From: Odiellus spinosus
Taxonomy: Eukaryota > Arthropoda > Arachnida > Opiliones > Phalangiidae
NCBI GenBank assembly: GCA_963920705.1
Contig: OY987225.1
Span: 31,061,538-31,125,537, forward strand
Length of the DNA: 64,000 bases
Reading direction: 5' to 3'
This document shows positions 1 through 64,000 of this stretch, piece by piece. Below the pieces are notes generated by a model. That model was not told the DNA's origin. It made no database searches and was given only the letters and a program-made list of their open reading frames with translations. The position numbers and the translations under genes are program-made. How positions within the stretch are numbered: the first letter of the stretch is position 1; each line of letters begins with the position of its first letter.

Positions 1-353
1 AGCTTTAAGCCTTGGTCTTTTTTTTTACGTTGGGGGAAAAAACCTTGGTAAAAATGGGACCCTCTCATAATTCTTCGAAACTCTTTAGATTGAAGGCAAA
101 AGGGATCCCATTTTGATTGAAGTGAGTAAGATATGGGTTGGATTTAGCACCACTCTTTCAAAGAAGCCATTATCAGCGAAATAAGGAGCCAAAAATACAC
201 ACGATCCTAAAATACACAAAACCCAAAGTAAAGAAATCCATTTGGTCACGTTTTTAGGTCAAAGACTATTTGATCTATCCCCTTTTGAACCAGAAAAATT
301 GAAACAGGGGCATCGTAAACTAAACAAAATATCGTGTTATCATATTTCGGGAT

Positions 354-387
<34 letters not shown>

Positions 388-1272
388 TCAAGAATGACCC
401 AAACTTAAATTTAACGAAATCATTTTGAAAGAAACCTTTACAGTTCCATAATTAAACTAATCTTTAATTTTACAGCTAGTTAATTAAAGTAATTATTTAA
501 AAAATGAGCTAAATATTGTTTCTTGTTTTACATGATATTCAAATGGGATGTTATAAGCATGTCGCGTGACCATGGTACCTGATTATCTAGTCAATATTTC
601 CTAAAGAAATAGATTTATCTGTCTAGAAAAATCACGCGAGATAATTTAATTATAGAAATTGAGCGTGGGAGCATTCGAGGCAGGGAGTGGGAATATAATC
701 CAGAAATAATCCATTTCAGGTGGGTGTTATCAGAGATAGGCGAAAGATTAGCTTCCCTTCAACGTCCTCGACTAGTTTGGTTCGGTTGACCACAGAAATC
801 CTACAGAACACGAGACTTTCAGGCACGTGAGAGATCTTGTAATGATTCACGTACCTTGATTGACCCTTTTTCTCAACGTGAGCCAAATATTTTTGCTTAA
901 AGAGCAAAATATATGAATAATGAAACTCAAGTTTCGTTTATGTTCAGAATCTCCGATATCAAAACAAAAAATATTAGAGAAGTTTCAAATAATAATTGGA
1001 TACGGTTCTTTTCTTGATTTAAATTAATTTGGTTAAGTTTAAAATATAAAATCGAACCAATCGAATGAACCGGAGCAGCTCCCATATAGTCCTAACGTAA
1101 CCTAACCTATGAGAGTTTGACCATGAGATTTTAAAATTATAAATGTTTTTCTCACTTTTCCACTAATTGTAGATTTTTTGGGGTATTTTTCTGAACTCCA
1201 AAGATTTTAATTAGTCTATAACCATCGTTATTTAGTGGGGGGAGGGGCGTTTCGGTCATTGTCCCCAATCTT
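1..1272. other. gene-free AT-rich stretch
   Basis: I see no exon-like reading frame with coding character here. A run of 31 A residues lies at 355-385. The 63-residue frame on the minus strand near 716-907 resembles no family I know and is probably chance. Confidence 0.6.
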
Positions 1273-1288
1273 TATCATTTAGAGTTGA

Positions 1289-1366
1289 TTTCAATTAATC
1301 TTAACCACGAGTTAATTAATCCTGACCATGGATTAATTAATCCTAACCATGGATTAATTAATCCAA
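1289..1366. repeat. 21-bp short tandem repeat, about 3.5 copies
   Basis: The word TTAATTAAT recurs at 1312, 1333 and 1354, giving a 21-bp period. Each unit reads roughly CCATGGATTAATTAATCCTAA, with a degenerate first copy. The unit is AT-rich and partly palindromic. Confidence 0.8.
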
Positions 1367-1755
1367 GACTAACTGTATATTTTGACAAAGGGAAAACAGT
1401 TCGTTTTTCTACCAATTAACAGCGCTCTTTGGTTTTTGCCTCGCCCCATTTAGAATAAATTTCATTCTTTGTCAAACCAGAATTAGGCTTAATACTTTGC
1501 TTCTTTGAGACTTAAAAACTAGTTCATTATCACTTTAAACGGGAAAAAAATAATAGTTTTCGTTAGATCCCTGTTAAATGTCTTTCAATAATTTATTACC
1601 CATAATCGGAAGTTTCTTACTATAAAACTTTTGAGGATAAATACATCAAATCAGAAGGAAAATTTCCAATTTTTCTCATAAAAAAAATCAGGTCGTGTAA
1701 TCTTTTGTTTGGTAAACTATTTGTTAATTTTAAAATGGAATTGATCCGGTAGTTT

Positions 1756-2012
1756 TAAAGGGATAATGAAATCTTCGTTTATACTAGACTACAGAGTAAA
1801 TTAGATTTAACCCCATGGTATCGATAGGCTCTTGGCGCCCCTTTCGAACCGATTTGTACACCTGAGTTCACTTGATTCAGCTTTGACAGTGCATTGAGTA
1901 ATTCTAACTCTCGTGAACTCTGAGTCTAGCTTTGGTAGGGCTAAGAGTTCATACATTTTGTTTACCCGAGTTCTCAAGTGTCTAGACCCCTCGCCGATTT
2001 GGCACCTTTCAA
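1756..2012. repeat. TTAA-type MITE end plus dispersed repeat fragment
   Basis: A terminus TTAAAGGGATAATGAAA lies at about 1756, matching the ends of the complete TTAA-type elements in this window. Separately, 1815-2010 is similar to 44,550-44,715. Shared words include GAACTCTGAGT, then GCTTTG, then AAGAGTT, then ATTTTGT and GAGTTC, in the same order. Part of this repeat recurs inverted near 2945-3000. It is an unnamed transposon-derived repeat; the link between the end and the internal part is not proven. Confidence 0.45.
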
Positions 2013-3480
2013 AATATTTTGGGGGGTACAATGAATTCCTGTGCAATATTCAATCCACCTTCCTACGCCTGATTAATTAGGCTTAGCGTGCCTCAAATCG
2101 CGGATAAGATAATATTATTTTAAATATTTTTGATTTAGCATAGCATCTTTGGGTGTGTAAACTGAAATCTGGATCGGCGACCCATAATGCCTTTTCTCGT
2201 TTCATTGAGGAGAAAAAGAATATTCCAATTTTGGCGATATTTCTCCCACCCAGCCCCACTCGTTAATCTGTCACACGAATGCGGAACCATATACCTAGCA
2301 TTACAAATAGATTCTACTAAAGATAGTTTTCATATATTGTTAATGTTCATTACTCCTTTAAATAGTAACATCACCAAAAAAATCCCAGCATTTATGGAAG
2401 ACCTACAAAAACTGGTGGGAAACTCTCGATTTATTATTTTCCGAGCGATTAAGCTATAAAGCAATCTCCGAAAGTGGGTTAAACGAAAGTGGACAAATAA
2501 AGATGTCTACAACAATTCCTTTCAAGACCAATTGTTGAAATAGGGAAAGTTACGTCGGAATGATACTTAATCTTAAATATTGGAGGGAGGAAAGTAGTGC
2601 TATGGTATCATTTTCATTTCACATTGGACTAACTAGACTAGTAATAAGAAAAAATAATGAAAGAAGTTATAAGATCCGACCTATAAATGATGTAACCTCG
2701 ACGATAGAAAAATTTCTATTGTTACATCCAATTTTTTCTGCAAGTTCTGACGTTTCATTAAAAAGAAAACTTGTTCGAGCATCGGGAAAATATTCCGATT
2801 TTGGCATTCAAAAGGAATACCACCGACTAATCAAAAAATTCCCCACTTTGACTTTATAAGATACCCGCGACACGCGCTTTGGTAAGCGCAATCAAGAAAG
2901 ATATTTAGCGCGAAGAGTTCATAAGAAAACCAACTCAACGCGCTGTCAAAACTGAACTCATTGACTCAGGTGTTCAACGAATTCAAGAGTGTTGAGTCAA
3001 CGTACTCGTTACAATGCTATGACATCATAAATTGGTTAAAATACGGTAATATATCATCGAAACATCCTGGGCAAGACGTGATACAATCCCTTAAACAGAG
3101 CTATTAATATTATTAGGTCAAAAAAGTGGGTCTGATTTTTTTGGTTTTGGAACCATTATTGTATATACGTACAAAACCAATTAAAAAAGTCTGTCCAACG
3201 ACTTAGAAGTGATAAAGTAATAGTTACGGAGAAAGGAAAGATAGTTACAATCTAGGAATGACCCTAAACTTTCAGAAAAACAATGGCGATTTGATATTAC
3301 CTTATTTAAACAATAAGGAATCGATAAAAAATCGTTAGGTTTCATTCTCCCTTTAAGTGTGCAGTAATTACAATTATAAATTATCATGTTTATGTAAAAT
3401 ATATTCAAAGATAATTGTATTGAATGTCATTGCCATTCTATTTTATATTCAACCCTTTCTTTTGTTAATATAAACGTTAT
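2013..3480. other. gene-free stretch with a solo MITE end
   Basis: Two plus-strand frames (2187-2459, 90 residues; 2560-2859, 99 residues) resemble nothing I recognise and lack convincing splice context. A terminus TTTCATTCTCCCTTTAA ends at about 3355 and matches the right end of the TTAA-type MITEs. Confidence 0.45.
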
Positions 3481-3817
3481 CAGAAGTAGATGAAACCCTC
3501 CTTTGAAGTCTAATACTCTAATGTTCGATATAGCGCTCCTCTCTGTATGGGTAAAATTCCCAATTTTACGAGATCGGAGGGGTCCTACTTCATACCCCCT
3601 GCCTACGGAAAATTGGAAATTCTCTCTCTCCACAAACGAATACGTTTTTTTGACGAACTCCAAGGCTGCTAGAGATATTCGCTCGACGAACTCCCGCTCC
3701 GAAAATATCTACCGTTAGGAGGCGTACGAATCGCGGTTTTTAAAACTAACCCATACAGAGAGGGGTAGACAAGACCAGGGAGTAATAGACTTCAAAGGAG
3801 GGTTTCATCGGCTTCTG
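3481..3817 (-). mobile_element. MITE, family CAGAAG, copy 1 (7-bp TSD)
   Basis: This 337-bp element has long terminal inverted repeats. It starts CAGAAGTAGATGAAACCCTC and ends with the near reverse complement, GGGTTTCATCGGCTTCTG. The 7-bp sequence ACGTTAT flanks it on both sides (3474-3480 and 3818-3824). It is inverted relative to the copies at 23,094 and 45,316. No transposase is encoded, so it is a non-autonomous DNA transposon. The 7-bp duplication with CA...TG ends does not let me assign a superfamily. Confidence 0.9.
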
Positions 3818-3824
3818 ACGTTAT

Positions 3825-5093
3825 ATTATTGAAAATGATTCTAACAAATCGACCTTGTGAATGTCAAAAAAGATATTAACTTATATCTGCTTAAATGAAG
3901 GCAGGTTTTTTATTAAAAAGGGTTTGACGTTCGGCATGTGCAATCTACGTGCAATTCAGCGGGTCTTGTCCGGTTTCTAGCCGCTAATGGTTGATAGAAA
4001 TACCCTTGAATAAATTCCAATCTAATTTTAGGAATATTTTATACTCCAGTTTATCGACTCGAACTCGATACAACGCCTGAACTTAATCTTATAATATCAG
4101 ATACCTATCTAATCAATGCTATTGTTCATGTTAAATTCATATCACAAATAAAGATGAAGCTACAATAAATCGATTTATAACGATAATGCGTTAACACGTG
4201 ACACCTAAATCGATTCCTGTCGATTTGAATATCGGTTTGATTTTATTGTTTCAAATCGATTAAGAAATACTAGTGTGACCGTAGCTTAATCACATCCACT
4301 GGCTGTATAAGTGGTAATAAGAATACTGCTTAAATAGTAATTACTAAAGATTGAAATAACCATAGCGTTTAATATCTAATTGCTACCTTGAGCCTATGCT
4401 AAAGAAAGCAAAAACCAATAGGGGGGGGGGAGGGGGAATAGTCAATAGAAAATTTATTTTTATTGCCAGAAAGGGAAATACCCGAATTTCAAATTTTATT
4501 TATCCGGAATTATTTAATGTCTGGGGCCAAAAATATTCTGACAAGATATTGTGGAAAGTTTCGATCACCTCGGGGCTGTAAAAAGATTTCCCTGTGTAAT
4601 AATGTTATACAACCATAAGATAACTACGATTTTAAAATTAATTTTGTACCGTAATTAATTTGACTTATTTAATTTTAAAAATAATTTAATTAAAATTCCA
4701 ATTAATAATTGTCGAATTTTAAAAATTATATTCGCCATTAATTACTGTTTCTTATTTTTATTTTAATCCAAAATGAAATTTCATTTTGGAACCCTGAAAA
4801 AAGACGGCTACGTAACTCGGAGATAATCTACTTATGATCTAACCAAATAAGTTGATTTTAAATTTAAAATTTGAACTTGAGAAGGTTACGTATGACGTGC
4901 TATTTATACCCTTTCTATTTAAACTTATGATACTCGTTTTACTGAACTTTTGAAGAGTTGTTTTCTGAAGTCTAAAAAAGACCACAGAACATTAAGCACC
5001 AGTTTATTATAACTTCTAGTTTGTGGTCGGGTTTGAGTGATTGTTTTTTTTTAATTAGGCATCGATTCCTAATGCGGAAAACCATAACTATAG
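3825..5093. other. gene-free stretch with a G-run
   Basis: No gene is visible. A purine tract of ten G, one A and five G lies at 4421-4436. The rest is AT-rich. Confidence 0.55.
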
Positions 5094-6448
5094 AAAAACT
5101 AGGCTTAACTCCCCCTTAAACAAAAACTAGGCTTAACTCCCCCTTAAACAAAAACTAGGCTTAACTCCCCCTTAAACAAAAACTAGGCTTAACTCCCCCT
5201 TAAACAAAAACTAGGCTTAACTCCCCCTTAAACAAAAACTAGGCTTAACTCCCCCTTAAACAAAAACTAGGCTTAACTCCCCCTTAAACAAAAACTAGGC
5301 TTAACTCCCCCTTAAACAAAAACTAGGCTTAACTCCCCCTTAAACAAAAACTAGGCTTAACTCCCCCTTAAACAAAAACTAGGCTTAACTCCCCCTTAAA
5401 CAAAAACTAGGCTTAACTCCCCCTTAAACAAAAACTAGGCTTAACTCCCCCTTAAACAAAAACTAGGCTTAACTCCCCAATAACCAAAAACTAGGCTTAA
5501 CTCCCCAATAACCAAAAACTAGGCTTAACTCCCCAATAACCAAAAACTAGGCTTAACTCCCCAATAAACAAAAACTAGGCTTAACTCCCCAATAAACAAA
5601 AACTAGGCTTAACTCCCCAATAAACAAAAACTAGGCTTAACTCCCCAATAAACAAAAACTAGGCTTAACTCCCCAATAAACAAAAACTAGGCTTAACTCC
5701 CCCTTAAACAAAAACTAGGCTTAACTCCCCAATAACCAAAAACTAGGCTTAACTCCCCAATAACCAAAAACTAGGCTTAACTCCCCAATAACCAAAAACT
5801 AGGCTTAACTCTCCAATAAACAAAAACTAGGCTTAACTCTCCAATAAACAAAAACTAGGCTTAACTCCCCAATAAACAAAAACTAGGCTTAACTCTCCAA
5901 TAAACAAAAACTAGGCTTAACTCTCCAATAAACAAAAACTAGGCTTAACTCTCCAATAAACAAAAACTAGGCTTAACTCTCCAATCAACAAAAACTAGGC
6001 TTAACTCTCCAATAAACAAAAACTAGGCTTAACTCTCCAATAAACAAAAACTAGGCTTAACTCTCCAATAAACAAAAACTAGGCTTAACTCTCCAATAAA
6101 CAAAAACTAGGCTTAACTCTCCAATAAACAAAAACTAGGCTTAACTCTCCAACAAACAAAAACTAGGCTTAACTCTCCAACAAACAAAAACTAGGCTTAA
6201 CTCTCCAACAAACAAAAACTAGGCTTAACTCTCCAACAAACAAAAACTAGGCTTAACTCTCCAACAAACAAAAACTAGGCTTAACTCTCCAACAAACAAA
6301 AACTAGGCTTAACTCTCCAACAAACAAAAACTAGGCTTAACTCTCCAACAAACAAAAACTAGGCTTAACTCTCCAATAAACAAAAACTAGGCTTAACTCT
6401 CCAATAAACAAAAACTAGGCTTAACTCTCCAATAAACAAAACTAGGCG
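5094..6448. repeat. 28-bp minisatellite, about 48 copies
   Basis: Every unit carries AAAAACTAGGCTTAACTC and then a variable tail of about 10 bases. Tail types are clustered. CCCCTTAAAC occupies the first 13 units (5094-5457). CCCAATAACC follows (3 units), then CCCAATAAAC (5 units) and one CCCCTTAAAC unit at 5682. CCCAATAACC then returns (3 units), followed by TCCAATAAAC runs, about 8 TCCAACAAAC units near 6130-6350, and TCCAATAAAC again. The clustering indicates local duplication by slippage or unequal exchange. The core word TAGGCTTAAC also occurs in MITEs and in the 171-bp array of this window. Confidence 0.95.
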
Positions 6449-7394
6449 TGTAACTCGAAACATTCCAAAGCCTGAAATTTGTCAATAAAATTTTCGAACA
6501 GTCAAAACTTCTTTTCTAATTTCAAACCCGCTTTTCAAATTAAAAACCCTTTTAGTTCCAAAACAAGACGAAATCCTGATTATACGGCCTTGTTATTATA
6601 AACCTTTTTAACAAACGTAAGATTTCGCGCGAAAATTGATGCGAGACAAGTCCATATATTATTATCAGATTATCCTTGGGAAAAAGTCGATTTAATTTTG
6701 TTATTCGGCTTGGATGAAAAACTTTTCCGTTTTAGCGGGAACTATTAAAAGATGAAGAGGATGGAATTTCGGAAAAAGTTTCAGGCAACGCTTCAAACAT
6801 CAAAATTTTTTACCCCGGATTTCCCCAGATATCTCCCTAGGGCATATCATTCGCGGTTTTCAATTTTCGCTGGAAAACATCACCTGGTTTGTTACGAATC
6901 TAGTTTTTTTTTTCCGCCCCTCTTATGCGGCTTCTCGTCATTATTTTACTGTCACCAACACTGTGGCGGTTTTGAAAACAACCAAACCTCTTTACGCCCC
7001 CATCTAACATCGCAATTTTCCAGGAAAAATCGATGGAAACATGTATGGTACACAGATGTTGCGAGAAATAATTTTCCATTGTTTGTATTTGGAATGTTTC
7101 TGTAAAAACTGTTCAATGGTCATTGGTTTCCTCAATGTATAGATAAATAAGATTTGTTCTCTTGGCTTGCACCATGTTGAGGAATTTCCATAGAACTATG
7201 CTATGGTGGGCTCTTGGCTCGAATATATTCTTGGAAATGTGTAAAATGTGTGTTTGTGGAAAGGGTGGGGGAGAAGAGTTATAATTGTAATTTAATTTCT
7301 TGGTGTTTTTCCATAGTTTGAACAGTTAGATATTTTCCTGTAATTTTACCCATGGCCCATGGATGGTTTGCCCATTTGAGCATAAATATTAGTA
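6449..7394. other. gene-free stretch with an unassigned 117-residue frame
   Basis: A plus-strand frame at 6752-7105 is unusually long for this base composition. I recognise no motif, and it has no clear splice partners. I do not call it a gene. Confidence 0.35.
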
Positions 7395-7850
7395 CTATTT
7401 TTCCCATAGTTTTTTACATCTTTTGAGCATAAAAAGAACGGTTTTTCACGTAGTTTCGTATTTTTCCCATAGTATCCAGTTTTTAACTTAAATAGTACAA
7501 TTTCTCCCATAGTTTTAAACACAGTACAATTTTTTCCCCATAGTTTTAAACACAGTACAATTTTTTCCCCATAGTTTTAAACACAGTACAATTTTTTCCC
7601 CATAGTTTTAAACGCTGTACAATATTTCCCCATAGTTTTAAACGCTGTACAATTTTTCCCCATAGTTTAAGCACAGTACAATTTTTCCCCATAGTTTAAG
7701 CACAGTACAATTTATCCCCATAGTTTTAAACGCTGTACAATTTTTCCCCATAGTTTTAAACACAGTACAATTTTTTCCCCATAGTTTTAAACGCTGTACA
7801 ATTTTTCCCCATAGTTTTAAACACAGTACAATTTTTCCCTATGGTTTTAA
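7395..7850. repeat. about 31-bp minisatellite
   Basis: Units of the form TTTTTCCCCATAGTTTTAAA followed by CACAGTACAA or CGCTGTACAA repeat about 12 times at 7495-7850. Degenerate TTTTTCCCATAG copies precede them from about 7395. Unit length varies from about 29 to 32 bases because the T-run and A-run vary. Confidence 0.9.
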
Positions 7851-10486
7851 CCACTTACTCAATTAATTGAACAGATATAGTGATCTATTTTCCAAAATCA
7901 CCCTATATTACACCTTATAAAATTTCCCCGTGAATATTTCATAAAAAGTTGATCCAAATTAATATTGACCTTGTATAAAATTATTTCGTACCTAAAATCC
8001 TGTAAAAATAATTCCTGGAAAAACTTATATAATTTTTTTATAGGATAATAAACCGCGGTAATCTAAAAGAAAACAAGCTATTACGCAAATATATCGATTT
8101 AAATTGTAATGTTGGGGAAAGCCAACTCCTTACACTTCGTAAAAAAAAAAAAAAACCTAACCTCGAGATATCAAACAGCTAGCTTTACATAAAATTATAA
8201 AAAATAAAACTTACGTTAGGAGAAGCAGGTAGTCCCCCAAATTATAATCATTACCATCTAAATATCGATCACATTTCAATTCATGTCTTGAGTAAGTAGG
8301 AACCCATGCCCCTTTCTGTTTCATACTAAGCATATAATAAAGATACAAGGGGTCCTAATTTAATACGTGCTAAATTCATAACTGATTTAACTACAGTCAG
8401 TTGCCAAGGAAGTCCTTTGATCTCTCCTCAAAAAGAACTACTTTCATCCTCATGATATCCAGAAATCCAGCTAAGCCTATTTTGAAGGTAAGTTTTAAAT
8501 TTATTTCTAATTTAATATTGGTTTTTATTTAATTTTTTTTTTTTTTTACTATTGGATTAGGCTTAAGCCTTCTATTGTTTAAAGGGGTTATATATCAAAA
8601 GAAAAATGTAAGTTAGGGTGGACGATAAAGCTTTATTTTCCGGCCACCAGGAGCATTTAGACTAGGTAAGCCTCTCTGATACAAAAGTGACCTTAAATAC
8701 CCTGTATCTGCTCTGAAATTCACCCCTTTAAAATGATCTTCCTTACACAGACTAGCTTTGACTGTACAGTTTACGTTCAACGTCGTCTGCTAGTAGTATA
8801 TTTAAAATTAGCAGAATAGTCCCTTTAAAAGATTCTACAAATCAGTTGAATTGAAAAATCCCTCGACATAAAATTAAGTTACTATTTCTCGTTTTAACAA
8901 ATACCAAAATTACTTTCATCTCTATGAAGTTTAACATTGTGTATCAATCCGCCTTAGTTAAAGATACATTAAAACAATCTTAGCTATCAAAAGTCAATAC
9001 CCTAGGTAACGTAACGTGACGTCAGCCATCATAAGACCAATCATCCAATGGCGGTGAAGCTTTGAATTTTGCATTTCCCACAGTTACAATAATCTTAATC
9101 TTAATATTAAAGTTCAGTTTAAATTTTCAGTTTGTGCTGAAACTAAAACCATATTTGCTGCCCTCTAAAATCCCTAAAGGTACATAGAAGACAACCTATA
9201 ATAGAAGCTAACGAAATTTCAATGTGATATGAACCTATATAAACTTGAATATCAATACGTTAGAAATCTAAACTCGAATTTCTATTCCAATATGCTTGAA
9301 CTAGCTATCTTCAATGCTTTGTAAATTCTGCAAACCTAACATGATTTTAACTATAATCAAATTCAGTTATAATTATCAATACATACAAAGGCAAGCGTAT
9401 CTTTAAACGCAATAATTAAATAAGAGATAAGAGGTTACCTAGATCTAAACGTACTGCAAATACAAGTTGCTTTCGGCTTTGGAAAGTCTGGAAGCTAGAA
9501 TAACCTCAGTATGGGAGAGGTTTTCCCAGTTTTCCCCTCAAAAGTGGCAGTCTAGCGTTAACTTGGTCTCAATTGGAAACGGGCTTCCACCCTGGCAACA
9601 TCAAAACAACTTCCACTAAGCCTTGGTCAAAAAAATATTTATATTCATTCAATTTCGTTGTTTATTTTTAAGTTTAAGAAATAGTAACGTAAGAAGACAG
9701 ATACCAAATATCAAATCGATTTGAAGAAATTATTCTCCGTAAGGGGTAAGTTTTAAATTTATAATTTAAACTTGTTTCACGGAATTAAAACTAGGTGGGA
9801 GTACATAGATTAAATATTTTTTTTGGTTGTTTTTTTCCCTAGTCGTTCTAGCTCGCTTTTAAAAATAGCCTTATCTTACTCTGTGAATTCGAGTTACAGA
9901 CAATAGGGGTCCATATTTTTAACAAATTCAATAAGCAAGCATATTTATTTGCCGTTTTTTTTGTTTTTTTTCAATTGTTAAAGATTTAGATTAGTTTTAT
10001 AATTTATTATTTTTCCGGGTTTGATTAATTTCCACTTATCATTGAAGTTATTATAATATATATCAGATATGATATATAATAATCTGATGAAAGATTAAAG
10101 ATTAGTTTAATTAGAACAGAAACAACATTAATATTTAAAAAGAAATATTAGGTATTTCAAGGTTTATTTGTATAAGTCTTAATTTTTATGAATCAAGTGT
10201 AAATTCTTTAAATTTATATAATTTAGTTTAAATTAGTTAATTTAAAAATGGGAATCATTGAACTTCAATAAGATAAGACAACATTTTCAAGGCTTTACGC
10301 CCATTTCTTTATATGGTCTTTAATTTTGCAATATCCTTAAATTCTTGAAATACCATTTTAGTTTATAAAACCTTGGATATTAATTATTTTTGTAACCGAA
10401 AACTAAATTTATATTTTACATCTAATATTAATAATTAATTACTATGATTATTGTAACTAATTTTTAAATTTAATTTTATTATTTCA
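7851..10486. other. gene-free AT-rich stretch with MITE fragments
   Basis: No coding exon is supported. At 8458-8530 the text CCAGCTAAGCCTATTTT, followed by a TTTAATATTGGTTTTT-like tail, matches the right half of the element at 51,285-51,585. At 8745-8800 the word CTTTGACTGTACAGTTTA recurs in similar form at 49,705, marking another dispersed repeat. Confidence 0.5.
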
Positions 10487-11001
10487 ATAGACATTACTTC
10501 TGAGGTTGAATTTTTTTTATTTTTTTTAATTTAGTATTTATGGCCCATAAATATTTTCTATGAAAAATCCTACACTATAACCTTGAAAATTAATACCACT
10601 AGCTAGTTATTAACCTTTCCATAAGCATCCTCTAACGGCAAACCGTGTATGCAAAATGATTTTAATATTTCAATAGAATTTTCTTCAGAACTTGAAATAA
10701 TTTTTTTAATTTAGTATTTATGACCAATAAATATTTTCTATGAAAAATCGTACACTATAACCTTGAAAATTAATACCACTAGCTAGTTATTACTCTTTTC
10801 ATAAGCATCCTCTAACGGCAAACCGTGTGAAAAATAATTAATAGAAATTTCTTCAGAGCTTGAAATATGTTTTTTTATTTAGTATTTATGACCAATAAAT
10901 ATTTTCTATGGAAAATCGTACACTATAACCTTGAAAATTAATACCACTAGCTAGTTATTACCCTTTTCATAAGCATCCTCTAACGGCAAACAGTGTATGT
11001 A
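10487..11001. repeat. about 175-bp tandem repeat, 3 copies
   Basis: Three similar copies start near 10,487, 10,668 and 10,841. Each contains CCTTGAAAATTAATACCACT, AGCTAGTTATTA and CATAAGCATCCTCTAACGGC in that order. Copies differ by small indels at their AT-rich joints. Confidence 0.85.
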
Positions 11002-12535
11002 AAAGTTGACTTATGCTATTAAGAAATATGAAGTAATAAAATATTCTAAAACTTATCTGTGAATAAAATTAATTTAACACTCGATTGATTTATAATCTTG
11101 TATTAAAAACCCATGAGATTTATGATATAAAACTTAAATGAGGTCAAGATTTTTGAGATTTAAGAAAGATTCACAAAAACACCCTCAAAAATATTATTTA
11201 TGTTTGTTTTCAAGTGAAAACATTCAATTGAAGTCGTTAAGAGATGTTTTTTCTCCTCGAACAATAACTGACCTTAACCTAGCCTTAACTTTGTGTCAAC
11301 CGGTCATAATTTTTGACTGAAAAAAAAAAAAAAAAAAATTCCAATCGATTTTATATGGCTCTATAAGTCGAGTTCCCATTTGATAATTTAAAGGGAGTAT
11401 AACCCAATATCTTCTGCGCATCATCCACAAACGTTTCCGATAGGGAAATTGATATCTACCAATTTTAGGGCTGACTAGCTCCTTAAAATTACGGGGAGAG
11501 GTTTGTTTTTTGATTAGAGGATTTTTGGCAAGAGTTAAAAACCCCTTTAGTTCATATTCCCTTTAATTAAAACTGTTAACAAATTTTGGTGGGAAATATT
11601 GACAAATTTTCTGGCTCAATTATCGAAATTCTTTGTCTAAACATTCAAAAATGGTTTCAAAGTTGCTAATGTGAACCTATCTCTAATCACTTCATTTTGA
11701 TAGCACACATTAATTAATTATTAAAATTCTCTAAGGTTTGACATTATTTAAAAACTCGTCTTAGCTTTAACTATAATTCAAACTATCCGAGAACATATAG
11801 TCATAAATCAAATTCTTAGAGAATGTTCAATTTAACTAAAACGAAATGTTTTCTATGGAAGAGGGGGTTACTTTTACCTAGAACCAGGTGAATTCATCAT
11901 TGTCTTATATAACTCTAACTACCAGGAAAATAGCGTAACCAAGCAACGTAATGTTTGGTTCCTAAATAACCCTTGAAATCTTTCTCGAATCACCCAACAA
12001 CAAAAACCAAGTATATCGAAACTAAAATGGTGTTTATCCTATTGATATATTTCGGCATCAGATAAAAATATTTTCAGCCTAAATTTTATACAAAATTTAA
12101 TTATTAACTCGCTAATTAGAAGAATTTTAACTTAAGATATCAAGAGCATTTTAATTTTGTTCGTTGATATCCCGTTTCCAGAACTAGGGCTAAAAGCCAA
12201 ACTTAAAGGGAGAGCGAAGAAGTTTCTACGATGATTAAAAATAATTATTCGCGTATTTAAAAAAAAATTGGGGAATATCTCCGAATTATGAAAAAAAAAA
12301 AGAAAAAAAAAAGAAAAAACGGAAAGATTCAGATTTTAGGGGTTAACTTGAAAGGAGAACCTCCGACCAATCATAAGACTCCCCTTATAGCTTTGGCTTC
12401 GTAAAATACGCGCTGTTGTACGCGCAAATATTATCTAGAACTATATTTATGGCGATTCAAAGAGTGAATACCGCAGCACGTGTCGCGGGGATTTTACTAA
12501 GCCAAAGGTACAGGACGTCTTTTGAAGATTAGATT
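11002..12535. other. gene-free stretch
   Basis: No gene is visible. A purine-only tract of A with single G interruptions lies at about 12,290-12,320. The text near 12,350 (GGAGAACCTCCGACCAATCA) recurs in similar form near 36,943, so it is probably a transposon remnant. Confidence 0.5.
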
Positions 12536-12811
12536 AGTGAGATTGTCTTCGATTTTTCATAGAAATTCTAAATGTTGGCATTGAAAAAACGATTCAAAAT
12601 ATATATACATATAGAAAAAATACCGCGACAGTAAAAATTTATATTTTATAATCGCCATTTTCGGGATTTTTAAAATAAAAATTCCCCGCAATACTACGTC
12701 ATCACTATAGTCGCGTGATTTCGCAATTGTAGAGCCTACTCGAGTGATCAGTCGCTTTCGCGCCGTCTTTTTCGTAAAAAGTACTTAATCCTAAATGGTG
12801 ACATCTTCCCT
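12536..12811 (-). mobile_element. TTAA-type MITE, degenerate copy
   Basis: The internal words GCGTGATTTCGCAATTGTAG, TCGCTTTCGCGC and CTTTTTCGTAAAAAGTACTT are the reverse complement of words inside 18,640-18,930, and a diverged form occurs inside the complete element at 32,391-32,791. The right end CATCTTCCCT followed by TTAA lies at 12,802-12,815. The left end is uncertain. Confidence 0.6.
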
Positions 12812-12815
12812 TTAA

Positions 12816-13514
12816 ATGATTTGGTAAGATACGATAAAATCGCTTCGATATTCGCCAGAGAATACAAAATTTGAGATCATTATATAGATATTCGATACAT
12901 ATTCATCTGTTATTAGACAATACTGTAATATACGCCTATCTGTAAGGGTCGAAATAGGGTCTTGATACCTTAAAACACGTTGCAAACTCATAATGAAATG
13001 AATTAAACCTATAAAAGCCCACTTCAGAATAAAATGATCATTACGGATTATAGAATAAGTTTAATATTTCAGAAACATTAAGAAATAAATGAAATTCAAA
13101 CTCGCCCTCCCATCAAGTGGTAATAAAACACCACATTTAATGATATGTAGAAATCTTTAAGTGGGTTCCTTTCTTTATTGTATTGTTTTTCATATTTCCA
13201 AAAGGAAATTTTATACCAGTAATGATCATTTTAAATAAAAATTAGTAGTTTTTTTTTCTTGCCTTTAGTTTGTAATAATACAAAGTTCACGTGGGATCTT
13301 CAACGTGAGCGTAATTTTATACTAAACTGTGATTTATTTATATTATAGTTCATTTCCTCTATCATTATTTCTTGTAAATTAATCGAAAATTACATCGAAA
13401 TTAAAGATAACTTACTGACGAATCATAGTTTAAACGTGTTGAAATTTGCGTCGGTTTTTATGGATCGAGACTTACAACTTGAAAGGAAAGGTATACCCTA
13501 CATCTTGAAATATT
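12816..13514. other. gene-free stretch
   Basis: AT-rich sequence with no exon or repeat that I can define. Confidence 0.5.
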
Positions 13515-15062
13515 TTTTCCTATTTTGTATTATATTATATTATAATATATTAATTTTTCCTATTTTATATTATATTATATTATAATATATTAATTTTACC
13601 TATATTATATTATATTATAATCTATTAATTTTACCTATATTATATTATATTATAATCTATTAATTTTACCTATATTATATTATATTATATTATTAATTTT
13701 ACCTATATTATATTATATTATATTATATTATTAATTTTACCTATATTATATTATATATTATTAATTTTACCTATTTTATATTATATTATATATTATTAAT
13801 TTTACCTATTTTATATTATATTATATATTATTAATTTTACCTATTTTATATTATATTATATTATTAATTTTACCTATTTTATATTATATTATATTATTAA
13901 TTTTACCTATTTTATATTATATTATATTATTAATTTTACCTATTTTATATTATATTATATTATTAATTTTACCTATTTTATATTATATTATATTATATTA
14001 TTAATTTTACCTATTTTATATTATATTATATTATATTATTAATTTTACCTATTTTATATTATATTATATTATATTATTAATTTTACCTATTTTATATTAT
14101 ATTATATTATTAATTTTACCTATTTTATATTATATTATATTATTAATTTTACCTATTTTATATTATATTATATTATTAATTTTACCTATTTTATATTATA
14201 TTATATTATTAATTTTACCTATTTTATATTATATTATATTATTAATTTTACCTATTTTATATTATATTATATTATTAATTTTACCTATTTTATATTATAT
14301 TATATTATTAATTTTACCTATTTTATATTATATTATATTATTAATTTTACCTATTTTATATTATATTATATTATATTATTAATTTTACCTATTTTATATT
14401 ATATTATATTATATTATTAATTTTACCTATTTTATATTATATTATATTATATTATTAATTTTACCTATTTTATATTATATTATATTATATTATTAATTTT
14501 ACCTATTTTATATTATATTATATTATTAATTTTACCTATTTTATATTATATTATATTATTAATTTTACCTATTTTATATTATATTATATTATTAATTTTA
14601 CCTATTTTATATTATATTATATTATTAATTTTACCTATTTTATATTATATTATATTATTAATTTTACCTATTTTATATTATATTATATTATTAATTTTAC
14701 CTATTTTATATTATATTATATTATTAATTTTACCTATTTTATATTATATTATATTATTAATTTTACCTATTTTATATTATATTATATTATTAATTTTACC
14801 TATTTTATATTATATTATATTATTAATTTAACCTATTTTATATTATATTATATTAATTTAACCTATTTTATATTATATTATATTAATTTAACCTATTTTA
14901 TATTATATTATATTAATTTTACCTATTTTATATTATATTATATTAATTTTACCTATTTTATATTATATTATATTAATTTTACCTATTTTATATTATATTA
15001 TTAATTTTACCTATTTTTTATTATATTATTAATTTTACCTATTTTATATTATATTATTAATT
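13515..15062. repeat. 33/38-bp AT satellite, about 45 copies
   Basis: Each unit has a constant part TTAATTTTACCTATT and then a run of TTATA pentamers. Most units are 33 bp; others are 38 bp because they hold one extra pentamer. The 33-mers and 38-mers lie in blocks. The first units (about 13,530-13,800) have irregular pentamer runs, and the last have CTATTTT changes and fewer pentamers. The unit is therefore a microsatellite nested inside a minisatellite. No gene is present. Confidence 0.95.
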
Positions 15063-15852
15063 TAATTTGTATTATTATATTTATGGAGACCTTCCCTTTA
15101 AGTTAATAAAACTTGATTCCATCTTAACGACATCAAACACGCTTGTATCAAGCCCTTGAAAACCTTTTTTTTTTTGTTATTACTTTAAACGTAATTTAAG
15201 CTTTTTCGAGTTGATTTTTGTAGCTTTATTCAAGGTCCTTATTTTAATGCGCGTTTAATATTATAAATTTAAATAATTACGCGCTAAATAATAATAATGC
15301 TCGAATTAGAATTGGGTAAAATTTAAAGGTCGCCAGTAAGTCTAAACCACTTGAAAAATAATATTAACGATATTTTTAGATTCAAGGTCTTACGTTCCTG
15401 TAATTATGTTATGTAAATTTAACTTTATAAAATAAATTTTACAAGACTCATCTATTTTAATATTAGCAATCTTTTCTATTTTATTTCTTAAATGCTGTTA
15501 AACAAATCTTACCTATTTCTAAGCAGTTAAATTATAATTATAATAAAACTAACTGAGTTCTTAGTAATTAAATATGTCTTGACAATCAATGCTTATTGAA
15601 ATGAATGATATCGAAAGCTATTTTACTTTCTCAAGTTCTTTTGTTTCCGAAACATTTCTAGCTAGTGACTAACGTTTATCATCGCTGTAGAGATAATTTC
15701 TACAGATAGAAAGAACTATTGTTTTTATCTAATGACCCCAAAAATAAGTTGCTCTAATTTTTAGTTTAAAATTTAAGAACAATAAAACCTTTGTCTTTAT
15801 TTTAACTTAATGTTTTCAATATTTATTTAGCACTATAGTGTTAATTGCTTCT
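15063..15852. other. gene-free AT-rich stretch
   Basis: No coding frame, array or terminal repeat is evident. Confidence 0.5.
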
Positions 15853-16262
15853 CGACCATTGGACAGAATTCCATTGGACAGAATCCCATTGGGCAGAATC
15901 CCATTCGATCCACAATCCCATTCAACCGATACGTTTTCGTAAACCAGAATCCCATTCGACCGAATCCCATTCGACCGACGTTCACAATCAGAAGTCCATT
16001 AACACATTCTAACCTAACCTAACCTAACCTAACCTAACCATTATCGGCTTAAATTCATCGGGACGCCCTTTTTGGTTTCGGCCCAATGGGAAATTCGGTC
16101 TATGGGGGATTCGGTTCAGCGGGATTCGGTTCAGCGGGATTTCGGTTCAATGGGAATTCGGTGCATTGGGCTCGGTCGGCCAAGATTCGGTTGATTGGGA
16201 CTATTTATTTTTTATTTCGGACCAATGGGAATTCGGTCCAATAGGATTCTATTCAATGGGTA
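15853..16262. repeat. ATTCGGTCCAATGGG word element with TTAGG core
   Basis: The left half (15,853-15,985) repeats words such as CCATTGGACAGAATCCCATT and CGACCGAATCCCATT. The right half (16,080-16,262) carries the same words reverse-complemented, such as AATGGGAATTCGGTCCAATA. Between them, 16,010-16,039 holds six AACCT units (the TTAGG repeat read on this strand). A similar design lies at 30,958-31,512. No open frame is present. The family is unknown to me. Confidence 0.7.
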
Positions 16263-16484
16263 TATACCGTGTTAATTATAATTCAAATACCTGTCTGTAG
16301 TGTATATAGAAAGGTTCAATTAGTTAATGGTTTAATTAAAGTTATAGCAATCAAGTGGAAGCGAAACTCTTACAACTTTGGAAGGGATTTAAACAATCAT
16401 TGAAAGACTGTTTTTTTGTATGCATAATTACGTCACTACCAAAATTTGAATTGAATATCTTCAAAATTACTTTCTCATTCTTAA

Positions 16485-16830
16485 AGGGATAATGAAGTGA
16501 TCAGTATTGTGAAAATTTGCCTTAGTTACTAATAAAATAATCAAAAACGAATATTCGTAAAGAAATCTATTTTTAACTTACTACGAAAGTAGGCTTAACA
16601 CGAATGCATGGAGAGGTTAGAATCCTTTGCCGTAAAATAGTCTCCAACCAATGAGAGAAGCCTACTTTATTTCGAAAGTAAAATGTTTCAAACTAAACTC
16701 TTGGCGCGCTTTTGTTCGTTGACCCGAAACTGTTAAACAGCTACATTTCAAACTCTTCGTGGATGTTTTTTTAAGCCTACTTTCTCAATAATATATTTCT
16801 AGTTTAATATTGGTTTTTAATAACTGTTGA
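16485..16830 (+). mobile_element. TTAA-type MITE, partial copy
   Basis: It starts with TTAA (16,481-16,484) and AGGGATAATGAAGT. An inner inverted pair, GAAAGTAGGCTTAA near 16,586 and TTAAGCCTACTTTC near 16,785, matches the design of the element at 51,285. The right outer end is not clear. Confidence 0.55.
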
Positions 16831-18635
16831 TTAAGGTCTTTTTAAAATTTAGATAATAAATCATGGTAAGGTTACATTTTCTCTTTAAAAATGGCAATCT
16901 ATATATCGACTCAGATATCTAGTCAAGGTTGAACCAAAGATTAAAAAAATACGCGTTACTTTACGGTACTTTAACCCAAAAAATTATTATTTGACATTAA
17001 AAGTTATTGATTAAAATGAAACACAATAAAAATTTTACCTAAAATGTAAAATCCCATAAAAATATTTTGTTTCAAGGATCTTTTTGTTGCGGAACAATTT
17101 AAGAGAATTTAAATATTTAAAAAAAGATATTTTGAATATAATATTTATTAATAATTTTTTCCCATAAATTATGGGGAAAACTGGTCCATAATTAAAATAT
17201 TTTAATATGGATGATAAGATCTAGATTATTCGATAAATTATTGTCTAAAACCCAGAATAATTAATTATATAAAAATAAATCTAAAAACTGAATTTATAAT
17301 TAGAAAAATTAAGTAATACTTAAAACTAAAAGGGGTAGAGGAAATTTCACACCCGCTTTCTCGGCTTTTATATCGTCAAGCTCTATTAGGATTAGTTTCA
17401 ATCGGTGTAAGAGGCGCTAGCTTTAACTGTACTAAAATTAAAATGATTACGTAATTGCGTAGTTAAAATCTTTCTTATATGGAAATTTTCAAACTCAAAT
17501 TAAACATAAACGAAGTTTAACAGTAACTAAAACCTATCATATTTCTTTTCAATTTAATGTATAAATACGCTCAACCAATCAGCATCAAGATAGAGAAAAC
17601 TTTTCATAAAATTACTTCAAAATTACTTTTTTGTTCGTGTCAATAAAGGCGATCTAGTTTCCCATGATTCCATAGTATACTTTCCAGTGGCAGTGGGAGG
17701 GTAAAATTTACGAAGCCTCCTGTATTTCACCCTCCCCTGAAACTTAGAGAAAATGCCTAACTAATAATTTTGGTTCATCTATTTCTAATTTCTTCTAAAC
17801 CTAATTGCATTTTTTTAATTAAAAATTATTCATCAGGGTAAAATTAAAACCATAAGGTCACCCTCTCTTTGAAACGTGCAGGAAATTCAAATTAACTTGT
17901 TCAAAAAAGTCACGATTTCCGGCGAAAAACCGAAATAAATTAAAAACGATTACGACAAATTACCAAACTACGGTCACAAGACCATTTAAAGTTTCTTAAA
18001 ACCTAGACAAGATCATTTCTAAGGGTGGAATAAATATAAAAATATATAATTTATTACTGTCGGCATTTTAGTTCGGTCATTTCCGTTAATTTTATGTCAT
18101 TCATACTTTTGACGTCGCGATAGAAAATTTATATGGGAAGGAAGTTACTACAGTTCCCGTAGCCTTGTAATTTATATGTTTTTGAAATATCTACAACGTC
18201 ATCACGAGGTAGAGACGTCTGTAAAGACCATGGAATTGTATTAATATGATTGAAAATTAATAAATTGACGAAATATTACCTTACGCTACCTTTATCATAA
18301 AACTTCTTGATCGTAAATATTAGAATGAATATTTTAAGTTAATAATTGTTACGTAACTTTTAAAAGGTTATATTTAAATCAATTTTTAACTTAAAGCGGA
18401 AAGGAAACTATAGTAATTAAAACTATACTAAAATATAATTAGATGATTAGTTAACGATTTAAGCGTAGTTAATTAAGAGTCAAATTTAATTATCTAAGTA
18501 AAATTATCTCGATTAACTACTAGAGTTTAGGAAAAATCAAACGCAATTTGCTTTAATTTGATCGATAGAAAGAGTAGATGCGTTGGAATTTGGAATTACA
18601 ATTTTAATTGCAATTAATTTAATTATATACCTACG
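16831..18635. other. gene-free AT-rich stretch
   Basis: I see no exon, array or complete element here. Confidence 0.5.
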
Positions 18636-18935
18636 AAAGGTAGGACCTTTCTAGATTAAGTACTTTTACCAAAAAGACCGCGCGAAAGCGACCTTATCTG
18701 GTGCCAGATCGCGCGAGAATTAACTGTAGACTCTACAATAGCGAAATTACGCGACCATAGTGATGACGTAATATTCCAGGGAATTTTTATTTTAAAAATT
18801 CCGAAAAATGGCGATTATAAAATATGTATTTTTACTGTTATGGTAATTTTGTTCTATGACATATGTATATATATTTTGAATCGATTTTTAACGATCTTTC
18901 AGAAAATGCTACTCAATTTTGATTTGTACTTCATG
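18636..18935 (+). mobile_element. TTAA-type MITE, degenerate copy
   Basis: Words AAGTACTTTTACCAAAAAGA, CGCGCGAAAGCGACC, GATCGCGCGAGAAT and GATTTTTAACGATCTTTC occur in the same order as in the complete element at 32,391-32,791. The outer ends are not recognisable. Confidence 0.6.
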
Positions 18936-19495
18936 AAAAATGGTTTAGCCCTACTTTGAAGTAATTCAAAATTGCGTATCAATCCTCCTTAAATTTTCCT
19001 CCATCATCATTTAAGACAAACTTTTAAATGGGATCGAACATAAATTAATTTGAAAATCAAAACCTAAACCATAAGATTACATGGGCGTATTAAAACATTT
19101 AAATGCAAATACTAGCTATGACCCATAAAGAAGGCAGTGTTTAGCAATAATAAATCGTCATAAATTTCAAGGAGGAAGTTGGTTTAAATCAAATAGTAAT
19201 AGGAAGTTGTCTGAAGTCATATTTTTCTAACTTTGGCCTGTATTTTTAACTAGATATAAAATATAATGGACTAAAGATAATTAGTTTAATGTAGCTTGAA
19301 CGACTTGTTGAAATAGTTAAACCTTAATTGTTATTTTAACCTTAAAATGAAGGCGAATCTGTGATCGCGTGGTTAGAAATCCTTAAATGGAGTATGAGAA
19401 GACAATTAGTTAACATTTGAATACATTTTCGAGGTCGAAGTTTAAGTACTATTTAAGCCAAAGCTGCTAAAAACTTGCACTCTATGATGACGTCT
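18936..19495. other. gene-free stretch
   Basis: No gene or repeat is definable. Confidence 0.45.
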
Positions 19496-19952
19496 GCCTT
19501 AATCCCTTTATTATCCCTAATCCACGATTATCCGCCCGACTCTCCCTTTATTATCTCTAATCCATGATTTTACATCTGTCTCTCCCTTTATTACCCCTAA
19601 TCCTTGATTTTACGTCTGGCTCTCCCTTTATTATCCCTTATCCACGATTTTACATCTGGCTCTCCCTTTATTACCCCTAATCCACGATTTTACGTCTGAC
19701 TCTCCCTTTATTACCCCTAATCCTTGATTTAACGTCTGACTCTCCCTTTATTACCCCTAATCCTTGATTTTACGTCTGGCTCTCCCTTTATTATCCCTTA
19801 TCCACGATTTTACATCTGGCTCTCCCTTCATTACCCCTAATCCACGATTTTACGTCTGACTCTCCCTTTATTACCCCTAATCCTTGATTTTACGTCTGGC
19901 TCTCCCTTTATTTTCCCTAATCCATGATTTTACATCTGCCTCTCCCTTTATT
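19496..19952. repeat. 40-bp minisatellite, about 11 copies
   Basis: Units read TCTCCCTTTATTACCCCTAA and then TCCTTGATTTTACGTCTGGC, with recurrent variants (TTATCCCTTA, CCACGATT, ACATCTG, TCTGAC). Variant pairs recur in order, which suggests that blocks of units were duplicated. The minus strand of the last units is stop-poor, which lengthens chance frames there. Confidence 0.93.
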
Positions 19953-20200
19953 AAAACTCCATGAATTTTGGAGCAAGTAACATCTTTCGTAAGACCCGTG
20001 AAATAGAGTACTTGAGCTGCCGGTAAAGAAATCTGACATTTTCGGGAAATATCCCTGCCTTTGACAGTGGAGGCGACGGAGAGAAATAACAGCACAATAG
20101 TTTCTCAAAAACAAGTTTTCGAGTAACTAAAAACTGATAAGACATTCTTTCCTTTTTTTGAAATAGTAAAAATACTCCTGTTTTTTTGAACAATGTTTCA
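19953..20200 (-). other. island open in three minus-strand frames
   Basis: This region is less AT-rich than its surroundings and is free of stops for 65-80 codons in all three minus frames. One frame reads LLFLSVASTVKG, like a signal peptide, followed by a segment with two cysteines. However, a stop lies just upstream of it and there is no ATG, so it would have to be an internal exon. AATAAA occurs on the minus strand at its 3' edge. I do not recognise a family; a lost exon or a transposon remnant are both possible. Confidence 0.25.
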
Positions 20201-20964
20201 ATGTATCGTAAGCTTCAGCGAATTAATACATAATGTTAAACGTCGTAGCAATAAAAGCAGTTTAGTTAACACTAAATCTTATCGCAAGTTTCGTATATCA
20301 GTTGAAATATCCGAAATACACGATTCATTGTGGTATCACAAAAGGCAACCGACTTGGAACTAGATACAAGCAGTACTATATCTATCACTAGATCCTAAAT
20401 AATTAACTATTTTTAACTGGAAATATCGAAAATAAATTCAGAGTCGAGTAGCTAATATGATTAAGTTATATACACAATTATAATCTTAGTTAGAAATTAA
20501 CATAATCTATCGTAGAAAAACCGGTTTTCAAGTGGAAATTCAGTTTCATTAGAAGCTTGTAAATGTGTTTAGCTTATCATAGATAAATGGGTATTTTTTT
20601 TAAGTTTCGGTTTTTGGAGTTTAAAAATTTATTTGATGTACGTATATATTGCAAACGTGGTTGTAAAAATGGTTTGAATTTGTTGCATTTAAAATATATT
20701 TTAGGGTATATTTGACTAAAACTGGAATTATATCGATTTATAATATTATCATATTAAATATTTACTAGCTAACTAATTCCGTTAATCGACTCCACACCAA
20801 ATATTAATTGTTTTGGATTAATTTAGGATCTTATGAGGTCAGAAAAAAATACCAAAAATTGGTGAAATTGAGTAGATTACAAAATTGTTCTGTAAAACCC
20901 TGTATTTAAAAATTATCAAATTTTTTTATGAAGGCCCTCCAAAAAAAAAGGAGATAGTCTCACT
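20201..20964. other. gene-free stretch
   Basis: AT-rich; nothing definable is present. Confidence 0.45.
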
Positions 20965-20968
20965 TTAA

Positions 20969-21450
20969 AGGGAGAATGAAAGGCCGAAATAACCTATTTT
21001 TAATCGATTAAGAATGCTAACATAATGAGAAAAACCATAATATAACTCACCAAAAATATTTCCTTATTTTATAATCAATTTCCAAAGTTCCGATGCTAAG
21101 CCTAGGCTGCCTAGCTCGGTGAACTAGGCTAGCACGACCCGTATTTTTTTTTTTAATATTCGCGGCTGTTCTTGTCGCCAATCACGAGCGAGTACGCGTA
21201 TTTTAAAAAAAAGCGTACTCGCTCGTGATTGGCGACTAGATCAGACGGGAATATTAAAACAAAATACGGCTCGTGCTCGCCTAGTTCGCCGAGCTAGGCA
21301 GCCAAGGCTTAGCATCTGCAAGTTTCGGAACTTTGGAAATTGATTATAAAATAACGAAATATTTTTGGTGAGTTATATTTTTGTTTTTCTCGTTATTTTT
21401 AGCATTCTTCATCGATTAAAAATAGATTGTTTTGGCCTTTCATTCTCCCT
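20969..21450. mobile_element. full-length foldback MITE, TTAA target
   Basis: Almost the whole 482-bp element is one palindrome. The left end AGGGAGAATGAAAGGCC pairs with the right end GGCCTTTCATTCTCCCT. Pairing continues through ATCGATTAA, TATTTTTGGTGAGTTAT, AAGTTCCGA and GCCTAGCTCGG-type words to a centre where GCCAATCACGAGCGAGTACG meets its complement around an A-run (about 21,205). TTAA flanks both ends (20,965-20,968 and 21,451-21,454). The TTAA target and AGGGA ends fit Kolobok/T2-type elements; piggyBac is less likely. Confidence 0.92.
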
Positions 21451-21454
21451 TTAA

Positions 21455-22635
21455 CTTAAAATTCCCGGTAGTATTTCCTTCCATTTAAAATTAACAACTC
21501 AAAGTTAACGAGAAGATTCACGGTACATTATCTATACGGAATTCATAACAAAATTCTTATTTTTAGGAAATCACACAAAAGGAAGCTAAATTTGGTTGCG
21601 TAAATTTATCCATTAGCTTTTTATATATTTTAAAATCACGTGATAACGTATTTGTACGTGACCTGGACTCGGATGGAGTAATTCACGCTGTTAGGGAAAC
21701 TTTTTATATATTTTTTTTTAACTGTCAGATTATACCAGCTTCAAAGTCATGTATTATATCTATCTTAAGGGGATTTAAAACACACAAACTATATATATAT
21801 TACGCCTTTGGCTATGGTACTATCTTACCGTGAAAATTAACTATAAAAGGCGGTGGTGCACTTATAAGAAGTCAACCGTTAAAAGACGTATTTGGATTTT
21901 TACAAAAAAAATATATAAAACTTAAAAAAAAAGCCCCAAAAAGTTTTATTTCTACTCGATTTTATTTTATAGTAAATAAAATGTAATTTACGGAAAAACC
22001 ATTACGTAATATTGCGCCGAAAATATTATAATTATATTTTAAATATATATTTATAGGAACTAAAATAAAACCATATTTTTAATTTTAAATGACTAAATTA
22101 AAATATCGCTTGTATTTTCCGTAAAATTATATTCCTAGTGTAATATTTGTTTTGTAAAATTTTCTACTGGTGGATTACGATTATTTAAATTCTCCCTTTA
22201 ATTAATTAACCTCCACTAACTGTAATTAAAACCTAATTGATTCGAAATTAAATCACAATTAAATTTATAACCGCAAGATTGATATCAACGATATAGTTCA
22301 TAATATAAAAATGTTAATTACAATTTAAATATGTCCCGAAACTCTCATTTGAAAACCAATTTTTAACCTTAGATTAATTGTCATTCTAAGACAGTAAATA
22401 AATTATAAATAACTTATATTATAATAGAATATTTTTTACCTGTTATAGCTTCAAGCTACAAGTTGCAATCAGTAAACGTTGAGGAGGGCTTCTTTTTTAT
22501 CCAATTATCCACACTTTCAAATAAAAAGTTTCCTAAGATAGAAGGAAAAAAAAAAGTTAACGAGGAAAAATTACTTTAACGCTCTTAAAATTTATAAATA
22601 TTGAATGAACTTTCGTAACAACAAAAAAATTGAGT
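21455..22635. other. gene-free AT-rich stretch
   Basis: No exon is seen. A word TTCTCCCTTTAATTAA at 22,190-22,206 may be another worn MITE end. Confidence 0.5.
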
Positions 22636-22639
22636 TTAA

Positions 22640-22858
22640 AGGGAGGGTGAAACACAAACCACTAATTATAATTAATTTTAATTGTACTTTTAAATTATTA
22701 ATAGTTGAATTATGTATTTAGATTCATTCTCGCGCGTTCTGGCACGTGATAGGGTCGCTTTCGGGCTGTCTTTCTCGTAACAGTACTTACGAAAATTATG
22801 GTTAATTAAGTTCGATAATTAATCGATAAAAAATTAATTGTTAGGTTGCATTCTCCCT
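22640..22858 (-). mobile_element. TTAA-type MITE
   Basis: TTAA flanks both sides (22,636-22,639 and 22,859-22,862). The left end is AGGGAGGGTGAAAC and the right end is GGTTGCATTCTCCCT. The interior holds CGCGCGTTCTGGCACGTGAT and TCGCTTTCGGGCTGTCTTTC, the reverse complement of words inside the copies at 18,640 and 32,391. The element is 219 bp and has no coding capacity. Confidence 0.85.
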
Positions 22859-23093
22859 TTAACACTAAGTCTAATAATTCATATGTATTAAGTTTTGTGA
22901 CAAAAACAGTTTGTATGTTGAGGGATTTCATCAAATACAAAGATAGGAACACGTGATCTTATGTAAATTTCCTGAATTAACTGGACATATCATTAAGGCC
23001 ATCACGTGCGGAGACAAGACACGTTTAACTTATCATCTTTGTTACGGTTCCTTGTTCAAATTATGAGGAATGTTTTAACTAGTTTTATATAAT

Positions 23094-23429
23094 CAGAAGC
23101 CGATGAAACCCTCGTTTGAAGTCTATTACTCCCGGGTCTTGTCTACCCCTCTCTGTATGGGTTATTCTCAAAAGGCGCGATTCGTACGACTCTTAACGGT
23201 AGATATTTTCGGAGCGAGAGTTCGTCGAGCGAATATCTCTAGCAGCCTTGGAGTTCGTCCAAAAACGTCGTCGTTTGTGGAGAGAGAGAATTTCCAATTT
23301 TCCGTAGACAGGGGGGATGAAGTAGGACCCCTTCTAACTCGTAAAATTTAGAATTTTACCCATACAGAGAGGAGCGCTATATGGAACATTGGAGTAGTAG
23401 ACTTCAAAGGAGGGTTTCATCGGCTTCTG
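23094..23429 (+). mobile_element. MITE, family CAGAAG, copy 2 (7-bp TSD)
   Basis: This 336-bp copy begins CAGAAGCCGATGAAACCCTC and ends GGGTTTCATCGGCTTCTG. ATATAAT flanks both sides (23,087-23,093 and 23,430-23,436). An internal open frame on the plus strand reflects element sequence, not a gene. Confidence 0.92.
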
Positions 23430-23436
23430 ATATAAT

Positions 23437-24574
23437 TCAAAGACCTGGACATATACCACTGTATTACCGTACCGTTACGTGTTTTACTTCTGCCCATTAC
23501 ACGCTAAGATTAACAATACAAAAACAACTCTAATCTGCGGAAAATTATGGCAAAGGGGGGATTTTCCCGAGACATCCGAGTGAACTTTAATAGACCTAAC
23601 ACAAAACAATAGGATTTACACTCGAATAAATATAAGCACGAATGAGATTACTTCGAAGTTACAGTAGATACGAAACAAAAACTCTTATGAAAACAAAAAT
23701 CATAGATATCAAGGATAGATTAACACGTCTTTTATTGCGAATGAAATTCGCCTTTGATTTAAATGATACGTAATCTTGGTAGTTGTTCAATATATTAAGG
23801 GCACAAGCTCAGTTAACCAACCATCCACCAAATAACGATGTTTATAGACTAATTAAAACCTTGCGAGTTCAGAAAAAAATATAAAAAACTAGCGTAAGTT
23901 TGAGAAAAACTTAATGTAAATTTTAAAATTAAATTGCAGTTTCTAACCTAACCTACTGTAATCAAAAAAATGGGAATTACTCTTAGATCGACACTTAACG
24001 AGAAGCCTTAATTATGTTTAATTTATAGTTACATGAAAATTAAATACTCATGATTAACAAATAAATATTAATATTTCTTCATCAAGGTTGCCACAGTTTT
24101 TTCAGAATCAAATTCCCTGACTTTTCCAGGTTTTTCCCTGATCATTTCCAAAGATTTTCCCTGACCGTTTCAGCTAACACTACCCTTTTTGGTTAATTTT
24201 CAAATTCCCTGACCTTTGGCAACCCTGTTCATTATCCCGACTTAAAATCTAAATCTTATTTTAATTTTACCTTAAATTACCAACAAACATAAATATACTT
24301 TCCCATTATCTCTAATATAAATGGTTCATTAGCTTAATTATCCATGTTGAAAAACAAATGAAATAATTCATTTCCCGCCCTTTCTTGTAGAGTTATTTAG
24401 GATATTCTAAATTTATACCATCTAAATCTAATCTTAACTATTTATATATACCTACACTACACGAATAACCACTAGAATTTAAACAATAACAATTTAACGA
24501 AGCATAACCTCCTTACATCCGACCTTATGTTGTTTTTCTTCCATACAATTTTTTTCTCTCTCTTTTCATTTCAG
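23437..24574. other. region upstream of the Gpr161 leader exon
   Basis: No coding exon is visible. At 24,085-24,230 a dispersed repeat rich in CCCTGAC is found (AAATTCCCTGACTTTTCC, TTTTCCCTGACCGTTTC, ending near GGCAACCCTG); related text forms the array at 60,447. The region ends in a strong polypyrimidine tract and CAG at 24,572-24,574, the acceptor of the leader exon. Confidence 0.55.
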
Positions 24575-25144
24575 ATAAACTAAAATATTCTTCCTGAGAC
24601 CCAAGTTCTTGGTTTTTCCCCAAAATGTTGTTGTGTCGAAGATCTAGAAGAGGCGATAGAAATTCCGAAGATACCTATAAACGTCGGAGTTAAAAACCCA
24701 GATCTCTCTCGAAAAAACTACGAAGTAATAACGGAAACAGTCACCAGGGGACCAAAAACCCGAGGAGAAAACGTATATATCTCAACTCATATATGATTGG
24801 GAGTCGATGGAAGAGGTTTAGAGGAAAGCCTAGTTCTAGTGTCGTGTCAGAACAGTTTCAGACATCGTGGAGTTAAGATCTCCTTACTTAAAAGAAGAAA
24901 TCTTAAGACTAACATTAAGTTTTACGAATTAATTCGTATACAATGAAATGACAAGCGCCAAGGCTTAACAAAGTTTCGTTAAAACTAATTACAAGAAATC
25001 GCGTTAGTTTTATATTGAAATGGTGGTTAGGAAATTCGCTTCAACTTGTTTCAACGTTTATCAGTTCGATACGGGTTAAGGAATTTTAATTTAAATAATA
25101 TAATATAATAATATAAATTAAAAAAAATATATTTAAATTATAAA
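24575..25144 (+). promoter_or_regulatory. Gpr161 5' leader exon with four uORFs
   Basis: The acceptor CTCTCTTTTCATTTCAG precedes this segment, so at least one upstream non-coding exon probably exists. Before the main ATG (25,145) lie complete short frames at 24,625-24,693 (22 codons), 24,793-24,876 (27 codons), 24,943-24,951 (2 codons) and 25,020-25,079 (19 codons). Such a leader would be expected to reduce and regulate translation of the receptor. The exon boundary is inferred from the splice signal alone. Confidence 0.55.
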
Positions 25145-28100
25145 ATGAATCGCGAGTTCATTAGTAGAACAGTTTTCACGACTTTTTTAACAACTTTACC
25201 GACTGTTTTCGGTGTTAATGGACAAAGCGATTATAATAATCCCGGTAATCCTCGCGAAAATGGAAGCCAAGATTCAACAGGGTTTGTAAACAAACCAATT
25301 AGTTACGAGGAAGAAATGACTTCAACAACATCGACATTAATCGACATTAACGCGTTTTACACGTTTTTGTTCGCCTTTCTATTCGTTGCTTCCGTTTTGG
25401 GCAACGGATTGGTTGGACTCGTGTTGTACCGGAAGAAGTCATTGTCACCGAGTAGCAGGTAATTATATCGTTAAATATATTACCCTATTTTTAATTAATA
25501 TGTTAATTAAAAAATATATAATGTGCGTGATTAAATTTAAAATAAATTTGAAAAAGTTTAAGTTCATATTAAAATAATTTGCCCCTGTAAAAGTGTTTTG
25601 ACCTTCGAACTTTGGTGTTATTGTTGAAGTTAACCATTAGGGGGAGGGTTTTTGTTTTTAATTTGATTCACGAATCAGAGTAAATAAATTTTGCGTTTGC
25701 GTAATAAACTATTAAAACTTATTAACTACATTTTCCGAGTTTTTGAAATTGTCTGATTCAAAATTACAGTTTTAACTTTTATTTTCTACTAAGTTTCTAC
25801 CTCGAAAGTAACAGATTTAATTAACATTAAATATAAGTTCAAAATTTGTTCTAATTTGGAAATATTAAATTAATTTATCTTAAATTCCGGCTAGTTTTAA
25901 ATTAAATTTGAATTAACTAAAAATAATTTTGGAACACGCTTATTTTAAATGACACCAAATTCATAATATTATGGTCTGAAATATTTTACAAATTCTTCAA
26001 ATGTAAGTTTTTCTAGGAACCCAAACTTGTTATATTTAAAGCTCCAGGGGTTTAAAAGAGGAAAATAAAAATGTCACCGGTGCAAACCCAAATAAAAGCA
26101 TAATAATCCTAAAATCTAGTTTTTAAAAAAAAATACTTAAAACCATTTAGTTACAGTATATATGTCACATTCCATAGATTATTTTAAAAGCCTGTCGGCT
26201 TCTCAATAATTCGTCCATGAATTTGCAGCATGGATAAATCTATAGGATAGTTAGTTTATTATGTTTTGTTTAATTAGAGATAACTTGTAGCCCTAGCTTT
26301 GTCTGCGCTGCTAATTCAAGTTGGAAATAGACTATTATTTTTACAACCTTAGATATAATATTAATATAGATACAAAACCGGTTTTTATCTGCAATATTAG
26401 ATATATTTCTAGTCTATAAATTGTTTTTACGCGTTACGTGGGGTCAATTAGAAGTAAAAGTTGCTTTTGGGCCTCATTTACAACTTTGCAAGCACACTAC
26501 AACGTGGATTTTAAGCCCCATATTTATCTAAAAACTATTAAAACAAGATTTGTACTTTAAAGAAGGTATTAATTTAAAAACTGAGATGACAGTCTCACTT
26601 CAAATAAGAAATATTTGATTATTTATAAGGCTTAACAGAATTTTAGATAATTCCTATCTAAATATGTATTTATTTCAAAAATCGAAGCACTAATTTGTCC
26701 CCTTTATGCCTCAAAAAACTTTCTCTCGAGTGTTAGCTAGGTTGAAACAAAGAAATAATTCCATTTAGTTTGAAAGGAAATGCACCAGAGCGTGTTAAAT
26801 TTACCAAATAACATAATTGTAGGGAAAAAGCGAATTTTGGTTGATCTATTTATGATAAATAGAGGTTGAAATGGTTGTAAAAATTAATTTTTAATTCCTT
26901 ACAACGAAGGATCAAATATAATATCTTGAAATGGACGTTAATTTCGTTTATTTTATCGAAGTTATTGACCACTTAAAATCGATGGGCTGACCACTCCTGT
27001 ATTAAAGTGATTACGTAACTAACCACGTACTAAAGGCTGTAATCATTCGCGTAATCGGTGTACAGATTTTAGGGAAGTTTAGAATAAAGGTAAGGCTTTA
27101 TGGATCTTTAAATTTAAAAAAAAAAAAAAGCATTGATTGGTCAAAGGTTCTAATATTACAAAATATTCTCAAAAATCAACTTCGCTTTCACCATCTCTTT
27201 AACGGTTTCGCTCTTGGTTTAATATTTTAAGATATATCAACAAAAATCACTCAAAGCTTTCAATACGTACAAAGCTAGGCTTCCATTTATATCTAAGAAT
27301 TATTTGAAATCATAAAGATAAGGAGAATAAGCTCGTATGTATGGAAATTTTAGACTCCACTCGCGAACGAGCAAATTTTCTTGATTGGATTCGCTTTTAT
27401 TTCTCGAGTGTCAAGCTCATATTTGGAAATTATCTTTCAAAACTTAGTCATTTCTGTAATACAATTAAGGACCTCAATATCCAACTAGTTTAAAAAAGGT
27501 TTTCAAGGACAAATTATCATAATTGAGTGTAGTTTATAGTAAATAGGTTTTTTTAACACCTAATATTACACCCTTTAATAAAACAGTCCAGTGAAATAGA
27601 AGCAGTAAGTGGGGAACTATTGGCTTGGCTATACTAGGGTTATCTAGATTCAGATCTGGTGTTTTACTAAACTATATAAACTATTTTATTAGATATTTAT
27701 TAATTAATTCATATCATGATATGATTAAACTCACAACGAGTCTATCTATGAAAACCCTTCCTCATTATAAAGCTACGTTCACACTAGCAAGTTTGAAACC
27801 ATTTTCAAATTCGTTTTTCAAGATAATTAGTTATTTTGAGTAATTATCTTTACAGTTGACCTCAAAACTTCACAATTTGACCTTTCCAAAACGGTTAAAA
27901 ATTGTTTCAAAGTCTCCAGTGTGAACGCTGCTTAACTAAAACAATAAAAGAAGATTCATTTAAGGTTTAAAGAGAGAATTAAACTGGAAATTAATTACAA
28001 GATTATTTTTATCTTAAATTAAACTACAATTTAAATGGGAAACTAGTTTCGAAATCTGGCTAAAAAGATTAACACACCTTTTTTGGGTATTAAAATGTCT

Positions 28101-30736
28101 AAAAATCGGACCAAATCAGATGAACCGACCACCCAGACTTCAACCCTTAATTTCTAGCTGCATAGCTTTTTTTCATCTGGCGACCTTTTAGAGAAACGAA
28201 AAACCTATATTAAAACATTGTTGAAGGTTGAAATAATATGATTGGACCGAATTTACGATTAATTTGAAACAACTTCAGAGTTTAAAATAAACAGTTCATA
28301 TTTATAATCATATGTTTGAGTGTAGATTCTGAATACATAGTTTTCACTAAAGGGGGTAAGTGCCGTTCCCGCCGTGTTGCCAACCACTTGTGAGTGCAGA
28401 GGGAAAGGCTAGCAGTTCAGTTTTGAAACTGATCTGTTCTGAACTGCACTCACAAGCTCCTGGCAACCTGGCAATGAAAGCAAAGCTGGGTAAGAGGGGT
28501 GAATTTTCTTTTGCCCCTTTACTGAAAACTACGTATAGAAATTCAAACACAACTAGAATTTAATTCCTATAAATACGTATTAAAATTGATTGGTTTCACT
28601 TTCCCTTTCATTAAACTAGTTAAATTATCATTCTTCGTACAAAGATTATAATCAATTAAAACTTCTAGACGTTAATTTGCAAAAATTTCTATTTCGAAGG
28701 TTGGTTTTCAGTCTTTGCGGCTCCAATTTTTTGCTATCTTGTTTCGTTTTGCCATTCACCTTGGCTTCTTCGCTGGTATTGGAATGGAAATTTGGCCTGG
28801 CTTGGTGTACACTCACAGCGTTTCTCGTACAACTAGTTGTGAGTGCCAGTAACTTGACATTGGCGGCCATAGCAATCGACAGGTAAAGGACTTATTTCTC
28901 ATTCGTTTAATTAAATTTTTCGAAATAAAACTTATCTTACATCCTGGTTACTGATTAGTTGGAAATAGAACGATAGTAGAGGCGAAGTAATACAACATTT
29001 AAAATATAACAGGGGATAAAAGTAGTACAACCAATTGTTCTCGATCGAAATATATTAAGAATCGATCCTAATTTGCATCGCGCGTGATACCATCGTTATT
29101 ATAATTTTAATTACAAAGAAATATGGGATGTTTAAGGGTTTTCAAACGTTGAAATTTTAATTGATACTGAATAAAGAGTAGTCCCCTATGCAGCAGCAAA
29201 TGTTTCTCTACAACCTAGAGATTTCGAAGTTCACTACACAAAGGTTACTACTAAGCGAGGTCAGGTTTTATTAGAATTATAAAAGTAATTGAAGATATTT
29301 TATAGTGGTTAGATTTAGTCTATAAATAAAATCTTTGTGGTTTATTTTTGCGTGCTTAACGCAGAGTATTGGATAGAAATTTTAAGCAAAGGCTTAGCAT
29401 TCTTGATTTATAATTTTCTTAGTTCTAAATCGGTAAATTATTTTTTGGGTTAAAAGTGAACAAATGTCTAAAAGAGGTCCAAGTTTAAGATTTTAAATCG
29501 TCTAGAAGAAATGCAAATATACAAATCATTTTGAATAACCTATAAATTACAGAGTATTTTTCAAATTACCATCATTACGGTTATTTTAGAACTCTGCACT
29601 GAAAACAGTCCTATCAGATGATTCATTAGTGTTATTTAAAGAAATTTAACTGCATGTTCACCTAGCAATACCAATAAATTACCGAGTAACTTATAAATTA
29701 CCATAATTCCGGTTATTCTAGAACTCTGCACTGAAAACAGTCCTATCAGATGATTCATTAGTGTTATTTAAAGAAATTTAACTGCGTGTTCACCTAGCAA
29801 TACCAATAAATTACCGAGTAACTTATAAATTACCATAATTCCGGTTATTTTAGAACTCTGCACTAAAAACAGTCCTATCAGATGATTCATTAGTGTTATT
29901 TAAAGAAATTTAACTGCATGTTCACCTAGCAATACCAATAAATTACCGAGTAACTTACAAATTACCATAATTCCGGTTATTTTAGAACTCGGCACTAAAA
30001 ACAGTCCTATCAGATGATTCATTAGTGTTATTTAAAGAAATTTAACTGCATGTTCACCTAGCAATACCAATAAATTACCGAGTAACTTACAAATTACCAT
30101 AATTCCGGTTATTTTAGAACTCTGCACTGAAAACAGTCCTATCAGATGATTCATTAGTGTTATTTAAAGAAATTTAACTGCATGTTCACCTAGCAATACC
30201 AATAAATTACCGAGTAACTTATAAATTACCATAATTCCGGTTATTTTAGAACTCTGCACTGAAAACAGTCCTATCAGATGATGAATTAGTCTTATTTAAA
30301 GAAACCTAACTACATGTACACTTAGCAAGGACGGTATTATCATTTGTCTTACAAACAATTTGGCTCAAAACCAGATGAAACTCATTCCAAAAAACCAGTT
30401 GTTTCTCAAAATAGCGGTATAAATAAAAACCTACATTGAATAAAGATGTTTATAACCCCTTTGAAGCCAGCCAGAAAAATTCTTATTATTCTAGGGGCTT
30501 GAATATTTACAAGGCCATGTTATGCTAAGTGTCCAATTTCAGGGTTAAATGATTGATAAATAAATAAAATCGGTTTCTAAAATCGATTTCAACGCCAATT
30601 TAAAACACTTAAACGTCACTCAAGATCAATCAATCAATCAAAAATCACCTAAACTGGTTTTTATTTAATAAAACTAACCTTTAAAGTTTCGACACTATGT
30701 AAAAATATTGATTTTTAAACTTCAAATATTCAAATT

Positions 30737-30767
<31 letters not shown>

Positions 30768-33700
30768 CTTCTTAATTTAGATATTTTGCCATTGTGAAAC
30801 CCATGTCCTACTCCGCCACAGTTACCAGTTTCAAATCATACATAGTACTCCTGTTTATATGGATCTTATCATTGGTTATAAATGTTCCTCCACTTTTTAA
30901 TTGGCCAGAGTAAGTAGTTTTAATATTTTTAATTATTAAGTGTCAATCGCATATAGATGATTGGGGTCGATTTGATCGAATCCCAAATGATCGAACGCTG
31001 TCTCAAATGATCGAAGGTCATATGATCGAAATTATTTGGTTTTAAAGGTAGTCTCAATTGATCGAATATCATTTGATCGAAGTGTCATTTGTACGAATGC
31101 TTCCTGATCGAAATCAATTTTAGGAGGAAACTTCTAAGACTTGAAGCCCTGCCCGTTTACGCTTCCCTTCCATTGGACCTAACCTAACCTAACCTAACCT
31201 AACCCAACGTAACCCAACCAAACATAGCCAAGCTTAGGCTTAAGTATTTTTTTGTACAAAAAACCTACTTAATTAGTTCGATCATTTTAGGTTCGATCTA
31301 ATGAGAATAATCCCTAAAGGATTTAGTTCTACTACAATAGTATTTTAAATACTACTACTTCGATCAATTGTAATTCGATCCAATGGACATCGATCAAATG
31401 CCACAAAAGTTAAAACGAGAATAAAATAAATTTGATCGAATTCGATTCGATCATTTCTCATTTGAAACAAAATTTGATCGAATTCGATCAGACATTTTTC
31501 GATCTAATGGAAATAAACCATATAGATTGGTTTTGGTTTTGCGCAATAAATTATTTATTTAAAGGGAAACTTGGAGCCAAAAAAAATGGCCCAAATTTAT
31601 ATTTACCTTTATTTAAATTTAACCAAATTTTAGAAATTAATTTATTCTCCTAATTAAGATTTAATTTTCACATTAAAAATGATTCCGTAAACAAATTAAC
31701 ATAATATGAAAACTATTTTAACTAAACAAGAAACTTAAAAACAATTTCAAAGCTGATATTGTTGAAAAATAATCGAAATAACTTTTGAATTTAAAATTAA
31801 ATTTTTTTAATTAATTTTTAAATTTCTTTCAAATATTATTAAAACTAATTTTAGTTAAATACTTAGTTAACTAACCTACATTAAACGTTACAGGTGAATT
31901 TAATTATAATAATAGGTCCATTTATTTATAAATTTATTTAGAAAAATATTGTTTGTGGTTCTAGTTGGGTTCCAAGGCAACTTAATCCCGATTATTTTTT
32001 TTAAAGAAACCCTAAGATATACAAGAATTAAGTAGGGCAAAAGATGCGAACGACATTGAACTAGATACATTAATGAAAGTTTTTAGAGGAAAAAAACACC
32101 TACTTAACTTTCGGTTAAAAAACAAAAGTTTAAATTTAGATAATTAGAAGTACCCGGTAGTGATTGGATGAGTTGTCGATGATAGAAACAAGTTAACTTT
32201 TAAAATTATCAATTAGGTTCTTCGAATTAAGGTTAATTAAAACTGGAACTTCATTCGAAAATTATAAGTAGATTAAACAAATCGCGGGGGAAATTAATCC
32301 CATTCCAAAGTTAATTTCTGTTTCAATATAATTGGTTTCTAAATATAGATGAACCAGATTAAAATTCTATGGTTTAATTTAATCTATTAAAGGGATAATG
32401 AAGTAACATCTATTCTCTAATTCCCTAAGAAGCATTAAAACATCTCATTAATTTAAAGTGTGGCTGTGACCATTTTTCGAAGGTCTAAAGATGTTATTTT
32501 TTAGTTTTTTCATAATATTAAAGTTCAAGTACTTTCACGAAAAAGATCGCGCGAATGCCAACTTTATTACTTGTACCAGAACGCGCGAGAATCAATTGAA
32601 GGTTGTATAGCCAGGCAACCAAAGTGATGAGGTAGTATGGCGAGAAATTAGTTTAAAAAAATTCTAACTACTCTAAATTATTTAATTTTTACTGTATTGT
32701 AATTTTTTCTTCGACATATTGAATAGTTTTTTAACGATCTTTCTAAAGCGGACGGGATAAAATTAATCAGTTACTCAGTTTCATTATCCCTTTATAAAAT
32801 TATTAAAAGACCCTAAAACAAACTTACAAAATTAAATCTCCATTCAAAATCCTGGTTAAATTTAAGCCCCAAATATTGTATCTTTCAGATCAGATTAAAC
32901 TCATAATACGCGCTTGGATAAAAATACTACGAATTTATGGCTCGAAGGTTGTATTTATAGAAAACTTAATAGATAATATAAAATAGATGATTGATTAAAA
33001 CCAATGCTAAATTTCAATTTATAGGAGAACTAGATTTCGTTTAATCTCAATAATTCAACTTAAGTTTCAAGACGCGGGAAACTTAGCTGCGTACGCAATG
33101 AAATTTCAAACTGACCTTAACTAGATAGAAGATATAAATTAATATTAACCTGTCTATCATATTCATATAGGTTTAAGATAAAAAAAGCTAAAAATACGCG
33201 GTTTTTATAAAGGAAGAATGAAGCTCTAGAACAAATTAGATTTAAATAGACATATTACACTAAAAATCAATATAAACTTGGAAATTAGGCTTAACAAAGA
33301 TCCACAAAGAAGAAAATCTCTTTATTCCAACAGTAAAACGTTTTAAACTAGGCGTAATTTGTTAGTTATCAATAAACTCGTTAACAGCGAGATAGTCAAC
33401 TTCCCATGGATCATTGCAAATAATATTACACTAAAAATCAATATCAACTTGGAAATTAGGCTTAACAAGGATACATAAAGAGTAAAATCTCTTTATTCCA
33501 ACAGTAAAACGTTTTAAACTAGGCGTAATTTGTTAGTTATCAATAAACTCGTTAACAGCGAGATAGTCAACTTCCCATGGATCCTTGCAAACAATATTAC
33601 ACTAAAAATCAATATCAATTTGGAAATTAGGCTTAACAAGGATACATAAAGAGTAAATCTCTTTATTCCAACAGTAAAACGTTTTAAACTAGGCGTAATT

Positions 33701-36700
33701 TGTTAGTTATCAATAAACTCGTTAACAGCGAGATATTCAACTTCCCATGGATCCTTGCAAACAATATTACACTAAAAAAAATCAATATCAACTTGGAAAT
33801 TAGGCTTAACAAGGATCCATAAAGAGTAAAATCTCTTTATTCCAACAGTAAAAGTTTTAAACTAGGCGTAATTTGTTAGTTATCAATAAACTCGTTAACA
33901 GCGAGATAGTCAACTTCCCATGGATCCTTGCAAACAATATTACACTAAAAATCAATATCAATTTGGAAATTAGGCTTAACAAGGATACATAAAGAGTAAA
34001 TCTCTTTATTCCAACAGTAAAACGTTTTGAACTAGGCGTACTTTGTTAGTTATCAATAAACTCGTTAACAGCGAGATATTCAACTTCCCATGGATCCTTG
34101 CAAACAATATTACACTAAAAAAAATCAATATCAACTTGGAAATTAGGCTTAACAAGGATCCATAAAGAGTAAAATCTCTTTATTCCAACAGTAAAAGTTT
34201 TAAACTAGGCGTAATTTGTTAGTTATCAATAAACTCGTTAACAGCGAGATAGTCAACTTCCCATGGATCCTTGCAAACAATATTACACTAAAAATCAATA
34301 TCAATTTGGAAATTAGGCTTAACAAGGATACATAAAGAGTAAATCTCTTTATTCCAACAGTAAAACGTTTTGAACTAGGCGTACTTTGTTAGTTATCAAT
34401 AAACTCGTTAACAGCGAGATATTCAACTTCCCATGGATCCTTGCAAACAATATTACACTAAAAATCAATATCAACTTAATTAGGCTTAACAAGGATCCAT
34501 AAAGAGTAAAATCTCTTTATTCCAACAGTAAAACGTTATAAACTAGGCGTACTATTTTGTTCGTTATCCGGAAACTCATTAACGATGAGATATTTGACTT
34601 CCCATGGATCCTTGCTAAGCCTACTTTCCGAGTACGTTAAAAAATTAATTTCTAGCTGAATAAGGCCTATTTGAACGATAAGAAATCAGGTTGCATTCTC
34701 CCTTTAAATACTTTTAAGGCACGTTTTTAATCAAGATGTTTTTAAGCAAGAATCAAAAACAAAGTTGAAGCTAAAATTAAACTTTTCGTTTTTAACCCAC
34801 GTGATCAAGTGACAGCAAAGCGGATATAGAATTTGATTTAAGCTTCTCAAACGAGAATTCCAGGTTGTTTATAAACCTTTACAAATAAAAATCTCTGTAT
34901 TCTAAATCAAAATCTACAAGCTTATAACTTATTGCAATCTAATCTAGGCATCTTATGCAAATTTATTCTCGTATTTTATCTGCCTCTATATCTTGCGAGA
35001 ACCAACCGGAATTATCATAGCATTTAAAGTAAACTACCTTTTTAATATCTTTAAATATAATCTTCAATATATAGTGGTTAAAACTGATATTTCCCGATGA
35101 AACTAGAGGGCTTTTAGGTTAAAAACGTTGAGTTTTAATAGCGGAAATGATTGAATAATTCCATTCAATGGAGCGTAATAAAACACTTTCTGCTTTTTTT
35201 TTTTTTTTTTCTAGCACAAAATAAACCCCGGGCTTCTAAGGGTTAAAAACACTAGTAGTTGATGACCGAAAATATAGGTCAAATAATACTTAACGATATT
35301 TAAATGCCCTCACCCCTCCACTTAAAATAAAAGGTACTAATATAATGACGATATCTAGATTAAAAGTTAATTTAAAAGTAATTAAAATACTTTAAATACC
35401 TCCCAAAAAACCGATATCAAGAAAATTAAAGTTATTATTACATCATTAACTAAGAAATTTAGTTTGTTTAATTTAAATTAAGGATTTCAATTTGAAATTA
35501 TTGACATTTTCACTGAATTACGATTTTAAGGATCTGGTAGGAGCCTAGCTATGATATTAATATGATATCATTTACCCTTTAAAAAAATAATCCCACATAT
35601 AAGAGTTTGACAGTTATATCACAAAGTATCAAACAAATTTATTAGATTTTCCTCAAAATAACGGAATTATTCTGGCGTTTCTAATTCTAATTTTGGGGTA
35701 AAATTTGGGAAAAAAGAAATAGAGGTATAAGTGTGATATGAAGCGTAAAAAGTGTAGTGTCATTTAACTCTATCATTACGTAACTTGGTATCAGTATAAA
35801 CACGAAGGTCCAAGAATATCATTAACATTCGAAACTATTAAAAGTTGTTCCAACTAACAAATTATTTTATCAGTTCAAAATTGAATGGGAGGCGAATCAA
35901 ATTACAAATAGTTAGGAATCATATTTCAACTAGTTAATTGGAAGAAATAAAAATAAATATGGGAATATTTTTTGACCTAATAACGTTGAAAAACTTTAAA
36001 AATGTTCCTCAAAGATAATTTTAAAGAAGTCAAGTTATCACGAGTTGAAAGTTTGTTTTAAAAATGATTTAAAATACATAATATTGCGTCAGAATTCGAA
36101 ATAAATAGAATTTTAGAGCCCGGAGAAAGATTTGGCTCAGATTTTGATTTCGTCAGAATCTAATTTCCATCCATTCATTCCTTTAGAAGCAATAGAATGA
36201 AAAGTGGGAATGAAGATATCCTCGTAAAGCCATCATTTCGCTTATCTCTCCTTCCCGCCTTTCACTATTATGTTTCTAAGCGAATGAACTAACTATAATC
36301 AGAACAACTTTGAAATTTCAACACGAATGAAGTTATTTACCCCCATAAAACTAAGACTATCTTATAAGAGATAACGGTGGCTTCTTGTTTAGTAATTACT
36401 GAAATCTTAAGTTGTGTTTTTTTTCTTTTTTTTTGGTGGGTGTAAAGAGGTTGAATAAACGCCAAGGGAGGCATACGATACACCCTTACACCTATAGTAA
36501 TTAAGTTCTAGACCTAGTACTTAGGCTTCCGGTGTTGTTGTCCTACTTAACCCGCTGATGCACGTTTTAAGGCAGAGACGCCTTGAGGGGTCATTCCCTA
36601 GGCTTAGCTCTTTTGAAAGTTAAATAGAAAGAGATATTGCGTTCGTCTTATTTCCTCACACACAAAACTGAAAGTAATCTAAGCATGTGCGATTGACACT

Positions 36701-38305
36701 TTGAAAAGAAAGAGATAAAAAAAGCACGTGGAAATAACAAGTTTATTGTGCGACCATAAGTTTATAAGTAAACGTCATCGAATAAGTTTGAGACATACAC
36801 CCTAGTTTAATTGTAGGGTGATTAGGAGTGATTCTTATTTATTCTGCTTCTAAAAAAAGATTTGTTTGCGTAGTCAAACATTCAGGAAGTGTCTATGAAC
36901 TGTAGAAAAAAATCAGAAACCTGATTTTGGTATTTAATTAAAAGGAGACCCTCTGACTAATCAAAAGACGCCCCACCTTTGGCTTAATAAAATCTTTGAT
37001 TAGTAGGAGATTCAATTAAATGCCGAAATCTGCATTTTTCCGATTTTATGCACGTTTCACAGACATTTTACGAATGTTTAATATGAGAACAAGCCTTATT
37101 TTTAAAAGTAGACTTGATAAAAAAAAAAAAAAAAAAAAAAAAAAATGTTTTTCTTTTCACCCTCACTTTAAAGAGAAAATAAAACCTCTAGACAAAATTT
37201 TATATAGTTTCCCTTTAAAAATTTTAAAGTACGTGTCAAACTTATGGAACAATATATATATAAACTTATGGTAAAACTATCTATAGAATAAAAATTCTAA
37301 TAAACCATCTTTTATTCTTATAGAATTGTCTACGAAACTTCCATCTCAACTTGCAGAGTTCACATAGAAACTAACCCATTCTACGCGTGGCTTCTGCTGG
37401 GATTCGATTTTCTATTACCAGCCGTAATCATGACAACCTCTTACGGTTGCATCTTCCAAGTGGCACGCTCTAAATACAAGAAAATCCATATTGGAACAGT
37501 CAGCGCTTCCGTGCGCAATCTAGAAACTTCCGCAACTGGTTTAGCTAAACCCAACGATAAAGATAACCTAGCGTCATCTACAAACGCCAAAAGAAACTAC
37601 GTACGAAAACCTAGTTGGTTATCAATCGTTCTTCAATCTCCAGTCAAGGGCTTCGCCGTTATTTCCTGCATTTTAGGAGTTTTCTACTTATGCTGGGTCC
37701 CCCATATCGTAACGGTCCTACTAACATTTAATAAAGTCATCGAGATCGATTCGATACACCGAAGAGTAACTTTTTGTTTAGCCACGTTGAGTTTACCGTG
37801 TTATCCTCTAATATACGGGTTGTTAAACCGGTCTATTCGAAAGGACCTTATTACGTGGTTGAAAGAGAGAAAGTGCGGAGCTAACAAGGGTACTACAATA
37901 CCAAAACGACCTTTTCCAAGGAATAGTTCGGCAGCGTCTACTACATCGTCAGTTACTTTGGGACTATTAGATTATACTCCACCTTTCACGCAATGGAATT
38001 TTAAGATCGGAGAGGAAAATAAGTTAGAAATAGTTAGTACTAATAGTCAACGTAAAATGAGCGAAGATAGTGGTAGGTTTAGTTTACCAGCCGATGATAC
38101 GGACTCCGCTAGTTGCTCGTCCGTTACCATAGACAGTAACAAAGATGCTTGGGAAAATTCAAAACGCGTCAATAGTATGGAGGTTTTGGAGGAAGAAGAC
38201 TCGAATAGTGGACTATTTAGTATTAACGTGTGTGTTGTTCATAACGAAACTTATTACAATCGACCAGATGATGGTGTAGTTTTAGATTCAGAAAGTGAAG
38301 TTTAA
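25145..38305 (+). CDS. Gpr161: Gpr161-like class A GPCR, four coding exons
   Basis: Exons 25145-25458, 28700-28882, 30781-30909 and 37324-38305 join in frame (all introns GT-AG, phase 2) to give 535 residues, close to the 529 I recall for human GPR161. Residues 1-25 look like a signal peptide; N39 is a glycosylation sequon. TM1 holds GN (86-87). TM2 reads SNFLLSCFVLPF with Asn114 where most class A receptors have Asp, as in vertebrate GPR161. C141 and C219 are the likely disulfide pair. DRY is at 165-167, CWVP at 332-335 and PLIYG at 370-374. The third loop begins VARSKYKKIHIGTV, aligning with vertebrate VARVKARKVHCGTV. Vertebrate GPR161 is a ciliary, Gs-coupled orphan receptor that raises cAMP and restrains Hedgehog signalling. 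The long Ser-rich tail (375-535) shows no clear PKA-anchoring helix. Function is inferred by homology recalled from memory. Confidence 0.88.
27771..27934. mobile_element. MITE in Gpr161 intron 1
   Basis: Terminal inverted repeats of about 29 bp are visible: AGCTACGTTCACACTAGCAA at the left and the complement of CCAGTGTGAACGCTGCTT at the right, both extending into a GTTTGAAAC/GTTTCAAA pair. A fragment (TTTCAAAGTTGCTAATGTGA) also lies near 11,655. No target duplication is evident. Confidence 0.7.
27960..28300. repeat. dispersed repeat in Gpr161 intron 1
   Basis: Words CATCTGGCGACCTTTTA and GTTGAAATAATATGATTGG occur in the same order at 61,650-61,715 (CATCTGGTGACG, GTTGAAATAAAATGATTGG). This is an unnamed interspersed repeat of about 200 bp or more. 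Confidence 0.55.
28331..28537. mobile_element. foldback MITE in Gpr161 intron 1
   Basis: The outer arms ATACATAGTTTTCACTAAAG and CTTTACTGAAAACTACGTAT are inverted repeats. Inner arms GTTGCCA and CTTGTGAGTGCAG pair with CTGCACTCACAAG and TGGCAAC. Because it is palindromic, both strands show a similar 67-residue open frame; neither is likely to be a gene. A hairpin RNA would form if intron 1 is transcribed. Confidence 0.75.
29536..30330. repeat. 132-bp tandem repeat, 6 copies, Gpr161 intron 2
   Basis: The word GGTTATTTTAGAACTC (with small changes) starts at 29,579, 29,711, 29,843, 29,975, 30,107 and 30,239, exactly 132 bases apart each time. The middle copies are nearly identical; the first and last are more diverged, as expected for an array homogenised internally. 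Confidence 0.95.
30738..30768. repeat. long poly-T tract before Gpr161 exon 3
   Basis: A run of about 30 T lies just upstream of the acceptor CTTCTTAATTTAG and probably acts as the polypyrimidine tract for exon 3. Its length should vary between individuals. Confidence 0.75.
30958..31512. repeat. GATCGAAT word element with TTAGG core, Gpr161 intron 3
   Basis: The left half (30,958-31,110) repeats words such as AAATGATCGAA and CATTTGATCGAA. The right half (31,270-31,512) carries inverse forms such as TTCGATCATTT, ATTCGATCCAATGGACATCG and TTCGATCTAATGG. In between, 31,177-31,205 holds AACCT repeats that decay into AACCC and AACGT variants. The plan is the same as at 15,853-16,262, with related words (ATTCGATCCAATGG versus ATTCGGTCCAATGGG). 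A chance frame at 31,432-31,653 is part of it. Confidence 0.7.
32391..32791 (+). mobile_element. TTAA-type MITE in Gpr161 intron 3
   Basis: This 401-bp element starts AGGGATAATGAAGT and ends TTTCATTATCCCT. The flanks are TTAA (32,387-32,390) and TTAT (32,792-32,795), one mismatch. The interior word series (AAGTACTTTCACGAAAAAGA, CGCGCGAATGCCAAC, AACGCGCGAGAATC) makes it the most complete copy of the family seen at 12,536, 18,636 and 22,640. Confidence 0.85.
33211..34703. repeat. 171-bp tandem array within MITE-like ends, Gpr161 intron 3
   Basis: About eight copies of a 165-176-bp unit run from about 33,250 to 34,620. Each unit carries ATATTACACTAAAAATCAAT, TTAGGCTTAACAAGGAT, CTCTTTATTCCAACAGTAAA, ACTAGGCGTA and CTCGTTAACAGCGAGATA. 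Two-unit blocks recur: copies with AAACGTTTTGAACTAGGCGT alternate with copies with AAAGTTTTAAACTAGGCG. The array is bracketed by AGGAAGAATGAAG at 33,211 and TTGCATTCTCCCT before TTAA at 34,703, like TTAA-type MITE ends. Confidence 0.88.
34708..37323. other. rest of Gpr161 intron 3
   Basis: AT-rich intron with no exon that I can support. Poly-A of about 26 bases lies at 37,120-37,145. A remnant near 36,943 resembles text near 12,350. The intron ends in TTTTATTCTTATAG, the acceptor of exon 4. Confidence 0.55.
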
Positions 38306-39853
38306 ATAAACTTTTAAAGTCGGTACCCTAAGTCACAAATTTTATTATACCACTATAATAAAATATAGTAGAATTCCAACTACAACAGAACTTTTACTAA
38401 AAAAAATCATACTACACCGTGTCGGTTACGTTAGTTTTCTTAGAAAAATATTTCTACCACAATTCTAGACTAGCTAAAAAATACTAGACTGCTGCAGTTG
38501 TAGGAATAAAACAACAGCATTGAGATAGTTATTGTAGAATTCTTAACCATATAATTTTAAAATCATACTAGACAGTGTCAGTTACGGTAGTTTTCTAGAA
38601 AAAAAAAAGAATAATATAATTCTACCAATCCTATTAAATTTGTTCCTACGAGTCTTCTTCCTTCAAAAACTAACATATTTTTAAATTTTCTAGTCCCAGC
38701 TTATTATTTATTCGTTGCAGGCAACTATTCAAAATTGTTTAAACATTGCGTTTTAGATATTTACAAAAATTGTTTTTATAAATCAGTATTATGGGATGGA
38801 AATTTTTTGTTAAATCTAAACACTAAACGTAATGTCCACTTCAATTTAAATGACAAATATTACAAATCAAAGTGTTCCAATTTTAAACCACTATTTTGAC
38901 TGTTTTTAAATGTTTTTTTAGCGCCAAAGATTTTAAAATTAAATTTGCATATCTGTATTAAATTTGTTAATATTTTGTAGTGATGGTTCCAAACAGATCA
39001 GTTACCAATATCGAAGTTTCGCTTCTAAATAACCGATATTCTAAGATAAAATTAAATTAAGCGAACTAAAGGTATATTCGTTTCCCAGTTATTGGTTACG
39101 AGTCATGACCTATAGTTTCCGAACTAATATTCCGTAAAGTCCATCTGTTTACTGTCTATAATTTATTTATGTTGTCCTACTACTAAATATATCTCGATAT
39201 TGGTTAAAACTTGCTGTATCTAAAATCTGTTAAATTACAATATCAGCCAACACTAAATTTAATTTTAATCCTATGTGGTTTTCTAATAGTAGTTTAGCTT
39301 CGTAGGGCCCCATTGGCAACTAAATGTAGTTACAGGTAATATTTACATATTTTATCGATGTGGTAACCATTTAGAACCAAAATGTGCTACTTTTACGTAA
39401 AAGTAAAATAAAATAAAACTGTTATACTTAAATGTACAAGTTTAAATGTACTTGCCAATTGTATATAAATATGTTCTTGGATCAAAAATGAATCTCTGAT
39501 ATGATAGATTTTTTGTGACTACAAAATAAATGATAGTATTTTGATAAATTAACTTGATTGGTTTATTTTTCACATGGAAGAATCAAATCTTATAAATCGT
39601 TCTTTTTTCAGAAACAAGTTCAGAAACGAAGGAAATATTGAGATAAATTCTATAAATTTTAAGGATTAATCTAGTCACGCAACTCTACTCTGGCCACGTC
39701 AAATTTAATCTTTAGAAATTGAATGAAAGGAGAAATGGGTGGAATTTTTTTATCCCTTTATCAAAAAAAATCTTTTAGGGATCAACCTCCTATAAACTAA
39801 ATATAAAACTTGTAAGCGTATTTTAAGAAAATATTTTTGACGCTAATTCAAAT
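38306..39853. other. convergent 3' region between Gpr161 and Eral1
   Basis: This holds the 3' UTRs of both genes. Candidate plus-strand AATAAA signals occur just after the Gpr161 stop (about 38,309) and at about 39,526. A minus-strand AATAAA (TTTATT at about 39,562) could serve Eral1. Which is used cannot be told from sequence. A short duplicated phrase (CATACTA..., GTTACG(T/G)TAGTTTTCT) occurs near 38,408 and 38,567. Confidence 0.45.
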
Positions 39854-41086
39854 TCATTTGTATTCATCTCCTTGAACAATGATTTTAAGAAATATATCGC
39901 AACGAAAACTATTGGCTAACTCCTGTCTGGTTAATTCGACTAACCTATGAATGCGTTCTCCTTTAGCTCCAATAACCTTTTTGACTAAATTGGGTCTATG
40001 GCATTGAATAGAAAGTGCGATACGTAACAAAGAAGGCGGTTCCATCTCCCACATTTCAATTTCGATACGAAGATTGTACGGAATTTCATCGCGTAACTCG
40101 TCTAAAAGATGGCCTCGTAAAGCCATAACTGCGATCTCCTGGGGTGTTTGATCTGTAACTACATTAGGATGGTACAGCCATGGGCTAGGTTTAGCTAAAC
40201 CCATCAAATAATCTGATATCTCGTAAATTCCATCCCCGTTTAAAGCCGACACGAGAAAAACTTTATCGAAACCTGAATAACTCAAATTTGAACTCGAGGG
40301 TTTAACAGAGTTAGTATCATTATTTTCTTCCATTTTTTTAGTTTTCTTAAACATTTTTTCAAGAATTTCAGCTTCATCGGGTTCAAAATAACTTAAAGCT
40401 TTAGTTTTCCCTACAACTTTGTTACCAACAACTCCACCAGTTAAGTTACGAACGACTGACAATAAAGAAGATTTTGATTTGATACAATCGCACTTATTCA
40501 TAACCAAAAAAGAAGTTTTGTCCTTGTTTTTCAAAAGTAAGTTCAACAGATTTGGGTCTAGTTTATTGCGGGTCCACTTGTTGGACGCATCGATAATAAC
40601 TCCGATAGTATCAGCGTGATCCAAGGATCTAACGGGATCAGATACTAAAGAGGGTTCTAGTTTATGTTTCATACCAATTTCAGGGGTTATTAAACCAGGA
40701 GTGTCTAGAAACACAATTTGAACGTTATCGGTAGTTTGAACGGCGTTAGTATTGAATCTTGTAGTATGAACTTTCTTCGATACCGAACACACTCGCCAAC
40801 CCATCAGTTTATTAGTTAGGGTTGATTTTCCGGCATTAGGAGCGCCAATTATAGCGACTCTGAGTAAACGGGGGTTTTGTGGCTGCACAGTTGGTTTCAA
40901 AGATTTTTGGTTTTGATATTCTTCTATCGTTTTTGGTATCGATGGTGTAATTGATGGTTTAACGTTTATACCATTGTCTAATCGGGTGCTTAGATTATAG
41001 ACACAAATTTTACTATTTGAAATAGCATTTCTGCTTATATGAAACCAAGGCTTAGTAGCCAAACTTCGGCTTAGTGAAAAAGTCAT
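39854..41086 (-). CDS. Eral1: Era-like GTPase, mitochondrial (ERAL1), single exon
   Basis: One intronless frame of 410 residues, slightly shorter than the 437 I recall for human ERAL1. The first 22 residues are basic with no acidic residue, fitting a mitochondrial presequence. The GTPase motifs are present: G1 GAPNAGKS (81-88), G2 within HTTR (107-110), G3 DTPG (128-131), G4 NKCD (197-200) and G5 SAL (280-282). A low-complexity insert (about 210-270) separates G4 from G5. The C-terminal KH domain has VIGAKGERIHRL with the GxxG loop at 373-376. ERAL1 chaperones 12S rRNA during assembly of the mitochondrial small ribosomal subunit, and bacterial Era binds 16S rRNA similarly. The start is the first ATG and retains the presequence. 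The gene converges with Gpr161 and lies upstream of, and parallel to, the transporter cluster on the same strand. A plus-strand frame at 40,419-40,619 is its shadow. Confidence 0.95.
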   Translation of the reverse strand: MTFSLSRSLATKPWFHISRNAISNSKICVYNLSTRLDNGINVKPSITPSIPKTIEEYQNQKSLKPTVQPQNPRLLRVAIIGAPNAGKSTLTNKLMGWRVCSVSKKVHTTRFNTNAVQTTDNVQIVFLDTPGLITPEIGMKHKLEPSLVSDPVRSLDHADTIGVIIDASNKWTRNKLDPNLLNLLLKNKDKTSFLVMNKCDCIKSKSSLLSVVRNLTGGVVGNKVVGKTKALSYFEPDEAEILEKMFKKTKKMEENNDTNSVKPSSSNLSYSGFDKVFLVSALNGDGIYEISDYLMGLAKPSPWLYHPNVVTDQTPQEIAVMALRGHLLDELRDEIPYNLRIEIEMWEMEPPSLLRIALSIQCHRPNLVKKVIGAKGERIHRLVELTRQELANSFRCDIFLKIIVQGDEYK

Positions 41087-42169
41087 ATTTCCTTTTCTTT
41101 AAAACAACGATTAGACCTATACGTTAGTTTTATAGCACAAATGGTTTATTTAATTTACCTATTATTTATTTCCTGTAGTTTCTGACACTAAAATACTTTG
41201 AATTAAACTAAAGCAAGGAGAGACGATGAGATAGAAATGATTGCGATGGTCGCGGACATTTTGAAAAACTATTGAGACCTCCTTGCGGACGTTGCGGTAA
41301 AAAAAGTGTAAGATTTTGGAAAGTCTCTCCCCGTGTGTGCAATACAATACAAAAATGTAGCTACTATATTTTCGATTTAATAAAATTAAATGTTGCGATT
41401 TTGACGTAAAAAAAAGGTTCTCTTTAATAAATTGGTTCTTACTAAGGCGGCCTCGGGCCTAAGCAACCTACCTAGCCTACTTTTGTTTCATTTGTAAATT
41501 AAGATTCCCACTAAACTTCTTTGTATTAAGCCAAGGCTTAAGTTTAAATCCAACAATATCATTACACCACGAACAATCATTTTCTGTAGAGTTAAATAAT
41601 CGTAATTAAATTACAATCATACCTTTGATAATCCAAGTAACTCCATTTTCCTTCGAAAACGGGCGTAAATTTCGACAAATAACTATTAATAACTAAACTA
41701 CGTACAAATACTAGGCTTACACCGCTATATTATGCGCGGGAACTGAAACAAGTCGGCTATCTTCATGGCACATTGCCGAACAAAAGAATTATTATGACAT
41801 TGACATTTGACAGCGATGATGAGTGAAAAAGAAAGATCACGTGATCTTATGAGGCGCATGCGCCATTTAGGAGCGGAAATAAAAAAAAGGTTTTAAATTC
41901 CTTTGGATAATAACTTTGAAAATATATTATTTAAAACTAGGCTTAGATCATTTTTAGGCCATTTTTTAAAATCCTAATTAAAAGAGTTAGATACCCGTCA
42001 TTTTAAAATCCTAATTAAAAGAGTTAGATACCCGTCATTTTAAAGCTGACCTATATTATGTTAATACCTGCACAGTTGAAGTATTTTTTCCAGTTTTGCT
42101 GTAAAGAGTAGAACGTCAAGTCATGGTCAAGTCATTGGAGTGAACTCAATGGGGAACGAATGTTGTCTA
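41087..42169. other. intergenic, Eral1 promoter side and transporter A 3' side
   Basis: No further gene is supported. The Eral1 promoter should lie just above 41,087 on the minus strand. A 37-bp phrase containing AATCCTAATTAAAAGAGTTA is tandemly duplicated at 41,964-42,000 and 42,001-42,037. Confidence 0.5.
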
Positions 42170-44044
42170 TTATTCACAGTCTTCCTTAGTTTGCAAGGGC
42201 TCAAAATGTTTTTTTAAAACGATTGAGGGATCATTGGGGAAGAGAAGAGTGATTGCGAAGGCAGTGGCGCTGAGACTGGCCACGAAGCAAAATGATCCAA
42301 GCCAGCCAACTGAATGTTGCATTATTCCAACAAGTTGAGCACCAATCAAGGAAGACACGGCCTAGCATAAATTTAATTGCATAAAACACACAATTACAAT
42401 AAAAAATTCATAATCATACTCACAGGTCCGGTAAAAACAATGCCATAGTTTGCTCCTACATTCTTAGGTCCAAAAGCTTGGGAAGTTGCTGTTGGTAGAA
42501 GGGCGAATAGTCCGGAAAAAGTAAAAAAGATGGCCAAAACCCATATGGTAAATGTAATCTTGCCACCGTAAGGCGTCGCAACGAAGGTCAACATAAGTAG
42601 CGTCAGGGAAAAACACAGCACCAGCATGCACCTCTTATAGCAAAATCTATCTTGCAATTGACCCCAAACAATGCGTCCAAGCGAATTGAATAATGACGCT
42701 CCTGAACCAACGATGGATAAAAACTGGTCATCGTGTATAAAAGTTTGACCGAAAGCCTGAGAATGAGTCGGATTAATGTTACTCTAGCTTATAGGCCCTG
42801 TCAAATTTTAAATCCTACCTTATACATGGTGTTTATGAACAAAATACATTGGGCGTTGAGGGCGAAAGTCAACCATAAATAGTAAAACTCCTTTTTACGT
42901 AGCATGGCTCTTAATCCGATACCATCAGCGGGATTTTTCTTACGTTTGTCCAAGCCGTTTAAGAGTAAAACTACCTTGTTGACGTCATTGTCTTTATCAC
43001 AATCACTATTCTTAATTTTAACTTCTGTTGTGTCCGTGTCAGAGGCTACGCTAGTAACGACGTATTTCGCCACCGTCCTAATAGGAGCTGGAAACAATAG
43101 GACTAGTCCAATTATCTCCAAGATGGCGTAAACTCCACCGAGTAAGAGAAAAGCCGATGGTACTTTGTCCAGGACTTCGTCTTCATCGAAATAACCGTCA
43201 TCAAGAGCGGGTGAAGTGTTGTTAGGATTGAGGTACACAGTTTGGACTTGGTTGAATACTAAAGCGCCCATTCCGTAACCACCAGATATGATACCATTAA
43301 CGAGGCCCTTGCGTTCGGGGAACCACTGTGTATGGTCAAGATTATAATGAGTAATTGGCTAGTTATTGCGTAGATATGCTAAAACACCTTCATTCCGTTG
43401 ACCATTGGTACCACGTACGCGATTCCCAAACCTATTCCGGATGTTAAACCGTAGAAAAAGGCTGTGAGGGCGAAACTGCATTGTATGCTGTAATAAGTAG
43501 CCATGGTCGATGCGCTAAAAGTTGAATTTAAGTACTTTGTAAGAAGTAGCTCATGGTACAAGTAATATTTCATTGTTTAGTTTGTGTTCTGCTGGCCATT
43601 GAAACTTAAATGTTCGCGAACCTTTTCGTAAACAAGCAAAACATAAATAGAAATAAAACAATATCCTTTACCTGAACATAAAGCATCCAATAAGACAAGT
43701 TTTCCTGCCACCTATTTTCTTTTCCAATATACCACCAATCAACATCAACGATCCTTGTCCAACGTAAGCGAGGGCGTTAATCCAAATGGCTTTGCTGTAA
43801 TCTACGGATTCATCGACTCTTCGATTCATGTAAGAAGTCATGTAAGTTGTCATGTTTCCGAACGTGAAAAATGTTCCTAAATTAAAATACTAATTACTAG
43901 TTTGTAATTATTAATTTAACTTTAGTTTTAGTTTGAAAATTCTTCGCAAAACAAAATTATAGAATGAATTTTAATCTTGCCTAAAGTCAAATGAATCAAG
44001 AAACCGGCGCACACGGCCAAGATACCCTTCAAGTTCGAACCCAT
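42170..44044 (-). CDS. OFA-type major facilitator A, six exons
   Basis: Coding exons in transcript order are 44044-43981, 43876-43672, 43514-43388, 43325-42819, 42756-42424 and 42361-42170. They total 1428 nt, 475 residues plus stop, with the frame kept throughout. Intron 1 has a GC donor (TTTAG|GCAAGA); the others are GT-AG. About 12 membrane segments are expected. Diagnostic motifs are GGILEKKIGGR (69-79, the loop 2-3 MFS signature), WFPERKGL (133-140), GRIVWGQLQDR (328-338, loop 8-9) and FGPKNVGANYG (396-406), typical of the oxalate/formate antiporter (OFA) family. The central loop (about 225-290) is long and charged. An acceptor (CAG at 44,066-44,068) 21 bases above the ATG suggests a 5' leader intron. 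The substrate is unknown; family members carry small organic anions. It is the least intron-rich of three tandem paralogues. Confidence 0.85.
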
Positions 44045-44065
44045 TGTCTATATTAAATCAGGGAT

Positions 44066-45308
44066 CTGAAAACACTTTAAATAATGCCATCAAGACTGTA
44101 ATTCATATCCTAGTAAGTACACAACCGAGTAAAGACTACAATCATAAAATATTTGATGTCGTTAACCGATGAACAGATACCTCGAGAGTCCACAGGGATA
44201 TCTGATCAAACCAAAATTATTATTTAAGAACGTATTACATTTCGATAAATCTTCTTCCTACTTGGAAAGATCTTTGTTATCACGAAATTTTATTGGTTTT
44301 TATTTTATGTTTACTCTTGAAGTCTGAGAACTTGTTAGTTTTTGTAGAAAATTAGTCGGGGTAATTGGGCGATCTATCTGTTGGCGCCTGTAAATGTGAT
44401 AGTGCTAAAGTAATTACTTAATTCTGTACGTATTTAACAATACCAAAGGCTGTAATAAGTTACTTAATAGTGATTAACACTTCGGATGGCCAATTCAATT
44501 AGATCGCGAGATTTAGAGAGTTGTTATTTCCTAGCTGAGATTACAATTGGAAAGATCCCGAGGGGATCAGACACTCTTGAATTCGCTGTAAACCTGAATT
44601 CACCGAGTTTAGCTTTGAGTTCGAACTCTTATGAACTCTGAGTTCTGCTTTGATAGTGCGAAGAGTTAAAAAATTTTGTACACTGAGTTCGGGAGTGTCA
44701 ACCCCCTTGAAAGATACATCCTTAATTAAATCCATTGACACTAATCTTCACTAAATTCTTCGTCTTTACTAGGTTTGTACGTACTTTGATTGGATTATTA
44801 CCGTTTTAAGCGGTGTTCTATTTTTGGATAAAATGGTCTTCGTCTTTCGTCAATCTTTGATCGAATATAATCCAAGTGATCGTAAAAATTCAATCGTAGT
44901 GTGATATAATATAATTTAGCTCGAATCTATATTTGATTTAACCACAAATTTTTTTTTCTAAGTTTGTTTTATTTGATATCGCTTAACTTTTTCAGCTTTT
45001 AAACTAACATTTGTTTAGAAAGATGTTTAAATACGCTATGTTCGTACTGAAGAAGCTAACTATATTTTCTTTATTTTACAGATTCATTCCGAAATAAGTT
45101 AGATTGCGTACAGAATAAATTTAAAGGATAAATGAAAACTGATGAATCATTTTCTTGATTTTGCCTTTTTTTTTTTTTTTTTTTTGAATCTAAGTAATCG
45201 TAAACCTATGCAAAATATCAAATCTTAAAGGTTACAATATTTGGAACACCAAGCACGCGAGGAAGAAAATTTTGAATTTCCCTAATCGTGGAATCCAGCC
45301 AATAGTTG
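44066..45308. other. intergenic between transporters A and B, part 1
   Basis: This probably holds the leader intron and promoter of transporter A. The segment 44,550-44,715 is a second copy of the dispersed repeat at 1815-2010. No other gene is seen. Confidence 0.5.
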
Positions 45309-45315
45309 ATATAAT

Positions 45316-45653
45316 CAGAAGCCGATGAAACCCTCCTTTGAAGTCTATTACTCCCTGGTCTTGTCTACCCCTCTCTGTATGGGTTAGTTTCAAAAAGCGC
45401 GATTCGTACGCCTCCTAACGGTAGATATTTTCGGAGCGGGAGTTCGTCGAGCGAATATCTCTAGCAGCCTTGGAGTTCGTCAAAAAAACGTCGTCGTTTG
45501 TGGAGAGAGAGAATTTCCAATTTTTCGTAGACAGGAGGGTATGAAGTAGGACCCCGCCGATCTCGTAATATTGTGAATTTTACCCATACAGAGAGGAGCG
45601 CTATATGGAACATTAGAGTAGTAGACTTCAAAGGAGGGTTTCATCTACTTCTG
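45316..45653 (+). mobile_element. MITE, family CAGAAG, copy 3 (7-bp TSD)
   Basis: This 338-bp copy begins CAGAAGCCGATGAAACCCTC and ends GGGTTTCATCTACTTCTG. ATATAAT flanks it on both sides (45,309-45,315 and 45,654-45,660), the same target word as copy 2. Its interior matches copy 2 closely, including CTACCCCTCTCTGTATGGGT. Confidence 0.93.
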
Positions 45654-45660
45654 ATATAAT

Positions 45661-47368
45661 AAAAGAACTTGTGGATGCGACATCTTGTTCGAATGTTGCT
45701 TACTACGTCACGAAATCACGCGGTGTTAAGGTTATACGTGGCAGTTATTTCCGTTTTCATGAAACGCTGGGGGCCAGACGGCTTAGATGTCACTAGAGCT
45801 ACCACGGATATAGAAAAAAATAAGCTTAAGACATGCTCGGTGCTCACGAGCGCTATGAGATTGACAAGCTGATAAATAACTGAATTTATCTACCAGGCCT
45901 TAAAATGTATGGTTTTGTATTCACTGTTTAATAAAAATGGTGGTCGTCGGACCTAGCGACTGGACAATCTAAGGCCACGTGCGCGCGGGAACGCCGCTTA
46001 TTGGCTGGTTCTTGTTTGTAATTTGAAACTCGGAGCAGACTACAAAGTAAGACGTTTAAAGAACATTTTCTTTCATATTTTAGGATTGCTTCAACAATTT
46101 AAGTCGTTATTTTTCTAAAATTTTCTAAAACAAAGATTTAGAAAAGGCAAAGATTATAATTTTTCAGTTTTCATTTATCCTTTAAGATTTTTTCCCATTT
46201 CTCCTTTCGTGTTAAAAACTTTGAACTAAGGACTAATATTTGTAATTCATTTCGAAATAAATCTATATTGTTATACATTATTTAATGAATGGTTAGCGTG
46301 TGTTAAAATGGTTGCTATGCCTAGCGACTTTAACTATTTTAGGTTATATATCCATCTAAAAAACGTCTATTCCATTGTTTTTCATGGTTAATACATTTAC
46401 GAGAAACTGTTTTTTGGAATTAATTTTAATCGCATGACGATGATCTTTTTGATTTTCGATTCATTACGATCGTGATAAGTCGAAAATTTCGGTTTAATAA
46501 TCGAAGGTTTTGTATAAAAACTGCCGTAAATATTTGCCAGAGATATTTAATTTACAAAATCCAAGACTTTTGTCATTTTTACTTCGAATGACCAGTTTAA
46601 TTTCGTAGCTATGATGTCATTTTAAGTCTCAAATAAACACGTGTTATTTAGACTGAGAAAAAAGTACCAGAGATAGGAGTATTACACCTATATCCTCCTA
46701 TATGTACCAGATTCGAAAATGGATTCTCTGATATTTCCAGACTACTTTTGTTATATTTTATTTTTTTACAATAAAATTGAATTTTCCCCGATTTTTTCAA
46801 ATAAATATGATTTTTCCTGTGATTTGATTCAAAATCATTTCCAGGTTTTCTTTGTAAGAACCGTTAGGCCTACATGGGTCAAAACTAAATTTACCGAAAT
46901 ATCTGACGATCTAAAAACCTTTAACACGTATTTATGGATGACCCCTCTCTGGCCAATGTCTAACCGACAAATACTAGATTGAATTCTCGGAATCTGGGAG
47001 TTTTAGGATAATTTCACAACGTCCCTGACCCAATTTCAAAGTTTTTGGATAATCCCATGACCCAATTTCAAAGTTTTTGGATAATCACATGACCCAATTT
47101 CAAAGTTTTTGGATAATCCCATGACCCAATTTCAAAATACCTGAATTTTTCCCAGTTTTCCAGATGAGTTACAACTCTGAAATATTTATTTTCGGAGAAG
47201 CTCAATCTGAAATTCATCTTCAACATTAAAAAAGTGAAGAAAACTTTTAATAACATTTTTTTTTTTAAATAAAACACGATAAAAACTTGAACTTTGAAGA
47301 AATATGATATTTACAGTAAATTGAACATAATTTATGTCGGTTTTTTCTTGTTAAATAAATACCTTTTA
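45661..47368. other. intergenic between transporters A and B, part 2
   Basis: No gene is supported. Plus-strand frames at 45,669-45,872 (67 residues) and 46,719-46,982 (87 residues) match no family I know. A 32-bp tandem repeat lies at 47,029-47,140: the word CCCAATTTCAAAG starts at 47,029, 47,061, 47,093 and (changed at its end) 47,125. Confidence 0.5.
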
Positions 47369-50300
47369 TCAGCTTATTAGTTCCAATTCGTCTGGCATGA
47401 ATACGTTTATAATGAAAGCTACAATTATAGGTCATAAATTTAAATGTAAATTAAAGGTCAAAGGTTAAATTGTGGCTTACCTATAAAGGTAAACCCGCTA
47501 ATTACAAAAAATACTCCATCGAAACCTATCTTGCTCATTATAATTTGTATGACTATGGCTCCAAGTATGGAAGAAATCGCCTAAAATTAAGAATTATAAA
47601 AAGAATTATCTATAGAATTTTGATGTTAAAGACAATTACTTACTGGTGCTGTAAATACCAGTCCAAAATTAGTTCCCGCAAATTTACTCCCAAAACTTAA
47701 ATCGGTTGCTGTCGGCATGATTGGAAAAATACCGCTGAAAAAGAAGAAAGACAGCAAGACCCAGATAACGAAGGTAACCTTGCCACCGTACGGTACAACC
47801 ACGAAACTCAACATCAAAGCCGTTAAGGACAACGAGATGACTATGGCCGCTACCTATAAACCATCAACAAATCACTATTACACGAGCAATTACCCCAGAA
47901 CTAAAAATATAGAACTTTGCGTACCTTGAAGTTTGACCAATCCTGAATCCGACCAAAAACAATCCTTCCCAAACAATTGCAAATACTAGCCAGAGATCCA
48001 ACTATGGACAAGAAGCGGTCATCGCGAATGAAGAGTTGTCCGTAGGTCTAAAATTCGATTAAAAGTCAAATTAATCCTTAAAGGGAGAATGAAACCTAAT
48101 TTTTTAAGCCTATTTTTAGGTTTGAAGGTCATCAATACCTTGTAGTAAGTGTTGATGAACTGAATACACTGACAAATCAGCGCAAACGTCATCCAAATGC
48201 CGTAAAATTCTTTTCGTTTTAACATTTGGCGTGGACTCATCTCTTTGGGTACCAAACTATAAACATTCTTATTGGATTGAAGTACGCTCTTAGTTTCAAT
48301 CGTGTATAAATATCCGGTTGGAACTTGACCTTTAGCGTTCTTAAGAAGATCCGATTTGACCTGAAGTTAATTAAGTATGGAGTTAAATATTAATAATTGT
48401 AATATTTAAAATCTTACATTCGAATTTTCCTTGTCAAAAGGCGATGGAAACAGCAGCATTATTCCTATTAATATTAAGGCACCGTATAAGCAACCGAGCA
48501 AGTAAAAGACACGAGGTATTTTGTCCAAAACTTCATCGTCGTAAAAGAACCTATACCAATTTATTTATCTAACATTTATATAAATTTTAATTAGAATAAA
48601 TTTAATCATTTACCCGTCTTTAGCTGGTTGAATATTACGTGGATTTAGAAAAGCTGTCTGAACTTGGTTAAACAACAAAGGTCCCAATCCGTAACCCGAT
48701 AGAATGATTCCATTGGATAATCCTTTGTTTTGAGGATACCACTATGGATTAAAATATAATTAAGATTAACAAAAAAAAATCGGGAATATATTAACTTACT
48801 TTCATACCAACTGCTAAGGGTGGTACGTACGCAATACCAAGTCCCCAACAAGCGAGCAAACCGTAGACCAACGCAAAAACCACGAATCCAAACTTAATCA
48901 AGATTCCACTTAATGCTATCGAACCACTGGTAAAGAAAAACTTTATACCATACCCGTAGCTTCGTACAAAAGGCCAGTTTTTACTTACCAAAAGATGAAT
49001 CCACCAATGAAACAAGTATATCGTCCACCAATCTTACGTTCCAACAATCCACCGACAACCATTAATGAACCTTGTCCCAAGTACTGCAAAGCGTTAATCC
49101 ATATGGCCAAGCTGTAAGTAACGTCGAAACCAGCTCGATTCTTTAAGTAGGACATGATGTACGGGGTCATATTCCCCAAGGTGAAAAAATGACCCAAAGT
49201 CAAGTGAATTAAAAAACTTCCAGTGAGGGTTGCTATCCCTTTGATTTGCATCGTAATACTAGTGCCTTCGCTTTCGACTGGAATTGGTCCTAAATAAAGT
49301 GATTCTGGTTTCTGATTGGACGAGGAGAATTCCGACGCTTTCTAAAACGATTATTAAAATGAATGGAACTTCGTGAAATGAATACAGAATCACTAAGATG
49401 ACAACGAACCTGATGTTTAGTTTCAACGTTTTTCGGGAACGAAGACTTTAGTTTGTCACGAGGTTCGTCTAACGGAACGTCTTGAAAACACCCAACCTTA
49501 CTCTCTTCTAGTTCAATATCATTATCATACGCCGCATTTGATTTGTCGGGTATGATAGCCCTTCCGTTTACAAGATCCTTTTTTTAATGAAAATAAAAAA
49601 AAAAAATCACAGATTAAAAAAGAATATTGAAAAAGGCTTAAGTCGCGTTTTCAATGTTTTTGAATATTTTTCTTATACGCCATTTAAAGGACATATCTGC
49701 TCATAGCCTAACTTTGACTGTACAATTTATGGTTAAAGTCGTCTGCTTAGCTAGAAAAGAAGGCGACTTTAAAGGGGATTTAACGTGTTTTTAAGCTTGA
49801 TTTAAGGATCTGTTTGGAAAACGCCGCCCTAAGATAGGAAATGAATAATTTTGGGTTCTTATCCAGATATGATTATACTACCAATTCTACCTATCATGGC
49901 AGCACGCTGAAAGTTAGATAACTGGTTATCTGAATGGGCTGCAAATCTGAGGTTTAAATTTATCTCGCCTAATTACTTTTCAGCACGTATTAAGTAAGAT
50001 TTGAATCTAATTGAACTAAAAGTACGTCATAGAGATACGTGTAAACCTAGCTTTATATCTTCTCAGGACTCAAGGTCGAATTCAAGGTATATTTTTTTTA
50101 TTCTCAATTAACTTACGTGCTTTTTGAAACTATTATATTTTAGTCGAAGAAGTGTTTGCATTGAAGCTGAAACTGGGGCGGATTAATACATTATGCTAAT
50201 CATCATAAAGAAAAAGGGTTACAAGGTTGAATTACGCATTTTTTATCTGACATACTGTTATCTTTGATTAAGTTTCGTTTTTAGTTACGCAAAAACTTGA

Positions 50301-50373
50301 TTTTCGTTAATAGAAGTCCGCCAACTCCCCCGAAAAAGGAAACGATGAAGAAAAATAAACTTACTTTATTCAT
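47369..50373 (-). CDS. OFA-type major facilitator B, eleven exons
   Basis: Exons in transcript order: 50373-50365, 49577-49410, 49341-48989, 48926-48800, 48741-48614, 48550-48418, 48360-48139, 48047-47925, 47853-47644, 47580-47481 and 47418-47369. They total 1623 nt, 540 residues plus stop, and every intron is GT-AG. Unlike its neighbours it has an acidic N-terminal extension of about 89 residues, spread over a 3-codon first exon, a 168-nt exon and part of exon 3. Motifs are GGLLERKIGGR (156-166), WYPQNKGL at the start of exon 5, GRIVFGRIQD (407-416) and FGSKFAGTNFG (475-485). Initiation at Met90 would give a protein matching paralogues A and C, so an alternative start is possible. The C-terminus is short, ending ELELIS. 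An acceptor CAG lies 26-28 bases above the ATG, implying a leader intron. The substrate is unknown, probably a small organic anion. Confidence 0.84.
48079..48130 (+). mobile_element. solo TTAA-type MITE end in an intron of transporter B
   Basis: The 91-nt intron 48,048-48,138 contains TTAAAGGGAGAATGAAACCT followed by AAGCCTATTTTTAGGTTTG. That is a MITE left end joined directly to the inner AAGCCTA word. It occupies most of the intron, so the intron may have grown by insertion followed by deletion. Confidence 0.6.
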
Positions 50374-50398
50374 GGTGTTCTAGTAATTTATTTCAGAT

Positions 50399-50948
50399 CT
50401 GTAAAAGAATAGTATTTAAATCTATCAATAATAAAGTGATAGCTTTATCATGAAATTATTTTTACAAATATGAATATACATATTTAGTGATGGAAGGTAT
50501 ATTTTTTTAATTAAGAATAATTACTATTAACTTCTCAACACAAGAATACTGTAGTTAAATACACTATCGGAATGCCTAAGGTAATTAATAATACGTCAAT
50601 TACTTTCTCTTAATTGAATTCTAAAATGAGATTTCCCATTTTTTGCACAATTCGCAATCATTCCCCTGTTTTAATTCGCGAAGAATCACTTCACCTTTCC
50701 TTTGAAAACTAGTTTTGAATATTTTACGAGATATCCTTACAGATTTGGAACTTTAAACGGTAATTTTTAATTATTATAGATCAAAGATTAAAACTCATTA
50801 TAAATTCCAATGATAGAATTGTTCCTTATGACTAATATCAAAAGTCCACTTAATTCCATAAAAGTAAACAACGCCCCGTAAACAATTTAAATTGGTTTAT
50901 TCACACTTGATTTTTTTGATCGATTCCTTATCGTTTAACTTGCCTAAT
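50399..50948. other. upstream region of transporter B
   Basis: Likely leader intron or promoter region. It is AT-rich with no exon. Confidence 0.4.
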
Positions 50949-51239
50949 CAAGAAGGATCAGATAAGGAGAGGAAAAGTGGGAACGGCGCGGCTCCTACTG
51001 CGTCCGCCTAAACTCCCACTCTGGGAGAACGGGGGACAGACGGGGGTAGAGATGCTTCGTGGTAAATTGTTGTCACGTGGGTAAAACGAATCCTTTATGA
51101 GACGCGCTAGCTAGCGACCAAGTGACAACAGTTTACCTCGAGAATTTCCTATCCCCCTTTCCACCCGAGTGGGAGGTTGGCTCTTCTCTCTCTAACTCAA
51201 CGCAGCCCCACTTTTCCTCTCCTTATCTGATCCTTCTTG
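50949..51239. mobile_element. MITE, family CAAGAAGG, 7-bp TSD
   Basis: This 291-bp element is markedly less AT-rich than its surroundings. It begins CAAGAAGGATCAGATAAGGA and ends TCCTTATCTGATCCTTCTTG; the inverted repeats extend through GAGGAAAAGTGGG. GCCTAAT flanks both sides (50,942-50,948 and 51,240-51,246). The interior holds TTGTCACGTGG and a second inverted pair, AAATTGTTGTCAC and GTGACAACAGTTT. CA...TG ends and a 7-bp duplication are shared with the CAGAAG family. Confidence 0.9.
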
Positions 51240-51279
51240 GCCTAATCTACCTGTAAAAAAATTTACAAGCAAATTTTAA

Positions 51280-51588
51280 ACTGGGAAAATAGGCTTAGCT
51301 GGATTCATGGAGATTCTGAATTTCTTAAAATTGAAGAGTCAGCGACCAATGAGGAAAGGTCCGTCGTTAAGGCGAGATCTCCACGAGTCTTCCCATATAC
51401 CATTGGATTTGTCTCTGACCCTTCAACGCGAAGAGATTCACGTATCTCCAGGAATCCAGCTAAGCCTATTTTTCGGTAATTTTATTTCTAGGTTAATATC
51501 TGTCTGTAAATATCTTTTACTGGCATATTAGGACTATTAAAACGATAAAAAAATCTCTCGTTAGGTTGGTATTCTCCGTTTAACTTTA
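51280..51588. mobile_element. MITE with inner palindrome, worn ends
   Basis: The inner inverted pair is AATAGGCTTAGCTGGATTCA and ATCCAGCTAAGCCTATTTTT (about 51,289 and 51,453). The right end GGTATTCTCCGTTTAA resembles the TTAA-type terminus. Right-half sequence recurs at 8458-8530. It has no coding capacity, although a chance 74-residue frame crosses it. Confidence 0.6.
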
Positions 51589-52440
51589 ATTTGAATAAAA
51601 ATGGAACTTACATAACATCCAAAAATTAATCTCCTTTTTTGAGGGGACTCGATTTTTGGCAAATATTGATATGACTCGTACAACTTTCCTCCGCCAACTT
51701 AATCCAATTGCGTGGAACTCGTAATATTAAACTATATATATATAATGAATGTGAAAGAGTCAGATGCTTGTGAAAATAGCAACACGTGACTATTGACAAA
51801 TATGTGTAGCGTACCTTGAAAAAAATGAAAAGCATATCGAATGAAACGATGTAGATGATATATGACTACCAAAGAGAAAAATAGGGTTTTGATAGTACTG
51901 GATAATTAACTATAGCATGGAGTATTTGAAACTGATTTAAAAAGAACAATTAGATTTAATTTTTCACGCTAAATGATAGTTGAATTTGAGTACGTGTGAC
52001 TAAAGAATGACCTCAATATAAAATTAAAGGTTAGTATTTGGGTTAAAGTGATGTTGTCGGCTTCTGATGTTCATGGTAATTTCAAATATAAAATAAACTT
52101 TCCAAAATTTATCTGGTACTAGCCCTTTAACCTCAACCTAAATGGTGCTTGTTATTTTTCAAGGATGCTCTCTCTATCAGAGACAAATAGCCTAATCATC
52201 ATAATATTGCAAATTATATTCGCAATAATATTTTGAATGACAGTTGATTGATATAGAAACATATATTGGGGTGTCCCCTCTTGTCTAAAAATATTCTATA
52301 TATTTGAAATTAATTTATGGTAAGATTCAATAAGTTTCATCTCTAAGGAGGAGCTAAATACAGGTAGGGATAAAACCTGACACCTTAACACTTCTAGCTT
52401 GGAAGATCAGAGCCTCAAACCATGCTTAGACAAACTGATA
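51589..52440. other. gene-free stretch between transporters B and C
   Basis: AT-rich; no exon is supported. The word GTCGGCTTCTGATG near 52,057 resembles the end of the CAGAAG family but stands alone. Confidence 0.45.
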
Positions 52441-52444
52441 TTTG

Positions 52445-53590
52445 ATGGTCTGAGATTAACGTCCTAATAAAATATTCTTTGCTAATTTTTATGAACAATT
52501 AGAGAAATATAAATGACCTTATGACCTTATAAAGTTTTAGTTAATGGTCTGTGAATTACTTTACACCCCTGAAAAATATTCTTTGCCAATTTTTATTGGA
52601 CAAAACTGTCTAAAACTTCGCGTAATGAACAATTAGAGAAATATAATTGACCTTATGACCTTATAAAGTTTTAGTTAATGGTCTGTGAATTACTTTACAC
52701 CCCTGAAAAATATTCTTTGCCAATTTTTATTGGACAAAACTGTCTAAAACGTCGCGTAATAAACAATTAGAGAAATATAATTGACCTTATGACCTTATAA
52801 AGTTTTAGTTAATGGTCTGAGAATTACTTTACACCCCTGTAAAATATTCTTTGCCAATTTTTATTGGACAAAACTGTCTAAAAACTTAACGTAATAAACA
52901 ATTAGAGAAATATAATTGACCTTATGACCTTATAAAGTTTTAGTTAATGGTCTGAGAATTACTTTACACCCCTGTAAAATATTCTTTGCCAATTTTTATT
53001 GGACAAAACTGTCTAAAACTTCACGTAATAAACAATTAGAGAAATATAATTGACCTTATGACCTTATAAAGTTTTAGTTAATGGTCTGTGAATTACTTTA
53101 CACCCCTGTAAAATATTCTTTGCCAATTTTTATTGGACAAAACTGTCTAAAACTTCACGTAATAAACAATTAGAGAAATATAAATGACCTTATGACCTTA
53201 TAAAGTTTTAGTTAATGGTCTGTGAATTACTTTACACCCCTGTAAAATATTCTTTGCCAATTTTTATTGGACAAAACTGTCTAAAACTTCACGTAATAAA
53301 CAATTAGAGAAATATAATTGACCTTATGACCTTATAAAGTTTTAGTTAATGGTCTGTGAATTACTTTACACCCCTGTAAAATATTCTTTGCCAATTTTTA
53401 TTGGACAAAACTGTCTAAAACTTCACGTAATAAACAATTAGAGAAATATAATTGAACTTATGACCTTCTAAAGTTTTAGTTAATGGTCTGTGAATTACTT
53501 TACACCCCTGTAAAATATTATTTGCCAATTTTTATTGGACAAAACTGTCTAAAAACTTAACGTAATAAACAATTAGAGAAATATAAACGT
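52445..53590. repeat. 134-bp tandem repeat, about 8.5 copies
   Basis: TATTCTTTGCCAATTTTTAT recurs at 52,577, 52,711, 52,845, 52,980, 53,114, 53,248 and 53,382, so the period is 134 (once 135). The first copy lacks about 24 bases. Each unit also holds TGACCTTATGACCTTATAAA and GTCTGTGAATTACTTTACAC. Copies are nearly identical, so homogenisation is recent. Confidence 0.95.
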
Positions 53591-54526
53591 CATTTCTGTA
53601 CCTTTGACAATGCATTCAGGAAGGTTGATCCACTGTAATTAAAATTGAAACCCCGACATACTACACAACGTTTTCGACTGATAACTGCGTGCGAATGATA
53701 AGTACCTTCTCGTCGACATAAGTACAGATATGTATGAAGAATATGTACAGGTGTTCTCCCAACATTATATTTGATAACTGGTAATTTGTAATATTTAAAA
53801 AAAATTCCCTGGGGTTTTACTGCAAATTTATATATTACGTCATTCGACGCAATTCTTAATGTAAGAATAAGTTTATGCCCCTGGTCCTTCCGTATACCGG
53901 TTCTAACCCTTTTTCTTTTTATATATATAAAAAAATGGATCCACTGCAGAGTTAAGCATTTTATCCAATCAGGCGCGTTCTAAACAGTACGTGATAAAAA
54001 TATCAATTTCATAACAATTTGTAAGTTTCAAGGGCTTTTTTTATTACATTTTACCAGGAAATAATGACTTAAATAAAAAGATTCACGCGTGGCAGAGTTT
54101 TTATAACGGTTAATGCAATTTTATTAATTGCTTTAACCATTATGACGTCATTTAAAACTATTAGAGGGGAGCTCAAACTTCTAAATTAGGGGCAAGGCCA
54201 ACTTGTTTATCAAAAACAACACTGTCGCCATCTATCAGGACCTTAATCACTAACCAACACTATCCATAAAAGTAAATTGCAACCAAAAAATGCAACATTT
54301 TAAAATAAAATGTTAATTTTCGAATATCTTACCTTCATATGCGAATTAAAAAAAATATGAAAATATATATATTTGTATATATAATCATAATTAATTAAAA
54401 TAACTGTATTAAACTGAATATAAAAATAAATTCCTTGGTAAAGAAAACGAATTGAATACGAATATAATCATTAAAACATGAATACAATTTGAAGTAAAAT
54501 TGTATATATTTTTTTCAGATAGTTTA
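53591..54526. other. 3' flank of transporter C
   Basis: No gene is visible. The 3' UTR of transporter C should lie at the upper edge of this stretch. No clear polyadenylation signal was identified. Confidence 0.4.
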
Positions 54527-57500
54527 CTAAGTTTTTGTGGCTCTGATTGATTCCAGATTCCATGGCATGAAACAAGTGATGATCATGCCTAGAATTACAA
54601 AACCCTCAATTTTGTTGTTATCTTTACTAATAATTTAATACCTTAAGTATCTCAGAGCAAAAAGTATGGGCATGCGAAAATAAATAATAGAATACGGTAT
54701 ACCTAAAATTGCGGTTCCAGACATGACCGTAAAACTCCAGTGATAATGTAAAGCTTCAACTACAAATTCGATAAGGAAAGCACCCAGAACTGACCCAACT
54801 GCCTAAAAAAACACGTTAAAATTGAATTCAAAACATTTGTCTTATAGTTCTGACGTATTTTTCCCCGAATTTATGTAATGACGTTTTCTAAGATTATTTA
54901 GAATACTGAAGACTACGTGAATTCAAAGAGATATAACCTTTGAACTCCCAACTTTCCTGATCTAAGCGGCTTATTTTTTTCAATTTACTTGACCTTCTTT
55001 GCGATTAATTTTAATATTCATACTTATTTGACCTTCCCCTGACCTTAAATTCATTAAATTTGTTACTTTAACCTTTAATTATTTAGAATACTGAAGACTA
55101 CGTGAATTCAAAGAGATATAACCTTTGAACTCCCCAACTTTCCTGATCTAAGCGGCTTATTTTTTTCAATTTACTTGACCTTCTTTGCGATTAATTTTAA
55201 TATTCATACTTATTTGACCTTCCCCTGACCTTAAATTCATTAAATTTGTTACTATAACCTTTAACCCCTTAGATATACGATTTTAATTTCTTAAATACTT
55301 GAATTGTACTTACAGGGGCCGTGTACAGAACTCCGTAGTTCAATGAGGCGTACGTTGGTCCAAAGGCTGACGCTGTGGCTGTAGGCAAAATAGAAAAGAT
55401 CCCGGAGAATGAGAAGTAAATCAGAATCACCATGATGGCGAAATACGCTTTAGATCCGGGTGAACCGTGACCCGGAATGTATTGGGCTCCGACCAAGGCT
55501 TGAGTGAAGATTGCCAGACAAGCCAAGATACTTAACATGCTGAACTGCGTTCGAAAACAACGATATTTAATTATTATTCACGATTAAAAATTGCGAGGCT
55601 TAACCCGGGTTCGACGAATACCTTGTACGTTTTTCTGTCGGTGACAAAACCCCATAGGATTCTTCCGCCACAATTACATACTGAAGCCAAGGCCCCAACA
55701 ATCGATAAGAAACGGTCATCGTAAATAAATGTCAATCCGTAACTCTGCAATTTGAAAAATGACAAGGTTGTAACAGATTAAAATTTTTGAAGTGAATGGA
55801 ACACTTTGAGAAATTTGTGATTTTCTATGTTAAAGACCGTAACAACCTTGAAAGAGACTACTTCGTTCAGTGTACTCATCAAGTACTTAAACTTAGACCA
55901 TCTCCTCTGTTGATCTAAGTTGTGGATTACATGCCTACATTGAGCGATTTCAAGTTAAAAGCATTACAACTGCATGTTGTTCATTGGCATAGGCGCGTGG
56001 GGTAGGGCAGTCACATTATTTTATGAGATCCATTTCATTGCCACTTTTTTCTCAAATTTTACGACACAATTTTTCTAAAATTAGACCGAGGTCTTCGCCT
56101 AGTTTTTTTTTTTAAATATTAACTTGGCGTTTTTTTTTTTTTTTTGTCTCAACACCTTTAATATAATAGATAATTATCTTTCAAGGTTGTCGATAGTTTT
56201 CAGTAATTAGTCTACGTAGTGCCTAGTGAACGTGCTTAAACAAAAACTCATCCGTGTCTCTGGATCTCTGCCAATCGTACTCGACCCACATTTTATTTAA
56301 ATTCATCGAAGAAACAAAAGAAGAGTTAACTAACCTTGTAATAAGTGTTAACAAATTCCACGACAACTGCGGACAGCGCGAATGTAAACCAAATCATGTA
56401 GAATTCTTTTCGCCACACAACTTTCTTGATGGACAAGTCCTCCAACTCGGGTTTTAGGTCGTCCATCTCGAGTTTTTCCCTGGATTCAGACACCATGGTC
56501 ATGGGCTTGGGGGTTTCGGGTGCTTGAAACAACAAAGCTATCGCGACGGTTGCGATGGTGGCGTAAATCAGGGCCAATTTCCAAAAAACTCGTTGAACTC
56601 CTTGCAATAAGTCTTCATCGTCGAAATAGCTACGAAATAAAAGACACTTTAGTACAATTTTAGGCTTAGCCTTGGTCCTAAACAATACATCTCGTTAATT
56701 AGTATAAAGTGATGTTGTCAGTGATTTCTCAAGTATTACTAATAAGGCATTGGTAATTACTAGAAAGCAATTATCACTCAGTTTAAATTAAGTTTTGACT
56801 CGCTTTACGATTGTACCACTAAAGATTTAAGCCTAACGATGAATTTGTTAATGCTAACTCACCCTTTGGAAACTCCTTCGTGGGCTGGTGGTTTATTCAA
56901 TGGATTAAGAATATAAGTTTGCAAAGGAGAGAAGATCATAGCGCTTAAACCATATCCGGAGAGAACCAAGCCATTTGCTAAGCCTTTTTTATTGGGAAAC
57001 CACTAGAAAAATTAAGTTTTAATTAAATCTAAACCAAAATCGCGGAGTAATTAGTTAATTACCTTCATGACTTCGTGTACTGGAGCAACGTAAGCAATAC
57101 CAACACCCAAATAAGCGAATAAGCCATAAGATAAAACCACAACTTCGAATCCGATGTCAATGGTCACTGACGTTAAAGCCACAAAACCACTAAAATAGGA
57201 GACAATTATTTTGCAAAACAATTAATGTTGTTAATCGTAGTTAAAGGGATAATGAAACCCCACAACAAGAAATTATATAATCGTTTAAATAGGCCTAATC
57301 CAGCAGTAGATTATTTTAGCCATAATTTAAGAGTATTCAAATCGATTAAAAATAACTTTTTATCAGAGTCTAATATCTCTTGAATGTTTGAATTAAATTT
57401 TAAATAACCTTGAAATTTTCAAAAACTGTTGGGATTAAATTATAATTTGTTACGGACAATTTGTTTTTAAAATACCCTTTGTCTTGAAGTAATTTATGAT

Positions 57501-59142
57501 TGTAGGAAAACGAGTTTTTGAGAAATGGAATTTTAAGTACGATTTGAGGTAAAACGAGTGAATATTTAAAAAATACAAATGATTCGCTAATTTAAAACGA
57601 ATACGAAATTGCTGGACTTAATTTCGTAATTAACGTACAGCTCAATTGTGATCATTTTTGTGGAATTTTTAGACCTTTCACAAGGCGAAACATTTCCAGT
57701 AAAACCATGTAGTTGGTAATCCTCAATTATTTAAGGTACTAGAATCAAGGCAACTATCTAGTTTCCATGTAGTTTGGGTGTAAATAATAAGCGCCTACAG
57801 CTGGCAAAACGAATTTTTTAATTAAAAACGTTGCATAACGTTGTAGCTAAAATATTTTGTTTTCCACCAGTGAAACAATATTTTTGTTGTTATTTCCGGA
57901 GAAAATTTGTTAATTTGGATTGAAAAATTAAGCTAATTTAATAACGAAACCGATACTTCATTAGTCTCATAAAAATTGTTTAAATATTTATACGAGACAT
58001 AGGTGGAATATTTATTAGATATTTTAGCAATAATTGATCTACGAATTTTTAAATAAAAATTAACTTAGCCTACAGTTTTTTTATCGTTGATTAATTAAGC
58101 TTAACTTTAAACAGACGAAAAGATCTAACATATGTTTTTCTCTAACCTTTATCTTATAAATTAAGTTTCAAGGGTAATATTTTTAGACCTATAAAATTGC
58201 CAAAAATTCTATACGATGGATAATAAAATTTGTTTTGTTTGACTTTCTTTTTTTTGAATATGATTAAAAAGGAATTTTTCCTTAACAAAAATAAATTTGT
58301 TTATGCGCGGGAAAATTGTTAAAATGGCGAAAAATTATATTATTCTTGTAGTTTCATTAACTTCGTTGGAAAATAAAAGTTTGCAATGTGTACCCAGGTT
58401 TTTCAATTATGTATTGTTCCTATAACTGCGGTTGAGTCAACAGATTAAATTAAATCTGATTTAAAACAGACTTTAAACTACAAGAAACAAGGGCTTATCT
58501 GAAGGAAAATTATTTGCATAATGTTTTTATCTGTCTTTTAGCCGCGCCTTCTATCTGCCAACCAACCGCGAAAGTATTTTTAAAACGTAAATTCATTTAA
58601 AGAATGGATTAAAACTATTGTAAAATGAAAGGATTCAATCGACAGTTTGAGAATCGGTTAACCCGTAAAAGTTTGAACAGATATAATTCAGATCTGTTAA
58701 AAGAGATTGAATAGACAGATTATCGTGTAAACAAGTTTTATCCGCTAAATTATTTGCGCAATATCTAAAACAGTTGGTTATATATGTGGATAAATATTAG
58801 CACTAAAATTCCAACAATTCCTGAATAAAAACATAAATATTAACAAAAAATATAAAAATTATCTCACCAATAAATAGAACAACCAATAATAGCCGTAATT
58901 CTGGATCCAAATCTTTTACACAAGTAACCACCGAACCACATAGAAGTTCCTTGTCCTAACTTGGAAGTGGCCGTAATCCAAACCAACTTCGAATTACCAT
59001 TATCGGAGTTCACTTTTGTTCGAATGTAAGAAGCGATGTAGGGACCCATATTACCCAAGGTATAAAAATTACCCAACGAAATTAAACACAAAAATCCGCC
59101 TAAAACGCACAAGTATCCACGCACATTATCGTAACGTCCCAT
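54527..59142 (-). CDS. OFA-type major facilitator C, eight exons
   Basis: Exons in transcript order: 59142-58868, 57189-57063, 57002-56863, 56629-56335, 55744-55622, 55544-55314, 54802-54703 and 54588-54527. They total 1353 nt, 450 residues plus stop, and all introns are GT-AG. Motifs are GGYLCKRFGSR (71-81), WFPNKKGLANGL at the start of exon 3, GRILWGFVTDR (306-316) and FGPTYASLNYG (381-391), the OFA-type pattern. The first membrane segment (about 8-30) follows a short cytoplasmic start, with no N-terminal extension. The 127-nt second exon and the 123-nt and 100-nt exons match exons of paralogue B in length and phase. An acceptor (CCCTCAG) 10 bases above the ATG implies a leader intron. Intron 1 (1.7 kb) is the longest of the cluster. 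The transport substrate cannot be told from sequence. Confidence 0.85.
54893..55264. repeat. 185-bp direct duplication in an intron of transporter C
   Basis: The segment starting ATTATTTAGAATACTGAAGA at 54,893 is repeated from 55,078 with only a few differences (an added C, and TTACTTTAA versus TTACTATAA). It lies in the intron 54,803-55,313 and has not spread to the flanking exons, so it is a recent tandem duplication. Confidence 0.92.
57190..58867. other. intron 1 of transporter C
   Basis: AT-rich, with no exon. A solo TTAA-type MITE end, TTAAAGGGATAATGAAACCC, lies at about 57,241. Confidence 0.55.
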
Positions 59143-59152
59143 TGTTATAAAA

Positions 59153-60110
59153 CTGAGGGAAAAATTGAAGTAATTTAAAAACTTACTTAACTGACACGTA
59201 ACACATGTCAGTAAATTCTAGCAAATAACTAAAACGAAACTCGTTGTTAAATTTTAAACACGATTACTTCTAGAATGAAACTGTTTAAATTACAAAACAA
59301 CTTAGATAAAATTTTAAAAATTGGTTTTCAAGACTTGATTCTCGTACACCGAAAAGTTTAAATCACTATAATTTAAATTTTTTGTATTTCTTACGTGTTC
59401 ATTTTAATAATCACTCTCTTCCTGACGATATAGCGGATTATTACTTTATATTTAATCTAATTCAAAATTAAAATAGTTCGGAAAATTGATTTTGAACGAC
59501 AATATCGTGACGTAACGCGCAAAGGTTTCGTGGTGGATTGAACAACGAAAAAAGGTTTTCTGTCTAACATTTAGTTATATCCTATAATTTTAAGCAAGTC
59601 TTTTCAAGGATTTATTTGGAATATTCGCGTGTATAGCGTTCTTCAAAACCGCTGCGCAAACACAGAATTATTTTTCATTCTATTGAATTCGAAAGATTAC
59701 TCGTTTATTTGATAAATTCTTTCGAAGAATCGAGGTAGCTGAGTTTATCAAAAAGTTAATTTGAATTCGCTGGTACTAGAAGTTATTATTTTTGTTTATG
59801 AGGTTGTTGAAGGTAAATACAATTTTAACTTCTGTTTTAAGTTCTTCTAATCAAACTGGTTATTTTATGTTAGATATATATTTTTTTCCTATTGTCAGGT
59901 AAAGATATCAGTTCTGAAAATTTCTGTATCTTAATTTTGTACGGTTTATCTTTAGTTTTCATCTGATGTATTGTATTAATAATAAATGTTCTTGTAAAAA
60001 ATATCTCGATTGAAATGATGAACTAAATTTGGATTTCAATTGACGTCAATGAGTTGAAGGTGGAATCGATATATTTTAAAAACGATAAAGATTAAAAAGT
60101 TCCAAAAAAT
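59153..60110. other. upstream region of transporter C
   Basis: Probable leader intron and promoter region. No exon or repeat is definable. Confidence 0.4.
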
Positions 60111-60250
60111 TGGGTGATTTGGGTCTATTTGATTGAATTGCATTTGATCGATTAAAAATGGGATAGTTTGCCAGTGAGATTGAGTCCTATAGGCGATAAC
60201 GTCATCTCATGGACAAAACTCCATTCAATGAGCCATCCTGATGCAAAATA
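60111..60250. repeat. fragment of the GATCGAAT word element
   Basis: Words such as TTTGATTGAATTGCATTTGA, TCGATTAAAAATGGGAT and CTCCATTCAATGAG resemble the units at 30,958-31,512, but no TTAGG core is present. Treated as a worn fragment. Confidence 0.4.
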
Positions 60251-60299
60251 TAGGGTGGGGTGTAGGTATTATATTCGTTAACAGCGCCGTTGTTGGCTC

Positions 60300-60685
60300 A
60301 ATTTTTCAATTCCCTGAATTTCCCTGGTTTCGCCAACAATCTTTGGGCATTTTTCTTGACAAAAATCCAAATAACTGTAGCACATTCCTCTTTCTTAACA
60401 TCATCTGAAATTAGTCATCTTTACAAGGATACCAGTTGTAAAACAGTTTCCTGACTTTTCGTTGACCTTTGAGCCCAATTTCCTGACTTTTCCCTGACCT
60501 TTCCAGCCCAATTTCCTGACTTTTCCTTGACCTTTCCAGCCCAATTTCCTGACTTTTCCCTGACCTTTCCAGCCCAATTTCCTGACTTTTCCCTGACCTT
60601 TCCAGCCCAATTTCCTGACTTTTCCTTGACCTTTCAGGCCAATTTCCTGACTTTTCTACGTTTTTCCTGACCCGGGCAGCCCTGT
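60300..60685. repeat. CCCTGAC repeat with a 32-33-bp array
   Basis: TTTCCTGACTTTTCCCTGAC and CTTTCCAGCCCAA alternate about six times at 60,447-60,655. The flanks (AATTCCCTGAATTTCCCTGG, ending near GGGCAGCCCTG) match the dispersed copy at 24,085-24,230. It looks like a dispersed element whose inner phrase was amplified in tandem. The repetitive minus-strand frame across it is not a gene. Confidence 0.85.
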
Positions 60686-62100
60686 CTAAGTGTTGACAGA
60701 ACAGGTTGGAACTGAGTTAATTATTTGTCGATGGATTGGGATTCGATCCAAACATAACTTCGCCAATATGAGATTGGACCTTCTTAATATATTATACAAG
60801 CTAACTATTACTGATTAGTAAACGTGTTGAGATAAAATACATTGAACTCGAGATTTGGTTCAAATAATAGATAATTTTATCAATATATCATGGGTTTGGT
60901 TTGGTCAAAGATAATTATCAAATTAGGTTATAGGGGATGTAAAGATATAAACACATAAACGTGAACGTATACGTGAAGATTAAAGGCGATAAATTACCGA
61001 GTAATTTATAAATTTACAAAATTACCACTCTACTTACGCCACGTGCTTCAAGAATATTGTTATCCCTAGCACTGTTGAATATAATTTTTTTAAAAATTAG
61101 GTAGCTTATGATGACCTTGAGTTTTTCCTGCAATAATACTGAAAATTACTAATTAGTTTCCCAACTAATCAAGGTAGTGTAACAAACACACTATAAATAT
61201 AAATGCTTAAATTAATTATAAATAAAAACGAGTGATTTTTTTTTACATTTGACAATCACAGTGGGTTTTGTTGTTTTATTTATAATTTTCTTTTTTTTTT
61301 TTCTGACAGAGAAAAAATTGACATTAACTTTCAGTTTTTCTTATCAAAAAGTCAACAAGTGCCTTAATTCAATAATATTCTCGTTAATTAGTTTTAAAAA
61401 TTATTTCTTATTGACGAAAAAACGTATTCACGTATATTAATGGTATTTATTTTTATTTTTGTAATTAATTTAAAGGGAAACTTTGAGCTACAAAAATTAA
61501 CAGCTTTTGATTATTTTCGAAATCGCACGTTTTTAAACACGTTTTTAGTGTTTGAAAAGTTTGAATGTAAGTGAAGAATTAAACCAATCAGATGAAGCCA
61601 CAATGTACAGTACAGAATACCACAATTTATTCTGAAGGCCTCGCTTTCGCCATCTGGTGACGTTTTTAACAAACTCTAACGTGATAGAGCTGTTGAATGT
61701 TGAAATAAAATGATTGGCTCGAATTTATACTTCACTTAAATTCAAATTTAAGCAAACTTAAATTAATTTAAATACCAAAATCGTGTATTGTTGGGAAATT
61801 CTCGAAAAGGTTTCTTCGGAATCCGGTGATTCCGAAAATATATTCAAAAGGTGTTCTATTTCTAGCTCAGTTTCTATTTAAGTTAAATATTGATTCATTC
61901 TCAATCGATTAAATAAATTTACGATTTAAATTTATTTTAATTACGTAAATTATCAACGATTTTAATTATTTTTTTTATATAAAGACTCGAGTATTAAGGC
62001 AAACGTTTCATGTTTTTTATTTATTTGTATTTTTGTAATTATTGGGGGAGAAAAAGTTAATTTGGTTTTATTTTTGTTTTCTTTTAAAAATATTTTGGAA
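60686..62100. other. gene-free AT-rich stretch
   Basis: No exon is supported. The segment 61,465-61,760 is a second copy of the dispersed repeat in Gpr161 intron 1 (27,960-28,300), recognised by CATCTGGTGACG and GTTGAAATAAAATGATTGG. Confidence 0.5.
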
Positions 62101-62102
62101 AA

Positions 62103-62558
62103 AGGCGGAAAAATTCAAAGGACGGCGAAGCGCAGTTTTTTTGGCGCCATCTTAGTGTTCATTTTAATTTACTTTTAATTTTAACTTACAATTACGCGAA
62201 ATTAAAATTTAATTAAGTCTTTCTCATCACGTCACTTTTGTAATTAAAAATCGGGAAAACGAAACTTTTTTTAATGTAACAATTAAGCCTTCAATCTTAA
62301 GCCTATTTTATTTTTCGCAGAATGACTGAAAGGCGGAAAAATTCAAAGGACGGCGAAGCGCAGTTTTTTTGGCGCCATCTTAGTGTTCATTTTAATTTAC
62401 TTTTAATTTTAACTTACAATTACGCGAAATTAAAATTTAATTAAGTCTTTCTCATCACGTCACTTTTGTAATTAAAAATCGGGAAAACGAAACTTTTTTT
62501 AATGTAACAATTAAGCCTTCAATCTTAAGCCTATTTTATTTTTCGCAGAATGACTTGC
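62103..62558. repeat. 228-bp direct duplication, identical by eye
   Basis: AGGCGGAAAAATTCAAAGGA starts at 62,103 and again at 62,331, and the 228-bp copies read identically up to TTTTTCGCAGAATGACT. The last copy runs into a hairpin, TTTTTCGCAG with CTGCGAAAAA, at about 62,541-62,574. The unit holds GGCGCCATCTTAG and TCATCACGTCAC. Confidence 0.93.
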
Positions 62559-62574
62559 TAAACTCTGCGAAAAA

Positions 62575-64000
62575 AATTTAAAATAATTTCAAATTGTTTG
62601 ATTTTACTAAGACATTTAAACTAAAATGCTATTTAAATCCTTTTTAATTAAATTAGGATTGATTTTCAAAGTAGGCTTAGCAGATTTTTCTAAAACCATC
62701 TTAAGCCTTTCGCTGAATGACATGCAAAAATTATTTATGGGGCGAAAATTATATTTAAATTGCGTGAGTATATTATTAAAGCAGTTAAATTTAAATTATA
62801 ATTAAAATCTTGACTTTAATTTTGAAAAGTAGTCTTAGGAGATATTTTTAAAATTGGGCTGGATATAAATAATATTTCAATATTAATTGTCATTACAGTT
62901 TTGTCAAGACAGTTAAATTTAAATAAGTTATTAAATTATTTGCATTTAATATGAACTTAATCATTAGTACTTAATCAAATAATAACTCTAAATTTAGGCT
63001 TAGCGAAAATCTTCAATTAAAAAAGCTCAAAATAATTCAAACTCCGATTTAAGTCCCACTAATTTATTAATTAAATGACGTGATGTAAAAGAACTTTAAA
63101 ATCATAATTTGGATTTATTATGATTTTTCCGTTTCACTTCTTAAAAATAAGTTAACAAGACTCCTAAACAATGGGGGATTAATATTAAAACGAAAATATA
63201 TTACAAAAATACACAAATTAATAATTATTTTAGTTTTTAGTTCAGTTTTTTTTGCTCGTTTTTCCATAATTGGTTAATTAAAAAAAAATGTGGTGCGCTT
63301 CAAAATTTGTGCGCACAAATTTGTTTACGTAATTTTTTTTAGTTTTAATAATTACAATATTAAAACAAAACAGCCTGTATAGATTAAAAAACGTTAAATG
63401 CAACTCATAAAGAAAAAAAAAAAAAAGTTTTTTTTTTTTAGTTTTTTTGGCACATTTTTTGTATGAATATTTAAAAACGAGAAAAAAAAATTAAAATTAG
63501 ATTTCAAGATTTGTATCTATACACTAAATTACATATTATTTAATTATTAGTCGTTACCTTTTCATTTTGGATGAATTCTTTTCTTTTCTAACTCACGTTC
63601 GGAATTTAAAGACTTATTTTAAATTAATATTTAATTTTAAATGGGATTAAATTAATTACGAAAGAAATTGTCATGGTTTTCAATTTTTTTTTCCCCATTG
63701 ATTTCCGAATAAATTTTATTTTTATTTTAATTTGTTTTTTTTAATTAGACCCAAAACTATTATTTTATAAAAATAGTATATTTTTTTTGTCCCAAGTTTT
63801 TAAATTCCGCTTTTCAATATTCAATCCAATTAATCTTCATTCATTTTTTTATTTTGAAATACGTATATATATATATATATATATATATATTTAATTTAAA
63901 TTAAAAAATAATTTTTCAAAAATTCTTTAATTAAAATTAAAAGATTATTGAAGAGTAGTTATTTGTTATTTTTAATTAATTAGGAGTTTTTAAATACGCA
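62575..64000. other. gene-free AT-rich end of window
   Basis: No coding frame is present. TAGGCTTAGC-type words recur at 62,672 and 62,997, suggesting worn MITE pieces. An (AT)n tract of about 28 bases lies at 63,863-63,890. Confidence 0.5.

Follow-up and report, generated by a model that had tools for sequence, protein, structure and literature searches.

What do three adjacent transporter genes of the arachnid Odiellus spinosus carry, and to which branch of the major facilitator superfamily (MFS) do they belong? The window, the whole stretch of 64,000 nucleotides that was analysed, covers positions 31,061,538-31,125,537 of contig C1 in an assembly of 443 Mb and 286 contigs. A first-pass annotation had described within it, at 42170-59142, three same-strand, intron-rich paralogues of the OFA type, set them apart from SLC16, and suggested an unexplored role in the handling of oxalate, formate or other small acids. 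Models rebuilt from splice sites agree with those limits and place all three genes on the minus strand, position 42170 being the end of the gene A stop codon and 59142 the start of the gene C ATG. The gene models listed here are based on splice sites and reading frame, with the E-value of the match to profile TIGR00890 appended:

42170..44044, minus strand: gene A, 6 exons (43981-44044, 43672-43876, 43388-43514, 42819-43325, 42424-42756, 42170-42361), 475 aa; E 3.2e-63.
47366..49251, minus strand: gene B, 9 exons (48989-49251, 48800-48926, 48614-48741, 48418-48550, 48139-48360, 47925-48047, 47644-47853, 47481-47580, 47366-47418), 451 aa; E 1.9e-56.
49252..49583, minus strand: candidate N-terminal extension of gene B, two open stretches for which an in-frame join is possible, by eye.
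54635..59142, minus strand: gene C, 7 exons (58868-59142, 57063-57189, 56863-57002, 56335-56629, 55622-55744, 55314-55544, 54635-54802), 452 aa; E 2.6e-61.

Genes A, B and C are intact, intron-bearing nuclear genes. They possess 5, 8 and 6 introns, respectively, and the reading frame stays intact across every exon join, as had been claimed; all 19 introns end in an AG acceptor and 18 begin with a GT donor, the other (gene A intron 1) having GC. Two consecutive stop codons lie within the last exon of gene B (47366-47418), and one more splice is possible close to the 3' end of gene C. The lengths given previously were 475, 540 and 450 residues; that of A holds, C encodes 452 residues, and B encodes 451 when counted from the Met that aligns with its paralogues. 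The figure of 540 probably has its source in the upstream stretches (about 49290-49583 and 49252-49341), where no ATG is visible by eye. Pairwise identities are 51.9% (A and B), 39.2% (A and C) and 43.1% (B and C). Among the signature phrases reported for the trio, W(F/Y)PxxKGL, GRIxxGxxxD and FGxxxxxxN(Y/F)G were found by eye in all three proteins, while the loop 2-3 phrase GGxLxxRxGxR fits C alone, A and B having K at its seventh place.

Contamination was considered and rejected on the grounds of the many introns, the 35 Mb contig and an adjoining GTPase open reading frame. That frame (39854-41098, minus strand, 414 aa) contains a GTPase domain, with a KH match that falls under its cut-off, and is consistent with a mitochondrial ERA-like GTPase, the name ERAL1 being our inference. 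On the plus strand, a 333-aa open frame at 37304-38305 resembles, by eye, the C-terminal portion of a rhodopsin-type GPCR, and a repeat with long open frames of the LLILPILYYI type occupies 14421-15004, the GC content being 0.21 over 12001-16000. Tandem repeats are found around the trio: a 134-bp unit in 8.1 copies (98% match) between B and C at 52494-53587, a 186-bp unit present twice in tandem (98% match) in the last intron of gene C at 54893-55264, a 33-bp minisatellite in 6.4 copies at 60447-60656, some 1.3 kb upstream of C, with frames that read as SGNWAGK-type repeats, and a 228-bp unit in two tandem copies (100% match) at 62101-62555.

The animal host named in the first-pass annotation agrees with contig C286 of the same assembly, a mitochondrial genome of 16,074 bases in which COX1 was identified by profile and the other genes by eye from their translations. 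One strand carries nad2, cox1, cox2, atp6, cox3, nad3, nad6 and cob and the opposite strand nad5, nad4, nad4L and nad1, an arrangement that we take to be the arthropod ground pattern. In insects and crustaceans, a tRNA-Leu gene lies between cox1 and cox2. In C286 these two frames abut, and none of 27 ARAGORN predictions, some surely false, places a tRNA-Leu between them; those for tRNA-Leu are at 6637, 9672 and 9924 (anticodon taa) and at 8986 (tag). This suggests an arthropod outside Pancrustacea, with a chelicerate or a myriapod as the likelier host. The mitochondrial contig belongs to the same organism, given that stretches 92-96% identical to it occur on a nuclear contig (C17, 13.7 Mb) as copies of up to 2.6 kb (L030-L033, L035, L036). 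The several long mtDNA copies may mark C17 as an unusual chromosome.

Beyond the window, the family profile and the proteins B, C and D (not A) were used as genome queries, which brought the family to at least five genes:

C1:27.935-27.940 Mb: gene D (L041), 9 exons, 470 aa; tblastn family match over several exons.
C11:12.252-12.265 Mb: gene E (L044), partial model of 433 aa with one further exon seen; tblastn family match over several exons.

Gene D is thus some 3 Mb from the tandem trio on the same contig, and E is on another. These were the only two of 12 loci tested by tblastn to carry the family across several exons; L025, L039, L040 and L046 gave isolated weak stretches only, and no family stretch was detected by tblastn in L008, L021, L023, L042, L043 or L045, L021 being SLC16 by profile. 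The L043 locus (C8:18550000-18558000) harbors two similar adjoining genes that appear, by eye and from weak profile matches, to be MFS-like of another kind, and next to them lies a long simple repeat with several open frames. Of the lineage-specific expansion that had been proposed, the duplicated family is supported, with five genes found. Identity across the five proteins ranges from 31.2% (A and E) to 51.9% (A and B). Three introns are common to all five paralogues, at alignment columns 93 (phase 2), 136 (phase 0) and 327 (phase 0). Introns at columns 182 and 368 occur in B to E and are absent in A, one at column 445 occurs in A to D with the last modelled exon of E stopping at the same spot, and the GC-AG intron at column 25 belongs to gene A alone. 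Given these shared positions, descent of A to E from one intron-bearing gene would be the simplest account.

Prokaryotic relatives were sought in a single scan of GTDB genomes with two peptide patterns from a five-member alignment, a design that misses relatives lacking the patterns; 128 pattern matches yielded 68 confirmed relatives. Their best-segment identity was 21-40%, with the upper values coming from short segments, and by BLASTP none of the 68 was more than 29% identical across at least 350 residues. The latter result bears on the idea that the genes were acquired recently from bacteria and then duplicated, which the abundance of OFA-type genes in prokaryotes and the long stem of the animal clade (see below) would favor. 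With no closer relative recovered by the two-pattern scan, and with paralogues that are 31-52% identical and have introns in common, we regard such an acquisition as very improbable.

With respect to family, the top profile for A, B and C was NCBIfam TIGR00890 (oxalate/formate antiport family), followed by that of SfMCT (NF049980). Chance matching is excluded by the E-values listed above together with near full-length coverage of the 377 profile positions (4-377 in A, 4-377 in B and 2-373 in C). TIGR00890 was also the best family for D and E; the scores of A to E (214, 192, 208, 166 and 151 bits) are below its curated cut-off of 374.85, as are those of the two prokaryotic relatives scanned, L060 and L061 (244 and 242 bits). 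These two lie above the SfMCT cut-off of 320 (377 and 421 bits), and A to E lie below it (194, 147, 173, 118 and 103 bits). The SfMCT profile is a poor discriminator here, since it gives 116 bits to an SLC16 gene of the same genome compared to 118 for D and 103 for E. Membership in the MFS was apparent from PF07690, for which A, B and C scored 122, 90 and 91 bits against a Pfam gathering score of 33.4, and the closest PDB chain was that of OxlT (8hpj; E 4.1e-18, 1.8e-13 and 6.2e-18, respectively), with SfMCT (6g9x) second.

Might A to C instead be a divergent branch of SLC16? Weak PDB matches near 1e-3 to MCT8 (A) and MCT10 (C), with none for B, and a pocket triad held in common point in that direction. 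However, the SLC16 profile TIGR00892 gave 20.9 bits with C only; it was not among the matches of A and B at E up to 0.1, nor among those of D and E at E up to 0.001. A control, one of two SLC16 genes assembled from the same genome and joined by hand, gave the reverse pattern, TIGR00892 scoring 220 bits, SfMCT 116 and TIGR00890 68. Moreover, DGGWGW, which we take to be the SLC16 motif of TM1, is present in both of these SLC16 genes and in none of A to E. For a phylogeny of 71 rows, in which A to E were the only eukaryotic OFA sequences, 62 of the 68 prokaryotic relatives were kept by length (360-520 aa), L059, L063, L080, L104, L108 and L115 being dropped. The five animal proteins formed one clade (100/100) on a long stem, and D grouped with E (100/100). 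Support was weak (84/58) for the grouping of gene C with D and E instead of with A and B, and the tree does not recover the three tandem genes as a separate clade. In the unconstrained analysis, SLC16 joined SfMCT, away from A to E, a join flagged as possible long-branch attraction, but a tree constrained to unite A to E with SLC16 was not rejected (AU p 0.189, lnL 9.55 lower). An SLC16 origin appears improbable. The placement of A to E on the OFA side of the MFS is supported, with the profiles carrying the separation (TIGR00890 at 214, 192 and 208 bits against none, none and 21 for SLC16 in the trio) and the tree as weak evidence. On this point the first-pass annotation is upheld by the profiles.

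The substrate is a separate matter. At the sites of SfMCT Y119, N276 and R280, A to C align with Tyr, Asn and Arg, and at that of Y331 with Phe; D and E have Ser, Ser, Lys and Val at the four sites. The SfMCT paper describes R280 and Y119 as contacting lactate and N276 as positioning R280. In the same work, R280A lost both lactate binding and transport, N276A and Y119F did not transport, and Y331F had wild-type-like activity. The Tyr/Asn/Arg triad also occurs in OxlT and in the two assembled SLC16 genes, and its residues are kept in 61, 62 and 62, respectively, of the 62 prokaryotic relatives, a sample that was drawn by patterns of the animal proteins and may omit the closest kin of OxlT. Being common to OxlT, SLC16 and the prokaryotic relatives, the triad points to a carboxylate carrier and not to which one.

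The view that A to C are true oxalate:formate antiporters like OxlT draws on the name of their top profile, on OxlT being the closest solved structure, and on their matching OxlT residues R272, N268, Q66, Y124 and Y150. The OxlT study described R272 and K355 as indispensable for oxalate and as conserved across OFA, K355Q and R272A as non-functional, and Q34 and T38 as "strictly conserved" (PMC10070484). With the animal proteins, N268 and R272 (TM8) are kept in A, B and C and replaced by Ser and Lys in D and E, and all 62 prokaryotic relatives have both. The K355 site (TM11) is Pro in A to C and Gln in D and E, such that Lys is absent from all five; in the 62 relatives it is Tyr in 43, Trp in 15, Phe in 3, Leu in 1 and Lys in none. 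Likewise, Gln34 and Thr38 (TM1) are Phe and Gly in the five animal proteins, none of the 62 relatives carries either residue, and the Y35 site is Phe in A and B compared to Tyr in all 62. To judge from this alignment, OxlT may itself be the odd one, with K355, Q34 and T38 each missing in 62 of 62. The specific OxlT model TIGR04259 gave 83, 66 and 83 bits with A, B and C, far under its cut-off of 335. Absence of Lys355, the only point against oxalate among the pocket residues, makes the oxalate reading of A to C doubtful, and with the TM1 replacements and the TIGR04259 scores we give it little credence. The oxalate or formate role put forward earlier is thus not supported.

We lean instead towards A to C being MFS carriers of the OFA/SfMCT side that are, most likely, proton-linked monocarboxylate (lactate-like) porters. 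By an alternating-access mechanism they would move small monocarboxylates together with a proton; the TM8 Arg would grip the substrate carboxylate, the Asn one turn earlier would position this Arg, and the TM4 Tyr would assist in holding the carboxylate. Confidence in the lactate-like reading is lowered by the occurrence of the same triad in OxlT and SLC16. A hydropathy scan produced overlapping segments and was not used; 12 helices, a membrane location and a physiological role are presumed for A to C, and both substrate and coupling are read from residues alone. The SfMCT paper describes its transport as proton-coupled and pyruvate as not transported, the latter suggesting that specificity shifts easily. 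Together with the TM11 Pro and TM1 Phe, which are unlike both OxlT and SfMCT, this leaves some room for a substrate of A to C that is some other small acid or metabolite, not lactate-like, but the retention of the carboxylate-binding triad makes this the less probable account. Whereas A to C keep the residues of the carboxylate site, D and E may be a changed branch with a different substrate. We suggest tentatively, from the replacement of Tyr and Asn by Ser and of Arg by Lys and from Gln at the Lys355 site, that this could be a substrate class new for OFA/SLC16.

OFA-type genes are already known from animals, and the trio joins those of Schistosoma, Echinococcus, the spider mite and squid; to call their role unexplored was too strong. 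Schistosoma mansoni has two pairing-regulated "oxalate-formate antiporters," one localised to testicular lobes (data not shown; PMC3820750), and an OFA group is downregulated in Echinococcus granulosus, its function being "not fully understood in parasites" (PMC7350322). An OFA gene assigned by best TCDB hit is among 20 cyclosporin-responsive MFS genes of Tetranychus urticae (PMC5647426), and a squid light-organ transcript was labelled OFA by BLAST (PMC6172772). OFA members are also on record for Candida (PMC2636803), as are OFA/MCT-like proteins for Plasmodium (PMC1088945). Among the matches listed from the open-licence literature, none was a study of transport by an animal OFA carrier. Animal carriers of this side tend to receive the label "oxalate-formate antiporter" from similarity alone. 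For the family of A to E that label appears, from the residues, to be mistaken; the trio, which coexists in one genome with ordinary SLC16 genes, resembles a monocarboxylate porter, and if it does function as such, the same annotation in other invertebrates would be affected. The earlier interpretation is thus partly supported, the side of the superfamily being correct, the substrate unsupported, and the kind of gene already reported, arthropods included.

Compared with known systems, the flatworm proteins (Smp_036470, Smp_135020 and that of Echinococcus granulosus) belong to the same family by annotation, and the Tetranychus urticae gene and the squid transcript by published assignment. The Toxoplasma carriers TgAPC1/2 (TgAMT1/2), which are presumably akin to OFA, are eukaryotic pyruvate/monocarboxylate carriers like those proposed here, and differ in being apicoplast organelle carriers of a protist. 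SLC16 shares with A to C membership of the MFS, the TM4 Tyr and the TM8 Asn/Arg, as judged by two genes of the same genome, and differs from A to E in its TM1 DGGWGW and its profile (21 bits or none). OxlT of Oxalobacter formigenes (8hpj/8hpk), the nearest structure by sequence, has the TM8 Asn/Arg of A to C, but its Lys355 is Pro in A to C or Gln in D and E, and its Gln34 and Thr38 are replaced. With SfMCT, a bacterial L-lactate/H+ symporter, the profile scores of A to E are under the cut-off and D and E are without the triad; Y119, N276 and R280 are nevertheless matched in A to C, and SfMCT, which has Cys at the OxlT K355 site, is like them in having no Lys there.
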